From Dongshaea marina (GTDB taxonomy: Bacteria > Pseudomonadota > Gammaproteobacteria > Enterobacterales > Aeromonadaceae), in the NCBI RefSeq assembly GCF_003072645.1, contig NZ_CP028897.1, positions 2,245,658 to 2,309,657 of the forward strand: a DNA stretch of 64,000 nucleotides, read 5' to 3'. Numbering within the stretch: the stretch's first letter is position 1; the number at the start of each line of letters is the position of its first letter. The position numbers and the translations under genes are program-made. The notes under the pieces are model-generated. The model was given only the letters and a program-made list of their open reading frames with translations, ran no database searches and was not told the DNA's origin. Of this stretch, positions 1-64,000 are shown in pieces.

Positions 1-54
1 CAGGGTCATGACACTGGCCTTCACCAGGGTGAGGGAGTAGCCCGATAGCAGCAT
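1..54 (-). CDS. artQ: Arginine ABC transporter permease, N-terminal 18 codons only
   Basis: The reverse strand opens with an ATG at 54 and reads MLLSGYSLTLVKASVMTL to the window edge, the typical hydrophobic start of an ArtQ/HisQ-type inner-membrane permease. It begins one base after the stop of the arginine-binding protein gene, so the two are probably translationally coupled. The order artP-artI-artQ matches the enterobacterial artPIQM operon. Only the start is visible, so the ArtQ call rests mainly on context. Confidence 0.7.
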   Translation of the reverse strand, partial: MLLSGYSLTLVKASVMTL

Positions 55-55
55 C

Positions 56-787
56 TTAACTTCCAAAATATTTGTTGTAGATGATCTGGTATTGGCCGTT
101 CTCTTTGATCGTGCTCAGGGCCTGGTTAAGCTGGGCCAGTAACTTGGTGTTACTTTTGTTGACCGCGATCCCAAAGCCATTGCCAAAATAACTGGGGTTG
201 GTGACCGGCTTGCCGATGTAGTGAAGTTTACTGTCTTTTTTGACCCAGTCCGCCAGGATGGCTGTATCCGAGAAGATCGCGTCGATCCGGCCAGTCTTGA
301 GATCGTTAAATGCGTCCAGATAACTGGCGTAAGGTACTGCCGTGACTCCAGGCATCTGTTCAAGCAGGTAGCGTTGGTGGGTGGTGCCGTTTTGCACGCC
401 GACCCGCTTATCTTTGAGGGATTGCTGGCTCTTCAGGTTGTCACTGAGGGTGACAAATGCCGCGGCATTCTCATAGTAGGGCTGGGTAAAACTCACCTGC
501 TTGCTGCGAGCTTCGGTGATATCGATCGCTGAGATCGCGGCATCATAGCGATGGAACTTAAGTGCGGGGATTAGGCTGTCGAAGGGGACGTTATGGAAGG
601 AGCACTGGGCATTGAGCTCCTGGCACAGGGCGTTGGCCAGATCGACATCAAATCCTTTGATTTCATTGTTTTTATTAACATATTCGAAGGGAGCATAGGT
701 CGCTTCCATCTCAAATTTGATTACCTGTTTTGCGACGACCTGAGTTGAGATCAGGCCAAACAGGGCTGCACAGATTAATTTTTTCAT
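56..787 (-). CDS. artI: Periplasmic arginine-binding protein (ArtI/ArtJ type)
   Basis: 243 residues, the usual size for ArtI/ArtJ. An N-terminal signal peptide ends near VVAKQ. The family fold-type 2 solute-binding motifs follow: EATYAPFEYV, GFDVDLANALCQEL, FDSLIPALK, DITEARSKQVSFTQPYY, VGVQNGTTHQRYL and, near the end, FGNGFGIAVNKSNT. These match E. coli ArtI/ArtJ closely from memory. It would capture L-arginine (or related basic amino acids) in the periplasm and deliver it to the ArtQM permease. It lies 56 bp downstream of the ATPase gene artP and directly before artQ. Expression is probably controlled by the ARG boxes upstream of artP. Confidence 0.93.
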   Translation of the reverse strand: MKKLICAALFGLISTQVVAKQVIKFEMEATYAPFEYVNKNNEIKGFDVDLANALCQELNAQCSFHNVPFDSLIPALKFHRYDAAISAIDITEARSKQVSFTQPYYENAAAFVTLSDNLKSQQSLKDKRVGVQNGTTHQRYLLEQMPGVTAVPYASYLDAFNDLKTGRIDAIFSDTAILADWVKKDSKLHYIGKPVTNPSYFGNGFGIAVNKSNTKLLAQLNQALSTIKENGQYQIIYNKYFGS

Positions 788-843
788 GAATCACTCCATC
801 AGTGAGTAGGGGCTTTGGTGTTTGGACGACACCCGGCAACGAA

Positions 844-1572
844 TTAATGGGTCAGGTATTGAGCAAAAGCCTGGGTTTTCGGGGACTGGAAGGTGCGTCG
901 GCAACCCTGCTCTATGATGCGTCCATGCTCCATATACAGGAGGTGGCTTGCGATCTTTTTGGCAAATTCAACCTCATGAGTCACGACGATCTGGGTGATC
1001 CCGGTTTCACTGAGCTCGTTGATGATCTGCACTACCTGATTTGTGATGGCCGGGTCCAGGGCGGCGGTGGGTTCATCAAACAGCAAGACTTCTGGCTTCA
1101 TCATCAGGGCTCTGGCAATGGCGACCCGCTGCTGCTGCCCTCCCGAGAGTTGAAGTGGCCACGCCTGAGCTTTGTCTGACAGGTGCAAGGTTTCGAGGAT
1201 TGCCATCGCCTGCTCAGTGGCCTGCTTTTTACAAAGGCCCAACACCCGCACCGGGGCTTCGAGTAAGTTATTGAGAACGCTCAGGTGTGGCCAGAGATTG
1301 TACTGCTGAAACACCATTCCAACCTTACTGCGCAGGGCGAGCCCCTGCTTCTCGCTGATTGGTCCACAAAAGTTGAACTGCTGGCCCGCGATCTTTAGCA
1401 CTCCGGATTGTCCCTGCTCTAACAGGTTCAGGATCCGTAGCAGCGAACTCTTGCCAGCTCCGCTGGGTCCTAACAGAACCAGAGTGTCACCTTTATTACA
1501 CTCAAAGCTAATTTCGTGAAGAACCTGGTGTTCTCCGTAGCTTTTATTTAAACCTGAAACCTGAATGCCCAT
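844..1572 (-). CDS. artP: Arginine ABC transporter ATP-binding protein
   Basis: A 242-residue ABC ATPase. Walker [14 protein letters not shown]-loop region [15 protein letters not shown], signature [15 protein letters not shown], Walker [15 protein letters not shown] and the switch histidine in VVTHEVEFA are all present. Close to E. coli ArtP, and it energises arginine import on the cytoplasmic face of the membrane. I start it at 1572 because AGGA sits seven bases ahead; an upstream ATG at 1587 is in frame but has no ribosome binding site. First gene of the artPIQ(M) operon, behind two ARG boxes. Confidence 0.93.
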
Positions 1573-1615
1573 TCCAATATCCTGCATTTTTATTGGGAAG
1601 CTTCATACTACCTAC

Positions 1616-1654
1616 AATGATGAGATATTCAATAGAAATGTATTAAAATTCATA
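1616..1654. promoter_or_regulatory. Two ARG boxes (ArgR operator) upstream of artP
   Basis: The core at 1639-1652, TGTATTAAAATTCA, matches TGAATWWWWATTCA at 13 of 14 positions. The core at 1618-1631, TGATGAGATATTCA, matches at 11 of 14. The cores are exactly 21 bp apart, which is 18-bp boxes with a 3-bp gap, the arrangement bound by an ArgR hexamer. The site lies 45-80 bp upstream of the artP start, suitable for arginine-dependent repression. ArgR itself is not in the window. Confidence 0.8.
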
Positions 1655-2141
1655 AGATCCTATTTTTGTTGCCTGGTTACCAGATAAGAGAAGCTTACTG
1701 AAAAGAGATGAAATGAGTCATTCTTGAGGGGTAATATCTTTATATACAAAGGGTTACTGGATTGAATAGGGTTTTCCGAACTCAATTCTGAGTCTCAATT
1801 GAGCCAATGATCTTGATTTTATATTTCATGGCATTTTTCGCTATTTATGCTGGCCTGATTCAGGTTCTATTCTGAATCTCCGGCAGGTTTCCAGGCGGCC
1901 AAAACTATGCTTTATCTGAAGAATAAAATCCAAAGCCGTGTTGATTTGCAAGTGATTATTAACTGTTGAGTTCTGGCTGAGTAAGGCTTTCGGCTATGGT
2001 TGTTGGTTAAATGGGTTGATTTAACTTTTCAATGATGTAGAAAACTTGTGAAAACAGGGTTGTGTTTATCGATCTCAATGCTAGGATGGGATTTCGGGCA
2101 CTTATTGCCCGGTACCAGGGAATCAGGTTGAGGGAAGATGA
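1655..2141. other. Intergenic region without a recognised gene
   Basis: AT-rich for its first 350 bases, with no credible coding frame on either strand. It contains a short hairpin (CGGGCA / TGCCCG, about 2096-2112) just before the GIN-domain gene. The region must hold the promoter of that gene, but I see no sharp consensus. Confidence 0.4.
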
Positions 2142-3152
2142 ATGACATCACGTACAATGACATTTCGTTTGCTATTAAGCTCGCTGCCATTGCTTCTGTT
2201 GCCATGGAGCCAATCAACTCTTGCAGAGCCAAGGGATCAGGGCAGCCTACCGATGCCAGCTCATACCTATGAGATCACCGACTTTACCGGTATATCTGCC
2301 GATGGCGATACCCAGCTCATGATCGAGGGGGGCGAGCACTATTCGGTGAAGATCAGCGCAAACTTGCCACAGGATCCACAGGGACAATTCCGGGATCTAC
2401 AGGTGGTTAAAAAGAATGGGCGATTGGTTATCTCTCAGGGCAAAGTCGATACAGGCTGGCTGTCCAAGGTTAAGGATGCCTTGGGGATGGGGGATGGCTC
2501 GGAGCGGCTACAAGTGAAGGCGGTTGTGACACTGCCCACCCTCAGCGAACTCAGGCTACAGGGGCATGCGCTGGCTTGGGTCAAAGATATCCGGTCAAAG
2601 GAGCTCATGATCAATTTATCGGATTCAAGTTATCTCAAGCAATTACAGGGTAATGTCCAGGCCCTTAGCCTGAAGATGACCGACCACAGCAGGGTTGGCG
2701 AGTTAAGTCTGGTAAAGCCTGCAGAGTCTGTCGCGATCAATATGCAGGAGAGTAGTTCGATTCGCTCTTTGGATCTTTCCCATGGGGTAAACCAGTTACC
2801 GGTACGACTGGCTGGAGTCAGTAATATTCGTCAGGCTGAGGGAAGGGTTGAGCAGTTGGATGCGAGATTCTCCGGCAGCAGTAACCTGAACCTGAGTGCA
2901 TTACAGGCCCATCATGTCAATGTTGATGGCCGTGATACGGCCAATGCCAGGGTACAAGTTGTTAAACTGCTTGATGGGCAGATGCAGGGCTCGGCTCACC
3001 TGGATTATATTGAGATGGGGACGCCTCAGATCGGAGTTTCCAGTGGCCTGTTTAGTGCAGTGAACCCCGAGGCCACTGATATCTCAGAGCCTCTACAGAT
3101 GACCCCGGCAACCGTCCGCAACCTGCAATACAGTCACGCCCTCGCCATTTAA
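2142..3152 (+). CDS. Exported GIN-domain (DUF2807) protein, copy 1
   Basis: 336 residues. A signal peptide (leucine-rich core LLLSSLPLLLLPWSQSTLA) is followed by a repetitive region in which short beta strands recur with polar turns (for example MQESSSIRSLDL and FSGSSNLNLSAL). That is the pattern of the right-handed beta-helix 'putative auto-transporter adhesin head' GIN domain. The product is probably periplasmic or surface-associated; no enzymatic motif is visible and its function is unknown. A second, diverged copy follows on the same strand. The start at 2142 is preceded by GAGGGAAG; an in-frame ATG five codons on is also possible. Confidence 0.75.
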   Translation: MTSRTMTFRLLLSSLPLLLLPWSQSTLAEPRDQGSLPMPAHTYEITDFTGISADGDTQLMIEGGEHYSVKISANLPQDPQGQFRDLQVVKKNGRLVISQGKVDTGWLSKVKDALGMGDGSERLQVKAVVTLPTLSELRLQGHALAWVKDIRSKELMINLSDSSYLKQLQGNVQALSLKMTDHSRVGELSLVKPAESVAINMQESSSIRSLDLSHGVNQLPVRLAGVSNIRQAEGRVEQLDARFSGSSNLNLSALQAHHVNVDGRDTANARVQVVKLLDGQMQGSAHLDYIEMGTPQIGVSSGLFSAVNPEATDISEPLQMTPATVRNLQYSHALAI

Positions 3153-3175
3153 TCTCTACAGGCCGGTTGTTTGAA

Positions 3176-3197
3176 CCGCTCACAAGTTTGTGAGCGG
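3176..3197. terminator. Perfect 10-bp inverted repeat after the first GIN-domain gene
   Basis: Arms CCGCTCACAA (3176-3185) and TTGTGAGCGG (3188-3197) with a two-base centre, 24 bases after the stop. Only a weak T-rich tail (TCTCTTAT) follows. It may be a transcription terminator, or a palindromic protein-binding site ahead of the second copy. Confidence 0.5.
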
Positions 3198-3337
3198 TCT
3201 CTTATGACCTCAAGCCCGAATGTCTTAATTTTTCAGGTCTTCTACGGATTGCTGCTGTCTGTCAGCCGAGTATAGTGGCGGCGCTGTTTCTCCACCCTAT
3301 CGAGTATTAGGGGGCCGGAGTTTTCAATCTGCTCTGT

Positions 3338-4318
3338 ATGGGCACAATCATGATCTATTTTCATAGGGTTTACTGCGTGATATCCGGAGTTGTTGCTCGC
3401 TATTTATTGTTGGTTGTTCTGTTTTCACTCTCTTTACCGGCCGTAACGGCAGCACCCCTTGATGTGGCTTGCTTCCCCAAGGGAGATGATAATATCTTTC
3501 ATTTTCATCACATCCTGGTGGACGGCAATGTGCTGCTCAGGATTCAAAGTGGCCAGGACTATGCCTTTGATGCGGTTTCCTGGGGCGATAAAAGGCTGCT
3601 CAAACAGTTACAAATCCGTACTACTTCCGGTTCTCTGGTGATTAAGCGCCAGCCAATGTATGGATGGCTGAGCCGTGTTGGCTGTTATCTGTCATTCGGG
3701 CAGTGGGATCACGCTTGTCTGGCCCTGGCGCCAATCCAGCTGAGTGTGACTCTTCCCCAATTGGACTCTCTGAGCTTACGCGGTCGAAGCCAGGCATTTT
3801 TTAATCATTTTAATGCTAAGCGACTGGCGATTAGCTTATCTGATCGCAGTCAGCTCATGCACTTTGAGGGGCATGTCAGAGATTTATCCATTGAACTGGC
3901 GCAGCATAGCAAAATCCGCCAACTGAGTATTTTGCGTCATCTTCAAAGACTACAGCTAAGCCTGATGCAGGATGCCTCCATTCATCAGCTTTACCTTCCC
4001 CAGGGGGGGAATCAGCTGGATGTCAACATGGCTAACAGGAGCCAGGTTCGTCATCTGTATGGTTCTGTACAATCGATCAAACTAACTCAATCGGGTAGCA
4101 GTAACTTTAACGGTGAAGGATTACTGGCTGAGGAGATCAATCTGCTGGCCGGTGATACCAGTAATGCCAGGGTTCGGGTCGGTCAGCGCCTCAATGCCAG
4201 GTTGACCGGTTCGGCCCATGTTAGCTATCTCACACAGGGGAGACCCCAAATCTCCCTCGATCAGAGCCCTTTTTCTGCTGTGACTTCGTTATCTGAGACT
4301 TCGCAGTCTAACTCTTAG
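3338..4318 (+). CDS. Exported GIN-domain (DUF2807) protein, copy 2
   Basis: 326 residues, paralogous to the preceding gene. Shared landmarks appear in the same order: a signal peptide, a QSGQDYAFD-like first strand segment, SGSLVIKRQPMYGWLS (compare NGRLVISQGKVDTGWLS), LPQLDSLSLRG, LAISLSDRSQLMHFEG, the Asn/Ser-rich turns SGSSNFNG, and the closing GDTSNARVRVGQRLNARLTGSAHVSYL. It is probably secreted to the periplasm or cell surface. Copy 2 has extra cysteines (around ACFPKGD and CYLSFGQWDHACL) absent from copy 1. The start is uncertain: ATG 3338 or ATG 3350, neither with a strong ribosome binding site. Function unknown. Confidence 0.7.
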   Translation: MGTIMIYFHRVYCVISGVVARYLLLVVLFSLSLPAVTAAPLDVACFPKGDDNIFHFHHILVDGNVLLRIQSGQDYAFDAVSWGDKRLLKQLQIRTTSGSLVIKRQPMYGWLSRVGCYLSFGQWDHACLALAPIQLSVTLPQLDSLSLRGRSQAFFNHFNAKRLAISLSDRSQLMHFEGHVRDLSIELAQHSKIRQLSILRHLQRLQLSLMQDASIHQLYLPQGGNQLDVNMANRSQVRHLYGSVQSIKLTQSGSSNFNGEGLLAEEINLLAGDTSNARVRVGQRLNARLTGSAHVSYLTQGRPQISLDQSPFSAVTSLSETSQSNS

Positions 4319-4360
4319 GATTTCACTATGAGCCCCGGGCATGGCTCGGGTGGCTCAAGT

Positions 4361-5098
4361 CTACACCAGCAGCATTTTAAGTTGCTGCTGTTCCAGCCAC
4401 TGACGATCCCTGTCCGGGATCCCCCGGTCGGTGATCAGGGTATCAAATTGCTCAACCGCTCCAAGGTTTGCCGGGTAGATCTGGCCGAATTTCGAGGAAT
4501 TGGTGAGTAAAATATTACGCTGCCCCTTGGCCAGGATTGCTCTGACCACATCGGCACGTAAGAGATCTTTATTGGTAAACCCTGTGCTGGGATGACATCC
4601 GTCAATACCGATAAAGGCCTTACTAAAATGCAGCTGCTCGATTCCCAGCAGCGTCAGGGGGCCAACCAGGCTATCACTCTGGCTCTGATAATTCCCCCCG
4701 AGCAAAATCACTTGGGCGCGGCCCTCTCTTAGGTGCTGGGCGATGGCACAGTTAGGAGTGATCACTGTGACCGCCCTGGAGTTCAGTTGGCGGGCAAGAA
4801 GGGCGTTGGCGCTGCCCCCCTCGATGAGGATCGACTCCCCATCCTCGACTAGCTCACTGGCCCGGACCGCCAACCTGAGCTTGGTGTCAAAGTGAACATT
4901 AAGTCTGTCATTGAGACTTTCCTGCACCAGGGCCTCGGCCCCACCGTGGATCCGGCGCAGGTAGCCCTGTTGCTCCAACGCCGAGAGATCCTGGCGGATC
5001 GTGACCTGGGAAACCCCGGTCTGCTCTGCCAGCAGTGCAACAGAGGCTTTTTGATGGGTCTCAACCAGTTGCAGTATTTGACAATGTCTTGGATGCAT
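4361..5098 (-). CDS. DeoR/GlpR-family transcriptional repressor
   Basis: 245 residues, standard DeoR length. The N-terminal winged helix-turn-helix reads ILQLVETHQKASVALLAEQ then VSQVTIRQDLSALEQQGYL and RIHGGAEAL. The C-terminal DeoRC sugar-phosphate sensor carries ILIEGGSANALLA, VITPNCAIAQHL, VILLGGNYQ, AFIGIDGC and LLTNSSKFG. It lies 24 bases downstream of pflF on the same strand, as the last gene of the pflE-pflF unit. It is therefore a likely local regulator of the glycyl-radical/aldolase cluster, sensing a phosphorylated sugar intermediate. The effector cannot be read from sequence. Confidence 0.85.
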   Translation of the reverse strand: MHPRHCQILQLVETHQKASVALLAEQTGVSQVTIRQDLSALEQQGYLRRIHGGAEALVQESLNDRLNVHFDTKLRLAVRASELVEDGESILIEGGSANALLARQLNSRAVTVITPNCAIAQHLREGRAQVILLGGNYQSQSDSLVGPLTLLGIEQLHFSKAFIGIDGCHPSTGFTNKDLLRADVVRAILAKGQRNILLTNSSKFGQIYPANLGAVEQFDTLITDRGIPDRDRQWLEQQQLKMLLV

Positions 5099-5122
5099 AA
5101 TCGTTAGCCGCTTGGGGGCGTC

Positions 5123-7558
5123 TCATCCTAATGAGTGCTCGGTGCGGGCAATAATATCATTCTGAGCCTCCGCCGATAAAGCGGTAAAGAAGGCGGAATA
5201 ACCCGCGACCCGCACCACCAGATCCCGGTAGCGATCGGGATAACGCTGCGCCTCCAGAAGCATCTGTTTGGAGACTATGTTGTACTGCACATGCCATCCT
5301 CTGTGATGATCGAAGAAGGTCGCCAGTAACAGCTTGAGCTTAAGTTTGTCGGCCCTGGACTCAAACCCGGCGGGAGAGATCTTCTGATTCAGCAATACCC
5401 CACCCAGGATCTGCTCGGTGGGCAATTTGGCGATCGAGTTAAACACTGCGGTAGGTCCCTGGGTATCGGTGCCCGATGAGGGGCTGGCTCCCTCAGCCAA
5501 TGCTGCTTTCGCTTTTCGCCCATCAGGCGTCGCCATGGTGGCAGAGCCAAAAGGCACATTGGCCGAGATACTGGAGGTTCCTGCATAGTAGCCTCCACCA
5601 ATGGGGCCGCGGCCATGGCGGGTATTGTGATAGTTCGCCAGTTCATCTATGTAGCTTTGATAGGCTCGCACCAGCAGGGTGTCGACGGATTCATCGTCAT
5701 TGCCATATTTGGGAATCTGATTGATAAGATGCTGACGCAACTGCTCCCCTTCGGATCCCGAGAAGTCGTTTTCCAGCTGGGTTGCAAGCTGTGGCTGAGT
5801 GAGTTCAGAGGTATCAAACAGGGTTTGTTTGACAGCCATCAGGCTGTTTCCGAGGTTGGCTATTCCGACCTGCAGGCCTGAGATCCAGTCATAGACGGCG
5901 CCCCCCTCTTTAATACTCTTTCCCCGGGCCAGGCAGTCGTCAACCAGGGCGGAGCAGAGTATATCCGGAGCATTCTCCTCCAGCACAGTATCCACCACGC
6001 AGTCGATCTCGACCGATTTACGGGTGAAGTAACGACACTGCTGATCCCAGCAGCGCATCACCGACTCGAAGCCATCAAAGTTATTGAGGCTGAGCCCTTG
6101 TTGCTGGGGAAGAAACACCTGGCCCGTGGTTGCATCCCGTCCCTGCTCAAGGGCTGCAAGCAGCACCCGCGGAAGGTTAATAAAGCTCATGCCGGTGCAG
6201 CGATAGCCCCACTTGCCCGGGATCGCAGTTTCGATACAGCCGATAGCAGAATAGTTGTAGGCATCCAGCTTGCTGACTCCTAACTTAATAAATTCAGGGA
6301 TCACTATCTCGTCATTGTTGAAGGCGGGCATGCCGAAGCCACAACCAATCACCTCAAGACAGGCATCGAGAAACTTGGGCTCCAGTGATGAATGATAGCG
6401 GACACTGAGGTTGGGCTGGGTGGATCGAAGTCGACCACAGGATTCTAAAATGGCCCAGGACAGGGAGTTGACCGCATCCTTTGCCCGGTTTGTCGTCGGA
6501 TCCCAACGCTGACCGCCGATGGTGACATTCTGGTACAGGGGGCTGCCTGCGGATGCCTTTGAGTGGCTTCCCGAGCGGATCTTGTTGATTTCCAGTAGCT
6601 TGAGCCAGCAGCCATGCAGCAGCTCGATTGCTTCATCACGGGGCAGTGATTGGTTGATCTCCACGTCCTGTTGATAGAAGGGGTAAAGATATTGGTCCAT
6701 TCGGCCAAATGAGACCGAGTGACCATTGGACTCTATCTGCAGTACCAGCTGGATAAAGTAGCAAAGCTGCAGCGCCTGGTGAAAATTCTGTGGGGGATGG
6801 GTTGCTATGTGGCGGCAGTGCGAAGCCAGTCGATCCAGTTCTGCTGCTCGCCAGGGGCGTTGTTCACTGCGACTCATCTCACCGGCAAGCTCGCTATAGC
6901 GTAGGATATAGTGTTGCAGTGCATCAAAAGTGATGGCAACCGCCTTGAGAAACTGGGATTGTTTTAGCCCCTCCTGAGTCGTGCGATCCCGCTCTTGTAG
7001 TCGCTGAGCTACCTCCTGCTGCAAGCCTTTGATCCCAAGACGCAGTACCTTAGCAAAATCCACTGCCAGGTGGGCATCGCCCGAGGTCATATTACCTTCA
7101 GCCTTGATGATGGTGCTCTTTAAAATTGCGGTCTGCTCATCATCGAATAGTGCCTGAGCCTTGTCCTGAACTGTGTGGCCCTGCCAGTAGGGAATGATGC
7201 TCTGCTCAAGTTGCAGCTTGTTTTGTTCGCTCAGTTTAAAGCCTGCGCCGGGCCGGTCGGAGAGATCATCGAGCTCAGCGGCCAGCCACTGCACTGTGTA
7301 TTCCGGAAAGATCGGGGCGGCCCTGAGCTGACTTGCCTGATTGCCGACAATCAGTTCGTCGTTATCTATCCAGACTGTCTTGTTGCTGAGGTGATCTGCC
7401 AGAGCCAGGGCTCGGCGGATCACCAGGGGTTGAGCTGCCTGCTGTTGGTAAATGCGTGTGTAGCTCTCGGCGCGCTCGATACAAACCGGGGCCTTGGTGA
7501 TATTAACCAGGCGCTCTTTGTGATTCTTGACTCTGTGGCTGAGGGTGGTCAGATCCAT
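5123..7558 (-). CDS. pflF: Glycyl radical enzyme of the PflF (YbiW) type
   Basis: 811 residues, matching E. coli PflF/YbiW (about 810) in length and along its whole sequence as I recall it. Diagnostic stretches are VRRALALADHL-like, GNQASQLRAAPIFPEYTV, AEGNMTSGDAHLAVD, ESNGHSVSFGRMDQYLYP and SGSHSKASAGSPLYQNVTIG. The catalytic cysteine is in AIGCIETA (about Cys441). The C-terminal glycyl-radical loop is RVAGYSAFFTAL (Gly786). PflF is annotated as a putative formate acetyltransferase, but its single Cys motif (not CC) and diol-dehydratase-like features leave its real substrate undefined. It starts four bases after pflE, so the pair is translationally coupled. Oxygen-sensitive, hence anaerobic; an FNR box precedes the operon. 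Confidence 0.92.
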   Translation of the reverse strand: MDLTTLSHRVKNHKERLVNITKAPVCIERAESYTRIYQQQAAQPLVIRRALALADHLSNKTVWIDNDELIVGNQASQLRAAPIFPEYTVQWLAAELDDLSDRPGAGFKLSEQNKLQLEQSIIPYWQGHTVQDKAQALFDDEQTAILKSTIIKAEGNMTSGDAHLAVDFAKVLRLGIKGLQQEVAQRLQERDRTTQEGLKQSQFLKAVAITFDALQHYILRYSELAGEMSRSEQRPWRAAELDRLASHCRHIATHPPQNFHQALQLCYFIQLVLQIESNGHSVSFGRMDQYLYPFYQQDVEINQSLPRDEAIELLHGCWLKLLEINKIRSGSHSKASAGSPLYQNVTIGGQRWDPTTNRAKDAVNSLSWAILESCGRLRSTQPNLSVRYHSSLEPKFLDACLEVIGCGFGMPAFNNDEIVIPEFIKLGVSKLDAYNYSAIGCIETAIPGKWGYRCTGMSFINLPRVLLAALEQGRDATTGQVFLPQQQGLSLNNFDGFESVMRCWDQQCRYFTRKSVEIDCVVDTVLEENAPDILCSALVDDCLARGKSIKEGGAVYDWISGLQVGIANLGNSLMAVKQTLFDTSELTQPQLATQLENDFSGSEGEQLRQHLINQIPKYGNDDESVDTLLVRAYQSYIDELANYHNTRHGRGPIGGGYYAGTSSISANVPFGSATMATPDGRKAKAALAEGASPSSGTDTQGPTAVFNSIAKLPTEQILGGVLLNQKISPAGFESRADKLKLKLLLATFFDHHRGWHVQYNIVSKQMLLEAQRYPDRYRDLVVRVAGYSAFFTALSAEAQNDIIARTEHSLG

Positions 7559-7562
7559 ATTA

Positions 7563-8459
7563 TTACCCCTTTAGGATAGGTGTGAGTTTAAGGCTTTGAG
7601 CATAGCGACAGGCAGATGCCAGCAGTTCTGGATCCTCCAGAGGTTCGACTGGCGCCGTATATTTAAGTCCCAGTTGTGGATACTTGGCGGCGCCCAGCAG
7701 GTGATAGGGCAACAGGTGGACCTCCTGGCTCAGTTGATGGGTCGCGATGAAATCGAGCAGGGAGTTGAGCTCTCTCAGGCTGGCATTAAATCCCGGGATC
7801 ACCGGGATGCGAATCGTTAGCGATGCTCCCGCTTGTTTGAGGCGGATCAGGTTCTCCTTGATGACTGACAGGGATCCCTGGCACCAATCCCTGAACTTGG
7901 CATCATCTGTGTGTTTCAAGTCAGCCAAAAAACCATCGGTTAACTTGAGGACCGGCTCGATATAGTGCCAGGGCACAGACAGGCAAGATTCGATCAGGGT
8001 GTGGATCTTCTGATTTTTCAGTGCCGTGAGTAATTTACAGATGAACTGGGTTTGAAGAAGTGGCTCTCCGCCCGAGAGGGTGATCCCACCACCACTGCTC
8101 TCATAATAGCAGCGGTCTTTGAGCGCGATGGACAGCAACTCATCGATGCGTCTGGACTGGCCAATCACATTGAGGGCCTGAGAGGGGCAGATATCACGCA
8201 GGGGTTCGAGTTGATTCCCCCTGATCTTCTGGCGCTCAATGATGAGACGATCCTCGGTTTTACGGATGGCTGAGGTGGCATCGCAGCAGCGCCGACACCC
8301 CTGAATGCAGAGCCTTTCATCAAACATGAGCTGTGGCTTAGGCGAGCGGCTTTCCGGATTTTGGCACCAGGGACAGCTCAAAGGGCAGCCCTTAAAAAAG
8401 ATCAGGGTACGGATCCCGGGTCCATCATGGGTTGAGAAACGTTGCGTGTTAAAAATCAT
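7563..8459 (-). CDS. pflE: Glycyl-radical enzyme activating enzyme, radical SAM (PflE/YbiY)
   Basis: 298 residues from the chosen start. The N-terminus has RFSTHDGPGIRTLIFFKGC with the radical-SAM cysteines in CPLSCPWCQNPES (CxxxCxxC). A ferredoxin-like insertion with more cysteines (CIQGCRRC and a later DICPS) is typical of GRE activases carrying extra iron-sulfur clusters. GGGITLSGGEP is the SAM-binding GGE motif. It installs the glycyl radical on the adjacent PflF. The start at 8459 is preferred because AAGGAGG lies six bases ahead; a longer frame opening at 8492 has no homology in the extra 11 residues. Confidence 0.92.
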   Translation of the reverse strand: MIFNTQRFSTHDGPGIRTLIFFKGCPLSCPWCQNPESRSPKPQLMFDERLCIQGCRRCCDATSAIRKTEDRLIIERQKIRGNQLEPLRDICPSQALNVIGQSRRIDELLSIALKDRCYYESSGGGITLSGGEPLLQTQFICKLLTALKNQKIHTLIESCLSVPWHYIEPVLKLTDGFLADLKHTDDAKFRDWCQGSLSVIKENLIRLKQAGASLTIRIPVIPGFNASLRELNSLLDFIATHQLSQEVHLLPYHLLGAAKYPQLGLKYTAPVEPLEDPELLASACRYAQSLKLTPILKG

Positions 8460-8510
8460 CATCGGCCTCCTTTTCGATAAAAAGTATTTCACTTACGAAT
8501 GAAAGTTACA

Positions 8511-8524
8511 TTGATCCAGATCAA
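8511..8524. promoter_or_regulatory. Perfect FNR box between pflE and fsaA
   Basis: TTGATCCAGATCAA is an exact match to the FNR consensus TTGAT-N4-ATCAA. It lies 52 bases upstream of the pflE start and 61 upstream of the fsaA start. It could therefore control both divergent units, which fits an oxygen-sensitive glycyl radical enzyme. It could also be read by a CRP relative, but the symmetry and core fit FNR best. Confidence 0.8.
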
Positions 8525-8584
8525 TCTGGAGGGCCGGCTTTATTTTTAGGATAGGGTCAGTCTTTTGCATCGAAGGAGCTTCCC

Positions 8585-9253
8585 ATGGAGTTTTATCTTG
8601 ATAGTGCCGATCTCAACGTCATTGAACATTTCAACCGACTTATCCCGCTGGCCGGAGTGACCACCAATCCAACCATAGTTGCCAAACAGGAGCTTCGTCT
8701 TAATCAGCTGCTGCCAAGGCTTAGGGAGCTCCTGGGTCCTGAGGCAATCATTCATGCTCAACTGGTTTCTCAGGAGGAGTCTTCGATGATCAAGGAGGGG
8801 ATGGCTCTGGCTCAATGCGATCCGAATCTGGTGATCAAGGTGCCGGTCACCGAGACCGGGCTTCGGGTGATCCGGGCGTTGAAGTCTCGGCAGCAACGGG
8901 TTCTAGGGACGGCTGTGTATAGTGCATCTCAGGGACTGATGGCCGCACTAGCTGGTGCGGACTATGTGGCGCCCTATGTGAATCGGATTGATACCCTGCC
9001 AGGTGATGGGGTTGCCACAGTTGCCAGCCTGCAGGATGTCCTTGAGGCGCAACAGCTTCCCTGTAAAATTCTGGCGGCCAGCTTTAAGAGCTCGGCCCAG
9101 GCGATGAAGGTGATCGAGGCTGGGGTTGCAGCGATCACCCTTCCGGCGGATGTTGCCTATCAGATGTTGAATCACCCGGCGGTCCCGGGCGCTCTGGAGC
9201 AGTTTGCTGAGGATTGGCAACACAGGTTTGGCCAGAGTCTTTCCTATACATAA
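8585..9253 (+). CDS. fsaA: Fructose-6-phosphate aldolase (transaldolase-like)
   Basis: 222 residues, matching the short FSA/MipB subfamily of the transaldolase family (E. coli FsaA, 220). Visible motifs: MEFYLDSADLN, LAGVTTNPTIVA, VIKVPVTETGL with the Schiff-base lysine, LGTAVYSASQGLMAALAGA, YVAPYVNRID with the active-site tyrosine, and LAASFKSSAQ. It cleaves fructose 6-phosphate reversibly to dihydroxyacetone and glyceraldehyde 3-phosphate, and FSA enzymes accept related aldol substrates. AGGAG precedes the ATG by seven bases. It is divergent from pflE-pflF across a shared FNR box, as in the E. coli fsaA-pflF-pflE neighbourhood. Confidence 0.9.
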   Translation: MEFYLDSADLNVIEHFNRLIPLAGVTTNPTIVAKQELRLNQLLPRLRELLGPEAIIHAQLVSQEESSMIKEGMALAQCDPNLVIKVPVTETGLRVIRALKSRQQRVLGTAVYSASQGLMAALAGADYVAPYVNRIDTLPGDGVATVASLQDVLEAQQLPCKILAASFKSSAQAMKVIEAGVAAITLPADVAYQMLNHPAVPGALEQFAEDWQHRFGQSLSYT

Positions 9254-9269
9254 TCCCTGGATTGGGAGC

Positions 9270-9296
9270 GATGCTCAGGGGAGGGCCCTGAGCATC
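9270..9296. terminator. Bidirectional terminator between fsaA and the GH5 gene
   Basis: A perfect 11-bp stem, GATGCTCAGGG (9270-9280) and CCCTGAGCATC (9286-9296), with a five-base loop between the stops of two convergent genes. Confidence 0.7.
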
Positions 9297-9304
9297 AGAG
9301 TCAA

Positions 9305-11619
9305 CTAAGTTGAAATGGCACACCCGTCGGAGAATCCTCTGCCATCAGAGGTAATTTGGCAGCTGGCCCTCTGGGTATTAAAGTGGATGGCCTGCAGTTG
9401 CCAGACCCGCATCATGCCATGGCTGAGTTGGTGCTGGTAGACACAATAGAGTTTGCCGGCCTCACTTCCCTTACACGCCCTGGCATTTTTTAAGCACTGC
9501 ACTTTTTCTGGCGGAACCGAGATTGCTGAGCTTCCCAGCCGGTACATCCAGTTGTTGGGGCCTGTTGCATCATAGGGGCTTGCGCCCTCCTTCTTGAGCA
9601 TAGCGGCGTAGGCTGCAGGGGCCTCAGGGCAGAAAAACCCTTCATCAGAGGGGGATGGGGTGGGGGAAGGAGTGGGAGTGGGAGTGGAACCAATAGTATA
9701 TTTCAGGGCATTAGATACGGCGTAGCCTGTGAGCGGAGCTCCTGGCGTCTGAGAATTTTGTGCCACCACCCGGTAGCAGTAACTGCCCTGGGTCACCCCC
9801 TGATCGATAAAGGGAACATAGCCGTAGAGATCGCCTGCGTCCGGAGCGGATGCTGTAAAGTAGCGAACCATTTGACCTGCGTGGGGGGGAAGCTGTGTGA
9901 CCCGGTTGGCTGGATCATTCCAACTTGATGCAGTGATAGTGCTACAGCTTTGGCTGGCATCATTCATTTTAACCCGCTCTATCCGGTAACTCTGAGCATC
10001 GACACTCCCATAAAACCCAAGCTCAGCGCCCTGTGGGGTCTCCAGTATATCCACCAGGGTTGGGGAGTCCTCTGGATCCTGTCTCAGGATGGGATAGTTG
10101 CTGTGAAGAGTATCCTCCGTACATTGGATTGCGCCGGGATCTGTACTGTTGATTTTAATATTTGAGCACTGTACCAGTCTCATCAGGCTCATTTCGTTAT
10201 TGTTGATGTGAGTCCCGCTGTTATCCGGGTTGTCCTGGGAGAAGTCTTTGCTGCCGGGCCAGTGATAGGAGGAGTTAAACTTATAGTTGTTGTAGTCCGT
10301 ATGGTGGAGAAAGCCTCCCACCACAAAGGGCCGTTGATCCAGAGTGATAGCTAACATCTGTTGGGTTCTCAGGCTCCAGAACAGGATCCCGGCCACAGCA
10401 GAATGGTCGGGCGCTTCATGGAGAAACCCCGGAAAATGATCATAGTTATCACCACGCAGCAGGGGGTGTGCCGCCTTATCCAGGGGGTAGGGACCAACCT
10501 CGCCAATGATCAACGGGCGATTGAACTCGTTGCCAGTGAGCATCTGGTTCGCTGCATTATAGGCTCGGATGATCTGCTGCTTGGCTGTGTAGTTTCCATC
10601 TCCACCATCGGTCACATAAAAGTGAAGCGACAGGATATCGATGGCGGGTTCATAGCGCTTGTAATCTGCGGCATGCTTGACAACAGGGTGCATGGCGCCA
10701 TCCATCACCAGTTGTTTTGCACCCAGGCTTTTAATATAGCTTGCAATTTGGTTATTCCACTGCAGGTAATCTTTCAGGTGGGGATACATTGCAGGTAAGC
10801 TTTCTGCATTGTTGAATAATTCATTCCCTGTCTCCCAGGCTAAAATTGCCGGGTCTTGGCCATAGCGTTCGATGAGAGGTTTAATGATAAATTTTTTATA
10901 ATCGGAAATAATAGTTGGATTGGTATAAAAGTTATTTCGATGTGCATAATCACAGGATATTTTGCTGTGACCACTTATCCGAGAATCCAGCTCACAAAAC
11001 TGTTTGATCCCCCCCAATCATTGAGCGCATTAATAATCGGAATGATCAGGTGGACCTTGTGCTGATTCGCTGCTTGTAAAACCTTATCCAGGCCATTTTT
11101 AAGAAAGCTATTATTTGGCACGATCTGGTTATTTTTAAGATAAAATGCATCACAGGGGTGGCCGGAATCACCCGCTGAGCCATCTCCCTGGCAGCTTTTT
11201 GCAAAACCGGAAAGAGTATCCTGAGTACCTCCCTCAATGGGGAAAACAAACAGGCGAATCGCGGTGTTTTGGCCATGGGCAAGGTGTGAAGCTGTCAGGA
11301 TCCCGGAGTGGATCTCCTGCTCGCTCGGGAGGCGAAATTGAGCGGATGTATACTGTATCTTGCTGCTTCCCGGGCTCCCTGAGTCATAGTGACTAACAAG
11401 GTTGGCGTAGTCCTGAACCACACTGAGATTTGGGATATTGAAGGAGACAAAACGAAAAATCTTCCCGTTAAGCTCAAGGTGTTTACCGTTACGAGTGACC
11501 CAAAAGTTGCTATTTGCATCGTTTTTTACCTGAGCCTCAACTTGTTGAGCAGATGCATAGGTGAGGCTTAACCAACCGGTGAATACCGAAAAGCAGAGTA
11601 ATAGAATAAACCTGGTCAT
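9305..11619 (-). pseudogene. Secreted GH5-type glycoside hydrolase, frameshifted at a C7/G7 run
   Basis: Read as one gene this encodes about 771 residues: signal peptide (cleaved near TYASA-QQ), a GH5/mannanase-like TIM barrel, a fibronectin-like region, a TPTPTPSPTPSPS linker and a Cys-containing C-terminal domain of about 100 residues. The catalytic acid/base glutamate is in ILAWETGNEL (about 267) and the nucleophile in PLIIGEVGPYP (about 374). The frame breaks inside seven cytosines on the + strand (11009-11015). Upstream reads NALNDWGG then a stop after SNSFVSWILG. One extra G on the coding strand gives NALNDWGGIKQFCEL and joins the halves. A mannan or beta-glucan substrate is likely but unproven. 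It may be a sequencing undercall rather than a dead gene. Confidence 0.8.
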
Positions 11620-12185
11620 AATAAGTTCCCTTAATCATGATTGAGTAATAATATAATTAAAATGAATTTATAATCTTGAAACCATCAGCCTAAGAGTAAA
11701 AGTCATAATATACATGAACATCTCTCATGGTTTTAACGAATACCATGCCAAGTCAGATTATCCAATCATCCAAAAAAAATCTAATAGTTATTATGGCTAA
11801 GCGTCAAAACTTAGCGCATGGCTATATAAATAAATCAGGGGTAAAATATAATATTTATTTTTTACACCATTAATTAAATGTTTCTAGTAAAGTTATAAGT
11901 TTTCTTGAATATTAAGGATTGGATTGACTAAATAACCGCCATAAATATTAAGGTTTCAAGTGGATCTTATTCTGCCTCTGTGTTGCGGATGTTCGCTGAA
12001 CCAGGGCGCAGCTTGTATGAGTCAAGGAACTTGAGATATCACCTCTTTTGGAAAGAGGTATGAGGAGAGGGAAAGCTCGCCCGGGTGAATTGCTTCTGGC
12101 AGTGGAAGATGAGCACTTGGGGCCAAGACTTGCGTCTGGGCCAATGCCGGAGCAAAATGAGCCCCGTCTACGAAATGAGGTGACA
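11620..12185. other. AT-rich intergenic region between divergent genes
   Basis: No credible gene. It should contain the promoters of the GH5 gene (leftward) and the two-TM protein gene (rightward). At 12041-12059 a perfect 8-bp hairpin (ACCTCTTT / AAAGAGGT) lies ahead of the rightward gene and could be an attenuator or stem in its leader. A longer open frame from 12048 exists, but its first 46 codons look non-coding. Confidence 0.4.
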
Positions 12186-12785
12186 ATGGCTCAACAAATT
12201 GATGACCTGAAGGTACTGCTTCGGCAGAAAAAACTCTTTATTCTTAAGCCCCCCATGCTCAAATATTTTGCCACCCTGGGCGTGCTTGCTGGTTGTGCCC
12301 TGGCGGGGGTTGTCTGGTCACTGTGGCAAATTCAGCAGGGGACAGTCAGAGTTGGCTGGATTGGCCTCTTTTTCTCCGCAGTGGTCTTGCTACTGGTTGC
12401 TTATCCACGAAACTGGCGTGTGGATCGGCTGATCTCCCTTATCATCGATGATCATTGGATATATCTGGTGAACGGTCCTAAAAATCAGGCGCTCGGGATC
12501 CGGCGAGATCAGCTGGTGGCTTTTAATAAACAGCGGATGCCGGGACACGATGGTGCGATTTTGGGCTTCTCTTTGGATCTTCACCTTGGTGCAGAAGAAC
12601 TTTTCCAGTTGCAGCAGCAGCTGGGTGCCCGACAAGAGTCCTGGTTTGAAGTGGGAGATCAGATCTACCGGATCGGTTTTACCTGTAACTGGCATGGCAG
12701 AAAAAAATTGATCCGTGAGATTGGCCGGCTGCTGGAGGGGGGAGATGATAAGCTCGATGAATTGAAGCTGGCCCTTTCAAATTGA
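12186..12785 (+). CDS. Uncharacterised inner-membrane protein with two TM segments
   Basis: 199 residues from ATG 12186, which has GAGGTG five bases upstream. The N-terminal 24 residues are polar, followed by two adjacent hydrophobic segments (FATLGVLAGCALAGVVWSLW, then WIGLFFSAVVLLLVAYP). A soluble C-terminal part of about 120 residues follows, in a beta-rich pattern (LISLIIDDHWIYLV, LGFSLDLHLG) and ending in an acidic helix. The topology suggests both ends are cytoplasmic. I do not recognise the family. The next gene on the strand encodes an outer-membrane barrel, but the 167-bp gap makes co-transcription uncertain. Confidence 0.6.
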   Translation: MAQQIDDLKVLLRQKKLFILKPPMLKYFATLGVLAGCALAGVVWSLWQIQQGTVRVGWIGLFFSAVVLLLVAYPRNWRVDRLISLIIDDHWIYLVNGPKNQALGIRRDQLVAFNKQRMPGHDGAILGFSLDLHLGAEELFQLQQQLGARQESWFEVGDQIYRIGFTCNWHGRKKLIREIGRLLEGGDDKLDELKLALSN

Positions 12786-12952
12786 TATCGATTGATATTT
12801 TGTGGTGAGGGCTGAGGTTTTTCCGATAAAGGGAATGCTGATTTGGAAGCCAGGCTGGATTAAATGAGGTAGGGTTGCAGCCCATTTTGTTGGGCCGAAC
12901 TGAGAAGTTATCCTCCTATGGCCGAGTCAACTTTTATTATGTGAGTGTTTCC

Positions 12953-13482
12953 ATGAAGCGTATGCTGGTTATTCTGTTAACTTTTCTCTCCCTGAGCTTG
13001 CTTTGCCAGAATGCCATGGCCGAAGCTGCTGCGCCGTCCGCTGGTTTTTTCATTGATGGTGGAGTGGGTGGCATCTATATGCCATCACAAAATACCGATT
13101 TCCTTGGATATAACCTTCGTGAAGAGTCTAAAAGCGCCGCCATGGCAAGCCTGATGTTTGGTTACACCTTTCCTCGTGAGAGGTTTGAGAGTGTGCACTA
13201 TGGGATCGGCCTCAAGACTTACGGGGTCTACGATGGCCATGATGGAGCGGGCTTCCCGATGCCGGAGATTGAGATCAGTAAGTATCTGACCGACAGAGTC
13301 AGGGTGATCGCCAATGTCGGGACTATTTTCTGGGTGTCTGATCTGGGAATGAAGCTTGGATATGACTTTACCCCAAGGCTGATGGGCTATCTGGGCTACA
13401 ATTATCTGCCAGTTTTGAATCTCTTTGGGGGGATAGCTTAAACTCTCACGCAGCCAGCCTCGGGGTCCGCTACACCTTCTGA
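12953..13482 (+). pseudogene. Small outer-membrane beta-barrel protein, frameshifted near its C-terminus
   Basis: The start ATG 12953 gives a signal peptide (MKRMLVILLTFLSLSLL, cleaved after NAMAEA). Alternating-residue beta strands follow, consistent with an eight-stranded barrel of about 176 residues. As written, the frame stops after LNLFGGIA. Adding one G to the six-G run at 13427-13432 gives LFGGDSLNSHAASLGVRYTF and a stop at 13482. That is the classic C-terminal strand with terminal phenylalanine used by the Bam machinery. The restored C-terminus is strong evidence that the intact gene extends to 13482. Specific function unknown. Confidence 0.75.
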
Positions 13483-13540
13483 AGATAGCCCCGGTTTTAC
13501 GGGGTTAACCATCCACCCCTGCAGGGGCACACCATGACGT

Positions 13541-13568
13541 CGATTCTCCAGAAAATCGGCGTTTTTTT
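13541..13568 (+). terminator. Terminator-like hairpin with T7 tract
   Basis: A short stem CGATT/AATCG (13541-13558) is followed within a few bases by seven thymines at 13562-13568. A second perfect palindrome, CCCCTGCAGGGG, lies at 13516-13527. Probably terminates the outer-membrane protein transcript. Confidence 0.45.
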
Positions 13569-13697
13569 ATCGCACCTTGTTAATCGGGCCAAACACCCGG
13601 ATTGGATGTTATAACCCGGGACGACTCGCTGCGACAGTCATCTGTGATTTGCTGTGGTAAGCTTAGCCACTTTCAATGAACAGGGCTGTGAATTCGG

Positions 13698-14230
13698 GTG
13701 AAACTAGGAGCTTGTGGGTTATGGCTGGCGATTGTCGGATTGATGGGGACCCTGCAGGGATGTAGCTCAACGGTCACAGCGCCACATGGAGTCAAGGCCT
13801 CAAGGCCACAGGCTCAGCCCGGCCCTGCAAGCTCCCTGAGTCATGCCCAGCAGCTCAGGCTCAACAAGTTGCAAGGCAGCTACCGGCATTGGCAGGGAAC
13901 GCCCTATCGTTACGGGGGAGATTCTCACAGAGGCATAGATTGCTCCGCATTTGTGCAGCAGGTGTATCGCAGAGCCTTTCATGTCAGTTTGCCCAGAACA
14001 ACTTTGGGTCAGGTGAAGCGCGGTGTTGAAATTAACCGCTGGCAGCTGCAGGTGGGGGATCTGGTTTTTTTCAGAATTAGCCGCGGGGTACGCCATGTTG
14101 GGATCTACATGGGGCAGGGGCGATTTATCAGCTCAGCCAGCTCCAGGGGGTGAGCGAGTCCAGTCTCGACAACTATTACTGGAGTCGTCACTACTGGCAG
14201 GCGCGGCGGGTCCTTCGCTCGCTCAGTTAG
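13698..14230 (+). pseudogene. NlpC/P60 family lipoprotein (Spr-like endopeptidase), frameshifted
   Basis: A GTG start gives a lipoprotein signal with lipobox LQGC, then a linker, then an NlpC/P60 domain: GTPYRYGGDSHRGIDCSAFV (catalytic Cys), LPRTTLGQVKRG, VGDLVFFRISRGVRHVGIYMG (catalytic His). The family cleaves the D-Glu-mesoDAP peptide bond in peptidoglycan; this copy would act from the periplasmic face of a membrane. The frame ends prematurely at RFISSASSRG. One more G in the five-G run at 14146-14150 gives SSRGVSESSLDNYYWSRHYW and QARRVLRSLS, the expected Spr-type end, with a stop at 14228-14230. Confidence 0.8.
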
Positions 14231-14306
14231 ACAGAACTGTCCGTTACAAACATAAGCTCTCGACCACAGTGAGGCCGGTAAACTTCGGGCTCGGTGACTG
14301 CGGTTG

Positions 14307-14669
14307 TCACCAAAGGTGCATGGTGGCGGCAAGTTTTGGATTTTCACCAAAACGATTTGCGCTGTGTTCTCCCTCGGAGCAGAAAAAGACCAGCAAGATC
14401 AGTGGACCTATCAAGGGGATCAGCAGCAGTAGCATCCACCACCCACTGCGATTGGTATCATGAAGTCGCCTCACACCTACCGAAAGATTGGGAATGATCA
14501 GTACAAGCAGGTAGAGAGTTGCAATCCAACCGACCTCGTTGAGGCCGGTAAACAGGATCAGCAGCAGGCTGATAATGAAGTTCACCAGAGTAAACATCCA
14601 GTACTCTTTACGTTGAGCTCTTCCTGAAAACACGGCGTATTTTTTTAATACGGCCAAATACCAGTGCAT
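14307..14669 (-). CDS. DUF805 family inner-membrane protein
   Basis: 120 residues, the usual length. The family hallmarks are present: MHWYLAVLKKYAVFSGRAQR then KEYWMF, three hydrophobic segments, VRRLHDTNRSGWWMLLLLIP after the second, and a polar tail with GENP. It is similar in plan to E. coli YhaH/YhaI. An inner-membrane protein of unknown function. It is convergent with the NlpC/P60 gene. Confidence 0.85.
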   Translation of the reverse strand: MHWYLAVLKKYAVFSGRAQRKEYWMFTLVNFIISLLLILFTGLNEVGWIATLYLLVLIIPNLSVGVRRLHDTNRSGWWMLLLLIPLIGPLILLVFFCSEGEHSANRFGENPKLAATMHLW

Positions 14670-14777
14670 CTCACTCTCCTCATGACAGATTTAAGATCCA
14701 TGGTGACAAGCTCTATTCAATCTACTCCTGTGACACAAAGGCTGCAAGCCTGATAAGCCTCAATACATGGCAGTGGC

Positions 14778-14953
14778 CTATGAATCGGCGTCATTCTGGG
14801 AAGTAGAATTCAGCTCCCGAATCTTATACTCGAAGTCCTCGGTTACTATCTTGAGCGCCGCCAAAGCAAGTTGAGGCTCAATCTCATTGACCTCCAAAAG
14901 CTCAATGAGATCAACGGCAAGTTGAATTTCAGGGGGGCATCTTTGAGAGACAT
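14778..14953 (-). pseudogene. ybaM: YbaM-like small protein (DUF2496), frameshifted at a C6 run
   Basis: A short gene on the reverse strand. From ATG 14953 the frame reads MSLKDAPL and derails. With one more C in the run at 14932-14937 (G6 on the + strand) it reads MSLKDAPPEIQLAVDLIELL and continues EVNEIEPQLALAALKIV and TEDFEYKIREL to a stop at 14778, 58 residues. This matches the plan of E. coli YbaM (MSLENAP...LAVDLI.LLE.N.I...LRALDIV..D). Function unknown. The good match to a conserved mini-family argues that the missing base is an error or a very recent mutation. Confidence 0.75.
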
Positions 14954-15073
14954 GATTGAGTACCTATCGGACAAAAGAGTAGTTTAACACAGATCTCGGC
15001 CCACACTTTATGCCATCATACCATGTCTTGTTCCCTGGGTTTTTTTACAGTGACTGAGCCACAGGAGTATGCC

Positions 15074-16729
15074 ATGATAAAGGTAACTGATTCACATTCT
15101 CATGTACTTCTCATGTCATCACAGACTCTTCGTCACTCAATCGATCAACTTTCAGTGAGTAGCCGCTTTGTTGAGGAGCTGAGTGCTGATCCATTAACCA
15201 GTAATGAGCCACGACAGGTTTATTCAAGCCACTTCAGCCTGGTTGAGCCCAGGCAGTTTCGTCAACCTGAAATGGTCAGTTACTTCCCTGAAGTCGCTCA
15301 ACTCATAGGTTTGTCGGAGAAGGCGTGCCAGAGCGATGAGTTTGTGCGGCTTTTTTCAGGGCAATCCCTTCTTCCGGGAATGAGGCCCCATGCCCACTGC
15401 TATGGTGGTCATCAATTTGGTAGCTGGGCGGGCCAGCTGGGAGATGGTAGAGCGATCAACCTGGGAGAAGTCAGGGGAGCGCAAGGTGTTCCCTGGCAGT
15501 TACAGTTAAAAGGGGCCGGGCCAACGCCTTATTCCAGGAGTGCCGATGGCTATGCTGTGCTTCGCTCCTCCCTGCGCGAGTATTTATGCAGCGAGGCGAT
15601 GCATAACCTGGGAGTACCAACGACCCGGGCCCTGAGTTTAATACTGACCGGGGAGCAGGTGGTTAGAGACATCTTGTATGACGGGCATCCCAGACCCGAG
15701 CCTGGCGCGGTTGTATGCAGGGTCGCGCCCTCTTTTTTGCGTCTCGGGCACTTTGAGATTTTTACCGCCCGCGATGATACTCTGTCGCTCCGCCAGCTTG
15801 CCGATTACAGCATTCGTCACCACTTCCCGGATCTGGGCACACCAGGCCCGGAGGCTTATAGCGCCCTGTTTGAAACAGTTTGTCGAAGAACGGCCGAGCT
15901 GATGGTTGAATGGCAGCGAGTCGGGTTTGTCCATGGCGTGATGAATACAGATAATCTTTCGCTACTCGGGATGACCATAGATTATGGTCCTTATGGCTGG
16001 ATGGAGGCTTATGATCCGGACTGGACTCCCAATACGACGGATGCAGGCAGCAGACGCTATGCTTACGGCAATCAGCCCGGAGTTGCCTTATGGAATTTGG
16101 TTCGATTTGCCGAGTCACTCCTTCCCCTGGTTGGCGAAGCGGCGCCCCTGGAGCAGGCGTTGCAGGATTATCAGCGCTCTTATATTCAAAAAGAGCAGCA
16201 GATGAAAGGTCGTAAGCTGGGACTGGAGTCCGTGGATCCTCAAAGCGATGCGCAACTCATCGGGCAGCTGGAGGAGTTGATGCAAGATTGTCGGGCCGAC
16301 ATGACGTTATTTTTTCGCTCCTTATCCGGGATCCGGGCGTGCTCCCGGCCTCAGGAGCAAGATAGGCTTGAGGCATTTAATCTTGTGGCGAACTCTCTCT
16401 ACGATAGTGAGCAATTAAAACCGGCAACCCGGGAAGCTTTAACGGATTGGCTTGGTCGATATCAGCAGCGCCTGAGTCAACAAGCGAGATCGGATCAGGC
16501 GAGGGCCGGGAAAATGAACCGGGTCAACCCCGTTTATGTCTTAAGGAATGCATTGGTCCAGTTAGCGATAGAGGATGCCGAGCGGGGGGAATATCAAAAA
16601 ATTTATGAGCTGCAGAGAATGCTTAAATCTCCCTATGAGGAGCGATCCGAATTCGCCCATCTGGCACAAAAAAGTCCCGAGTGGGCGAAGGAGAAAATAG
16701 GTTGCTCGATGCTTTCCTGCAGCTCATGA
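15074..16729 (+). CDS. selO: Protein adenylyltransferase SelO (YdiU family)
   Basis: 551 residues from ATG 15074, preceded by CAGGAGTATGCC. Pseudokinase-fold SelO motifs: MRPHAHCYGGHQFGSWAGQL, GDGRAINLGE, LKGAGPTPYSRSADGYAVLR, SSLREYLCSEAMHNLGVPTT, RVAPSFLRLGHFE and the active-site HGVMNTDNLSLLGMTIDYGP. The end GCSMLSCSS keeps Cys where eukaryotic SelO has selenocysteine. It transfers AMP from ATP to Ser/Thr/Tyr of target proteins, linked to redox homeostasis. It is longer than E. coli SelO (about 478); an N-terminal extension of 30-40 residues accounts for part of the difference. Confidence 0.92.
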   Translation: MIKVTDSHSHVLLMSSQTLRHSIDQLSVSSRFVEELSADPLTSNEPRQVYSSHFSLVEPRQFRQPEMVSYFPEVAQLIGLSEKACQSDEFVRLFSGQSLLPGMRPHAHCYGGHQFGSWAGQLGDGRAINLGEVRGAQGVPWQLQLKGAGPTPYSRSADGYAVLRSSLREYLCSEAMHNLGVPTTRALSLILTGEQVVRDILYDGHPRPEPGAVVCRVAPSFLRLGHFEIFTARDDTLSLRQLADYSIRHHFPDLGTPGPEAYSALFETVCRRTAELMVEWQRVGFVHGVMNTDNLSLLGMTIDYGPYGWMEAYDPDWTPNTTDAGSRRYAYGNQPGVALWNLVRFAESLLPLVGEAAPLEQALQDYQRSYIQKEQQMKGRKLGLESVDPQSDAQLIGQLEELMQDCRADMTLFFRSLSGIRACSRPQEQDRLEAFNLVANSLYDSEQLKPATREALTDWLGRYQQRLSQQARSDQARAGKMNRVNPVYVLRNALVQLAIEDAERGEYQKIYELQRMLKSPYEERSEFAHLAQKSPEWAKEKIGCSMLSCSS

Positions 16730-16794
16730 GTGACTTTGTCCTTGGTTGATAAGTATCAGATGAGTTACTTTTGTCCGTTTGAGCTCATTTGCTC

Positions 16795-17673
16795 TTATCC
16801 CCTTTCAATTAGCTTTACGAGCTCATCAATAAACTCATCAATATTACTATTTTTATTTGATACGAGCTTCATGATACTGACCGAAAGAGCCTTATGTTCT
16901 CCTGCAATAGGCATACAACTGAATTTCTTGTCTAGTGCTTCACTCTGTGCATAGATCATGATCCCTTTACCAGCTTCGACAAAGCGGGTGATGTTATCGT
17001 AGTTAGAGACTGCAATGATATTAAAGTCTTTTTCCGGAAACTCTTTTATATGGCTCTTAAATAATGAATTAAATAAACCACCATTTTCATAAGCAGTATA
17101 AATATTGATAGTTTGTTGGTTGAGGATTGACTTATCGGCGTAGTAGACTTTTATTTCCCTGGATTTTATATGTCGACAATCAACTTTTTTAGGGGGATTG
17201 AAATCGTCTGGAGTATGAGTGATGATACAGTCGATTTCATTAGTCTCAAGCTTAAATATTAGCTCCCTTATATCTTGGTCAATAATCTGGACTCTATATT
17301 TTTCAAAAACATCAAACTCGTCCTTCAAATATAGCTTAATCACAGATAAGGTAATGCCAAGTTTTATTCTATCCTCTTTTGATGTGAGTTGTTCAAAATA
17401 TTCCTTAATATTTTGCTGCTGGATTAGGCAATGTTTCTCCAGGGCTTCTCCATCTTCTGTCAGGGCAACACCATAATCAGTTCTGTAATAGAGCTTAAGA
17501 CCGAGTCGACTCTCAAGAGCAGCTAGATGATTACTAATGTTTGAAGGAACTGTATTTATTTTTTCTGCGGCGACAGTAATACTTTTGTATTGAGAGACCA
17601 TGAGAAAAGCCATCAGCTGTTTGGATAGCATGGTTTTGAGAAGAGATTGAAAGCTAATCATAAAAAATACCAC
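16795..17673 (-). CDS. LysR-type transcriptional regulator, AT-rich
   Basis: 292 residues. The N-terminal HTH reads QLMAFLMVSQYKSITVAAEK, then PSNISNHLAALESRLGLKLYY and TEDGEAL. The C-terminal part is a degenerate substrate-binding domain (IDCIITHTPDDF, FVEAGKGIMIYA). Its codon use is clearly more AT-rich than that of selO next door, suggesting acquisition by transfer. It is divergent from the LbtU-like porin and MFS genes, the usual layout for a local regulator. The start could be the ATG at 17673, at 17661, or the one before LSKQLMAF. Confidence 0.82.
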   Translation of the reverse strand: MVFFMISFQSLLKTMLSKQLMAFLMVSQYKSITVAAEKINTVPSNISNHLAALESRLGLKLYYRTDYGVALTEDGEALEKHCLIQQQNIKEYFEQLTSKEDRIKLGITLSVIKLYLKDEFDVFEKYRVQIIDQDIRELIFKLETNEIDCIITHTPDDFNPPKKVDCRHIKSREIKVYYADKSILNQQTINIYTAYENGGLFNSLFKSHIKEFPEKDFNIIAVSNYDNITRFVEAGKGIMIYAQSEALDKKFSCMPIAGEHKALSVSIMKLVSNKNSNIDEFIDELVKLIERG

Positions 17674-17944
17674 TTTAATTTATACAACTAGTAAGTTTAG
17701 CACATTGCGCTTAACTTGAAAAAACTGATATGAAAATATTTATTTTTTGAGCGTTATGATGTCCTAACTAGTGAATTTTCATTGGATGAGGAATCAGCGG
17801 TAGGAAGATTTCGACGTTCCAATAGATATTGAGAATAAATAACCATAAACGAACTACAAGTGTCTAGTGGTTACATTAAAAATAAATCCTGTTCAAGAAA
17901 AATGAAAACTGTTGTTTTTGATTGAAACTATCCAACTCAAATGA

Positions 17945-17963
17945 TTGAATGAGAATCATTCTC
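17945..17963. promoter_or_regulatory. Fur box upstream of the LbtU-like porin
   Basis: TTGAATGAGAATCATTCTC matches the 19-bp Fur consensus GATAATGATAATCATTATC at 14 positions, including the central ATGA-AATCATT core. It sits about 50 bases ahead of the preferred porin start at 18014, which fits iron-dependent repression. fur itself is in this window at 59743-60180. Confidence 0.75.
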
Positions 17964-18013
17964 AGCTCCACTCTCGGAGCACTCTGCTGTTTGGATATTA
18001 TAGGTTATTTCAA

Positions 18014-19174
18014 ATGAGTCCTTTTATTCGAGTCGCTGTTGCGGCTAGCCTGTGTAGTATTTCTATTGCTGCTTTTTCATCTTCAGATTTGCCCCTTTAC
18101 CCCCAGGTCGGCAATGGTGTAAAGCCTGGGATGAAGGGAAGTTACTCCTACTCTGATCCTGAGCTCTGCTCTAATGGTCTGGTTCACGGATGCCATTTTT
18201 CCGGAAACCTCATCTATCTTTCAAACTATAGTCAGCATTCGGGTTCAAGCCGCTGGACACATGATCAGCAGATCCCGAACGTAAAGCTATTCACCCGCCT
18301 GGATCTTGTCAAAGGCGTTCAACTGCACGCCCTGGTTAAATATAACAGGGTTCCGTCACCCGTCATGCACCAGCTCGATCTTGCCGAAGCCTATCTGGAG
18401 AAAGACTTTACGGATCACCGAACGAATATCATCCTGGGGAAGAGATGGTTACCATTTGGGGACTATAGTTCAGAGCTTTACCTGAGTTCACTCCCAAAGA
18501 AGCTCGGGCATACCGATCAAACAGGACTATCGATGCGCTTCAACCAGGGGGGCTGGTCCCAGGAGATCTATAGCTTCCGTCAGGACACCAGATACATTAA
18601 TGCCGGTTCACCCCTGGGCTATGGTGCAAATCTTGAGTTTAAAAATTCGCAGATCCGAACAGGAATTGGCTATATCAATGCATTAAATGAAGCGAGCCTG
18701 ATGCAATACAATTTAGGCACCTCCGGATTTTATCATCACCCAATCTCCTCAGATGTACCGGCGATGGCTGCCTATGCCAATTTTAAGCTTGGGCAGTATT
18801 ACCTTAATAGCAGTGCGGTGAGTGCAATAGAATCATTTGATTCTCAAGATCTCAGCTTCAATGGAAGAGGAGCGAAACCCGGGGCACTCTCGATTGAGGG
18901 CGGCTATCACTTTTCCCTGTTTGGCAATCATGCCGCATTGATTGCTCGTAGTGAGATGACACAGCAGATGCTCTCTTTGAGAGTGCCAAAAGATATCTAT
19001 ACCCTCGGGCTTAACTATCAATTAAACCACAGGGTTTTACTACAGCTTGCAGTCTCAAGAAGCTACCTGTATGGGGTGGGAGATACAGCAAGTCAGCCTG
19101 CAATATCCAGGAGCATTATGGGAACCGGGGGCTATGCAGATAATGCACTACTGGCGGTGACCATCAAGTTGTAA
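18014..19174 (+). CDS. LbtU-like outer-membrane siderophore porin
   Basis: 386 residues from ATG 18014 (AGGT eight bases ahead); a longer TTG frame would run through the Fur box. It has a signal peptide ending near AAFSSS. About 350 residues of beta-barrel sequence follow, with alternating hydrophobic residues and glycine/tyrosine turns (GNLIYLSNYSQ, VKLFTRLDLVKGVQLHALVK, IILGKRWLPFGDYSSELY, GYHFSLFGNHAALIARSE) and the terminal strand NALLAVTIKL. The overall plan resembles Legionella LbtU, which takes up legiobactin/rhizoferrin without TonB. The Fur box and the two adjacent MFS genes support siderophore transport. The substrate is inferred. Confidence 0.7.
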   Translation: MSPFIRVAVAASLCSISIAAFSSSDLPLYPQVGNGVKPGMKGSYSYSDPELCSNGLVHGCHFSGNLIYLSNYSQHSGSSRWTHDQQIPNVKLFTRLDLVKGVQLHALVKYNRVPSPVMHQLDLAEAYLEKDFTDHRTNIILGKRWLPFGDYSSELYLSSLPKKLGHTDQTGLSMRFNQGGWSQEIYSFRQDTRYINAGSPLGYGANLEFKNSQIRTGIGYINALNEASLMQYNLGTSGFYHHPISSDVPAMAAYANFKLGQYYLNSSAVSAIESFDSQDLSFNGRGAKPGALSIEGGYHFSLFGNHAALIARSEMTQQMLSLRVPKDIYTLGLNYQLNHRVLLQLAVSRSYLYGVGDTASQPAISRSIMGTGGYADNALLAVTIKL

Positions 19175-19323
19175 GTCGCTGCCTCAGTGGTTAAAAATCT
19201 TTAGAACAAGTGTTTTAGTTTATCAATGTGAATAAACAGGCCCCCATGGGTTTTGTGGATAAATAATTTTTAAAAAATCCTGGATTAGCTTTGGACCTTA
19301 TTCACCGATTTTGTAATTGTAAG

Positions 19324-19345
19324 TTCCCCGTGTATGCACGGGGGA
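19324..19345. terminator. GC-rich hairpin between porin and first MFS gene
   Basis: CCCCGTG (19326-19332) and CACGGGG (19337-19343) around a TATG loop, extended by T/A pairs. There is no T tract. It lies 30 bases ahead of the MFS start, so it may attenuate read-through or protect an mRNA end rather than terminate. Confidence 0.4.
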
Positions 19346-19372
19346 ATCAGCTCAATAGATGTCAGGTGTTTT

Positions 19373-20629
19373 ATGTTTACACTAAAAGATCAATTTAAAT
19401 TAAGCTTAAGTACCCTAATTGAGTGGTATGATGCAATGCTGTATATTGCTCTGATACCTTACTTAATGCATCACCTGCTTCCTAATTCGGATGCGTCCCA
19501 AAAAAAATTGATCATTATTTTTCTTGGTTTTGCTGCGGGGAACCTGGTTCGCCCGGTCGGAGCGCTTCTATTTGGTTTATGGGGTGATAAATGGAGTAAG
19601 AAAAGCAGCTACAATGCTTCCATTATGCTGATGTGCCTGATGACCGCACTCATAGGCATTATTCCTGACTATCAAACTATCGGAGTTTATGCCCCTATAC
19701 TATTGATTGGAATTCGCCTCATACAGGGGCTGTGTTGTGGCGCTCAGTTCAGCACACTGCTATCAATAAACGATCAGTATCGAATATCTGAAAACCGAGG
19801 GGTAGGTTTTATTAATGGCTTGTGTGAGTCCATTTCATTACTGGGGCACACGTTTGCATTGTTGGCGGCCTATCTGGTTTCCACTCTTTCTGTCACGCCG
19901 GGATTTAGTGGCCAGGGTTGGCGAATACCTTTTATTTTCTCCATTTTCCTTGCGATCTGGCACTGGCAATGGGGGCGAAAGATTGAACTTCCGGAGGATG
20001 CCTGTGATAACTACTCCCTGCTCAACTCGTTTTCAATACTGCTCAAAAATCAGAGCGGACTATTATTAAGGAACATCATCCTATCTGTTTGTATGGCGAG
20101 TATATTTAGTGTGGTGGTTTTTTATAGTGTTCCATATATGACATTTAGCTTACATATAAGCTATGGAAATGCCACCCTGATTGGAGGGGTTATATTATGG
20201 ATAAATATTATTACCACACCCTTATTTGGCTATCTTTCCGATCGATACAGTCGAAATAAACAGCTTCTGCTAAGCTCTGCCATCATCATTGTATTATCTA
20301 TCATGGCGATGATGTTTAGTGATAACACGAATGGTTTGATAAGTATATTTATGCTCCTTGCATTCGTGACGGCTATGATACGAGGGGCAACGCTTCCACT
20401 TTTTGCAAAGGAATTTCATAAAAAGTGCAAATGTATTGGAACGAACTTTAGTTATACGATTGGAATAACAATCGCTTCTTTTATCCCATCGCTATTAGCA
20501 TGCTTCAGTCATAAATCAATTCTGGCTCTGGCTGTGATCATGGTAGGGGTTGCTTGTCTACTGCTAGTGACTAGCTGTTTCATCTATGAGGGTAATTCGC
20601 ATGAGTGCATTTACAATGAGTCAGTTTAA
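19373..20629 (+). CDS. MFS transporter, metabolite:H+ symporter (MHS/ProP-like), LbtC-like
   Basis: 418 residues from ATG 19373 with AGGTG ahead. Twelve hydrophobic segments. The MHS-type N-terminus STLIEWYDAMLYIALIP and the loop signature RPVGALLFGLWGDKWSKKSS are clear; a repeat-type motif lies at GYLSDRYSRNKQ in the second half. Such carriers import organic acids or zwitterions with protons. In Legionella an MFS protein (LbtC) brings legiobactin across the inner membrane behind LbtU, and this gene has the equivalent position, so siderophore import is a reasonable inference. It overlaps the next gene, so the two are translationally coupled. Confidence 0.75.
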   Translation: MFTLKDQFKLSLSTLIEWYDAMLYIALIPYLMHHLLPNSDASQKKLIIIFLGFAAGNLVRPVGALLFGLWGDKWSKKSSYNASIMLMCLMTALIGIIPDYQTIGVYAPILLIGIRLIQGLCCGAQFSTLLSINDQYRISENRGVGFINGLCESISLLGHTFALLAAYLVSTLSVTPGFSGQGWRIPFIFSIFLAIWHWQWGRKIELPEDACDNYSLLNSFSILLKNQSGLLLRNIILSVCMASIFSVVVFYSVPYMTFSLHISYGNATLIGGVILWINIITTPLFGYLSDRYSRNKQLLLSSAIIIVLSIMAMMFSDNTNGLISIFMLLAFVTAMIRGATLPLFAKEFHKKCKCIGTNFSYTIGITIASFIPSLLACFSHKSILALAVIMVGVACLLLVTSCFIYEGNSHECIYNESV

Positions 20630-21806
20630 CTCAAAAATCAGATACATCATCTATTGCTATGCTTGTTTTGCCTGGATGTGCGCAACAGTGACAATGCCAT
20701 TGATCGTCCCTCTGAGTCATCAGTTCGCGATCCCGTCACATGTGCTTCATTTTACCATATCTGTTATGTTATTTTTCTTTGCCGTATCCCAGTTTGTGGG
20801 GGGAGCACTGTCAGATAGCTTTGGCAGAAAAAAAGTGCTGCTGGTATTCTTACTTCTTAACCTGATTGGGTTAGTGGCCTCATCCATTGCAACCAGGGCA
20901 GATATTTTTATCCTGGGGCAGGCGCTGACAGGCCTGGGGGGAGGGGTTCTGGCTGTTCTAACCCGGGCAATAGCTGTTGATTCATTCGATGAGCAGTCTC
21001 TGGGTAAGATATTTACGACGAATGCGATGTTGATTTTCATTGCTCCTATTATCTCCTCCCAGCTCGGAATGCATTTCTATACGGTTTCCAGAGTAACGGA
21101 TGTATATTTTGTTTTTTCCGTTATATCGCTTGTTCTGTTTATTATCAGTGTAATGTTTCTTCCTGAAACACTAAATGACGGTGAAAAGAAGCGCTTCAAC
21201 CTGAATTCAGTGGTAAGAAATTATTTCAATATTTTAAACAATAAAAAATTCCTTTGTTATTGGGTATCTTTTAGTATCGCAACTGGCCTGGTAATAGGTG
21301 GGGTTTTTACCATATTATCCAGGGTGTATATTGGGACGTTTGGGATAAGCCCAGATAAATATTCAATCGTAGTCTTCGGCTGTTCGATCTTTATACTTAT
21401 TGGTATTTTTTTGACCAGGAGAATCATCTCCCCTGAAGTAAGAGCTAGAATTAAGATATTAAAGTCACTTCTTTGTTTTGGTTTTTTATCCATACTGGTG
21501 TTCTTAGTTTCCTTAATCATGGACCAGGTTAATATCTATACCACCTCAGTTACTTTAATATTACTGGCCATATTTTGCGGAATGCTATGTCCTTTTGCTA
21601 ATTATTTTGCCATGAACTCACTGAATGAAAGTAAGGGCAGTGGGTCTGCCTTGATCTCTATATCAGGCAGCTTAGCTTCAGCGATTGTTTCATTGATTGT
21701 TGGCGTTAGCTTATTCTCACCTATTGATTTATTAATGATTGCTTCTTTTTTTGGGGTATCGACTATTCTCTTTCTCAGAACGAGAAGATGCATTGTAGAG
21801 CAATAA
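20601..21806 (+). CDS. MFS transporter, Bcr/CflA-type drug:H+ antiporter (possible siderophore exporter)
   Basis: About 401 residues. Start ATG 20601 chosen for the GAGGG eight bases ahead; 20586 and 20616 are alternatives. Twelve TM segments. The DHA1 signatures are PLIVPLSHQF in TM1, GALSDSFGRKKVLL in loop 2-3 and the TM4 motif QALTGLGGGVLAVLTRAIAVD. The family exports small molecules. In the lbt system a related MFS pump (LbtB) exports the siderophore, so this could be its counterpart. No siderophore synthetase gene is present in the window. AT-rich like its neighbours. Confidence 0.75.
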   Translation: MSAFTMSQFNSKIRYIIYCYACFAWMCATVTMPLIVPLSHQFAIPSHVLHFTISVMLFFFAVSQFVGGALSDSFGRKKVLLVFLLLNLIGLVASSIATRADIFILGQALTGLGGGVLAVLTRAIAVDSFDEQSLGKIFTTNAMLIFIAPIISSQLGMHFYTVSRVTDVYFVFSVISLVLFIISVMFLPETLNDGEKKRFNLNSVVRNYFNILNNKKFLCYWVSFSIATGLVIGGVFTILSRVYIGTFGISPDKYSIVVFGCSIFILIGIFLTRRIISPEVRARIKILKSLLCFGFLSILVFLVSLIMDQVNIYTTSVTLILLAIFCGMLCPFANYFAMNSLNESKGSGSALISISGSLASAIVSLIVGVSLFSPIDLLMIASFFGVSTILFLRTRRCIVEQ

Positions 21807-21930
21807 ATTATCTCCCTGAGAGTATAAATTATTGAATATCCGTATGACTTGCAAAATCATCTTGATTAGGTGGTTTTGCTTTTTTATTTGTATGAATCAT
21901 AAAAATAACTGCAAGATATGGAGCTAAGTC

Positions 21931-22806
21931 GTGAAGAGAATTGCTGTTTTATTATTTATGTTTACATCCCATGCCATGGCCGCGGCATTTGTTAATGTTC
22001 CCGTCTTAAATATCTATGCAAAGCGTTCCCGGGTCAGCATGCTGGGCTCCCAGGCTATCTACGGAGAGCGCCTCAGGGTGATACGTTTTGATCACGCCTG
22101 GACCCTGGTTCAAACCAAAGACCACTACCGGGGCTGGATCTATGGCAAGGTCCTGGCGTGGAAAAAAAACGACGGGGGAAAGGCGGCCAGAGTGATGACT
22201 GTCCACAGGATGAATAACCTGTATCGCTCCCCCGATACGGCGGCAAGCTCGCCTCTGCAGGTGCTTCCGTTTGGGGTAAGCATGCCGGTGATCTACCACT
22301 CTCACAGGCATCAGGGACGCTGGTTAGAGGTCAGGCTGGTCACGGGTGAGAAAGGGTGGATCCAGCAGGGGGATATAAGGGCCGATAACAAGCCCCTCAC
22401 ACTGGCAGCTATGTTGAATCTGAGCTGGCAATTTCTCGGGGTACCCTACACCTGGGGAGGTAAATCAAGTTTTGGCTACGACTGCTCTGGATTTATTCAG
22501 CAGCTGTTTGGCCTGATGGATATCCAGTTGCCTCGCCACTCCTCGGCTCAGGCTCACTGGAAAGGCTTTATTTCGGTGAGGCGTAACCGCCTAAAAGCGG
22601 GAGATCTGTTGTTTTTCGGAGTTGGTCAAAAAATTTCCCATGTGGGTCTTTATCTCGGTCGCATCAATAATCACCGGATGTTTATTGATGCGACCGTATC
22701 GGATAACTACGGACGAAATGCTCCCCTGGTGCAACTCAGTGATCTGGATTCACCTTTTTGGAGTCGGTTATTTATTGAGGCAAGACGTCTGAAGCAAGGA
22801 AGATAA
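21931..22806 (+). CDS. Exported SH3b-NlpC/P60 peptidoglycan hydrolase
   Basis: 291 residues. GTG start with GGAG seven bases ahead. Signal peptide MKRIAVLLFMFTSHAMA; two bacterial SH3 domains (about 22-75 and 85-150: YRGWIYGKVL, GEKGWIQQGDI); then NlpC/P60 with VPYTWGGKSSFGYDCSGFIQ (catalytic Cys), LPRHSSAQA, LKAGDLLFFGVGQ and ISHVGLYLG (catalytic His). It would cleave gamma-D-glutamyl-diamino acid bonds of the cell wall in the periplasm. Although it follows the MFS genes by 124 bp, it has a separate role. Intact, unlike the other NlpC/P60 gene at 13.7 kb. Confidence 0.88.
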   Translation: MKRIAVLLFMFTSHAMAAAFVNVPVLNIYAKRSRVSMLGSQAIYGERLRVIRFDHAWTLVQTKDHYRGWIYGKVLAWKKNDGGKAARVMTVHRMNNLYRSPDTAASSPLQVLPFGVSMPVIYHSHRHQGRWLEVRLVTGEKGWIQQGDIRADNKPLTLAAMLNLSWQFLGVPYTWGGKSSFGYDCSGFIQQLFGLMDIQLPRHSSAQAHWKGFISVRRNRLKAGDLLFFGVGQKISHVGLYLGRINNHRMFIDATVSDNYGRNAPLVQLSDLDSPFWSRLFIEARRLKQGR

Positions 22807-22816
22807 ATGGTTTATT

Positions 22817-22843
22817 CAAGTGGTAACCCGGGGTTACCACTTG
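22817..22843. terminator. Strong hairpin between convergent genes
   Basis: CAAGTGGTAACCC and GGGTTACCACTTG form a perfect 13-bp stem around one G (22830), between the stops of the NlpC/P60 gene and the alpha/beta hydrolase. Probably a bidirectional terminator. Confidence 0.65.
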
Positions 22844-22848
22844 TGATG

Positions 22849-23571
22849 TTAGTGATCTTTGAGGATATTGGCCAGCTGCTGTGGCATATCAATCATCACA
22901 TCATGGCCGCAGGGTAAGCTATGGCAGCTCCAGTTGGGATCTTTCTGAAACTGCTGATAACGATGGGTGTGCGGGTTGTTTGAGTAACCTTCGGCATAGA
23001 CAAAGGTTCTTTTTCCAATGGTCTGCCAGGCGCCTGTGAGATGGAGCTTCTCGGTGAAAGTAGCGATCGGCTGAGGAACCAGCAGGCTGTTAACCCATTC
23101 TCGTTTTCTCGGGTCAATATCGAAATAGGCTGAATCGGGGGATGGGATCTTAAATCCTCCACCTTTGACTTTGGCGTTTTTCAAGAACGACTCTTTTTTT
23201 GCCTCTTTCATAAAATCCATCAGGCACATATTAGAAATTTGTTCACCTCCCTCTTCGGGAACCATGGCATCCACATAGATCAGGGCTTTAATCTTATCGG
23301 GAAGCAGATCGGCGATGGCGGTGATGACAAGCCCGCTATAGCTGTGACCGACCAGGATCACATCCTCAAGCTCTTCAAAGCGAAAGAGTCCGAGGATATC
23401 CTGGATATGGGTGCTGAGGTTGATGTCAGCATTGAGCTCATAAGCTCGATCTCCAAGCCCGGACAGGGTTGGGGTATAGACAATATTTCCTTCATCTCTG
23501 AGAGTTTTTGCAGTTTCTTTCCAGCTCCAGGCTCCGTGCCATGCGGCATGAACCAATACATAAGTAGACAT
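22849..23571 (-). CDS. Alpha/beta hydrolase (EstC/salicylate-esterase-like)
   Basis: 240 residues. Oxyanion region VLVHAAWHGAWSW, nucleophile elbow ILVGHSYSGLV (Ser), acid region IYVDAMVPEEG and the late catalytic histidine in PCGHDVMIDMP. This plan matches small plant-like esterases and hydroxynitrile-lyase relatives often annotated as 'alpha/beta fold hydrolase'. Cytoplasmic, no signal peptide. The substrate cannot be read. A Fur-like site lies about 125 bases upstream of the start, so iron control is possible. Confidence 0.8.
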   Translation of the reverse strand: MSTYVLVHAAWHGAWSWKETAKTLRDEGNIVYTPTLSGLGDRAYELNADINLSTHIQDILGLFRFEELEDVILVGHSYSGLVITAIADLLPDKIKALIYVDAMVPEEGGEQISNMCLMDFMKEAKKESFLKNAKVKGGGFKIPSPDSAYFDIDPRKREWVNSLLVPQPIATFTEKLHLTGAWQTIGKRTFVYAEGYSNNPHTHRYQQFQKDPNWSCHSLPCGHDVMIDMPQQLANILKDH

Positions 23572-23695
23572 AGTTACAGCTCCTGTTTTTAATCCTGTGA
23601 TGAGTTTTCTGAGTCGGTCCAGCTAGCCTATTCATAGGTAGTGAACTCACTTAAGCTCTGAGTTCAGGCTAGCAGCCCATTGGGAACATGTAAAT

Positions 23696-23714
23696 GGGAA
23701 TGATTATCATTTAA
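23696..23714. promoter_or_regulatory. Candidate Fur box upstream of the alpha/beta hydrolase
   Basis: GGGAATGATTATCATTTAA matches the 19-bp Fur consensus at 13 positions, with an intact AATGATTATCATT core. It lies 125 bases from the hydrolase start on the reverse strand. No forward gene begins until 24152. Confidence 0.5.
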
Positions 23715-24151
23715 AGAGAATGGTCCATTCATCATGTGTGGAGTTAGGGTGGCAGAGAAGAAGACTCATAAGAAGATATATCTTGATATTTGATTAGATA
23801 AATATAAGGGTTTTAGTAGCTTACAGAACCGCTGAATCTGAGTTAGATTCATATGGTATTAATTATCATAACCTTTTGAAAAATATGTATTATTTAATTT
23901 TTTTTACTTTCTTATTCCGATTGCTTCACAGGGAGCGGATTCTGAATACACTTAATGGTGTATGGGCATCTTTTCTGAGTTGGGTGAGTCGCAAAGTCTG
24001 CACTATATAAACTCAGTTTAATTTCTCTTGATATGGAGCGGCAGCTGGCTCTCATGGGCCAGCCTGTTTCGTTATCAACTGGAGAGGATGCGCTAGTGAT
24101 GATCCTGCATGAGTCCAATAATAATAGATGCAATAGATAGGAGCAGTCGTG
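23715..24151. other. AT-rich stretch without a recognised gene
   Basis: Low-GC sequence with many stops on both strands. I see no conserved protein or clear promoter consensus here. Confidence 0.4.
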
Positions 24152-24583
24152 ATGCGAACTGTTGTTTTGATAACTCTGTTGGGGGGCGTTTTGACCATGT
24201 TATCGGCCTGCTCGTCAGCGCCGCCCGACACCCATGAGCAGCTGGGGCAATTTACAGTTGCTTCCTCTTTTGATATCCGCAACCTTGAATATGATAAAAC
24301 CGACAGTAGCTCCCACCATGTGAGTGGTAAGAGTTGCTACAAGGTCGATCCTGAGACATTAGCCCATGTTGAGGGACCTCAGGATAACCTGCTGCAAAGA
24401 GCGATGGATCGCGCCATTCGCAATGGGCAAAACCTGGGAATTGATGGTGATCTTCTGGTGAATGTGAGGATTGAGAAACAAACCCGATATAAGGAGAGTG
24501 GATTAATTTTCACCAGTAGAGAGCGCTTTGAGTGCATAGTCGTCAGTGGCGATCTGGTCAAAGTGAAGACGGATCACCCCTAA
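24152..24583 (+). CDS. Putative lipoprotein of unknown function
   Basis: 143 residues from ATG 24152; the codon just before it is GTG and could also start, with GGAG ahead of both. A lipoprotein signal peptide ends in the lipobox LSAC-S, so the protein is membrane-anchored and exposed to the periplasm. The mature part has one Cys pair (SCYKVDPE and ERFECIVV), a helical stretch NLLQRAMDRAIRNGQ, then a beta region LLVNVRIEKQTRY. This alternation resembles small YbjQ/TRL-like envelope lipoproteins, but I cannot assign a family. Confidence 0.65.
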   Translation: MRTVVLITLLGGVLTMLSACSSAPPDTHEQLGQFTVASSFDIRNLEYDKTDSSSHHVSGKSCYKVDPETLAHVEGPQDNLLQRAMDRAIRNGQNLGIDGDLLVNVRIEKQTRYKESGLIFTSRERFECIVVSGDLVKVKTDHP

Positions 24584-24603
24584 GCTTTGTGAGGTGACTT
24601 TAT

Positions 24604-24637
24604 AACAGCCACCGCAAAGGGGTTTGCAGTGGCTGTT
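24604..24637. terminator. Long imperfect hairpin between lipoprotein gene and asnB
   Basis: AACAGCCAC-c-GCAAA pairs with TTTGC-a-GTGGCTGTT around a GGGG loop. It lies between two convergent stops, so it is probably bidirectional. Confidence 0.65.
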
Positions 24638-24644
24638 ACTCATG

Positions 24645-26315
24645 TTAACTGTAGGATTTTTCATGGATCCCGCAGGCTGCACGGCCTGAGGGGTCGGGAT
24701 TGTTTTTAAAGGACTCATCCCACTTCAGTGCCGTCTCGGTCGAGCAGGCGACAGAATCTGCATAGGGCACGCAAGCCGCAGCCGTTGCATGGGGGAAGTG
24801 CTGAGTAAAGATCTCACGGTAAAGGTAAGCCTCTTTACTCTTCGGCGGGTGGAAAGGAAAACGGGTACCCGCCATCTGTAACATCTTGTCACTGACTATC
24901 TCTTCGGCATGCTCTTTGAGCGCATTGATCCAGCCATAGCCGACACCATCAGAGAACTGCTCTTTTTGGCGCCACAGTACAGACTCCGGCAGATATTGTG
25001 AGAAGGCCTCACGCAGTAACTGTTTCTCAATGCGCCCGTTGCCACACATCTTGTCTTGTGGGTTCAAAGACATGGCGGTGTCAATGAACTGCTTATCGAG
25101 GAAGGGGACCCGGGCTTCAACTCCCCAGGAGGCCATCGACTTATTGGCTCTCAGGCAGTCATAGAGATGGAGCTGAGAGAGCTTTCGAACTGTCTCTTCA
25201 TGGAACTCTTTAGCATCCGGTGCCTTGTGGAAATAGAGGTAGCCCCCAAATATCTCATCGGCACCCTCACCTGAGAGCACCATTTTAACTCCCATCGCCC
25301 GGATCTTACGGGCCATCAGGTACATGGGGGTGGAGGCTCGGATCGTGGTGACATCAAAGGTTTCGAGATGGTAAATCACATCACTCAGGGCATCGAGACC
25401 CTCCTGAATGCTAAAGTGAAGCTCATGGTGGACGGTCCCGATATGATCGGCCACCTGGCGGGCAGCCTTGAGATCCGGAGCACCCTCCAAACCAATGGCA
25501 AAGGAGTGAAGACGAGGCCACCAGGCCGCGACTTTTTCATCTTCTTCGATGCGCCGCTCCGAGTATTTCTTGGCGATTGCCGCAATGATGGAGGAGTCCA
25601 GTCCTCCCGAGAGTAGTACCCCGTAGGGGACATCGCTCATCAACTGGGAGCGCACCGCCTGCTCCAGACTTTCGCGCAGCAGGTGGGGGACACAGCCAGG
25701 CGCTTTCTCGACCCGATCATAGGACTGCCAGTCCGGGTGGTAATAGCGAACCGGGTGCTCATGGGCCGGAGTCAGGTAGTGGCCGGGAGGAAACTCACTA
25801 ATGGTTTCACAGATGGGGGTCAGGGCCTTCATCTCGGAGGCGATACACAGGTGACCGTATTCATCATAGCCGGTATAGAGGGGGATGATCCCCATGTGAT
25901 CGCGGGCGATCAGGTAACTCTGATTGACCGCATCATAAAGGACAAAAGCGAAGATCCCACTGAGCCGCTCCACACACTGCTCCCCCTGCTCGCGATACAG
26001 AGCCAGGATCACTTCACAATCGGACTGGGTCTGGAACGGATAGTTTTTGGTGAGTTGCGACTCCAGGTGGCGATGATTATAGATCTCTCCATTCACCGCG
26101 AGCACCTGATCGTGATCCGGACTGTAGAGGGGTTGGGCACCATTTTCGACATCGACGATCGCCAGCCGTTCATGGGCCAGAATCGCTTCGTCACTGCAGT
26201 AGATCCCGGACCAGTCCGGCCCGCGGTGGCGCAGTCGCTTGGACATATCGAGCGCCCGCTTTCGCAGCTTATCGGCATCGATACTCAGATCGAGAATCGC
26301 AAAGATTGAACACAT
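24645..26315 (-). CDS. asnB: Asparagine synthetase B, glutamine-hydrolysing
   Basis: 556 residues, the standard AsnB length. Class II glutaminase: Cys2 follows the initiator Met in MCSIFAILD; then RHRGPDWSG, HERLAIVDVENGAQPL and NGEIYNHR. Synthetase domain: PPi loop GVLLSGGLDSSIIAAIA, HSFAIGLEG, VLSGEGADEIFGGYLYFHKA and WGVEARVPFLDK. It converts aspartate, glutamine and ATP to asparagine in the cytoplasm. GAGAGG precedes the start. As in E. coli, nagD lies immediately upstream on the same strand, although here separated by 165 bp with a G5/C5 hairpin. Confidence 0.95.
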   Translation of the reverse strand: MCSIFAILDLSIDADKLRKRALDMSKRLRHRGPDWSGIYCSDEAILAHERLAIVDVENGAQPLYSPDHDQVLAVNGEIYNHRHLESQLTKNYPFQTQSDCEVILALYREQGEQCVERLSGIFAFVLYDAVNQSYLIARDHMGIIPLYTGYDEYGHLCIASEMKALTPICETISEFPPGHYLTPAHEHPVRYYHPDWQSYDRVEKAPGCVPHLLRESLEQAVRSQLMSDVPYGVLLSGGLDSSIIAAIAKKYSERRIEEDEKVAAWWPRLHSFAIGLEGAPDLKAARQVADHIGTVHHELHFSIQEGLDALSDVIYHLETFDVTTIRASTPMYLMARKIRAMGVKMVLSGEGADEIFGGYLYFHKAPDAKEFHEETVRKLSQLHLYDCLRANKSMASWGVEARVPFLDKQFIDTAMSLNPQDKMCGNGRIEKQLLREAFSQYLPESVLWRQKEQFSDGVGYGWINALKEHAEEIVSDKMLQMAGTRFPFHPPKSKEAYLYREIFTQHFPHATAAACVPYADSVACSTETALKWDESFKNNPDPSGRAACGIHEKSYS

Positions 26316-26480
26316 ATTACCTCTCCCTGGAAGTGACCTTAGAAATTGTTAACATCCAATATTTAAGCAAAAATCGGTGGCGAGGCTTAATCAGGTTCTG
26401 TCGGTGAAGGGGGCTGGCAATCCCCCCTGAGGGTGACAGGAGACTTCAGCTTGCCGATTTAGTTGTTGAAAAATCAATAG

Positions 26481-27236
26481 TTACAGGATATCGATTAACG
26501 CCACGCTTTCAAAGACATGATTGGGACGAAACGGCATCAACTCAATATCCTGCTCCTTACTGACCCCGGATAACACCAGCACTGTCTCCAACCCGGCCTG
26601 AAACCCTGACAGGATATCGGTTCTGAGATTATCGCCTATGATGATGGCATCATCTGAGTGGGCCCCCATGTGATTGAGGGCTGCCCTGAGCATCCAGGCA
26701 CTGGGCTTACCGATATAAAAAGGTTTTTTGCCGGTCATCCGCTCGATGGGGGCACACAGTGCGCCGCAGGCCGGATGCATTTGGGGCCCAGCGACATCTG
26801 GGTTGGTTGCGATAAAGCGAGCACCCTGTGAAATAAACAGAGCTCCCTGCTGGATCATGTTCCAGTTGTAATTACGGGTTTCCCCAACCACCACAAAATC
26901 CGGGTCGATCTCGGTCAGGGTAAACCCGGCATTATAAAGCTCATGGGGCAGGGCGCCGCCGCCAATGACATAGGCTTTTTTACCATCCTGGCGTTTGAGA
27001 AAGTCAGCGGTGGCCATCGCCGAAGTGTAGAAGCAACTTTCCGGTACTTCAATTCCGGCCGACTCGAAGCGCGCCTGCAGATCTTTTGGGGTTTGCACCG
27101 GGTAATTGGTGAGAAATAGCAGGTTGGCTCCCTGCTCAAGCAGGCGGTGAACGAAGCGCTCGGCACCTTCAATCAGTTTATTGTTGTGCAATATAACACC
27201 ATCAATATCGCAGATGATGTTTTTTGGCATGCTCAT
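26481..27236 (-). CDS. nagD: Ribonucleotide monophosphatase NagD/UmpH (HAD superfamily)
   Basis: 251 residues. HAD motif I CDIDGVILHNNKLIEGA, the TNYP motif (LLFLTNYPVQT), YTSAMATADFLKRQ, PDFVVVGETRNYNW, FIATNPDVAGP, C2-cap PACGALCAPIERMTG, YIGKPSAWML and motif IV IIIGDNLRTDILSGFQAG. It follows E. coli NagD nearly residue for residue. It dephosphorylates UMP and other nucleoside monophosphates. The start at 27236 has GGAG eight bases ahead; a longer frame from 27305 is not conserved. The rest of the nag operon is not in the window. Confidence 0.93.
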   Translation of the reverse strand: MSMPKNIICDIDGVILHNNKLIEGAERFVHRLLEQGANLLFLTNYPVQTPKDLQARFESAGIEVPESCFYTSAMATADFLKRQDGKKAYVIGGGALPHELYNAGFTLTEIDPDFVVVGETRNYNWNMIQQGALFISQGARFIATNPDVAGPQMHPACGALCAPIERMTGKKPFYIGKPSAWMLRAALNHMGAHSDDAIIIGDNLRTDILSGFQAGLETVLVLSGVSKEQDIELMPFRPNHVFESVALIDIL

Positions 27237-27490
27237 CGGCATTACTCCTTTTGCCAAACCGTCTCTATGCCTGTGTATCATCTCCGGCAATTCCCGGCGA
27301 TGCAAGAGTCATTTGTCTATCTTAAGCGCTCGAATGACCACCTCGGGTGATTCAGGCTGGGTTTATTTTGTCTGAGATATTGTGGCTTGAGGCTCCGTTG
27401 ACCTATAGAGCCTGACAATGAGCCTGTTATCGGTTTCTATTTCGGTTTTGTATTCATCACTCAAGGCATTATTCAGTAAGGAGGGATTCT

Positions 27491-28048
27491 ATGAATCGCT
27501 ATAAACTTGCATTCACCACAATTGCGGCACTCTCATTGGTAAGTGCGTTCGCCTGGGCTGGCACGGATCAGATCAAGCTTTATGAAAAACCATCGGCATC
27601 TTCTCATGTGATTGAGTCGCTGCATCCTGATGCGCCACTGGTTTCCATTTTTCAGAAGGCAGACTGGGTCAAGGTAGGTGATCCGAGCAATGGCAACACC
27701 GGCTGGATTAAACTCGATAGCCAGCCTCAGAAAAATGATCAGTCAACGAAAACCATCAAGACCAAAAATGGCACCAGGACCTTTACCAAGGGGGTCGTAC
27801 AGACACCCCAGGGGCCGATGCACTATGAAATTGTTCAATACCAGGGCAAGCCGGTCTCAGGTCAATCACAAGCTAAGCTGTTTAAAACATTGCAGGCAGA
27901 GCAGCTGAAGATGAATGACATCTTTGCCAACTCCTGGACCGATATGGACAAGATGCAGACCAACATGGTCAAGTATATGGCTCAGCAGCAAAAGCAGATG
28001 AACCAACTGGTTAAGGAGTTCAATCAGCCCGCGAAAGCCTCATCATAA
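27491..28048 (+). CDS. Exported SH3b-domain protein of unknown function
   Basis: 185 residues. AAGGAGG precedes the ATG. Signal peptide ends at AFAWA-GT. A bacterial SH3 domain occupies about 25-75 (IKLYEKPSASSHVIESL, WVKVGDPSNGNTGWIKLD). A basic linker and a C-terminal helix rich in Gln and Met (MQTNMVKYMAQQQKQMNQ) follow. It is probably periplasmic and may bind peptidoglycan or a partner protein. No catalytic motif. Confidence 0.7.
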   Translation: MNRYKLAFTTIAALSLVSAFAWAGTDQIKLYEKPSASSHVIESLHPDAPLVSIFQKADWVKVGDPSNGNTGWIKLDSQPQKNDQSTKTIKTKNGTRTFTKGVVQTPQGPMHYEIVQYQGKPVSGQSQAKLFKTLQAEQLKMNDIFANSWTDMDKMQTNMVKYMAQQQKQMNQLVKEFNQPAKASS

Positions 28049-28064
28049 GCTGCAGCATTGGTCT

Positions 28065-28096
28065 AAGCGGTGATCTGAGTGTCATGATCGCCGCTT
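28065..28096 (+). terminator. Terminator-like hairpin after the SH3b gene
   Basis: AAGCGGTGATC and GATCGCCGCTT form an 11-bp stem with one G-T pair, 16 bases after the stop, followed by GTTGATA. Confidence 0.55.
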
Positions 28097-28259
28097 GTTG
28101 ATACTTATCTTCTGCTCTTGCTCCATTGCCTGGTGCTAACGTGCGCAGAAGCTGGCCTGAAGGAGGTTGGTCAGCACAAAATTTGAGCACTGGTTGTGAA
28201 CCAGAGGGGAATGGGAGTTCCTGTATCTGATCCATCTCCGAAGTGATAGGGGGAGGTTG

Positions 28260-28679
28260 TTATGTTTCTCTTGCTTTCATCACTGTCGCTTTACACCAGG
28301 CCGAAGCTTCTTCGTGGGACTTGAAAAAGCCATACTCAACGTCAGACGAATGTTGATTCTCGGACATCAAATTTCCCAGCATCACTTTATCGATCACTGT
28401 TGCCTCGCAAACTAATCCATGATGGGATAAATGCACTCTTGCCTCTTCAAATATGGCCCAGGATTCAGGGGTACAAAGCTCCCAGTTTCGACTATCAACA
28501 ATGATGCCCCAAGGCTTGCCTGCGAACAGTGATGCCTCTCGTTTCACGGTCTCAGCTAACATCATGGCCGTTACCTCATTCCATGCGCCATAACCAGTAA
28601 AAGAGATGAAGTATTCAGATCTCTCGTAATCAAAACTTCCATGTGGTTTTTTACCCTCTGTCCCCATAGTCAGGTCCAC
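28260..28679 (-). CDS. STAS/SpoIIAA-like small protein, member 1 of a paralogous pair
   Basis: 139 residues with a GTG start (or ATG four codons on). I see FISFTGYGAWNEVTAMMLAE, then KPWGIIVDSRNWELCTPESW, then a polar helix and DVEYGFFKSHEEASAWCKA. The pattern (strand, amphipathic helix, hydrophobic strand ending in a VD-R-W turn, helix, final -W-C helix) resembles STAS/SpoIIAA-like domains. It aligns by eye with the protein encoded divergently at 28960-29370. No known catalytic residues; cytoplasmic; function unknown. Confidence 0.6.
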   Translation of the reverse strand: MDLTMGTEGKKPHGSFDYERSEYFISFTGYGAWNEVTAMMLAETVKREASLFAGKPWGIIVDSRNWELCTPESWAIFEEARVHLSHHGLVCEATVIDKVMLGNLMSENQHSSDVEYGFFKSHEEASAWCKATVMKARET

Positions 28680-28959
28680 CGCCGATAGAGTATGCCGACG
28701 GTATAAGGTTAGCCAGAAATAGAAGAAGATCCCAGTGGCTACAGGACTTATGCTTTACCCAGACTTGAACTGCCAAAAGTTCGATTGAGTATCTGGGGGA
28801 GAACTGGGTTTTGTCGTCTTTCCCACTGAGCTCAAGTGTCGGTGCCATGCCCGGGGGTAACCTTTGCGCCCATCGCAGATATCAGGATCATCTTCGGTTT
28901 ACTTCTCATACTTGTTAGTCATACTTAAAATATTCTCATTCGCATTAAATTAAATCATT

Positions 28960-29370
28960 GTGGATAAGCAACACGGTTCATCGAGCCTTAGGGTCTGTGA
29001 GGGGATCTTAGTTCAGGTAGCGCAGGGGGCCTGGAACCTGCCTATGGCCGAGGAGTACGCAGCAGAGGCAAAGCAATTAATCATTGAAGAACTGCCGCCA
29101 CAATGGGTTCTGCTTGTTGATCTCAGGCAGTGGGACTATTGCCCTCCCGAAGTCTGGGAATATTTCAATGGTGTGTATGAGTGGTATGCCGATCACGGCA
29201 TGATCGCCGAAGGGATCGTCAGCACCCGGAAAATGATTAACCACTTTGTCACTCAGTTGGATAAATACCGGCCTATCCCTTGTGGCCAGTTTTTTTCAGA
29301 AGATTACGAAGAGGTGCGTCAATGGTGTCGCGATCAGCTTAACAGCTACAAGAGGTCGAGCAATGGCTAA
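28960..29370 (+). CDS. STAS/SpoIIAA-like small protein, member 2 of a paralogous pair
   Basis: 136 residues from a GTG start without a clear ribosome binding site. Matching landmarks to its divergent neighbour: GILVQVAQGAWNLPMAEEYA, PPQWVLLVDLRQWDYCPPEV, then DHGMIAEGIVSTRKM, and the end FFSEDYEEVRQWCRDQL. The shared W--LVD-R-W--C-PE-W core argues for a common fold and origin. Its last eight bases overlap the start of the next gene, so they are probably translated together. Function unknown. Confidence 0.6.
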   Translation: MDKQHGSSSLRVCEGILVQVAQGAWNLPMAEEYAAEAKQLIIEELPPQWVLLVDLRQWDYCPPEVWEYFNGVYEWYADHGMIAEGIVSTRKMINHFVTQLDKYRPIPCGQFFSEDYEEVRQWCRDQLNSYKRSSNG

Positions 29371-29737
29371 TCAGGGTAAAACTCAGGTACTACTTACGTT
29401 TGTGGCTTCCCCCGACAAGGTAGATCGGCTTAACACGCTGTTAAAGCTACACGGCGAATGGATCAAAAAGACGCACCACAGGGAAGGCCCTAAGGCTCTG
29501 CTGTCCTATGAGCTTTCCAGCGGCCCGGAGCTATCTAACCCTCTCGACGCGGCATCTGAGCCCACTGGGAATACGCGCTATGTGCTCAATGAAATTTACG
29601 AAACCCCGGAGGGGATTGAGGATCATTGGAAACAGGCGATGGAGAGCTTCCCCGAGGTGATGGATCTTGTTGGCTTGGTGTCTACCTGTTCCCCGCAAAC
29701 TCTCCATGCCGGAGAGATCAAGCACTCGCTGTGGTAA
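29363..29737 (+). CDS. Dimeric alpha/beta-barrel (ABM-like) protein
   Basis: 124 residues from ATG 29363, with AGAGGT ahead, overlapping the previous gene by eight bases. The first strand TQVLLTFVASPDKVDRLNTL, a middle -LSYELS- strand and RYVLNEIYETPEGIEDHWKQ follow the antibiotic-biosynthesis-monooxygenase-like pattern (strand-helix with E-Y--------H). Such domains form dimeric barrels, some of them oxygenases of quinols or haem. No catalytic assignment can be made. Confidence 0.55.
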   Translation: MANQGKTQVLLTFVASPDKVDRLNTLLKLHGEWIKKTHHREGPKALLSYELSSGPELSNPLDAASEPTGNTRYVLNEIYETPEGIEDHWKQAMESFPEVMDLVGLVSTCSPQTLHAGEIKHSLW

Positions 29738-29968
29738 TGGCAGTCAAAGGGGAGGTTCATTTCTTCCCCTTGCCCGAGCCAGTTGTAGAAGCGGACCAAC
29801 AAGGGGCGGTAATAGGAAGATATCACTTTGTGATAGCTGAGCATCTTGTATAGGGCCTCGGTTATTATCGCTCAACCTCTGATCAGAGCCATATGCTATT
29901 GCTAACCTCTTCGATGGCCATGAAGATCTGGTTTATCATACGGATGAACAACCGATGAGGGTCTATCT

Positions 29969-30565
29969 ATGCTTTCTGCTGTTTTATGTGATGACGGTAA
30001 GCACCGTTGCAAATGGTCACTTTCTGCCCCTGAGTTTGTGGATTATCACGATCAGGAGTGGGGATTCCCTGAGGATGACGATTACCGACTCTACGAGAAA
30101 GTTTGTCTCGAGAGTTTTCAGTCTGGGCTTAGCTGGCGAACGATCTTAAACAAGCGTGAGAATTTCCGGTCTGCTTTCCATAATTTCGACTTTAACAAGA
30201 TCGCCCGATTTGATGAGTCCGACATCGAGCGGCTGATGTTGGATGAGGGAATCGTGCGTAACCGCAAGAAGATCGAGGCGGTGATTAACAACGCAAAGCG
30301 CGCTCAGGAGATGGTGAAGGAAGAGGGGTCTCTCGCTGCATTCTTTTGGCAGTTTGAGCCTACAGACCCGAACCGGGCCATAGCCTCGACCTCTCCCGAA
30401 TCGATCGCAATGGCAAAGGCCCTTAAAAAGAGAGGATGGAAGTTTGTTGGCCCAACCACGGCTTATGCCTTCATGCAAGCCATGGGCATTGTCAACGACC
30501 ACAACCAGGACTGTGTGTACTGGGAAAAGGTCGAAGCTGCCAGAAAGGCGTTCAAACGTCCCTAG
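29969..30565 (+). CDS. tag: DNA-3-methyladenine glycosylase I
   Basis: 198 residues, slightly longer than E. coli Tag (187). Zinc ligands are near the ends: HRCKW with a following YHDQEWG, and NDHNQDCVYW (His and Cys). The core SGLSWRTILNKRENFRSAF, the Glu-rich helix, and the helix-hairpin region KALKKRGWKFVGPTTAYAFM are intact. It removes 3-methyladenine from alkylated DNA. A second ATG-initiated frame nearby is a shadow. Monocistronic as far as can be seen. Confidence 0.93.
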   Translation: MLSAVLCDDGKHRCKWSLSAPEFVDYHDQEWGFPEDDDYRLYEKVCLESFQSGLSWRTILNKRENFRSAFHNFDFNKIARFDESDIERLMLDEGIVRNRKKIEAVINNAKRAQEMVKEEGSLAAFFWQFEPTDPNRAIASTSPESIAMAKALKKRGWKFVGPTTAYAFMQAMGIVNDHNQDCVYWEKVEAARKAFKRP

Positions 30566-30757
30566 AATTTGTGGCTTCCCATGGACTTCTGAGATTGGCA
30601 GATCAAGTTGGGGGGACCGAAAAAGAGTGCTGCCACATACCACATATAGATAGGTTGAAGTGGTGCGGGCCCAAGCTCGCGGCTTTTCAGCCTAACCCTT
30701 TACTTATGCTTCGTCCGGTTTGGTCGATACTTAAGATAGAAGTAGAGAGGTGATGCT

Positions 30758-30976
30758 ATGCCAAACCAAGATATGCTCATTCCGATAATGCCCCGGCCGC
30801 CAGCCAAGCCTGGTAGCGGTGAGATCAAAAGAGAAGTCAATAAGATCAATAAAAAGCAGAAGATCAAAGAGGGCGAAGCCAGTGCCGGAACTCAGAAGCA
30901 CCGTCCGGAGCAGCAGAGCGTCGAGACGCCCAAAGAGGATAAACAGGATAAGGGGGGCATTGACACTTACGCCTGA
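30758..30976 (+). CDS. Small charged protein of unknown function
   Basis: 72 residues with AGAGGTG five bases ahead of the ATG. MPNQDMLIPIMPRPPAKPGS is followed by a very basic then acidic, low-complexity tail (EVNKINKKQKIKEGEASAG, ETPKEDKQDKGGIDTYA). Probably disordered and cytoplasmic. No family recognised; the good ribosome binding site is the main support. Confidence 0.5.
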   Translation: MPNQDMLIPIMPRPPAKPGSGEIKREVNKINKKQKIKEGEASAGTQKHRPEQQSVETPKEDKQDKGGIDTYA

Positions 30977-30979
30977 GTC

Positions 30980-31007
30980 TTTTCAATTGTGAGCGCTCAG
31001 GTATAAT
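30980..31007 (+). promoter_or_regulatory. Sigma-70-type promoter for yoaA
   Basis: A perfect -10 TATAAT at 31002-31007 with a weak -35 TTTTCA at 30980-30985 (16-bp spacing). Transcription would begin near 31014, leaving a leader of only 10-20 bases before the likely TTG start of yoaA. Confidence 0.5.
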
Positions 31008-31034
31008 CTTGGCTTTTCATGGTTGGGGCCGGCT

Positions 31035-32969
31035 TTGGTCAGTTCACTCTTTGCTTCTGACGGGCCTTTGGCTCGTAACATCTCAAAATTTTCACCTCGT
31101 AAGCAGCAGACCCAGATGGCTGAAGCGGTTGCCAAGGCGATCGAGCAGCAGCAATGCCTGTTGGTTGAAGCTGGCACCGGGACAGGGAAAACCTTTGGTT
31201 ACCTGGTGCCCCTGCTTAAATCCGGCAAAAAAGTGGTGATCAGTACCGGCTCCAAGGCTCTGCAGGAGCAGCTTTTTTTAAGGGATCTTCCGGCGATCAC
31301 CAAAGCCCTTGAGATCTCGGAGCCAACGGCCCTGCTTAAGGGGCGCTCCAATTATCTCTGCCTTGAGCGTCTTGGACGCTTTGCGATGCAGGGGGAGTTT
31401 CAGACCCGTGAGCAGGCTGCCGAGATCACCCGGGTGAAACGTTGGTCTCAACACAGCAAAGATGGGGATGTGAGCGGGATCCCCGAGCTTCGGGAAAACT
31501 CCGATATCCTGCCATTTATCACCAGCACCAATGATAACTGCCTGGGGCGAGAGTGCAGCCATTACGAGAGTTGTTATCTGGTTAAAGCCAGACGCAAGGC
31601 AATGGAGGCACAGCTGGTGGTGATCAACCACCACCTGTTTTTTGCCGATATATCGGTTAAAGATACGGGCTTTGGTGAGTTGCTCCCGGATGCGGGTGTT
31701 TATCTGTTTGATGAGGCGCATCAGCTCCCGGAGATTGCCACCCAGTATTTTGGCAAAGCCCTTTCCAGTCGTCAGGTATTTGAGCTGTGTAAAGAGATCA
31801 CCATCGCTTATCGCACCGAGGCCCAGGATAGCAAGCAACTTGGAAAGGCTGCCACCCACCTTGAGAACGCAACTCGTGATATGCGACTGGCCTTTGGGCG
31901 GGATAACAACCGGGGTGAATGGTTTGAGCTGCTCGCCAGCGGCAGCCTCCAGGGCCCCATCACGCGCTGGCACGATGCCTTTAACCTTTGTTATGAGCTT
32001 CTCAAGCTTCAGCTCGGACGAGGTGAGGTGCTGGATCGCTGCTTCGAGCGGGTAGTCGAGTTTCGCACTCTACTCGATCAGCTCGATGGTCAGCGCCAAC
32101 CCGGCTACTGCTGCTGGTACGAGAGCCATGGCCAGAACTTTTCGCTGAATATCACGCCACTTTCGATCGCCGAGCGCTTTTCCCAGGAGATCGAAAAAGA
32201 GAATGTCAGCTGGATCTTCACCTCGGCGACCCTCACGGTGGATGAGCGTTTTGATCTCTTTACCCGGGAGATGGGGATAGAAACTTACCAGCAGCTGATC
32301 CTGGGAAGTCCCTTCGATTATCAGAATCAGTCGTTGATGCTGCTACCCCGCTACCTGCCGCCGGCTAATCAATATGGGCGGGGCAAACTACTGGTCAAGC
32401 AGATGTTGCCCCTGTTTGAGACTGTGCGTGGCGGGATCTTCTTTTTGTGTACCAGCCATCAGCTGATGCAGGAGGTGGCCGGGGTGTTGCGTGATACCTG
32501 TTCACGCAATGTTTTGCTACAGGGTGAGGAGAGTAAACAGCGGCTGCTCAAACAGTTTACCGAGGACGGGAAGGCGATTTTGGTGGCAACCGCCTCTTTT
32601 TGGGAGGGAGTTGACGTTCAGGGGGAGGCCCTGAGCTGTGTGGTGATCGACAAGCTGCCCTTTAGCTCCCCGGATGACCCCCTGATGAAAGCCCGGGTTG
32701 ATGATTGTCGAATGGCAGGGGGCGATCCTTTTGCCGAGCTGCAACTACCCAAGGCGGTGATCGCTCTAAAGCAGGGAGCCGGGCGGCTGATCCGTGATGG
32801 CAGTGACACCGGAGTGCTGGTACTCTGTGATCCCCGGCTGGTGAGCCGTAATTACGGACAGCTATTTCTTAAGAGCCTTCCTCCCATGCCAAGGACTCGG
32901 GAGCGGAGTAAGGCACAAGATTTTTTTCATTCACTAGATAAAGCAACAAGAGAGTTTGAGCATGAGTAA
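31035..32969 (+). CDS. yoaA: ATP-dependent DNA helicase YoaA (XPD/DinG family)
   Basis: About 644 residues; the start is a TTG at 31035 or 31023, as no in-frame ATG exists nearby. SF2 motifs: PRKQQTQMAEAV, Walker A EAGTGTGKTFGYL, iron-sulfur cysteines in YLCLERL, DNCLGRECSHYESC and nearby, VVINHHLFFAD, Walker B YLFDEAHQLPE, FTSATLT, LVATASFWEGVDVQG and the C-terminal LKQGAGRLIRD. E. coli YoaA pairs with HolC and helps unblock damaged replication forks. The last eight bases overlap tsaB, as in enterobacteria. Confidence 0.92.
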   Translation: MVSSLFASDGPLARNISKFSPRKQQTQMAEAVAKAIEQQQCLLVEAGTGTGKTFGYLVPLLKSGKKVVISTGSKALQEQLFLRDLPAITKALEISEPTALLKGRSNYLCLERLGRFAMQGEFQTREQAAEITRVKRWSQHSKDGDVSGIPELRENSDILPFITSTNDNCLGRECSHYESCYLVKARRKAMEAQLVVINHHLFFADISVKDTGFGELLPDAGVYLFDEAHQLPEIATQYFGKALSSRQVFELCKEITIAYRTEAQDSKQLGKAATHLENATRDMRLAFGRDNNRGEWFELLASGSLQGPITRWHDAFNLCYELLKLQLGRGEVLDRCFERVVEFRTLLDQLDGQRQPGYCCWYESHGQNFSLNITPLSIAERFSQEIEKENVSWIFTSATLTVDERFDLFTREMGIETYQQLILGSPFDYQNQSLMLLPRYLPPANQYGRGKLLVKQMLPLFETVRGGIFFLCTSHQLMQEVAGVLRDTCSRNVLLQGEESKQRLLKQFTEDGKAILVATASFWEGVDVQGEALSCVVIDKLPFSSPDDPLMKARVDDCRMAGGDPFAELQLPKAVIALKQGAGRLIRDGSDTGVLVLCDPRLVSRNYGQLFLKSLPPMPRTRERSKAQDFFHSLDKATREFEHE

Positions 32970-33663
32970 AATTCTGGCAATCGATACAGCAACCGAGGCA
33001 TGTTCCGCCGCCCTAATGGTGGGAGAGCAGGTTTTAACGCGCTGTGAGGTCGCACCCCGGGTTCATGCTCAGCGGATCCTACCCCTGGTGCAGTCTTTGC
33101 TGGATGAGGCGGGCCTATCTCTGGGGGAGCTCGATGCTCTGACCTTTGGGCGTGGACCGGGTAGTTTTACCGGGGTGCGCATCGGTATCGGAGTAGCCCA
33201 GGGCCTGGCATTTGGCGCCGAACTTCCGCTGCTCCCTGTCTCTAATCTAGCGGCTCTGGCCCAGGGGATGCACAGGATCTGTGGTGCCGACAGGGTGATG
33301 ACTGCCATCGATGCCCGGATGAGTGAGATCTACTGGGGACGTTACGAACTTGATGCTCAGGGCTTAATGCGCTCGCTGGAGGAAGAGCTGGTGGTTCCGC
33401 CTCAGCTTATTCATGAGCGCCTCCCTGAGCAGGGCAAGGAGTGGCAGCTGGCTGGCACAGGTTGGGAGGCTTACCCAGAGCTGATGCAGACCCTGACCGG
33501 TCATTCACTTGAGGGCGAGTATTTGAGACTTCCTGAGGCGCAGGATCTATTGCCACTGGCTGTGGATGCGCTGGCCCGGGGAGAAACTGTGTCTGCCGCA
33601 GAAGCAACCCCGGTTTACCTGCGTGACAAGGTCACCTGGAAAAAGCTTCCGGGACGGGAGTAA
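32962..33663 (+). CDS. tsaB: tRNA threonylcarbamoyladenosine synthesis protein TsaB
   Basis: 233 residues from ATG 32962; two codons of an earlier TTG frame are discounted. ILAIDTATEACSAAL, ALTFGRGPGSFTGVRIGIGV, GLAFGAELPLLPVSNLAALA, VMTAIDARMSEIYWGRY and the C-terminal PVYLRDKVTW are characteristic. TsaB dimerises with TsaD in the complex that adds t6A to position 37 of ANN-decoding tRNAs. Overlaps the end of yoaA, indicating coupled translation. Confidence 0.93.
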   Translation: MSKILAIDTATEACSAALMVGEQVLTRCEVAPRVHAQRILPLVQSLLDEAGLSLGELDALTFGRGPGSFTGVRIGIGVAQGLAFGAELPLLPVSNLAALAQGMHRICGADRVMTAIDARMSEIYWGRYELDAQGLMRSLEEELVVPPQLIHERLPEQGKEWQLAGTGWEAYPELMQTLTGHSLEGEYLRLPEAQDLLPLAVDALARGETVSAAEATPVYLRDKVTWKKLPGRE

Positions 33664-33724
33664 TTAAAGATTGAGTTGATGGAATTGTGGTGTGGCACGG
33701 CCGCACCCTGACAGGGAGCTGGTA

Positions 33725-34165
33725 ATGAAATACGCGGTGTCATTTGTTTTTCTGCTTTTAATGATCTCCTTCAGGCTATGGGCGGCAGAGAATTGCAATG
33801 ATGCTGCAAATACCCTGGCGATTAACCAGTGTATGGCGAAACAGAGTCAACAGGCGGAACGCCTGTTGGATAAGTATTTCGAAGCGAGCCTTAAGCGCTG
33901 CCGGGAGAATGATAAGCTTAGTCTAGCGACTTCCAAGGAGAAAAGCGCTGCCAAGGGACTGCAACAGGCGCAGTCCCAGTGGTTGAGCTATCGCAAGGCC
34001 CAATGTAGCGCCGTTTATCAGTACTGGGCCGATGGCAGCATTCGCAACGCCATGTATCTTCAATGCATGCTGGATCTGACTCGCCAGCGTACTCACTATC
34101 TGTGGCAGACCTACCTGACCTATATGGACTCGACTCCGCCCGCTCTCCCGGATCCAAAGTCGTAA
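33725..34165 (+). CDS. Exported LprI-like (DUF1311) protein
   Basis: 146 residues from ATG 33725 with GGAG six bases ahead. Signal peptide MKYAVSFVFLLLMISFRLWA, then the cysteine-bearing DUF1311 pattern: ENCNDAANTLAINQCMAKQ, a long helix, QSQWLSYRKAQCSAVYQYWA and YLQCMLDLTRQRTHYL. The domain resembles the lysozyme inhibitor LprI N-terminal region. Probably periplasmic with disulfides. Follows tsaB by 61 bases, possibly in one transcript. Confidence 0.8.
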   Translation: MKYAVSFVFLLLMISFRLWAAENCNDAANTLAINQCMAKQSQQAERLLDKYFEASLKRCRENDKLSLATSKEKSAAKGLQQAQSQWLSYRKAQCSAVYQYWADGSIRNAMYLQCMLDLTRQRTHYLWQTYLTYMDSTPPALPDPKS

Positions 34166-34176
34166 CTTTGTAGAGA

Positions 34177-34665
34177 CTAACAGCTTGGGGGGCCGAGCAG
34201 AAGTTCACCCTCGATCGGGATAAAGCGACTTGCCGAATCGATGAGGGATTTAGCGGTGAGCTGCGGGACGCCGTAAACCTCAACATCTACTCCGAATTTA
34301 TCCCGCAGCTTATCTGCCAGCAGTGAAAAATCCCCATCACCCGAGACCAGCACCACCAGATCAACCTCAGGCGCATACTCAATGCCATCCAGGGTGATTC
34401 CTACATCCCAATCCCCTTTGGCGGAGCCATCGGCCCTTTGAATAAAGGGCTTGAGCTTGACCTCAAAGCCAATGGCCCTGAGGATATTCTGAAACTGGCG
34501 CTGTTTTTCATCCCCCCTGTCCACGGCGTAGGCCATCGCCCTGACTATCTCACGATCCTTGGTTGCCTCGGCCCAGAATCGGTTGTAGTCGAAGTTTTGT
34601 TGATACGCCTGGCGCGTGGTGTAGTAGACGTTTTGCACATCGACCAGCAGTAGAGCTTTTTGCAT
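34177..34665 (-). CDS. NYN-domain (LabA/DUF88) putative ribonuclease
   Basis: 162 residues from ATG 34665. ALLLVDVQNVYYTTRQAY holds the first acidic metal ligand; then GDEKQRQFQNILRAIGF, KGDWDVGITLDGIEYA with further Asp residues, VDLVVLVSGDGDFSLLADKL and the final GVDVEVYGV. These are the PIN-like NYN motifs (DxxN, KGxD, SGDGDF). Such proteins are predicted Mg-dependent RNases. Convergent with the DUF1311 gene, 11 bases apart. Confidence 0.85.
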   Translation of the reverse strand: MQKALLLVDVQNVYYTTRQAYQQNFDYNRFWAEATKDREIVRAMAYAVDRGDEKQRQFQNILRAIGFEVKLKPFIQRADGSAKGDWDVGITLDGIEYAPEVDLVVLVSGDGDFSLLADKLRDKFGVDVEVYGVPQLTAKSLIDSASRFIPIEGELLLGPPSC

Positions 34666-34816
34666 TGAACCAACCTTTGCATCTGATCTGAGCGCGCTCA
34701 ACGGGTGAGGATTGAGTTTTGGCTCTTCGCAACCCGGGTCCGCTCTTTGGGGGAGACATTACTGTAAAAAAGGGCCTGAGTCACTGAGTAATGACAGTCT
34801 CTTGGTGACCTTTCTA

Positions 34817-35608
34817 TCAAAGCTCTAGCACCTCGCCATCTTCGGGGATCAGTACCTTGTCCATAAGATCTTGTGTCTCAAGTAAGCGCCGTAGTGTGTG
34901 GCGATCGATTGGGCAATGATTCAGGGCCTCCATGTGATTAGCGATGACGCGGCCCGGAGAAAGGCGGATGAAATCCAGAACTTCCTCTTTGGGCATTAAC
35001 AGAGGTTGGCCCAGATCCATCTGTGCTTGCCCTGCGGCAACTACAGTGATCTTCGGTTTTAACTCATTGAGTGCTCGTTTCACATCTTCGGTCAGTACAG
35101 TATCACCGCTTATATAGAGGGAGGGCTCATCGGGCAGCTCAAGGTAGAAGCCGCAGCCATTAGCCATCAAGCGGTGAATCCAGCCATGACCATGTTTTGC
35201 AGGAATCGCTGTTATCTTGCCTCCAAGAAAATCCTGGGGCTGCCAATTTTCCAGACCACACATCACTGTTATGCCATATTTTTCCAGATAAACTTTATCT
35301 TTGCTTGGAGCTATGACGGGGATCTGGTGTTGGATTAAAAAACGTTCTCCATCTGCATCCAGATGATCACTATGCTGCAAGGGTTTAAATCCAAAACATC
35401 GGCTGTGGGTCACCAGGGCATGGGTCACTTTCCCGAGTATCTCCTGGCTATTATCAGGTAGTTCAACCAGTGGATTTCGCTTGAGTTTAAAGCGCATCAC
35501 CGAAAATGGCGGGAGCGAGCCCATGGCTCCAAGCATGGGATCAACCAGTATGAAAGAGTTGCCTGATTCAATGACAAAGGTTGCACTGCGCAGATGGTGT
35601 ATTTTCAT
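34817..35608 (-). CDS. MBL-fold metallohydrolase (UlaG/YfhI-like)
   Basis: 263 residues. KIHHLRSATFVIESGNSFIL and VDPMLGAMGSLP open the beta-lactamase fold. THALVTHSRCFGF then HSDHLDADGERFL carries a divergent metal motif. It continues ITAIPAKHGHGWI, LYISGDTVLTEDV, ITVVAAGQAQMD and VIANHMEALNHC. The first HxH is replaced by THSR, so metal ligation may be atypical. The substrate is unknown; related proteins are lactonases or phosphodiesterases. ATG 35608 has AGAGGA ahead. Confidence 0.8.
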   Translation of the reverse strand: MKIHHLRSATFVIESGNSFILVDPMLGAMGSLPPFSVMRFKLKRNPLVELPDNSQEILGKVTHALVTHSRCFGFKPLQHSDHLDADGERFLIQHQIPVIAPSKDKVYLEKYGITVMCGLENWQPQDFLGGKITAIPAKHGHGWIHRLMANGCGFYLELPDEPSLYISGDTVLTEDVKRALNELKPKITVVAAGQAQMDLGQPLLMPKEEVLDFIRLSPGRVIANHMEALNHCPIDRHTLRRLLETQDLMDKVLIPEDGEVLEL

Positions 35609-35704
35609 CTCATCCTCTTTCGATTGTGCATACTCCTTTGGCAAGGATAGATAAAACCCAAGGGTATTGCGCCATAGAGTCTATGTAAGGATCTCTTGTA
35701 CTAT

Positions 35705-36727
35705 CTATCCAGAGATCAGAGCATTTTTGTCCATTCCAGAGCTGTTGCTGTCTTTGATTGTTGAGTGAGCTGCATAGCGATTCGCCAGGGTCGCGCAGTA
35801 GAAGATCTGTAGCTGGTGGTAGAGCATGATGGGGAGCAGGATCATTCCCAACATCGGGATGGCACCGAAGATCACCTTGGCCATCGGTACTCCCTGGGTC
35901 AGACTCTTCTTGGTTCCGCAAAATACAGCGGCGACCTCATCTGCCCGGCTGAAGCCTAGTCGACGGGTGAGCCAGATGAGAAGGTGTACCACAATACCCA
36001 GCAGACCGGCGCAGCTTAGAATTGCCAGCAGTAGGGTGCTGATTGAAAAGCCGTGCCAGATCCCTTCAACCACAGAGTTGCTAAAGGCGTTAAATACGAT
36101 TAGCAGCACCACACACTTATCGACAGGGTTAATGATCACCCGATATTTTTCAATCAGTTGCAGCAACAGCGGACGCAGCAGCTGACCTGCCAACATCGGT
36201 AGCAATAGAATTCTGCCAATCGATTCTATGGTGTTTAAGAGATCAATAGAGTTACCCCGGGTCCCCAGCAGCAGCTGAACCAGCAGCGGGGTGAGCAACA
36301 CTCCGAGAAAGCTTGAAAGGGATGCATTAAAGATGGCTGCGGGGACGTTACCCCGGCCAACGCTGGTCATGGCAACCGAGGAGGAGACCGCGCTTGGAAG
36401 CACCATCAGGTAGCAAAACCCCATCGCCAGGGCGGCTGGCATATAGGCTCTAAATCCGTGGCTCAGCACCAGCCATAGCAGTGGATAGAGGATAAAGGTG
36501 GCTCCCTGGACTGTCAGGTGTAAGCGCCATCCACTGAGCTCTTTAAGGATCACCTTAGGGCACAAGCTGATCCCATGTAGGAAAAAGATCAGGGCAATGC
36601 CAAATTGAGTCACAATCTCCAGATGTAATATGCCGCCGGACTTCCCAAAACCCGGGAGCAGAGTTGCCAGAATGATCGCCGTGAGCATGCCGAGTAAAAA
36701 CCATTGTTTAACAAGAAAATGGCGCAT
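35705..36727 (-). CDS. Bile acid:sodium symporter-like transporter (YfeH/SBF-like)
   Basis: 340 residues with about ten hydrophobic segments, start ATG 36727 with AGGAA ahead. Key SBF_like stretches are LIFFLHGISLCPKVILKELS, AAIFNASLSSFLGVLLTPLL, VIFGAIPMLGMILLPIMLYH and the conserved FCGTKKSLTQGVPMAK. Inner-membrane carrier; substrate unknown (E. coli YfeH is also uncharacterised). It is divergent from an AraC-type regulator, which probably controls it. Confidence 0.88.
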   Translation of the reverse strand: MRHFLVKQWFLLGMLTAIILATLLPGFGKSGGILHLEIVTQFGIALIFFLHGISLCPKVILKELSGWRLHLTVQGATFILYPLLWLVLSHGFRAYMPAALAMGFCYLMVLPSAVSSSVAMTSVGRGNVPAAIFNASLSSFLGVLLTPLLVQLLLGTRGNSIDLLNTIESIGRILLLPMLAGQLLRPLLLQLIEKYRVIINPVDKCVVLLIVFNAFSNSVVEGIWHGFSISTLLLAILSCAGLLGIVVHLLIWLTRRLGFSRADEVAAVFCGTKKSLTQGVPMAKVIFGAIPMLGMILLPIMLYHQLQIFYCATLANRYAAHSTIKDSNSSGMDKNALISG

Positions 36728-36807
36728 GAAGAGTTCCTGGTGTTGCCGATGAGTCTGCACTAGATTACTCTCGGTGGAATTTCCTGCTATCGCCAACTGG
36801 ATAATAA

Positions 36808-37590
36808 ATGTCGAATAGAAGACAACTTCGCCCGGTTCCGGATCTCAACCAGCTACCACGGCCGGTGTTTGCCAGAATTGCCAGCTGGGACCACCAGGGC
36901 ACCGAAACCCGCTGGCATCATCATGCCTGGGGACAGTGGGTATACGCCATCGAGGGAGTTTTGGAGGTTCATACCCGGCGGGCTCGCTATTTTGCCCCGC
37001 CACAGTTTGCGGTCTGGATCCCCCAGGGGGAGGCGCATCAGATCATCTCAGGTAGTGCAGCCAAGATGCGCAGCCTGTATATAGAGACGGATCGGCTTCC
37101 CGGCACGCGTTGGTCTTTCCCGTGTGTGTGTGAAGTTTCACCCCTGGTCAGGGAATTAGTTATGACCTTTTGTGAGTTCCCGGCTGAATACCCGCTGGAT
37201 AGTCCACACAGTCGGCTGGTTCAGGTTCTGCTGGATGCGATTTCCGAGCTTCCTCTGGCTGCCAACTCTTTGCCATTGCCATTCGATAAACGGCTGCTGT
37301 TGATCTGTGAGAAGTTGCAGGCAAGGGTCAATCTGTCTGTGAACATGGAGCAGCTTGGCTCTGAGGTCGGGCTCTCGGGACGCAGCGTCAGCCGGCTGTT
37401 CAAATCACAAACAGGGTTGAGCTTTCAGCAGTGGCGGCAGCGGCTTCGGTTGCTGCATGGAGTATCCCTTCTGGAAAAGGGGGAATCGATCACCAATATC
37501 GCATTGGCTTGTGGTTACGACTCCCTCTCTGCCTTTGTAGCCGCTTTTAAAAAACAGTTTGGCAGAAGTCCTGGCCAGTATTTTGGCTAG
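36808..37590 (+). CDS. AraC-family regulator with N-terminal cupin (NimR-like)
   Basis: 260 residues. The N-terminal cupin ETRWHHHAWGQWVYAIEGVL and FAVWIPQGEAHQI suits small-ligand sensing. The C-terminal double HTH reads LGSEVGLSGRSVSRLFKSQT, LSFQQWRQRLRLLHGVSLL, ITNIALACGYDSLSAFVAAF and KKQFGRSPGQYF. Divergent from the SBF-like transporter with 80 bases between starts, an arrangement like NimR-NimT, so it probably regulates that transporter. Confidence 0.88.
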   Translation: MSNRRQLRPVPDLNQLPRPVFARIASWDHQGTETRWHHHAWGQWVYAIEGVLEVHTRRARYFAPPQFAVWIPQGEAHQIISGSAAKMRSLYIETDRLPGTRWSFPCVCEVSPLVRELVMTFCEFPAEYPLDSPHSRLVQVLLDAISELPLAANSLPLPFDKRLLLICEKLQARVNLSVNMEQLGSEVGLSGRSVSRLFKSQTGLSFQQWRQRLRLLHGVSLLEKGESITNIALACGYDSLSAFVAAFKKQFGRSPGQYFG

Positions 37591-37602
37591 GGGAAGGGCT
37601 AG

Positions 37603-37626
37603 GGAGGGAGTGTGAAGACTCCCTCC
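37603..37626. terminator. Hairpin between the AraC-type gene and metB
   Basis: GGAGGGAGT (37603-37611) and ACTCCCTCC (37618-37626) form a perfect 9-bp stem between convergent stops. Confidence 0.65.
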
Positions 37627-37635
37627 GGGGCAAGA

Positions 37636-38850
37636 TTATAGGCTGTTTTCCAGGCTGGGCTCTTTTGCCTGGATACTCTGATTGTGGACCACCTTCTCAA
37701 AAGCTTGTTGTAAATCTGCCTGCAGATCCTCAGCAGACTCGATTCCCACCGAGATCCTCAGAAGATTCTCGGTGATCCCGGCGGTCTTTTGATCTTCCGG
37801 AGCCACGGCGGCATGGGTCATGGTTGCCGGATGGCAGATGAGACTCTCGACGCCACCCAAAGATTCAGCCAGGGAGAATAACCTGAGTTCGCGGCTAAAC
37901 TGGGCGACCGCCTCCACACCGCCCTTGATTTTAAATGAGATGATTGCGCCAAACCCGGTTTGCTGTTTGTTGGCGATCTCATAGGTGGGGTGACTTGGCA
38001 GGCCTGGGTAGTAAACAGATTCAACCTGGGGATGCTGCTCAAGGTATTCGGCGAGGCATAGGGCATTTTGGTTGTGGCGTTCGATACGTACATCCAGGGT
38101 GCGTAATCCCCGCAGGGTAAACAGGCTGTCAAAGGGAGCGCCGGTGATCCCGAGCGTGTTAGCCCACCACTTGAGATCTTCAACCAGCTCCGGGGTTTTC
38201 CCGATAACGGCTCCACCGACCACATCGCTGTGCCCATTGATATATTTAGTGGTGGAGTGCACCACTATATCTGCTCCAAGGGCCAGTGGCTGTTGGGATA
38301 TGGGCGACAGGAAGGTGTTGTCCACCACCACAGTGGCTCCCTTTTCATGGGCTAGCGCACTGACTTTGGCTACATCGATAACCCGCAGCAGGGGGTTACT
38401 TGGTGTCTCAATCCATACTATTTCGGGATGACGATTGAGGGCCTCGGTCAGCGCGGCTTCATCGCTTTGATCGACAAAGTCGACGGTGATCACCCCCTTT
38501 TCTGAGAGTGACTTAAACAACCTGAAACAGCCACCATAACAATCGTGAGGCGCGAGAAGTCGTCCGCCGGATTTCAGAAGCTGGATTACCAGCAAGGCCG
38601 CTGACATGCCGCTGGAAGTGATCACTGCACCTGCGCCTCCCTCGAGTTTGGCAAGGGCATCGGCGAGTAACTCTCGGGTTGGGTTGCCAGAGCGGGTGTA
38701 GTCATACTGCCTGGGCTCATTGAAATCGTGAAAGCTAAAGTTGCTGGAAAGATACAGTGGAGGGGTGATGGCACCATGCTGGGTATCGGTCTCTATTCCT
38801 GCGCGAACGGCTTGGGTCTGGGAGGAGATGTCTGGGTTATGTGTGCTCAT
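37636..38850 (-). CDS. metB: Cystathionine gamma-synthase (PLP-dependent)
   Basis: 404 residues. TQAVRAGIETDTQHGAITPP, YDYTRSGNPTRELLADALAK, SSGMSAALLVIQLL, APHDCYGGCFRLF, VVVDNTFLSPISQQPLALGA and the PLP-lysine motif VVHSTTKYINGHSDVVGGAV are present. C-terminal SLGGVESLICHPATMTHA and LLRISVGIE complete the Cys/Met-metabolism fold. It joins O-succinylhomoserine and cysteine to cystathionine. A lyase role cannot be excluded by sequence, but the MetJ operator upstream favours MetB. ATG 38850 has GGAG six bases ahead. No metL follows, unlike E. coli. Confidence 0.87.
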   Translation of the reverse strand: MSTHNPDISSQTQAVRAGIETDTQHGAITPPLYLSSNFSFHDFNEPRQYDYTRSGNPTRELLADALAKLEGGAGAVITSSGMSAALLVIQLLKSGGRLLAPHDCYGGCFRLFKSLSEKGVITVDFVDQSDEAALTEALNRHPEIVWIETPSNPLLRVIDVAKVSALAHEKGATVVVDNTFLSPISQQPLALGADIVVHSTTKYINGHSDVVGGAVIGKTPELVEDLKWWANTLGITGAPFDSLFTLRGLRTLDVRIERHNQNALCLAEYLEQHPQVESVYYPGLPSHPTYEIANKQQTGFGAIISFKIKGGVEAVAQFSRELRLFSLAESLGGVESLICHPATMTHAAVAPEDQKTAGITENLLRISVGIESAEDLQADLQQAFEKVVHNQSIQAKEPSLENSL

Positions 38851-38886
38851 CAATGGCTCCTTATGATGCTAGCGGTGGTTGTTTAT

Positions 38887-38902
38887 AGGCGTCTAGATGT
38901 CT
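38887..38902. promoter_or_regulatory. MetJ operator: two adjacent met boxes
   Basis: AGGCGTCT then AGATGTCT, back to back, each matching the met-box consensus AGACGTCT at seven of eight positions. MetJ needs at least two tandem 8-bp boxes. The site lies 37 bases upstream of the metB start and implies repression by S-adenosylmethionine-bound MetJ (not in the window). Confidence 0.8.
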
Positions 38903-39036
38903 ATTAATAGCGAGTATAAGGCTGGCCTGTCAAGTTAGTTTTTGCTCAATGAGCTCTTGGGAGTTCCATCAGCTTTAGCTTGGCTGGGAGTGGTTTTTTG
39001 AACCCCTCTATGAGTTTGAGATGGCTTATTGGGCGC

Positions 39037-39938
39037 TTATGGCAGAAGAAAAGAGCGGATCCGTGCGCTCTGCTGCTGAAAAAATGCGATGAAGAGTTGA
39101 GATTTTTGCGGAAGCAGTTTCCTGTCCGGGTACAGGAGATACAGAGGGCGATTACGGGGGGATAACTAGACAGCAAGGCTTTGAGTTGACCTTTTTGCAG
39201 TGCTTGTTTTACCAGGTAAACAGGCAGAAAGGCAGCTCCAACCCCCAGAATAGCCATCTCCCGGATGCTGATCAGATCATCTTGGGTTACCTGACTTTTG
39301 TCCGGGAGCTGATGGGAGCCCAGATCATAGTAGGGTGAGTGGGATTGAGCCTCATCACTGAAATTATTCAAAAATGGCCAACCTTTGAGCTCGTCGATAC
39401 TCTCAATCTCACCTAAGCGTGCGCAAAGAGTGGGAGAGGCAACCAGCTGATAATGAAGCTTTCCGAGTGAAATGGCGATCTGGTTTGAGTCTTCGAGTGG
39501 TCCAACCCGAAATGCAAAATCAAGTTCATTCTCCAGCAGGTGCTGGTTCTGATCCGATGTATAGAGCCTTATCTGAATACCCGGATATTTTTGGTGAAAT
39601 TCGGCCAGTAACGGGGTTAATAGTTGCTGGGCGAGGGCCCGGGGGGCACTCAGCTGCAGAGTGCCTGTCGGAACATCACGCATCTCGCAGGCAAGAGTCT
39701 TGATCTCCTGCAGGGTTTCGCTAATCAGTGAGGCCCTGGGTAGGATCTTTTCACCAAGCTCCGTCAGGGAGAGGGTCCGGGTGGTTCGATTGAGCAGTTT
39801 GCCACCGAGCTCCTGTTCAAGCTGCTGAATTTTCCTGCTGAGCGTGGTGCCTGGGATCCTCAGCTCACGAGAGGCTTTAGCAAAACTTCCATACTCTGCC
39901 ACCAGGGCAAAGAGCTGTAGCGCGTAGGCGTGTTCCAT
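39037..39938 (-). pseudogene. LysR-type regulator, frameshifted at a C6 run
   Basis: Read with one extra base this gene is 300 residues. HTH: LQLFALVAEYGSFAKASREL, IPGTTLSRKIQQLEQELGGK, LLNRTTRTLSLTELG. Effector domain: GTLQLSAPRALAQQLLTPLL, LDFAFRVGPLEDSNQIAISL, ILGVGAAFLPVYLV. The written frame goes astray after LSSYPPVIA and runs to 38946. A seventh G at the six-G run 39156-39161 (+ strand) gives SSYPPRNRPLYLLYPDRKLL, then PQKSQLFIAFF and RIRSFLLP with a stop at 39037. This is a normal LysR ending. It is divergent from a cupin gene. Confidence 0.82.
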
Positions 39939-39951
39939 TGTCGATCCTTAT

Positions 39952-39969
39952 TATCCCGTATTTGGGATA
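39952..39969. promoter_or_regulatory. Likely LysR operator between regulator and cupin gene
   Basis: TATCCC-GTATTT-GGGATA is a perfect 6+6 inverted repeat, beginning 14 bases upstream of the regulator start and about 120 upstream of the cupin gene. Its size and position suit LysR autoregulation and control of the divergent gene. Confidence 0.6.
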
Positions 39970-40091
39970 GTGTGTGCATATATGAGCAATTGTCAATTTT
40001 TATGGGTGTGAATAAACTTGCTTGCAACGTTAAACAATGTCGCCGGATCACAGACTGATCCCGGTTGAATTAAAGTCAGGAGAAGTAGCAG

Positions 40092-40601
40092 ATGAATAAA
40101 GTTGTAGAAACAGCTATCGACGAGAAGGGAAGATCTTATCTGGTTTCCGAAGAGCTTCAGGAAGGCTGGGCTCTACCCGGGCATACTATTACCGATCTTT
40201 TTTCCGCGGTTACTGAGCCAAAGATGGATGACTCGGTTTCGGCGTTGACCGACAAAAATTTTAATCTCAACCCGGGAGAGATAAGGTTTATTCGTAGTGA
40301 TATTGAGCCAACTCGTGAAGTGTTTGAGAGCTTAGCTCGGGAGGAGCGCCCTGAGAATATGGATGAGCTTTTTTACCATTCTACAACTACCATCGACTAC
40401 TTTGTGGTGACCCGGGGGGAGCTCACTTTGCTGGTCGGGAATAGCAAAGTAAAGCTCAAGCAGGGAGATGCAATCATTCAGCGCGGAGCAGCCCATGCCT
40501 GGCACAACTATGGTCAGAGTACAGCCTCTATCATGGGTGTGATGGTTGGGGTTGAACCTCCCGCGCAATTTCCAAGGATTGATACAGTTCAGCCTGATTA
40601 A
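40092..40601 (+). CDS. Cupin-domain protein
   Basis: 169 residues; GGAG precedes the ATG by about 9 bases. A single cupin barrel in the C-terminal half: ELFYHSTTTIDYFVVTRGEL, VKLKQGDAIIQRGAAHAWHN (second motif with His). The first motif keeps few metal ligands (HSTTTIDY), so metal binding is uncertain. Related proteins are annotated as cupin 2 domain proteins near LysR regulators; the function is unknown. Divergent from the frameshifted LysR gene, which is the likely regulator. Confidence 0.75.
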   Translation: MNKVVETAIDEKGRSYLVSEELQEGWALPGHTITDLFSAVTEPKMDDSVSALTDKNFNLNPGEIRFIRSDIEPTREVFESLAREERPENMDELFYHSTTTIDYFVVTRGELTLLVGNSKVKLKQGDAIIQRGAAHAWHNYGQSTASIMGVMVGVEPPAQFPRIDTVQPD

Positions 40602-40827
40602 GCATCTGGGGCGGGGAGGCTCCCGGTGTGTTCCTGAAACCAGGAGATCTGTTTCCTGTCTTTGTAGCACCTGGATTACCCAATGCTCCCTTAACTTCTC
40701 TGTGATTGGTTTTTTGCCAGTTGATTGCTATCAACTCAATAGGTTAATCCTCACCAGGTTGTGTTTCACATCTGTTGTTGATGACTGATTTCACCTCTCA
40801 CCAACAGGGTGCGTATTCGTCCATGGA

Positions 40828-40905
40828 GCCTCTGCTGCCAAATCCCTGCGACACAAGGTTGGTGATCTTGAAATCAGTACACCTTTGTATGAGCAAGGGA
40901 TCTGA
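40828..40905 (+). pseudogene. Possible remnant of a LysR helix-turn-helix gene
   Basis: A short frame reads ASAAKSLRHKVGDLEISTPL then YEQGI and a stop. In another frame just upstream lies HQQGAYSS. Together they resemble the LysR N-terminal pattern G-[FY]S-A-AAKSL---------V--LE--L-T-L-ER-, missing parts. Probably a degraded fragment; low certainty because it is only 26 codons. Confidence 0.3.
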
Positions 40906-41590
40906 GACATAACCTCCTTACGAGTATCCAGGAAAGTTCCTGAGTATCAGACCCGCTATTAAAAACTGCTACTGTGGGTTTCTTGTATCAGCGTACCGGG
41001 GCCTATCATTTATTATTCATCAACACGAGCTGGTTAAGTATCAAATTTAATCACATTAAGGTTAATTAAGGTTATTTAAGCTTACTGAATTTTTAAATTT
41101 AGCATGTTATTAGTAATTGAATCGTCTGCTTTTCATTCGCCTGTCTCCCTTTTGCGACAAGTTTATATTTGATTTGCGACCAGATTTGTCATAATTGTTT
41201 CTATTAGTTTTTATGAGTGTTCATCCATGATGGATAGTGATATGAATGCTATGTAAAACAATCAGTTATACCGATTTGAGTTTTTTGGTTTTTTGCTCGT
41301 TCAATAATTTATTAATAATTCACAGGCTATTGGAAAGATGCAGGGATTTATTATGAATAGAGTTCATCTGTGTCATATATTTGTCATGTTTTACTCTACG
41401 TCATTTTGTGTCCTTATAAAAATCGTCAGTTATTGATTTATTATGGTTTTGTCAGAATAATAAAACTTAATTCGAATGGTGAATTTAATGACAGACTGTT
41501 GCACAGTATCTCCCACTGTTTGAATAACCCCAGAGTTCGTCAAAAATCGACGTTTATTAAATGTATTTCAATGTGAAAGGAAGCATTCAA
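40906..41590. other. Long AT-rich leader/promoter region of the first chitinase gene
   Basis: About 690 bases without a convincing gene. It carries the paired TTTGCGAC element (41151-41180) that also appears ahead of the next two secreted-protein genes. A 68-codon frame at 41370-41576 has no recognisable features and overlaps the start of the chitinase gene. Confidence 0.45.
41151..41180 (+). promoter_or_regulatory. Tandem TTTGCGAC element upstream of chitinase 1
   Basis: TTTGCGAC occurs at 41151-41158 and again at 41173-41180, 22 bp start to start, about two helical turns. A related pair lies upstream of 46277 and 49232. It is likely an activator or repressor site of the chitin regulon; the protein that binds it is unknown. 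Confidence 0.5.
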
Positions 41591-42030
41591 ATGCGCTCTT
41601 TATTATTACCTGCTCTCATTAGTGCGGCCTGTGCCATGGCTCCGGTTATGTCTCAAGCTCAGATGCAGTTACAAATGCATCCACAAGCGGCTCAAACACA
41701 GGCTACGGATACCGATTCTCAGCTCCCGGCTGCATTCAGCGGATCAACAAGCTATACATCAGGTGATCAGGTGAGTCTCGATTCCCTGAGCTATGAGGCT
41801 CAGGACAATGTAGCTGCTCATACTTTTGTTCCGGGTCAGCCTTCACCCTGGGTGCCTTATGCGAAAGCTCCCGAGTGGGATCAAGGTAAAGCGTATTCAC
41901 AGGGCGACAAGGTGCAGCTCGATGGAGTGGAATACCAGGCGGTTTGGTGGAGCCAGGGCAAAGACCCTTCTGATCCGGCGAATCAGCAGCCGACTGATCC
42001 GTCTAAGCTCAATGGTCAGCCATGGTTGCT

Positions 42031-42039
42031 GCTTGGACC
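42031..42039 (+). repeat. Left target-site duplication of the IS50-like element
   Basis: GCTTGGACC directly abuts the left end and is repeated exactly after the right end at 43567-43575. Nine bases is the IS50/Tn5 duplication length. Confidence 0.95.
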
Positions 42040-42058
42040 CTGTCTCTTCTACACATCT
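42040..42058 (+). repeat. Left terminal repeat, near-mosaic Tn5 end
   Basis: CTGTCTCTTCTACACATCT differs from the Tn5 outside end at 4 of 19 positions, and from the laboratory 'mosaic end' CTGTCTCTTATACACATCT at position 10 only. Confidence 0.9.
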
Positions 42059-42130
42059 CAAGAGCAGGGGAACTTTCTGAGCATAGAGTGATCTGATCAT
42101 CGTATAATCCCGTTTCAAGGTACTCATACG

Positions 42131-43555
42131 ATGCAGATTTCTCCCCATGATCCCCAACGCTGGGCCCAGCACATCTTTGGTTCGGCACAGCTTGGAGACG
42201 TGCGGCGTACAGCCCGGTTAGTCACACTCGCCAGCCATTGTGGTAGACATGTGGGGAAATCTTTGGCCGCTTCCTGTGAGGGTGACGATGCCCTGCTTGA
42301 AGGCAGCTATCGCTTTATCCGTAATCCAAAGGTCGAACCAATGAAAATACGTCAGGCTGGTTTTGAAAGGACAGTTGAGATAGCCCAGGATATTCCCGAA
42401 CTCCTGGCTCTGGAGGACACCTCTTCATTAAGTTACAAGCACCAAGCCGCTTCGAAGCTGGGGAAATTAGGAAAGAAGGAGGATAAATCAAGAGGATTCT
42501 GGGTGCATTCCCAGTTACTACTCAATGCCCGAACGCAGCAAACGATAGGGTTGGTTCATCAGGAGTGGTGGTTGCGGCCGGATAACCCTGAGGATGCAGA
42601 CGAGAAAGAGAGTGGTAAGTGGCCCGATGCGTCAGCCCTTTGCCGACACAGGATGGGAGCGCTGATGTCCCGGGTGATCACCGTTTGTGATCGAGAAGCA
42701 GATATCTTTGACTATCTCAAGGATAAGAAGGAGCACCAAGAAAGATTTATCGTGCGGGCAAAGCATATGCGCAAAGTGGAAGAGTCCGGACTCCCTTTAG
42801 ATGAACATCTGCGCTCCCAAGCTTCCCTGGGCGGATATGAGCTTCATATCCCTCAAAAAGGGATGGTAGATAAGCATGGGAAACGGAAGAATCGGCCGAC
42901 TCGCAAGGCGAGGCTACAAGTCTTTAGCAGCTCATTGACCCTCACTCAGGGGGGCAGAACTCTCACCCTCAACGCAGTACTGGCTGAAGAGCTGGGTCAG
43001 CCTAATGGTGCAGAGCCGATCCGCTGGCTTCTGCTGACCAGCGAGCCAGTTTCAACTCTGGAAGAGGCCCTGAAAGTTATCCAGAGCTACACGGCCAGAT
43101 GGCGAGTGGAGGATTTCCACAAAGCCTGGAAATCCGGTGCAGGTGTAGAAGAGCTAAGAATGGGGTCGGTAGACAATCTGGAGCGAATGGCGTCGATACT
43201 TGGCTTTTCAGCGGTTCGGCTGATGCAGTTGCGGGAGAGTTTTACCTTGCCACTCAGCCTGAAGAAGCTGGGCCTGATTAAAGAGGCGAAGGAGGTCAGT
43301 CAGATAAGTGCGTCACGAGTGCTTACCGGAGAAGAGATTAAGCTCTTGATCTTGCTGCGCAATAAGAAGCAAACGTTCGAACCGAGTTTGGAGTGGGCTT
43401 ACCAGGAGATTGCAAAGCTGGGAGGGTTCAATGATACCAAACGAAGCGGGATCGCAGGCTGGGATACTCTCTGGGAAGGTTGGAATCGACTTCAGGATTA
43501 TCTTCGAGGATTTATGGTTGCCAGAGAGGCTATGACTTCAGGCTTGGAGATCTGA
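42131..43555 (+). CDS. tnp: IS50/Tn5-type transposase
   Basis: 474 residues (Tn5 Tnp is 476) and homologous throughout: LGDVRRTARLV, EGSYRFIRNPKVEP, LLALEDTSSLSYKHQ, DKSRGFWVHSQLLL, EWWLRPDNPEDADEKESGKW, VITVCDREADIFDYL, LLLTSEPVSTL, and YTARWRVEDFHKAWKSGAG. The DDE triad is Asp96, Asp187 and Glu327 with the YREK signature Y320/R323/E327/K334. At the Tn5 inhibitor start (Met56) this protein has Leu, and the next in-frame Met is 71, so an Inh-type shortened product from that site is not evident. AAGG lies ten bases ahead of the ATG. Confidence 0.95.
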   Translation: MQISPHDPQRWAQHIFGSAQLGDVRRTARLVTLASHCGRHVGKSLAASCEGDDALLEGSYRFIRNPKVEPMKIRQAGFERTVEIAQDIPELLALEDTSSLSYKHQAASKLGKLGKKEDKSRGFWVHSQLLLNARTQQTIGLVHQEWWLRPDNPEDADEKESGKWPDASALCRHRMGALMSRVITVCDREADIFDYLKDKKEHQERFIVRAKHMRKVEESGLPLDEHLRSQASLGGYELHIPQKGMVDKHGKRKNRPTRKARLQVFSSSLTLTQGGRTLTLNAVLAEELGQPNGAEPIRWLLLTSEPVSTLEEALKVIQSYTARWRVEDFHKAWKSGAGVEELRMGSVDNLERMASILGFSAVRLMQLRESFTLPLSLKKLGLIKEAKEVSQISASRVLTGEEIKLLILLRNKKQTFEPSLEWAYQEIAKLGGFNDTKRSGIAGWDTLWEGWNRLQDYLRGFMVAREAMTSGLEI

Positions 43556-43566
43556 TCAAGAGACAG
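43548..43566 (-). repeat. Right terminal repeat, identical to the Tn5 inside end
   Basis: Read inward it is CTGTCTCTTGATCAGATCT, 19 of 19 with the IS50 inside end as I know it. It contains two GATC sites, so Dam methylation may limit activity. Overlaps the last codons and stop of the transposase gene. Confidence 0.9.
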
Positions 43567-43575
43567 GCTTGGACC
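43567..43575 (+). repeat. Right target-site duplication of the IS50-like element
   Basis: GCTTGGACC, identical to 42031-42039. One copy belongs to the original chitinase gene, coding for part of LGP. Confidence 0.95.
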
Positions 43576-45636
43576 TGCACACAATTATACCCAAGAGCAG
43601 CTCGATAATGCCCCAGAACTTGATCCTGCGAAAAGTTATTCTGGGGATGCCCTGGTGAAATATCAGGGCCAGAACTATATGTCGCTGCAGCAGGTTCAGG
43701 GCGTGCTGCCGGGTGATAACAACCCTTGGAAAATGTATATCGCCTGGGGCAATGTGAGTGAGCAGGTGGGGCAGCCGAAGAATCCATGGCCGACTCATGT
43801 ATTCAGCCCCTATGTGGATTTTACCGCTAATGCTATGCCTGACTTCGCTGATTTGGCAAAGAATCATGGCGTTACTCACGTAACGACTGCTTTCCTGGTG
43901 GCAGGAAAAGCGGGCTCCTGTATGCCGAGCTGGGGAGGGTATCACAATGTGAATGATTACCCTGATGGCTACAAACAGATCAAAGCGATACGCGATGCTG
44001 GTGGCGATGTGATGGTATCCTTCGGTGGTGCGAGTGGTTTGCCTTTGGCAACAGAGTGTACTGACGTGAGTACACTGGCCGATGATTATGTGCAGGTTGT
44101 GAAGAACCTGAACCTCAATGCGATTGATTTTGATATCGAGGGTCAGGCCGTTGCTCTTCCCTCATCCTATGACAGGCGAAACCAGGCGCTGGCACAGGCT
44201 CAGCAAGTATGGAAGTCTGAAAACAAGGAGGTGAAAATCTGGTTTACGCTGCCGGTACTCCCGACGGGTCTGACCGCAGATGGCCTGAATGTACTCAAGA
44301 GCGCTAAGAAATATGGTGTTGATCTGACGGGGATTAATGTCATGACCATGGACTACGGCGGGAATGCCTGCCCGGCTTCCACAGGAGAGCAGGGTAATGT
44401 TCAGGGACAGTGCAGCGTCGATGCAATCAATGCCCTGTTTACCCAGGTCAAAGATATTTTTGGCCAGGGTAAGAGTGATGAGCAGATTTGGGCAATGCTG
44501 GGAACTACACCGATGATCGGTGTGAACGATGTGAATGAAGAGGTCTTTTATCCGTCAGATGCCCAGCTGGTCATGGATCAGGCCCAGCAAAAGGAACTGG
44601 GCATGATAGGCATGTGGTCGGTGAACCGGGATCAACCCGGTGAGATCGGCAATGCATCTCCCTATGCCAGCGGCTTGACTGCCGAGCAGGCACCGGCAGG
44701 GGCATTTGCAAAAATCTTTGCAGATCACACAGATACCGGGCCTATGGCTAACGCCGGGCAGGATCAGTGGTTGATAGGGCCTGCCACAGTAACATTGGAT
44801 GGTTCGGCTTCAAGTGATAGCACTGGCACAATTACCAGTTATAACTGGAGTCAGCCTCAGGGACAGAGCGTGCAGTTAACCGGAGCTGATACCGCACACC
44901 CAAGTTTCCAGGTGGGCCAGGAGAATCATTCTTATACCTTTACATTGACGGTGAAGGATGACCAGGGAGAATCTGCCATGGATAATGTCCAGGTTACGGT
45001 AAGCGATCACATGGTACCGCCGACGGTCACCATTGCGCAGGTTGATCCGGTAAAAGCCACAGAGCCGGTAAGTGTTTCAGCACAGGCGGTCGATCCGACC
45101 CATGGGCAGCTGAGTTACCAGTGGACTGTCCCCAGTGGTTTTGTAGTGACCGGGGGTCAAAATAGTTCATCCTTGCAGATGACTGCACCGAATATTGATA
45201 AAGAGACTGTGTATGATGTCTCGGTCAATGTGACTTCAACCAGTGGTGAGAGCGCCAAGGCATCAACCCAGATTGATGTGAAGCCTCAGCCGAGTTGTGA
45301 CCCCTATGATCCCGCAGCAGATCCATCAAAGCATCCAGAAGTTGTGGTATGGAACTCATCCAGTGTCTATAAGGTTCCAAATACAAAGGTGAGTTATCAC
45401 AATCTATTCTGGATCAATAAATGGGAAGCGTCCCCAGGCCAGGAGCCTGGCAATAATGATGTATGGCAACTGGTGAGTAATGTCATCATGCCGTGGAATG
45501 CAGCTAGCAGCTATAGTACCGGTACCCTGGTGAGCTATAAAGGCCATAAGTGGGAGGCATCTTATTGGGCGAATGCTTATGATGAGCCGGGAGTTGCGCT
45601 AATGTGGGTGGATCAAGGCCCGCTCACCTGTTCAAA

Positions 45637-45828
45637 CTAGAGCATTTTCCGGATAAATAGGTGCACTCTCATAAGAGCTGCTTCGACTTTGAACGCTGAC
45701 ACGCAAGTCACATCCATGTTGCTCTGCTGCTGCATCCTTGCTGCAGAAGGTCAGCTTAGCAAAACTCAAAGCTGCACTTGAATTTTAAGGGGCGAATAGC
45801 GCCCCTGATTAAACCAAAAATGCTCTAG
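45637..45828. mobile_element. MITE-like insertion at the stop codon of chitinase 1
   Basis: CTAGAGCATTTT (45637-45648) and AAAATGCTCTAG (45817-45828) are perfect inverted ends of a 192-bp segment with no gene. The paralogous chitinase 2 locus has the same flanks (TTCTAACTAATTGTTGAATG, against TTCAAACTAG then CTTTTGAGTG here) without the insert. This fits a 184-bp non-autonomous element with CTAG duplicated, or TA duplicated within CTAG, the preference of IS630 or IS5 relatives. The TAG stop of chitinase 1 lies in the left CTAG. A GGGGCG/CGCCCC hairpin is internal, near 45788-45806. Confidence 0.75.
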
Positions 45829-45876
45829 CTTTTGAGTGTAATAAACGTATCTACTGCCTATTGATATGTGAAAGCA

Positions 45877-45904
45877 AAGCCACCTGCCTCGAGGTGGCTT
45901 TTTT
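45877..45904 (+). terminator. Rho-independent terminator of chitinase 1
   Basis: AAGCCACCT (45877-45885) and AGGTGGCTT (45892-45900) with T6 from 45899. The MITE displaces it from the stop codon. A closely similar terminator follows chitinase 2. Confidence 0.85.
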
Positions 45905-46110
45905 GATCCCAGAGATCACTCCAGGCATTTTCTGAATAACAGCCAGCTTACTATGTGTAGGAGTCTGGCGTCCTCAGCTCTGGTTCAGAATAATTCCTAA
46001 TGATATTAGCGATAAATCATAGGATATATCTCTCCCTTTCTGATTATCCATCCTTTGCTGTCTATTCATAATCGAATGAAATATAAGAAAAAATCATATT
46101 TTGTCTGTGT

Positions 46111-46142
46111 TTTGCGACACCCCCTCGCCAAAGGTGGGCGAC
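46111..46142 (+). promoter_or_regulatory. TTTGCGAC element upstream of chitinase 2
   Basis: TTTGCGAC at 46111-46118, preceded by TGTCTGTGT, and a weaker TGGGCGAC at 46135-46142. About 40 bases downstream the conserved block CTTTACAATTT-(C/A)-ACATAATTTA follows, probably including the -10. The same arrangement occurs before 49232. Confidence 0.55.
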
Positions 46143-46276
46143 AGAAATCATCGTTCAGCTTCTTTACAATTTCCACATAATTTATATCGAAAATTAAATG
46201 TCCTCGCCTGGAGGTTTTCCTCTTTCGGCGCGGGAGCTATATACCCGATGTGCTTAACTCACATCTAAGGATTATC

Positions 46277-48775
46277 ATGCGCAAACTATTGTTATCTTCG
46301 CTGGTTGGTGTCGCTTGTGCAGCAATGCCCCTGATGACTCAGGCTCAACCCCTGTTGAGCAAGGATGGAGCTACGGGAATTCAGCATGTAAGTAGTATGA
46401 AGAGTTCTTTGCCAGAGTCTTTTAATGGTGATCAAAGCTACTCTTCAGGAAGTAAAGTGAGCTTGAACTCGCTAAGCTATCAGGCTCAGGAGCCTGTTCC
46501 TGCGCATAGTTTTGTCCCTGGGCAAGCATCCCCATGGGTGCTGTATGTTCCGACTCCTCAGTGGGATAGCAGTGCTGTATATTCTAAGGGGGATAAGGTT
46601 GAGCTCAGTGGTCAGGAATATGAGGCGCTATTCTGGACTCAGGGCGATGATCCTACTAACCCTGAAAACCAAAACCCTCAACAGAATAACGGAAGGCCCT
46701 GGTTGCCGTTAGGACCTGCTAAAAACTATACCCAGCAGCAGTTGGATAACGCCCCTGAATTAAACACCACAGATACCTATCAGTCAGACACCCTGGTTAA
46801 GTATAAAGGGGCAAACTATATCTCTGAGCAGACAGTTCATGCCGTTCTTCCCGGCGATGCGAACCCCTGGAAGATCTATATTGAGTGGGGAGATACCAAA
46901 CAACAGGTCGGGGTTCCTAAAAACGCCTGGCCGGAGCATGTGTTTAGTCCTTATGTTGATTTCAGCCTGGGCTCTTTACCCAACTTTTCTCAGCTCGCGA
47001 CTCAGGGGATCAGCCATGTAACGACGGCCTTTATCGTTGCTAAATCAGCGGATGTTTGTATGCCAACCTGGGGTACTTACTATAACGTCAACGATTACAG
47101 TTCGGGCTACGCACAGATCAAGGCTCTGCGTGATGCCGGAGGGGATGTCATGGTCTCTCTTGGGGGGCAAATGAATAACCCTCTGGCGGCTGCGTGTAAA
47201 GATGTAAACGATCTGGCGAATACCTATATTGGAATTGTCGATAATCTTAACCTCAAAGCTCTGGATTTTGATATCGAAGGATCATGGGTTGCTGATACGG
47301 CATCTTATGAGCGTCGAAACCAGGCTCTGGCCCAGGCTCAGAAGGTATGGAAAGCAGAAAATAAAGATATCAAGGTGTGGTTTACCCTGCCAGTTCTCCC
47401 AACGGGTCTGACGCTTGATGGATTGAATGTCCTTAAAAGTGCCAAGGCCCATGGGGTTGAGTTGGCTGGTATCAATGTAATGACTATGGATTATGGTGAG
47501 TGGGCTTGTCCTGCATCCGCTGGTGAAGGTGCTAATATTCAGGGGCAGTGCGGTGTTGATGCAATAAATGCGCTATTTACTCAGGTGAAAGGCATCTATG
47601 GCCAGGGCAAAAGCGATGACCAGATCTGGGCGATGCTTGGAACCACCCCAATGATTGGCGTAAATGACACTTCAGGGGAAGTCTTCTATCAATCTGATGC
47701 CAACCTGGTTTTATCTCATGCGCAGCAAAAAGATCTTGGGATGATAGGCATGTGGTCCGTTGCCCGTGACAAACCCGGGGCGATCGGCCAGGCGTCTCCA
47801 ACGGCAAGTGGATTGTCTGAAGAGCAGGCTCCCGAAGGGGCATTCGCAAAGATCTTCTCTGTGTTCACTCCCGATCAGCCAATCGTTCAGGGGCCGGTTG
47901 CCAATGCAGGTCCAGATCAGAAAGTGGTCGGCCCGGCAACAGTCACCCTGGATGGATCAGGGTCGACGGATGATGAGGGGACGATTACCAGTTATCACTG
48001 GAGTCAGCCTCAGGGGCAAAACGTTCAGTTAACCGGAGTGGATAAAGCCCGGGCTAGTTTCCAGGTTGGACAAGTAAATGCCTCTTATTCCTTTACCCTG
48101 ACTGTGAGTGACGGCCAAAAAACGGCCTCCGATGAGGTACATGTGACGGTTAGCGATCATATTCAACCTCCGACAGTAACCATTGCTGATGTTGCACCGG
48201 TCACGTCGGGCGATCCGCTGACTATTGTTGCTCAGGCCAGTGATCCCGAAGATGGGACTCTTTCCTATCAATGGAGTGTACCCAATGAATTTACCATTAT
48301 CAGTGGGCAGAATAGCTCATCCCTTGAGCTGACGGCTCCGAATGTGGATAAGGAAACAGTCTATAGGGTTTCGGTTCATGTTGATTCATCAACGGGTGAG
48401 AGTGCCGATGCCTCGACCCAGATTGACGTAAAGCCAAACTCTAGTTGTAACCCAAGCGATCCTGATGCGGCTAAATATCCAAAATGGGATGCGAACGCAA
48501 TCTATAAAGATCCAAACACCAAGGTTCAATACAATCACCTGGTTTGGAAAAATAGCTGGTATGCGAATCCAGGCCAGGAGCCGGGTCATGATAGTGTATG
48601 GCAGCTGGTGAGTAATGTGATCCCGCCATGGAACTCAGGTACCAGTTATAATGAAGGGGCGCAGGTTAGTTATGACGGACACCAGTGGAAAGCATCCTAC
48701 TGGGCGGGGCCTCAGGATCAGCCGGGCGTTGCCCCAATGTGGTCCGATCAAGGCCCTATGGATTGTTCTAACTAA
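46277..48775 (+). CDS. Secreted multidomain GH18 chitinase (intact paralogue)
   Basis: 832 residues from ATG 46277 (TAAGG six bases ahead). Order: signal peptide MRKLLLSSLVGVACAAMPLM; tandem chitin-binding-like repeats (about 40-200, including SYSSGSKVSLNSLSYQAQ, VYSKGDKVELSGQEYEALFW and TLVKYKGANYISEQ); GH18 barrel (about 220-520: VFSPYVDFSLGSLPNFSQ, VMVSLGGQ, catalytic LKALDFDIEG, TMDYGEWACP, MIGMWSVARDKPG); PKD domain (ANAGPDQKVVGPATVTLDGS); a second Ig-like domain; two C-terminal CBM5/12-type units (HLVWKNSWYANPGQEPG, VSYDGHQWKASYWAGPQDQP). It degrades chitin extracellularly. Tandem duplicate of the disrupted gene upstream, and it would be the remaining functional large chitinase. Confidence 0.92.
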   Translation: MRKLLLSSLVGVACAAMPLMTQAQPLLSKDGATGIQHVSSMKSSLPESFNGDQSYSSGSKVSLNSLSYQAQEPVPAHSFVPGQASPWVLYVPTPQWDSSAVYSKGDKVELSGQEYEALFWTQGDDPTNPENQNPQQNNGRPWLPLGPAKNYTQQQLDNAPELNTTDTYQSDTLVKYKGANYISEQTVHAVLPGDANPWKIYIEWGDTKQQVGVPKNAWPEHVFSPYVDFSLGSLPNFSQLATQGISHVTTAFIVAKSADVCMPTWGTYYNVNDYSSGYAQIKALRDAGGDVMVSLGGQMNNPLAAACKDVNDLANTYIGIVDNLNLKALDFDIEGSWVADTASYERRNQALAQAQKVWKAENKDIKVWFTLPVLPTGLTLDGLNVLKSAKAHGVELAGINVMTMDYGEWACPASAGEGANIQGQCGVDAINALFTQVKGIYGQGKSDDQIWAMLGTTPMIGVNDTSGEVFYQSDANLVLSHAQQKDLGMIGMWSVARDKPGAIGQASPTASGLSEEQAPEGAFAKIFSVFTPDQPIVQGPVANAGPDQKVVGPATVTLDGSGSTDDEGTITSYHWSQPQGQNVQLTGVDKARASFQVGQVNASYSFTLTVSDGQKTASDEVHVTVSDHIQPPTVTIADVAPVTSGDPLTIVAQASDPEDGTLSYQWSVPNEFTIISGQNSSSLELTAPNVDKETVYRVSVHVDSSTGESADASTQIDVKPNSSCNPSDPDAAKYPKWDANAIYKDPNTKVQYNHLVWKNSWYANPGQEPGHDSVWQLVSNVIPPWNSGTSYNEGAQVSYDGHQWKASYWAGPQDQPGVAPMWSDQGPMDCSN

Positions 48776-48823
48776 TTGTTGAATGTAATAAACGTATCGA
48801 TCGCCTATTGATATGTGAAAGCC

Positions 48824-48852
48824 AAGCCACCTTGTGTCGAGGTGGCTTTTTT
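48824..48852 (+). terminator. Rho-independent terminator of chitinase 2
   Basis: AAGCCACCT (48824-48832) and AGGTGGCTT (48840-48848) with T6 through 48852, homologous to the terminator at 45877. Confidence 0.85.
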
Positions 48853-49057
48853 GATCCTGGGGATCAATTGAAACGCTTGCTGAGTTTCTGCCGGTTTATT
48901 TTGTGAGGGAGTTCGGCATATTCAGCTCCAATTCAGAATAATTCCTTAAGGTATTAGTGATAAATCATTGGGGGGTTCCATTCTTTCCTGCCCAAAACCC
49001 TTCACTGCCGCTTCATTAACTAACTGAAAAATAAATAATATTTAAGTTTGTCTGTGT

Positions 49058-49089
49058 TTTGCGACACGGCCCCCCCTTAAATGTACGAC
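49058..49089 (+). promoter_or_regulatory. TTTGCGAC element upstream of the 849-residue secreted protein
   Basis: TTTGCGAC at 49058-49065, preceded by TGTCTGTGT exactly as before chitinase 2, then TGTACGAC at 49082-49089 with the same 24-bp offset. CTTTACAATTT and ACATAATTTA follow. The near-identity of this leader with that of chitinase 2 indicates a shared regulator. Confidence 0.55.
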
Positions 49090-49231
49090 AAGTTTGATCG
49101 CATATTCTCTTTACAATTTATACATAATTTACGTTGCGAATTAAATCATTTCTAATCAGGCCTGCCGAATAGAGACGGGCCCTTAGTATTTCTGTTTTAT
49201 GCGGTTAATTACCTGACATTTAAGGATTATC

Positions 49232-51781
49232 ATGCGCAAACTATTGTTATCCTCATTGATTAGCACTGCTTGTGCTCTACCATTTTCGGCGGCCCATGCG
49301 GATACCACTAAGACCCTAACTTTGACTCCTGCTACTGATTGCAGTGAATACTATTGTACCTATTCTGCTAAGGTTACCGATCCCAGCCCTTTGTGGAACT
49401 ATACATTAACCTTGGATAATCCGGTTTTGCCACAGGGTGAAACCATTAATAATGATCCCTGGACCGACTCAGATATGGTAAAAGTTGGTGTTAATTCGGC
49501 TCAGCCAAATAAGAGCTGGAAACCGTTAACTGTCCAGGTTGTTTTCAATGGGTCTACACCTCAACCCGATCCGGGCCCTGCTCCGGGACCGACTCCAACC
49601 CCAACTCCGGCATCAGGCGATAACTCTTTTACAATCGATCTGTCTGATCTTAACCTGAGCGGTGATTTGAGCCAGGCGAAAGTGATCATTGTTCCTCAGG
49701 ATGCAGCCGGAAATCCGCTAAAAAATCAGGCAGGCGAGCCTATCGTGTTTAATACCACGGCGGATCAAGTCAGTGGTACCTCCTATCTGTGCGCCGATTG
49801 GAATCAGCACACTCTAAAATTGCAACAAACGACAGACTCCTGTACTGATTTGCAGTGGTTTAATGAGATCAGTGGCCAGCCCGCTTCTGTCAGTGTCAGG
49901 ATGCTCAACCTAACTGATGACAAGGGGCAAACGACGGTTTCCCTCTATGGTCAGAGCAAAGGGGAGATGGGGAGTACCTTTAAGCTGGCGCCGGAAGGAG
50001 AGGTCACTCAGGTAAGCTTTACCGCGAGTGATCAGTCAAGCTCGCCCTCTGCATCCAATACAGAATTTTATAATCTGGAATACACGGATAAGTCGACACA
50101 AGTTTCCTTAGACTTTCCACTCGCTTTGACGCTGGCTCCAACCCAGATGCTGAATATCTCAGTACCGTCCACTTCAGTGGGCGAATACCAGCTCATTGAT
50201 GGCGTTTCAGTGACAGGTTTTAAGGATGCATCGATCAGTGATCCAGTGATCAATGCACAACACATCCAGGCACGGACGATCACTATTACCGACCATCAGG
50301 TTCCGGAGCAGGTGAATCTGAAAAATGGCTGGCCGGAAGATCGAGTTGCGATGGGATCGGTAACCGATTTTTCAAATAATGATCTACTGATGAAGCGCTC
50401 GAACGTGGATGCTGTATTTAAATATGCCGACAATGATGGAGCCGGTGATAGAACAGCAGACCCGAAACAGACATGGTCAGCAGGCCATGAGGGCAGCACT
50501 GCGACGGCCAGAACGGTTGAGTTGACCCAACAGCTGAGTAAGGCATATGGACATCCGGTTGTCCCCGTACTGGTGGAGTACACGGTGCAATCTTCCGGGG
50601 GGGCGACCTCAGGCACAGAAGATTTGACGAATGATCTCTATTTGAGAAACCATTATGAAAACCTGTTGCTGATGGCTCGTTATCTTGAAAATCATCCGGA
50701 TCCAAACTTTAAAGATAGCTATGGAACTCTTGTACTGAACCCAGACTTCCTCGGGGAAGTATTTAAGGATGATGCGTATATCAATGTGAAACCTAATGTC
50801 AGGGCTCAGCTGGAAGCTGCCATCAAAGACTTATATCAGTCGCAGATGATCACTGATGCTGAGTATCAGAAGTATATGCAACTTCCCGAGCAGTCTGAGA
50901 TACCCAATACCCTGACCGGATTCGTAAAGTCAACAAACTGGCTGTTAAACCAGGTGGCACCTCATGTTGCTTTTGGCTGGAGTTTGAATATCTGGGCTGG
51001 CGACGATGCGGGACATAACTGGGTGCACGGTGCCTATAACGATCCGGCAGCGGTACAGCGTCATGTCAATAACCAGGGGGGTGAGCAATGCCAGATCGAT
51101 CAACCCGGGATAAACCTCAATTGTGGTGAAGTACCCTTCCTGGAGTCGGTTGGTGCTTACAATAATGAAAACCCTATATTTAACCCCACCTTTGTAGCGT
51201 TTGATAAATATGAGCGTGATACATTACTCAGTACCGGGGGAGTGAATAATCCGTATCTCTATAATGCCAATGACTGGAGTGTCTATGTGCAATATGTTGG
51301 TGAAGTGAGCAAAGGATTGCATGATATGCCAGTAATGCTGTTCCAGATCCCAGGTGGTCACATGACAGGAAAAAATCAGCAGGCCAGTGGAAATGAAGGG
51401 GCTACGGCGGTGGATTATTTCCTTGGTAATCCATCGATGGCAAATCATAAACTCGAAGATATTATTGACACTAATGTGCCATATCAGAGTGGGTTGGGTG
51501 TAGCAGTGACAACGGATTATAAATTTCCTGTGGCGAATGCGACCTATATGGATTATCTGTCAGCATCACCGAAAGTGATCAGTTCCGATAACTATCAGGC
51601 AACTAAAAATGGTTATTATGACTGGGGGCAAAATCACATGAATGATCTGCGCCGAGCTAATGTATTCTCAGTTCTGTGGGGCGGAGGCAGCACCATCAGT
51701 ATTGCTGGCCCGGGTGCCAACGACGATGGAGGATATCTGAATCAGCAAATCGGGAACTACCTCAATCAGTTAAATCAGTAA
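49232..51781 (+). CDS. Large secreted protein of unknown family in the chitinase cluster
   Basis: 849 residues. The signal peptide MRKLLLSSLISTACALPFSA is nearly that of chitinase 2. A beta-rich N-terminal part (about 25-110, with paired Cys in DCSEYYCTYSAKV) resembles a carbohydrate-binding module such as CBM2. A Pro/Thr linker (PGPAPGPTPTPTPAS), another beta domain (about 130-370) and a C-terminal module of about 450 residues (370-849) follow. The last contains KNGWPEDRVAMGSV, VAFGWSLNIWAGDDAGHNWV, FVAFDKYERDTLL, DMPVMLFQIPGGHM and ANVFSVLWGGG. The alternation suggests a TIM-barrel hydrolase, but I recognise no GH family signature. Role in chitin use is inferred from leader, signal peptide and position. 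Confidence 0.75.
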   Translation: MRKLLLSSLISTACALPFSAAHADTTKTLTLTPATDCSEYYCTYSAKVTDPSPLWNYTLTLDNPVLPQGETINNDPWTDSDMVKVGVNSAQPNKSWKPLTVQVVFNGSTPQPDPGPAPGPTPTPTPASGDNSFTIDLSDLNLSGDLSQAKVIIVPQDAAGNPLKNQAGEPIVFNTTADQVSGTSYLCADWNQHTLKLQQTTDSCTDLQWFNEISGQPASVSVRMLNLTDDKGQTTVSLYGQSKGEMGSTFKLAPEGEVTQVSFTASDQSSSPSASNTEFYNLEYTDKSTQVSLDFPLALTLAPTQMLNISVPSTSVGEYQLIDGVSVTGFKDASISDPVINAQHIQARTITITDHQVPEQVNLKNGWPEDRVAMGSVTDFSNNDLLMKRSNVDAVFKYADNDGAGDRTADPKQTWSAGHEGSTATARTVELTQQLSKAYGHPVVPVLVEYTVQSSGGATSGTEDLTNDLYLRNHYENLLLMARYLENHPDPNFKDSYGTLVLNPDFLGEVFKDDAYINVKPNVRAQLEAAIKDLYQSQMITDAEYQKYMQLPEQSEIPNTLTGFVKSTNWLLNQVAPHVAFGWSLNIWAGDDAGHNWVHGAYNDPAAVQRHVNNQGGEQCQIDQPGINLNCGEVPFLESVGAYNNENPIFNPTFVAFDKYERDTLLSTGGVNNPYLYNANDWSVYVQYVGEVSKGLHDMPVMLFQIPGGHMTGKNQQASGNEGATAVDYFLGNPSMANHKLEDIIDTNVPYQSGLGVAVTTDYKFPVANATYMDYLSASPKVISSDNYQATKNGYYDWGQNHMNDLRRANVFSVLWGGGSTISIAGPGANDDGGYLNQQIGNYLNQLNQ

Positions 51782-51800
51782 GCACTCTTATGCTAAGCCT

Positions 51801-51825
51801 GAGCCACCTCCAGTTGAGGTGGCTC
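51801..51825 (+). terminator. Hairpin after the 849-residue protein gene
   Basis: GAGCCACCTC (51801-51810) and GAGGTGGCTC (51816-51825), a perfect 10-bp stem 20 bases after the stop, with only a weak T tail. Confidence 0.65.
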
Positions 51826-52075
51826 ATTACTGTGTATCTCCAATCTCTATCCATATAGATTATATAAAGGGACTATCGTAATCCTCGTTATATCTCTGGA
51901 TATAAAAATTATTAATACCGGCACGAGTTTAGACAAAGGGGAAATTCCGAATATCTTGACCGACAACAATTATAAATTGATATATCTGCTACAGGGAGGT
52001 GAATAATTAAGGATACATTTTGAGTTAATTTTGGTTTTGGCTTTTGATAGTTGTTTAAATATAGGATTATTTTTA

Positions 52076-53155
52076 ATGGAATTTATATCAAAGATGAGCA
52101 AGCAAAGCTTGGCTCTATCATCATGCTTACTTTTATCATCTGCTCTGTTTTCGCCTCACGGATTTAGCCAAGAGAATAGCTCTGTAGTGGACTCCGGCGT
52201 TATTATGAGCAAACAGGCCCAGAGCTGGCCCGAGCATGCCTTGGTTGGCTATGTGGATATCTCTGCCGTCGGAGCACTGGCAGAGATAAAACCCGAGACC
52301 GTGAAGCAGTATGATGTGATCACTTTTGCTTTTGTGAGTAATAATGCAACACTCGACGCAACTCAGTTAGATAATATTAATCGAATCAAGGGGTATGAGA
52401 AGCCGGGTACCATCAACCTGATAAGCCTGGGTGGCTGGGGTGGTCAATCGATCGACAGCATTAATAAAGACGGATTGATCAAGCTGGTTAATCAGCATGG
52501 TTTTGACGGGTTGGATCTGGATATAGAACAAGTCACGTCGGGTTTTAGTGCCCAAAGAGAGCAGGACAATATCTCGGATCTGGTCGATGAGCTGCACGCT
52601 CAGGGTAAATTCGTGACCATTGCCCCGGCTGTGACTCATCTCAACCCTATCGGTTTCAACTTACCGGCGACCTCGATTGATGTCAGTGACTGGACCAGGA
52701 ATATTCCATTTGATGCGGTGATTGCTCAGGCCTATAACGGTTTCCCTGAAGAGATGTATCCATCAATTATCGGTAAGCTGTATCAGAATATCGAATCGGC
52801 CAAAATCGTAAACCAGCACTCCAGAGTGATTGTGGGTCTGCCGACTTATGGTGGTACCCAACATAATGTGAAAGTTAATGGAACGACCTGGGGTTCTTAC
52901 AATGTATGGCTCGGCGAGTGTAACCTGGCAAAAACCGGTCAGGAGATTGTCGGGGAGGTTAATAGCTTCAACGATTCAACTCAGTTCGGTGGACTCTCAA
53001 TATGGTCTCTTGGGACGGATGATGGTGCCGATCTCTATGTTGGCTCCGCATCCTGGCAGACCATAGGCAAGCCTGATCCCTTCTGTCCATCTGTCGACTC
53101 GGCAAGCGCTAAGGGCTACTTTAGCTCTGATGTTGCCCCAAAAATCTATAAGTAA
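52076..53155 (+). CDS. Compact secreted GH18 family chitinase-like enzyme
   Basis: About 359 residues from ATG 52076 (AGGA nine bases ahead); ATG 52094 is an alternative. Signal peptide ends near SPHGFSQ. A single GH18 barrel: HALVGYVDISAVGALAEI, VITFAFVSNN, INLISLGGWGGQS, catalytic FDGLDLDIEQV (DxDxE), VTIAPAVTHL, FDAVIAQAYNG (the M/AQ-Y product-site motif), VIVGLPTYGG and GLSIWSLGTDDG. No binding module. It is smaller and of a different GH18 branch from the two large chitinases, so it may handle other chitin ends or oligomers. The TTTGCGAC element is not obvious upstream. Confidence 0.88.
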   Translation: MEFISKMSKQSLALSSCLLLSSALFSPHGFSQENSSVVDSGVIMSKQAQSWPEHALVGYVDISAVGALAEIKPETVKQYDVITFAFVSNNATLDATQLDNINRIKGYEKPGTINLISLGGWGGQSIDSINKDGLIKLVNQHGFDGLDLDIEQVTSGFSAQREQDNISDLVDELHAQGKFVTIAPAVTHLNPIGFNLPATSIDVSDWTRNIPFDAVIAQAYNGFPEEMYPSIIGKLYQNIESAKIVNQHSRVIVGLPTYGGTQHNVKVNGTTWGSYNVWLGECNLAKTGQEIVGEVNSFNDSTQFGGLSIWSLGTDDGADLYVGSASWQTIGKPDPFCPSVDSASAKGYFSSDVAPKIYK

Positions 53156-53178
53156 CTAAGTTAGCAATTGTGAGAATT

Positions 53179-53206
53179 AAGCCTCCGTCACTACGGAGGC
53201 TTTTTT
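53179..53206 (+). terminator. Rho-independent terminator after the compact GH18 gene
   Basis: AAGCCTCCGT (53179-53188), CACT loop, ACGGAGGCTT (53193-53202) and a T6 run to 53206. Confidence 0.88.
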
Positions 53207-53232
53207 GATCCTGGATCAGTGAGAGGACAAGG

Positions 53233-53889
53233 CTATAAACGCTCCAGAAGATACACATTCTCGTAAAGGTAATCGACGCCATTTTTGACAAACTTAGGGT
53301 TTGAGGAAAGGGCATCTTCACTGGATAACAGCTGTATTCGAAAGAAAGGGGTTACATATTCCTCAAGCCAGTGTGAGGAAGTCGCAAAGGGAGGTCCCGC
53401 CAGTTGTTGCTGGGGGTAATCCAGGGTAATTAGCAGGCCACGGCTCCCCTGAGGAAGAAGCCTTGCCAGATGCTCCATGTACTTAAGGCGCGCTTGCTCC
53501 GGCCAGGCGATGAGAGCTGCACGATCATAAAAGCCGTTTATTGTGGCAGTCTGCTCTGGCTGAATATCAAAGAAGTCACCCTGAAGGATGGCCAGGTTTT
53601 GCGCCTGGTAACTTTGGATCTTTCCATGAGAGCTAATCACGGGAGTTAGCCCGGCCTCGTCAAAAAAATCTTTGGCGGCGATCGCACTGAGCTCAGAGCC
53701 GATGATCTGTGCATGTTTTTCTGTCAGAAAGTGCAGATCCAGGGTCTTGCCACACAGGGGCACCAATATATTGGCATCCGGGCCAAGCTCCAGGTGGGAC
53801 CAAAATTCCCGAAGCAGGGGATTGATCTCCTCTAAGTGAAAACCGATCTTCTGGGTTTCCCAGCGATCATGCCAAAATGCTTCATGCAT
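53233..53889 (-). CDS. tpm: Thiopurine S-methyltransferase
   Basis: 218 residues, standard for bacterial TPMT. HEAFWHDRWETQKIGFHLEE, NPLLREFWSHLEL, ILVPLCGKTLDLHFLTEKHA (SAM motif I), VIGSELSAIAA-type region, FYDRAALIAWPEQARLKYM and LLITLDYPQQQLAGPPFATS match family landmarks. It methylates thiopurines, and bacterial members are also linked to selenium and tellurium methylation. AAGGA precedes the ATG. Divergent from pflB. Confidence 0.93.
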   Translation of the reverse strand: MHEAFWHDRWETQKIGFHLEEINPLLREFWSHLELGPDANILVPLCGKTLDLHFLTEKHAQIIGSELSAIAAKDFFDEAGLTPVISSHGKIQSYQAQNLAILQGDFFDIQPEQTATINGFYDRAALIAWPEQARLKYMEHLARLLPQGSRGLLITLDYPQQQLAGPPFATSSHWLEEYVTPFFRIQLLSSEDALSSNPKFVKNGVDYLYENVYLLERL

Positions 53890-53943
53890 GCCATTTTCCT
53901 TATTAATTGCGCCAGTTTGGGTTTGCTGATGCTACCCCGAGCC

Positions 53944-53957
53944 TTGATCTAAGGCAA
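53944..53957. promoter_or_regulatory. Candidate FNR box upstream of pflB
   Basis: TTGATCTAAGGCAA keeps eight of the ten defined FNR positions (TTGAT and CAA intact). It is about 200 bases ahead of pflB, compatible with the long leaders of pfl promoters. Confidence 0.4.
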
Positions 53958-54159
53958 TCATGACTCGGCCGATTTCTCATGGGGTCAATATGAGTCATGC
54001 AATTATTGCATTAAATATCTGTAAACTATTCATTATACGCATGAGTCGATTAACCCTACACTGTGTGCAGCTAAAGATGACTGGTTAACTCCCATTTCAA
54101 GCGATTCGCGATTCCAGGGAGAGCCAGAGTTGATGATCAAAACCAGTGAGGTAACTGTA

Positions 54160-56445
54160 ATGACTCAGCGTAAAGAGGTGGATTTACAAGAGTGGGAAGG
54201 TTTTACGGCAGGTGACTGGCAAACCAGGGTTAATGTCCGTGACTTTATTCAGAAAAACTACACGCCTTATGAAGGGGATGAAAGCTTCCTGGCCGGAGCC
54301 AGCGAGGCAACCACCCGCTTGTGGCAACAGGTGATGGAGGGGATCCGCGAGGAGAACCGTACCCATGCGCCCATCGATTTTGATACCGATCTTCCTTCAA
54401 CCATTACCTCACATGATGCCGGTTATATCGACCAGGATCTTGAAACCATCGTGGGTCTGCAAACCGAAAAGCCACTGAAGCGGGCGATCATCGCTAATGG
54501 TGGGATCCGTATGGTGGAGTCCTCCTGTAAAGTCTATGGTCGTGAGCTGGACCCCCAGGTGAAGAAGATCTTCACCGAGTATCGCAAGACCCATAATCAG
54601 GGGGTGTTCGATGTCTACACCCGGGATATTATCAACTGCCGTAAGAGTGGGGTGCTGACTGGTTTGCCCGATGCTTATGGCCGGGGTCGGATCATCGGTG
54701 ATTATCGGCGGATCGCCTTGTATGGGATCGATTTTCTGATGCAGGATAAGGCCGAGCAGCATAAGTCTCTGGAAGCCAGGCTATCCTCGGGTGAGGAGTT
54801 GGAAGCAACCATTCGCCTGCGTGAAGAGATCTTTGATCAGTACCGGGCACTGGAGCAGATCAAAGAGATGGCAGCAAAATATGGCTGTGATATCTCTAAG
54901 CCTGCTCAGACCGCCCAGCAAGCGGTGCAGTGGACCTATTTTGGTTATCTGGCGGCGGTTAAATCACAAAATGGCGCGGCGATGTCGTTTGGCCGTACCG
55001 CGACCTTCATCGATATCTATATTGAGCGTGATCTGAAAAAGGGTCTCATTACCGAGTCGCAGGCTCAGGAGCTTATCGATCACATGGTGATGAAGCTACG
55101 GATGGTTCGCTACCTGCGTACCCCGGATTATGATCAGCTGTTCTCCGGCGATCCCATCTGGGCAACCGAGGCCCTGGCCGGGATGGGAGTTGATGGTCGG
55201 ACTCTGGTGAGTAAGACCACCTTCCGCTACCTCAATACTATGTATACCATGGGACCATCTCCTGAGCCGAATCTGACCGTGCTCTGGTCGGAGGCACTGC
55301 CTGAGAACTTTAAGAAGTATTGTGCAAAAGTTTCAATCGATACCTCATCGATTCAGTATGAAAATGACGATCTGATGCGTAATGACTTCAACAATGATGA
55401 TTATGCGATCGCTTGCTGTGTCTCGCCGATGATCCTGGGTAAGCAGATGCAGTTCTTTGGAGCCAGGGCGAATCTCGCCAAGGGATTGCTGTATGCGATC
55501 AATGGTGGGGTGGATGAGAAGCTCAAGCTACAGATCGCGCCTAAAGCCGACAAGATCAGCTCCGAAACCCTGGATTACAGCGAGGTGAGAGCGAACTTTG
55601 ATAAGGTGATGGATTGGCTTGCCGAGCAGTATGTGACGGCGTTGAACTGCATCCACTATATGCATGACAAGTACAGCTACGAAGCCTCCCTGATGGCACT
55701 GCATGACCGGGATGTTGAACGCACCATGGCCTGTGGTATTGCCGGACTCTCGATTGCTGCAGATTCACTGTCGGCAATCAAGTATGCCCGAGTGATGCCG
55801 GTTCGTGATGCAGAGGGGATCGCTATCGATTTTGAGACTGAGGGTGATTTCCCTAAGTTTGGTAATAATGATGAGCGGGTGGATGCCATTGCCTGTGAGC
55901 TGGTGGAGTGCTTCATGGAGAAGATCAAAAAGCACCCAACCTATCGCAATGCCAGACCGACTCAGTCGATCCTGACCATCACCTCCAACGTGGTGTATGG
56001 CAAAAAGACCGGCACCACTCCCGATGGCCGTGAAGCGGGAGCTCCTTTTGCGCCCGGTGCCAACCCAATGCATGGCCGGGATGAGAAGGGGGCAGTGGCC
56101 TCATTGACTTCGGTCTCCAAGCTGCCCTTTGCCTCGGCACAAGATGGGATCTCTTACACCTTCTCTATTGTTCCGGGAGCCCTGGGTAAGGATAGTGAGG
56201 CTCAAAAACTCAATCTGGCGGGTTTGATGGATGGCTACTTCCATCATGAGCAGGACAAGGTTGAGGGTGGCCAGCATCTGAACGTCAACGTGATGAATCG
56301 CGAGATGCTGCTCGATGCGATGGAGCACCCCGAGAGCTATCCTCAGCTGACGATTCGGGTATCCGGTTATGCGGTGCGCTTTAACTCGCTGACCAAGGAG
56401 CAGCAGCAGGATGTGATCACCCGGACCTTTACCTCAAGCCTGTAA
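54160..56445 (+). CDS. pflB: Formate C-acetyltransferase (pyruvate formate-lyase)
   Basis: 761 residues from ATG 54160 (GAGG eight bases ahead; an earlier ATG at 54133 is possible). The catalytic cysteines are in [17 protein letters not shown] (Cys419 and Cys420). The glycyl-radical loop is [20 protein letters not shown] (Gly736). AWEGF-like start [20 protein letters not shown] and the bulk follow E. coli PflB/TdcE. It cleaves pyruvate with CoA to acetyl-CoA and formate during fermentation. The activating enzyme PflA is not adjacent. Its last 140 bases are repeated downstream of the KAP NTPase gene. Confidence 0.94.
56306..56445 (+). repeat. pflB 3'-end repeat, copy A
   Basis: The final 140 bases of pflB match 58797-58936 with eight mismatches (about 94%). 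A 57-base stretch running through the stop codon is identical. Similar AAGCTTCC hairpin terminators follow both copies. The two copies flank the KAP NTPase segment in direct orientation. Confidence 0.9.
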
Positions 56446-56468
56446 GTCTGGACCTGTTCTGATAAACA

Positions 56469-56496
56469 AAAAAAGCTTCCCCAGGGAAGCTTTTTT
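56469..56496. terminator. Bidirectional terminator after pflB
   Basis: AAAAAAGCTTCCC (56469-56481) and GGGAAGCTTTTTT (56484-56496). Confidence 0.9.
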
Positions 56497-56579
56497 ATTT
56501 TAACTTAAGTCTTGTCTCACAAATTTTAATTAAAGGAGGTCACACTCTGTGCCCTGCGCTATCAAAAATAGAGTTGATG

Positions 56580-57974
56580 CTACCCATTTAACTGGATATT
56601 AAAGTTTGAAGAAAACTCAATCACCTTAACCAAGTCATGAAGTTTTACTCTTTCTCCTTGATTCTGAAGCCTTATAATCTCCTTAATAACGGCAGTGTAT
56701 CGATGCCTTTCAGGGGTTGATTCTCTAGTGGATTCGAGCTTTGTTTGATAATGGGTGCTTGCTGCGAACAGATTATTTCCATTTCTTTCTTTGGAGCATG
56801 CAATCTTTGCTTCTAAAGATATTAAAAGTGCTGGTTCTGCAATTTTTATATCACCTGAAATATGACGTATCATATCTTCTATTGATAGCCTTTCGCATAT
56901 AAAGTCTTGATACATATTGGGTTCTTTCGTCTTTAGCACAATTAAGAAGATGAATAGGGTGTTGTCAATCATGGTTACTCGTTGCATGTTTGCAACCATA
57001 TGCACAATTGAAATGCAATACTCCATCTCTCTCAATGTTAATTCATAAGAATCTGATAAAAACCTGAACACATCAAAAAGCTCACGAATATCGCGGTTGT
57101 TTATATCCAGTTCATATCTATTAAACAGCACATTTGCATATGTATCTCTTCGTGGTGCTGGAAGTATGTAGTCAAAATTGATGAACCTTCTCAAGTATCC
57201 ATTAGTATTGAAGTCATTGCCATATACCGCTCTGATTGAATGTCCCAGCTGCTCTTTATCAATGCTCAACACGAAAACTACATTTTCTACACTGAAAATA
57301 TGTTTTATTCGCTCCAAAATCTCAATTGCAAATTTTGGATTGCATCTATCTAACTCATCAACAAAGATGACCAATGGCTTATCTTTGTTCAGCGTGCTAA
57401 CCAATTCAGTAAGGGACTTCTTGAAGTTATCAATGGTTTGCTTTGATTCTCCATAACCTTCAATCATGCTCTTTGCAATGGATTCAGATAAAGTGGCTGT
57501 AATGGACTCATATTTCTTTGCATCAGCATGACCTTCCAGCATGTGGCTAACATCAAAAATGCCATAGCTTAACATCTTAACAGCTGCTGGAAGTGTTGCT
57601 TTCAGAGCTTTCTTACCAAACTTTGTAACCTTGTCTATACCTTTCTTTATCTTACTATCATCAGCATGGTTAATCTTCGATATCTCACCAGTAAGCTCAC
57701 CAATGAGCGCGACAAGAGCATTCTCTGCATAATCGGTTTCCCATGCGCTGAAATATATAGACGGAATTTCTATTCCTGTTGATTTGAGATATGCATCCCA
57801 CATCTTAACGAAGGTCGTTTTCCCATTTCCCCAGCTACTATCAATGGACAGAACCAATGGGGTGTCCGCAGTTTTTATGAATTGAGTGAGGAACTTTATG
57901 GTTTCTTCTCTATCGAGTGAATCATGTTGGAAGGGATTTCCTTCGGGTATGTCTATCTTATTGCACTTTATCAT
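56580..57974 (-). CDS. KAP-family P-loop NTPase
   Basis: 464 residues. Walker A SIDSSWGNGKTTFVK (GNGKTT at 49-54), IYFSAWETDYAENALVALIG after it, Walker B LVIFVDELDRCNPKFAIEIL (Asp206, Glu207), then VVFVLSIDKEQLGHSIRAVY and the conserved YLRRFINFDYILP. These are the KAP NTPase motifs. The membrane-insertion segment typical of some KAP proteins is only weakly suggested (ALKATLPAAVKMLSYGIFDV). Bacterial KAP proteins are patchily distributed and several are linked to defence islands or mobile DNA. The gene is markedly more AT-rich than pflB and tpm and sits alone between two pflB 3' repeats, so horizontal acquisition is likely. Function here unknown. Confidence 0.88.
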   Translation of the reverse strand: MIKCNKIDIPEGNPFQHDSLDREETIKFLTQFIKTADTPLVLSIDSSWGNGKTTFVKMWDAYLKSTGIEIPSIYFSAWETDYAENALVALIGELTGEISKINHADDSKIKKGIDKVTKFGKKALKATLPAAVKMLSYGIFDVSHMLEGHADAKKYESITATLSESIAKSMIEGYGESKQTIDNFKKSLTELVSTLNKDKPLVIFVDELDRCNPKFAIEILERIKHIFSVENVVFVLSIDKEQLGHSIRAVYGNDFNTNGYLRRFINFDYILPAPRRDTYANVLFNRYELDINNRDIRELFDVFRFLSDSYELTLREMEYCISIVHMVANMQRVTMIDNTLFIFLIVLKTKEPNMYQDFICERLSIEDMIRHISGDIKIAEPALLISLEAKIACSKERNGNNLFAASTHYQTKLESTRESTPERHRYTAVIKEIIRLQNQGERVKLHDLVKVIEFSSNFNIQLNG

Positions 57975-58796
57975 TTGTATACTCTGTTATTATTGGTTAT
58001 CTTCTGCTGACAACCTTACCATCGCAATCAACATAGCTCCACAGTAGAAGCGAATCTTCGATAATTCAATAGGTAGCAGTGTCTCATCGCTGCTGATTGT
58101 TGACCCTAAGACGACAAATACACTGTACCCTGATTTGTTCGTAGGGACATTCACAGGTTGAGTTTATTTACTCCCAACAGAGTATGAGCACACTTATATG
58201 ATTGCTGGAGTTGAACATACAACATGAGAAGATCATAGCGATATCGTTGGCCAGAATGTTCCTCATCAAAGGAAATGACTTGATGGTGAATTACACTCTA
58301 GCATCTTAAACCAGTTCGAAACCACCGTAGATATAATGGCAACTTCGCTACATTCCTTCCAGATGCACGAAGAGCTGCTGATGCTTCTAAGCATGATTGG
58401 GCAATGGTTTACGACGAAAGCATGTCCCAATGATGATTGATAAGTTTCCTCTAAGGTAAGTTGAACGGCCCCGCATTCGCGGGGCTTTTCTTTGGATGTG
58501 AGCCAAAACTGAAATTTTTATTTTTTCCCAGAGAAATGAGAGAATTTTATATGGAGTGTTGTTTAGATATTCACCAGATACTGCTAATAATTGATTCGGA
58601 GAACCAGATACTGGTGGTATTTTTCAGGGCGAGAATGAATTAGATAAAGTTCTCAAAATGCAGCCATGGGCCAAGCAAATGATGCATATACATAATATGA
58701 ATCAAATTCATTAAATGAGTATTCGGGGCATACAACACAATCGCTGTGCTTGAATCATAGATAAAGGAATGTTATCAGGATGTCATAGGTGCAAGG
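57975..58796. other. Low-coding AT-rich part of the island-like segment
   Basis: No convincing gene. Between about 58280 and 58440 two overlapping short frames look faintly protein-like (for example HSSILNQFETTVDIMATSLH in one and FLPDARRAADASKHDWAMVY in another), each without a good start. They may be remnants of a decayed cargo gene. No integrase or transposase frame is visible. Confidence 0.4.
58468..58490 (+). terminator. Rho-independent terminator inside the island-like segment
   Basis: GCCCCGC (58468-58474), ATTC loop, GCGGGGC (58479-58485), then TTTTCTTT. It implies that a rightward transcript once ended here, consistent with a decayed gene just upstream. Confidence 0.75.
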
Positions 58797-58936
58797 TGTT
58801 GCTCGATGCGATGGCGCATCCGGAGAACTATCCTCAGCTGACGATTCGGGTCTCAGGTTATGCGGTGCGCTTTAACTCGCTAACCAAGGAGCAGCAGCAG
58901 GATGTGATCACCCGGACCTTTACCTCAAGCCTGTAA
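58797..58936 (+). pseudogene. pflB: pflB 3'-end fragment (repeat copy B)
   Basis: An in-frame but headless piece of pflB coding [20 protein letters not shown], then [20 protein letters not shown] and FTSSL with its TAA at 58934. It carries the glycyl-radical motif but no upstream enzyme. Against the intact gene there are eight base changes, only two altering residues (Glu to Ala, Ser to Asn). It is followed by its own terminator. It may be the original 3' end displaced by an insertion, or the relic of a second pflB gene. Confidence 0.88.
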
Positions 58937-58957
58937 GCCTGGCTCTGAGCTAAAAAG

Positions 58958-58986
58958 AAAAAAGCTTCCTTCGGGAAGCTTTTTTT
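58958..58986. terminator. Terminator after the pflB fragment
   Basis: AAAAAAGCTTCC (58958-58969), UUCG tetraloop, GGAAGC (58974-58979) and a T7 run. Same stem as the terminator after pflB with a different loop. Convergent with the next gene, so probably bidirectional. Confidence 0.88.
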
Positions 58987-59000
58987 GTGCCTGGCTTGCG

Positions 59001-59546
59001 CTATTTGCCTGCTGGCCGAACCAGAGTGTAGGTGACGGCTGGCAGGCCCAGATCGGGGGCGGCGGCAGCCTTAAGAACCAGGGTCTTATCACTCAGGGAG
59101 GCGATGGTTAGTTTAGAGCTGATAAAGGGAGAGCTGGCATTTTCCGGGAAGATCAGCTGCTCATCCTTGATGGTAAAGGGCAGGCTGGCACTACTGCTAC
59201 TGAAGGAGGCGATCGTCAGCTGTGAACGATCGCTCTTGGTCACCGTATTGCTGTGAGTTCCCGTGGTCGATACCCAGTAACTTCCCTCAACTTTAAAGTT
59301 CTTGGCACTGCTCCCGGCTAAACTTTCGACATACTGATCCAGCAGCTGCCCATCATAGCCATAGTGGGAGCCAATAGCTCTGGCAACGTCCGAGGAGGAG
59401 GGCTGCTGAGTGCTTAACTGCCACTTCCCCTGGATGCGGTCAAAGGTGCTTAAAGAGTGGTGACGATACACAAAGAAGGCGGTAATCAGGACAATAATAA
59501 ATACGATGGCGATGGCTGCATTACGGGCCATGACTCGATTCGACAT
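59001..59546 (-). CDS. Single-pass membrane protein of unknown function
   Basis: 181 residues. A basic start (MSNRVMARN), one transmembrane segment AAIAIVFIIVLITAFFVY, then a periplasmic domain of about 150 residues: FDRIQGKWQLSTQQPSSSDV, YWVSTTGTHSN, ASLPFTIKDEQLIFPENASS and LVLKAAAAPDLGLPAVTYTL. The middle resembles lipocalin-like 'IQGKW' beta proteins, but the match is short. No catalytic motif. A monocistronic gene between the pflB fragment and fur. Confidence 0.65.
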   Translation of the reverse strand: MSNRVMARNAAIAIVFIIVLITAFFVYRHHSLSTFDRIQGKWQLSTQQPSSSDVARAIGSHYGYDGQLLDQYVESLAGSSAKNFKVEGSYWVSTTGTHSNTVTKSDRSQLTIASFSSSSASLPFTIKDEQLIFPENASSPFISSKLTIASLSDKTLVLKAAAAPDLGLPAVTYTLVRPAGK

Positions 59547-59742
59547 TTAACTCTCCATATCGCGACGCCGAAACAGGGCGATAAAAATTGACTCTGTGTT
59601 GTTAGTCTCTGCCCGGCACGGAAGGTTCCGTAAAAAGTGTAGCAAACTCTATAAAGAGGGGTGTTTGCTTGCGAATTGAGCAGTTGAGGAGAGTTAGGGG
59701 AGCAGGGTGAGCACTGACGTGAGACTCACCCGGGAAAATGAC

Positions 59743-60180
59743 TCAGGCGTCACCCTCATGATTACACTTGCCGTCGGGGCAGGTGCCGTAGAGATAGAGG
59801 CTGTGATTGGTCAGTTTGATATTGTAGCGGCGGGCAATCTCTTGCTGACGCTCTTCAATGACAGAGTCTGAAAACTCGATGACCTTACCACAGTCGAGGC
59901 AAACCAGGTGATCATGGTGCTCCTGAGTGCTGAGCTCAAAGACCGACTTACCACCTTCAAAGTGATGGCGGGTGACAATTCCGGCATCATCAAACTGGTT
60001 TAACACCCGGTAGACGGTGGCCAGGCCGATCTCCTCTCCCTGATCGATGAGTCGCTTGTATAGCTCTTCAGCACTGATGTGCTGACAGTTGGGTTGTTTA
60101 AGGATCTCGAGCATCTTAATTCTGGGTAAGGTAACTTTGAGACCTGCTCGTTTGAGTGCCTGGTTGTTGTTATCTGACAT
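59743..60180 (-). CDS. fur: Ferric uptake regulator
   Basis: 145 residues from ATG 60180 (MSDNNNQALKRAGLKVTLPR). Winged helix: RIKMLEILKQPNCQHISAEE, GLATVYRVLNQFDDAGIVTR. Metal sites: HHFEGGKSVFELSTQEHHDH, LVCLDCGKVIEF with the zinc Cys pair, and a late CPDGKCNHEG. It represses iron-uptake genes when Fe(II) is bound. Candidate targets in this window are the Fur boxes at 17945 and 23696. A longer frame from 60228 adds 16 unconserved residues. Confidence 0.96.
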   Translation of the reverse strand: MSDNNNQALKRAGLKVTLPRIKMLEILKQPNCQHISAEELYKRLIDQGEEIGLATVYRVLNQFDDAGIVTRHHFEGGKSVFELSTQEHHDHLVCLDCGKVIEFSDSVIEERQQEIARRYNIKLTNHSLYLYGTCPDGKCNHEGDA

Positions 60181-60282
60181 CGTTGCTGAAGCGATTTCCA
60201 TCTGGTGAAACTTCAGAGATCTTAACACTTAGTGACGATGAACTCATCCCCTTTTACTCAAGGGGTATTTTGCCTATAAAAA

Positions 60283-60303
60283 AGCCCGCCGGGGAGGCGG
60301 GCT
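60283..60303 (-). terminator. Terminator of pykA
   Basis: AGCCCGCC and GGCGGGCT form an 8-bp GC-rich stem. On the reverse strand it is followed by a U-rich tail (the A run at 60278-60283), placed just after the pykA stop. Confidence 0.88.
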
Positions 60304-60327
60304 CTGGAAGATATTGAACGCTAAGAA

Positions 60328-61767
60328 TTATTCAACGGTCAGGATCTTGATAGAGTTGGTGCTGCCTACGGTTTCGAACTTGTTACCATAGGTGATCAGA
60401 ACCAGGTCGCCCTCTTTGACATAGCCGTCGTTTTTCAGAGTGCTCAGTGCTTCACGGCAGATGCTCAGCAGTGACTGATCTGTGTCTGGATCAAAGTACA
60501 CTGGAGTTACACCACGGTACAGGTTGGTCCAGTTCAGCGCCTGCTGGTGACGAGACATGGAGAAGATTGGCAGACCCGAGCTCAGACGAGACATCAGACG
60601 AGGAGTCAGGCCAGATTCGGTCAGGGTCACAATCGCCTTCACGCCCTGCATGTGGTTTGCAGCATACATGGTTGACATGGCTACAGTCTCTTCAACAGAG
60701 TTGAAGGTGTAGTTCATGCGGTGGTTAGAGACGTTCACACTTGGGTGACGCTCTGCGCCCAGACAGACGTTAGACATGGCGGTCACGGTCTCGATTGGGA
60801 AGTCACCGGCCGCAGTTTCAGCAGAAAGCATCACCGCATCGGTACCATCCAGGACGGCGTTCGCAACATCCATAACTTCTGCACGAGTCGGCAGAGGTGC
60901 ACTGATCATCGACTCCATCATCTGAGTCGCAGTGATCACCACGCGGTTCAGACGACGGGCGGTACGGATCAGCTTCTTCTGAACACCAACCAGCTCTGGA
61001 TCGCCGATCTCAACACCCAGGTCACCACGAGCAACCATCACCACGTCGGAGGCCAGGATCACATCTTCCATCGCTTCATCGGTAGAAACTGCTTCAGCAC
61101 GCTCAACCTTAGCAACCAGCTTGGCATTGCTGCCCGCTTCACGAACCAGCTCACGCGCATAACGCATGTCATCGCCATTACGTGGGAAGGAAACTGCGAT
61201 GTAGTCACAAGCAATCTTTGCTGCGGTGACGATGTCGGCCTTATCTTTGTCGGTCAGGGCAGGAGCGGTCAGACCACCACCTTGCTTGTTGATACCCTTG
61301 TTGTTAGACAGAGGTCCGGCAACAGTGACTTCGGTGTAAACGCGAGTGCCATCGATGGTTTCAACGCGCAGCTGAACACGACCATCATCCAGCAGCAGAA
61401 TATCGCCCGGAGTGACGTCATTTGGCAGCTCTTTATAGTCGATGCCAACCTGGTTTTGATCGCCTTCGCCCTTGCCTAAAGCAGCATCCAGGGTGAATTT
61501 GTCACCAACGGCCAGGTGGATCTTTCCATCTTTAAAAGTGGAGACACGGATTTTTGGTCCCTGCAGATCGCCGAGGATTGCAACATGCTTACCCAGTTTC
61601 TTGGAGATCTCACGTACGTCATTGGCACGCTTGATGTGATCTTCTGGGGTCCCGTGGGAGAAGTTCATACGCACCATGTTTGCGCCGGCCTTGATGATTC
61701 CCTCAAGGTTGTTGTCGCGATCGGTGGCTGGACCCAGGGTGGTCACAATCTTGGTTCTTCTAATCAT
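60328..61767 (-). CDS. pykA: Pyruvate kinase II (PykA type)
   Basis: 479 residues, matching E. coli PykA (480). [121 protein letters not shown] and [20 protein letters not shown] are diagnostic. It makes pyruvate and ATP from phosphoenolpyruvate, the last glycolytic step. ATG 61767 has GGAG six bases ahead. Downstream of hexR on the same strand; a HexR-like site lies in between. Confidence 0.95.
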
Positions 61768-61812
61768 GAATTGCTCCAAAGTTTAGATATCGTAATAACA
61801 AATCACTAAAAC

Positions 61813-61827
61813 TGAAATAAAATTTCT
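61813..61827. promoter_or_regulatory. Candidate HexR site upstream of pykA
   Basis: TGAAATAAAATTTCT matches the HexR consensus TGTAATTAAATTACA at 11 of 15 positions, about 46 bases from the pykA start. The same core TGAAATAAAATT occurs ahead of glk. Confidence 0.4.
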
Positions 61828-61927
61828 TTTTTTGTTGCAGATTCACTTCTACAACATGCAATTCTGTAGCTAATTTTCAATTCTACACCAACGTTTCTAA
61901 GATGTGTAGGACTCATCTTATTCTGTT

Positions 61928-61944
61928 TGTAATAGAGTATTACA
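61928..61944. promoter_or_regulatory. Perfect palindrome at the hexR stop
   Basis: TGTAATA-GAG-TATTACA has HexR-like half sites (TGTAAT and ATTACA) but a five-base centre instead of three. It overlaps the hexR stop codon, about 160 bases upstream of pykA. It could be a HexR site or part of a hexR-pykA boundary structure. Confidence 0.4.
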
Positions 61945-62791
61945 GATGTGTTGGCTGATACCGAGACTCCTTCAGGCCGTCTTTGACCCGGCGGAGATTC
62001 TCGCGAAAACGCAGTCCGCGCCGCAGGGTAAAACCGGTCGCCAGTACATCGATCAGCGCCAGCTGGGCAATCCGGGAGGCCATCGGCATATAGACATCGG
62101 TATCTTCGGGAACATCCATCGCCAATACAAGGTTACAGACCTTAGCTAATGGAGAATCTTTCGCTGTGATACCGATCACAGTTGCATCATTTTCTCGCGC
62201 CAGTTCGGCAATTTCGACCAGGGCCTTGGTACGGCCTGTGTGAGAGATGAGCACCACCACATGATCGGCGTCGGTGTTGATGCAGCTCATGCGCATCATC
62301 ACGATATCGTCAAAGCAGGAAACCGGTACATTAAAGCGAAAAAATTTGTTCTGGGCATCGTGAGCGACCGAGGCGGAGGCGCCGAGTCCAAAAAAGGAGA
62401 TGTGCTTGGCCTGGGTCAGAATATCCACCGCACGGTTGATCGCATTCGGATCCAGGCTATTTTTAGCTACGTCCAGGCAGGCGATAGTCGACTCAAAGAT
62501 CTTTGCGGTATAGGCCTCGGCACTGTCGCTTTCATCCACGTTACGATTCACATAGGGGGTACCGTGAGCAAGGCTCTGGGCAAGGTGAAGCTTAAAGTCG
62601 GGAAACCCCTTAGTATCCAGGCGGCGACAAAATCGATTGACGGTTGGCTCACTGACATCAGCCTGGCGGGCAAGGGTCGCGATGCTGGAATGGATAGCCG
62701 TTTTAGGTGAGGCAAGAATCGCTTCCGCAACCTTGCGTTCCGATTTACTGAAAGACTCAAGAAATTTGGTGATTTTTTCCAACATATTCAT
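61940..62791 (-). CDS. hexR: HexR, RpiR-family regulator of sugar catabolism
   Basis: 283 residues from ATG 62791 with AGGTG eight bases ahead. MNMLEKITKFLESFSKSERK and VAEAILASPKTAIHSSIATL open the RpiR-type HTH (ADVSEPTVNRFCRRLDTKGF). The SIS sugar-phosphate domain follows: ISFFGLGASASVAHDAQNKF, VVVLISHTGRTKALVEIAEL, ATVIGITAKDSPLAKVCNLV. In proteobacteria HexR represses central sugar genes and is released by 2-keto-3-deoxy-6-phosphogluconate. Here it sits between pykA and divergent glk, both expected targets. Confidence 0.93.
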   Translation of the reverse strand: MNMLEKITKFLESFSKSERKVAEAILASPKTAIHSSIATLARQADVSEPTVNRFCRRLDTKGFPDFKLHLAQSLAHGTPYVNRNVDESDSAEAYTAKIFESTIACLDVAKNSLDPNAINRAVDILTQAKHISFFGLGASASVAHDAQNKFFRFNVPVSCFDDIVMMRMSCINTDADHVVVLISHTGRTKALVEIAELARENDATVIGITAKDSPLAKVCNLVLAMDVPEDTDVYMPMASRIAQLALIDVLATGFTLRRGLRFRENLRRVKDGLKESRYQPTHL

Positions 62792-62981
62792 GTTAACTGC
62801 ACCTGACGAAAGCTTATCTGAAAAACGATATTTATCATTGAAACCTAAGGCATAACACGCCAAGGACTATACTTGAAAGGATTATTTAGCGGCAGCGACA
62901 GATGAATAAAACATGACATATGTCTAAAATTTTCTTTCATTTTGCATTTAATCCCATCATTTTCAGGATACACCTTTCAAA

Positions 62982-62996
62982 TGAAATAAAATTACA
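62982..62996. promoter_or_regulatory. HexR box upstream of glk
   Basis: TGAAATAAAATTACA matches the HexR consensus TGTAATTAAATTACA at 13 of 15 positions. It lies 162 bases ahead of the glk start and 190 ahead of hexR, in the 367-bp divergent region, which holds no other gene that I can see. Confidence 0.6.
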
Positions 62997-63158
62997 AACA
63001 ACCAAAAAGGTGATCTGGCGCACATTTTTAGGTTTCAAGCGAAACGCTAGTGTTACCGAGGGTAACAAGGCATGGTGTCGCTCAGCGCCCGGAGCTACAA
63101 TCTTGGCCAGCTTTATTTCGATATTCACTGTATGGAATCGTAAAGGAGAATCCATTCC

Positions 63159-64000
63159 ATGGAACAGCAAATTCTGGTTGGGGATATTGGCGGGACCAAT
63201 GTACGTTTGGCTCTCAGTGGTCGTGAAACTGGAGCTCTGTCAGAGATCCGAACTTATCTGTGTGCTGACTACCCAACACCTGCCGCCGTGCTTCAGGCCT
63301 ATGGTGAAGCGGTTGGCGGGCTGCCAAAAGAAGCTTGCCTGGCCATCGCCTGCCCGGTTCAGGGTGATCATATCAGTATGACCAACCACACCTGGGAGTT
63401 TTCGGTGGAGCAGACCCGCCAGATCCTGGGTTTGGAAAAGCTGAACTTCATCAATGATTACACGGCGCTTTCCATGTCGGTTCCGGTATTGGGAGACGAT
63501 GATAAGGTACAGCTAAGCAGTAAGGGTGAGGCTCAGCCCCATGGCCCGATCGCTATCTACGGCCCGGGAACTGGGTTGGGAGTTGCACACCTGGTGTGGA
63601 GTGGCGATAAGTGGTTAAGTATTCCGGGCGAGGGCGGACACTCAGATTTTGCGCCGCACAGTGAGCTTCAGGATAAGGTTCTTAAACAGCTGCGTAAACG
63701 CTTTGGCCATGTATCTCATGAGCGCATTCTTTCCGGCCCGGGCCTGGCGAATGTGTATGAAGCACTGTGCATGATTGAGGGCGTCGAAGCTGAAGTGCTC
63801 AAGCCTTCTCAGATCACAGAGCTGGGCCTGAGTGATCGCTGCCCCATCTGTAAGCGGACCCTGGAGATCTTCTGTGCGGTACTGGGAAGCTTTGGTGGAA
63901 ACCTGGCGCTGTCGATGGGACTTTTGGTGGCGTTTATATTGCAGGCGGCATTGTTCCGCGCTTTATCGACTTTGTTGAGAAGAGCCCGTTCCGAGAGTTC
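63159..64000 (+). pseudogene. glk: Glucokinase, partial at the window edge, with an apparent frameshift
   Basis: AAAGGAG precedes ATG 63159. The protein begins MEQQILVGDIGGTNVRLALS and continues with CLAIACPVQGDHISMTNHTW, LNFINDYTALSMSVPVLGDD, IAIYGPGTGLGVAHLVWSGD, IPGEGGHSDFAPHSELQDK and the Cys motif [14 protein letters not shown]. That is the Glk fold that phosphorylates glucose with ATP. After [11 protein letters not shown] the frame goes wrong (LLVAFILQ). One extra G at 63917-63919 gives [20 protein letters not shown], then VEKSPFREF to the window end, the expected sequence. Divergent from hexR. Confidence 0.88.

Follow-up and report, generated by a model that had tools for sequence, protein, structure and literature searches.

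The KAP family of NTPases includes several defence proteins, among which PifA and Qat act against phages. Tmn is a KAP family NTPase that also acts against phages and has two unusual transmembrane domains, according to the excerpted text of its description (PMC11846954). The Escherichia coli prophage e14, which has the integrase gene intE, resides in icd, and the duplicated tail of this gene comprises 165 bp with 12 exchanges and two changed residues, as given in the excerpted text of PMC11148124.

The DNA analyzed here, referred to as the window, is a stretch of 64,000 nucleotides of the Dongshaea marina genome. It contains a locus that is e14-like in anatomy: as with icd and its icdC duplicate, the host gene is whole upstream and a diverged copy of its 3' end lies on the far side, here over 146 bp with 10 exchanges and 4 changed residues. 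Unlike e14, the enclosed segment is only about 2.5 kb long, is located at pflB, and has no recognised integrase. The following features were defined (strand given where assigned; methods in brackets).

54160-56445, plus strand: pflB, 761 aa from the ATG at 54160, an intact extra copy not adjoining pflA (ORF list, genome search)
56300-56445, plus strand: 3' end of pflB, first repeat copy (repeat alignment, edge scan)
56469-56496, plus strand: terminator-like hairpin 3' of pflB (terminator scan, folding)
56580-57974, minus strand: KAP-family NTPase, PADLOC candidate phage-defence protein PDC-S20, 464 aa (Pfam, PADLOC)
57975-58790: AT-rich stretch with neither a good open frame nor a convincing known relative (ORF list, profile and DNA searches)
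58467-58486, plus strand: third strong terminator-like hairpin, between the KAP gene and the orphan tail (terminator scan, folding)
58791-58936, plus strand: orphan pflB 3' end, second repeat copy, last 48 codons including the stop (repeat alignment, own-genome search)
58958-58985: terminator-like hairpin 3' of the orphan tail (terminator scan on the minus strand only, folding)

The pflB repeat and the DNA it encloses

As the earlier note had described, bases 56306-56445 of pflB recur at 58797-58936 with 8 mismatches in 140 positions. The repeat extends 6 bases further in the 5' direction, so that 56300-56445 and 58791-58936 differ at 10 of 146 positions, and its 5' edge is abrupt, with an identity of 2/20 before 56300 and 17/20 after it in ungapped 20-base steps. 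Host pflB is intact, and beyond the insert lies a second copy of its 3' end, the arrangement known from e14 and icd. A search of the same genome with 56280-56460 ranked the orphan tail second (93% identity, E 1.7e-59), while the three remaining matches were 76-80% identical, which excludes chance as the source of the repeat. The similar hairpins reported 3' of the two repeat copies were also found: AAGCTTCC forms a hairpin of 12-13 pairs, confirmed by folding, with energies of -15.8 kcal/mol after pflB and -16.1 kcal/mol after the orphan tail (z -3.83 and -3.51, respectively). The terminator scan detected the former on both strands and the latter on the minus strand only.

Between 56446 and 58790, the GC content of all six stretches that were measured was 36.7-41.5%, compared to 56.0% and 56.8% at the pflB end, 54.8% in the orphan tail, and 53.6% in the following gene; the short stretch holding the hairpin after the orphan tail had 44.4%. 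This shift in composition coincides with the edges of the pflB repeat, and the enclosed DNA is foreign to its neighborhood, as expected of an island of the e14/icd type.

The only gene between the repeats is that of the KAP protein. The remaining approximately 800 bases had been termed decayed sequence, but decay is not demonstrated: the longest listed open frame lying entirely inside 57975-58790 has 60 aa, and the strong hairpin at 58467-58486 is also located there. Translated in six frames, with stops written as X, 57960-58800 gave no Pfam matches at E ≤ 1 and, from PHROGs, only phrog_7178, a family whose function is unknown (E 0.13). These six-frame searches thus revealed no recognisable integrase or transposase, in line with their reported absence between the repeats. 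At the DNA level, 57975-58790 matched, besides itself, only four stretches of 21-28 bases in 61 genomes including its own, and three of the four fall on the hairpin at 58467-58486. Rfam yielded 8 matches, every one under the gathering score. When the segment DNA was compared with phages and plasmids, all but one of the matches listed were to the pflB/grcA tail, the exception being a Pantoea KAP gene. The 15-mer TGCTCGATGCGATGG was considered as a recombination core repeated in the genome and rejected: of its two further genomic copies, one is within a 185-aa frame, and the second is on the strand opposite a long frame resembling an ABC transporter by eye. Elsewhere in the window, at 42131-43555 and about 11 kb before the pflB locus, there is a transposase gene with matches to the Pfam families Tnp_DNA_bind (E 7.2e-14) and DDE_Tnp_1 (E 4.5e-7).

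The KAP NTPase and its relatives

The single AT-rich gene between the repeats was verified by Pfam to be of the KAP family (KAP_NTPase, E 1.9e-39). The encoded protein is a full-length match to the single-gene phage-defence candidate PDC-S20: PADLOC model PDLC04959 covers residues 2-459 of 464 (E 3.4e-130), while the matches to the PifA models (E 2e-21 to 4e-20) and QatA (E 6e-23) were weaker. Both Walker motifs are intact, with Walker A (WGNGKT) at residue 48 and Walker B (VDELD, within LVIFVDELD) at 201. The KAP P-loop core is common to this protein and to PifA, QatA, and Tmn. The highest mean hydropathy over 19 residues is 1.2; therefore, in contrast to the excerpted account of Tmn (PMC11846954), the protein has no clear membrane segment. 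Qat has partner genes, whereas the window segment holds one gene.

The predicted structure has a mean pLDDT of 82.7. Its best match among solved structures was RdrA of the RADAR system (E 4.4e-6, TM 0.37, rmsd 12.8), followed by Orc2/Cdc6; viral structure matches were chiefly clamp loaders and AAA ATPases. From this model only an AAA+-like core can be claimed, the RdrA match being too weak for more. A search of solved structures by sequence returned only short matches in the P-loop region. PDC-S20 denotes a candidate system, and the KAP protein probably serves as a single-protein phage-defence ATPase. By analogy, we infer that it would detect infection and then halt the growth of the phage or of the cell. 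No paper naming PDC-S20 was found in the open-licence literature.

KAP matches at E 1e-20 or better were present in 48 of 394 genomes of the order, this one included. The four best other homologues in the order are 38-40% identical; three of them span residues 2-459 and one residues 3-380. A scan of genome contigs found at least 58 KAP loci in many phyla, and at least 112 relatives were found in viral contigs, of which 80 were kept; a single-sequence scan of viral contigs had 0 confirmed. Among the 36 viral-contig relatives tested, taken from these 80, 20 had a tyrosine-integrase (Phage_integrase) match over the cut-off. A PDC-S20-type KAP gene at L108:8747-11397 directly adjoins a gene with the Shedu SduA_C domain, a possible defence pair, and in another genome a transposase gene adjoins a KAP gene. 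Based on this company (viral contigs, integrases, Shedu, and a transposase), the KAP family travels, at times with neighbors suggesting defence.

A KAP relative with 30% identity lies between attC-like repeats in the Vibrio anguillarum record MK672802, where the annotated integrase gene is beside rplT. The region 26666-38249 of this record, which is filed as a Vibrio phage, contains host genes of the thrS-infC-rpmI-rplT type, the integrase gene, and an attC-like array including the KAP gene; we take this array to be the Vibrio superintegron.

When KAP homologues were checked for the pflB junction, as the earlier note had proposed, a pflB tail was present in 0 of 138 KAP-bearing loci. The flanking repeats at six other KAP loci had nothing evident in common with the window locus.

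The extra pflB gene and its tails

The PFL search of the genome gave 10 match rows. One of these genes is the pflA-linked pflB at C1:3518434-3520707. A tree of 32 PflB proteins, rooted at its midpoint, places this pflA-linked copy within the sequences of the host family, whereas the window copy groups with sequences from two other families in the same order (fork 96/88) on a branch of 0.29. On this tree, window pflB is a deep paralogue or an acquired gene. A PFL gene split over two frames was observed at C1:1493863-1496180 (L049:3864-6181), near genes that by eye resemble those of threonine dehydratase, a permease, and acetate/propionate kinase. Absence of pflA within 1.5 kb downstream of pflB is common, being seen at 12 of the 29 loci of relatives examined. 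In genus g4 the DNA 3' of pflB varies by species and was not pflA in the 11 loci seen; one g4 pflB locus (among L017-L030) contains genes that look IS200/IS605-like by eye.

Six of the 10 differences between the two tails are silent and four change a residue in the orphan relative to the pflB copy. If one copy had simply drifted, 2.4-3.0 silent differences would be expected (P 0.015-0.045 with transition weights of 1, 2, and 4). This suggests that the two tails diverged largely as functioning gene ends, although the test is weak and includes no model in which one copy is under selection and the second drifts, a combination that would give a better fit. The 10 sites were also compared with 31 distinct tails, left from 42 after removal of own and identical copies but with the own pflA-linked pflB and GrcA tails retained. 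The rarer state was in the orphan at 7 sites and in the pflB copy at 1; of the remaining two sites, one leans toward the pflB copy and the second gives no decision. Such an excess of rarer states in the orphan would also be given by decay of a duplicate or of an orphaned original tail.

These data bear on the first alternative to insertion at a gene end, in which two related pflB genes once stood in tandem, the KAP segment arrived, and the second gene was lost save for its last 48 codons and terminator. The bias toward silent differences suits two working genes, the genome is rich in PFL genes, and the window copy is an extra one from outside the host family's own clade. The repeat search, on the other hand, finds a pflB match only from 58791 on and none in 57975-58790, and no tandem was present among the pflB loci of relatives, each having one tail within 1.5 kb. 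We consider this history rather doubtful.

Recurrent use of pflB as an attachment gene was not upheld in 394 genomes of the order, 275 of them with a match: among the matches listed, the window orphan is the only one. No orphan tail was present in 37 genomes of genus g4. Two short frames ending in the pflB tail, in G249 and G448, proved to be frame-disrupted pflB genes with no insert rather than orphan tails. Outside this check are a frame of 505 aa in G449, a pair of short frames in G032, a fragmented genome in which one of the pair lies where a contig starts, and a frame of 102 aa in G035. The fur loci of 29 relatives, one of them incomplete, contained no homologue of pflB, TPMT, or 59001-59546 within 1.5 kb, and with no pflB there these loci offer no empty site for comparison. 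The host genus was represented in the searches by this one genome, and within that narrow scope neither of the findings named as refuting in the earlier note was encountered. Neither a larger version of the element nor another genome with the pflB/KAP junction was found in the searched genomes and loci.

Phage records were considered as the source of the attachment copy and rejected, since both of the records opened, out of the three best, hold the complete host focA-pflB-pflA. A tail match was present in 1532 phage records, of which 40 were listed; many other listed matches bear the names glycyl radical cofactor, pyruvate formate-lyase, or hypothetical and come from phages of approximately 155-170 kb. 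The two opened records, ON470599 and PV468777, are filed as coliphages although they include an entire host ycaO-focA-pflB-pflA region. The open-licence literature yielded no paper on pflB as an integration site of genomic islands.

Origin of the segment

The explanation we favor, with moderate confidence, is that an e14-like element, an island or a prophage, inserted at pflB and left a remnant in which the KAP gene was retained. A small foreign element (a prophage, satellite, or island) would have entered the 3' end of the extra pflB gene, supplying its own pflB tail and terminator, so that pflB stayed whole. The old host tail would have been stranded beyond the insert, which is what happened with e14 in icd; on this reasoning, pflB would now end in the tail of the element, and the orphan would be that of the host. 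The integrase and nearly everything else may then have been lost, the PDC-S20 KAP NTPase being the sole open gene kept. If an element enters the 3' end of a gene, the gene should remain whole, its tail should be present twice with an abrupt 5' edge at the crossover, and the DNA between the copies should be foreign; all of this was seen. The minimal island with KAP cargo proposed in the earlier note is supported in part, with respect to the foreign composition, the candidate defence-family cargo, and the intact pflB with an orphan end; recurrent attachment at pflB is not supported. Since no integrase, empty site, or second junction was found, and a lost tandem pflB or a homologous crossover would leave the same scar, the locus is not classed as an integrase-borne island.

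Integration could also have proceeded with no site-specific integrase, if a circular molecule bearing the KAP gene together with a 3' piece of pflB had been joined by a single RecA-type homologous crossover in the tail. The layout would be the same, a whole gene and a 5'-truncated copy, and the missing integrase would be accounted for; distant KAP relatives do occur on plasmids, where 49 records matched at E 1e-10, each with less than 60% identity. However, 146 bases of homology are short for an efficient crossover, and no plasmid record was shown to have a pflB tail beside a KAP gene (1 of 49 inspected). We regard such an origin as unlikely.

Distinctly improbable is a defence element of about 2.5 kb with cargo only, which would attach at pflB and be moved in trans by the integrase of another element; it would consist of the KAP gene, with a pflB tail and a terminator by which the host gene is kept whole. 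The suggestion that the KAP gene is an integron cassette and the pflB duplication a separate event can hardly be credited: it recalls the relative between attC-like repeats near an integrase gene in MK672802, but a scan for boxes alone detected no RYYYAAC/GTTRRRY pair 46-159 bases apart in 56446-58800, and it is at the pflB repeat edges that the composition shifts.

The feature is thus of a familiar sort, and at most the attachment gene is unusual. If the e14-like remnant is the true explanation, pflB would join the genes whose 3' ends act as integration sites. The PDC-S20 gene would again be the last retained part of a lost mobile element, which would be indirect evidence of its use to the host. 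If instead the element consisted of cargo only, a defence gene could move with nothing but the tail of a gene.
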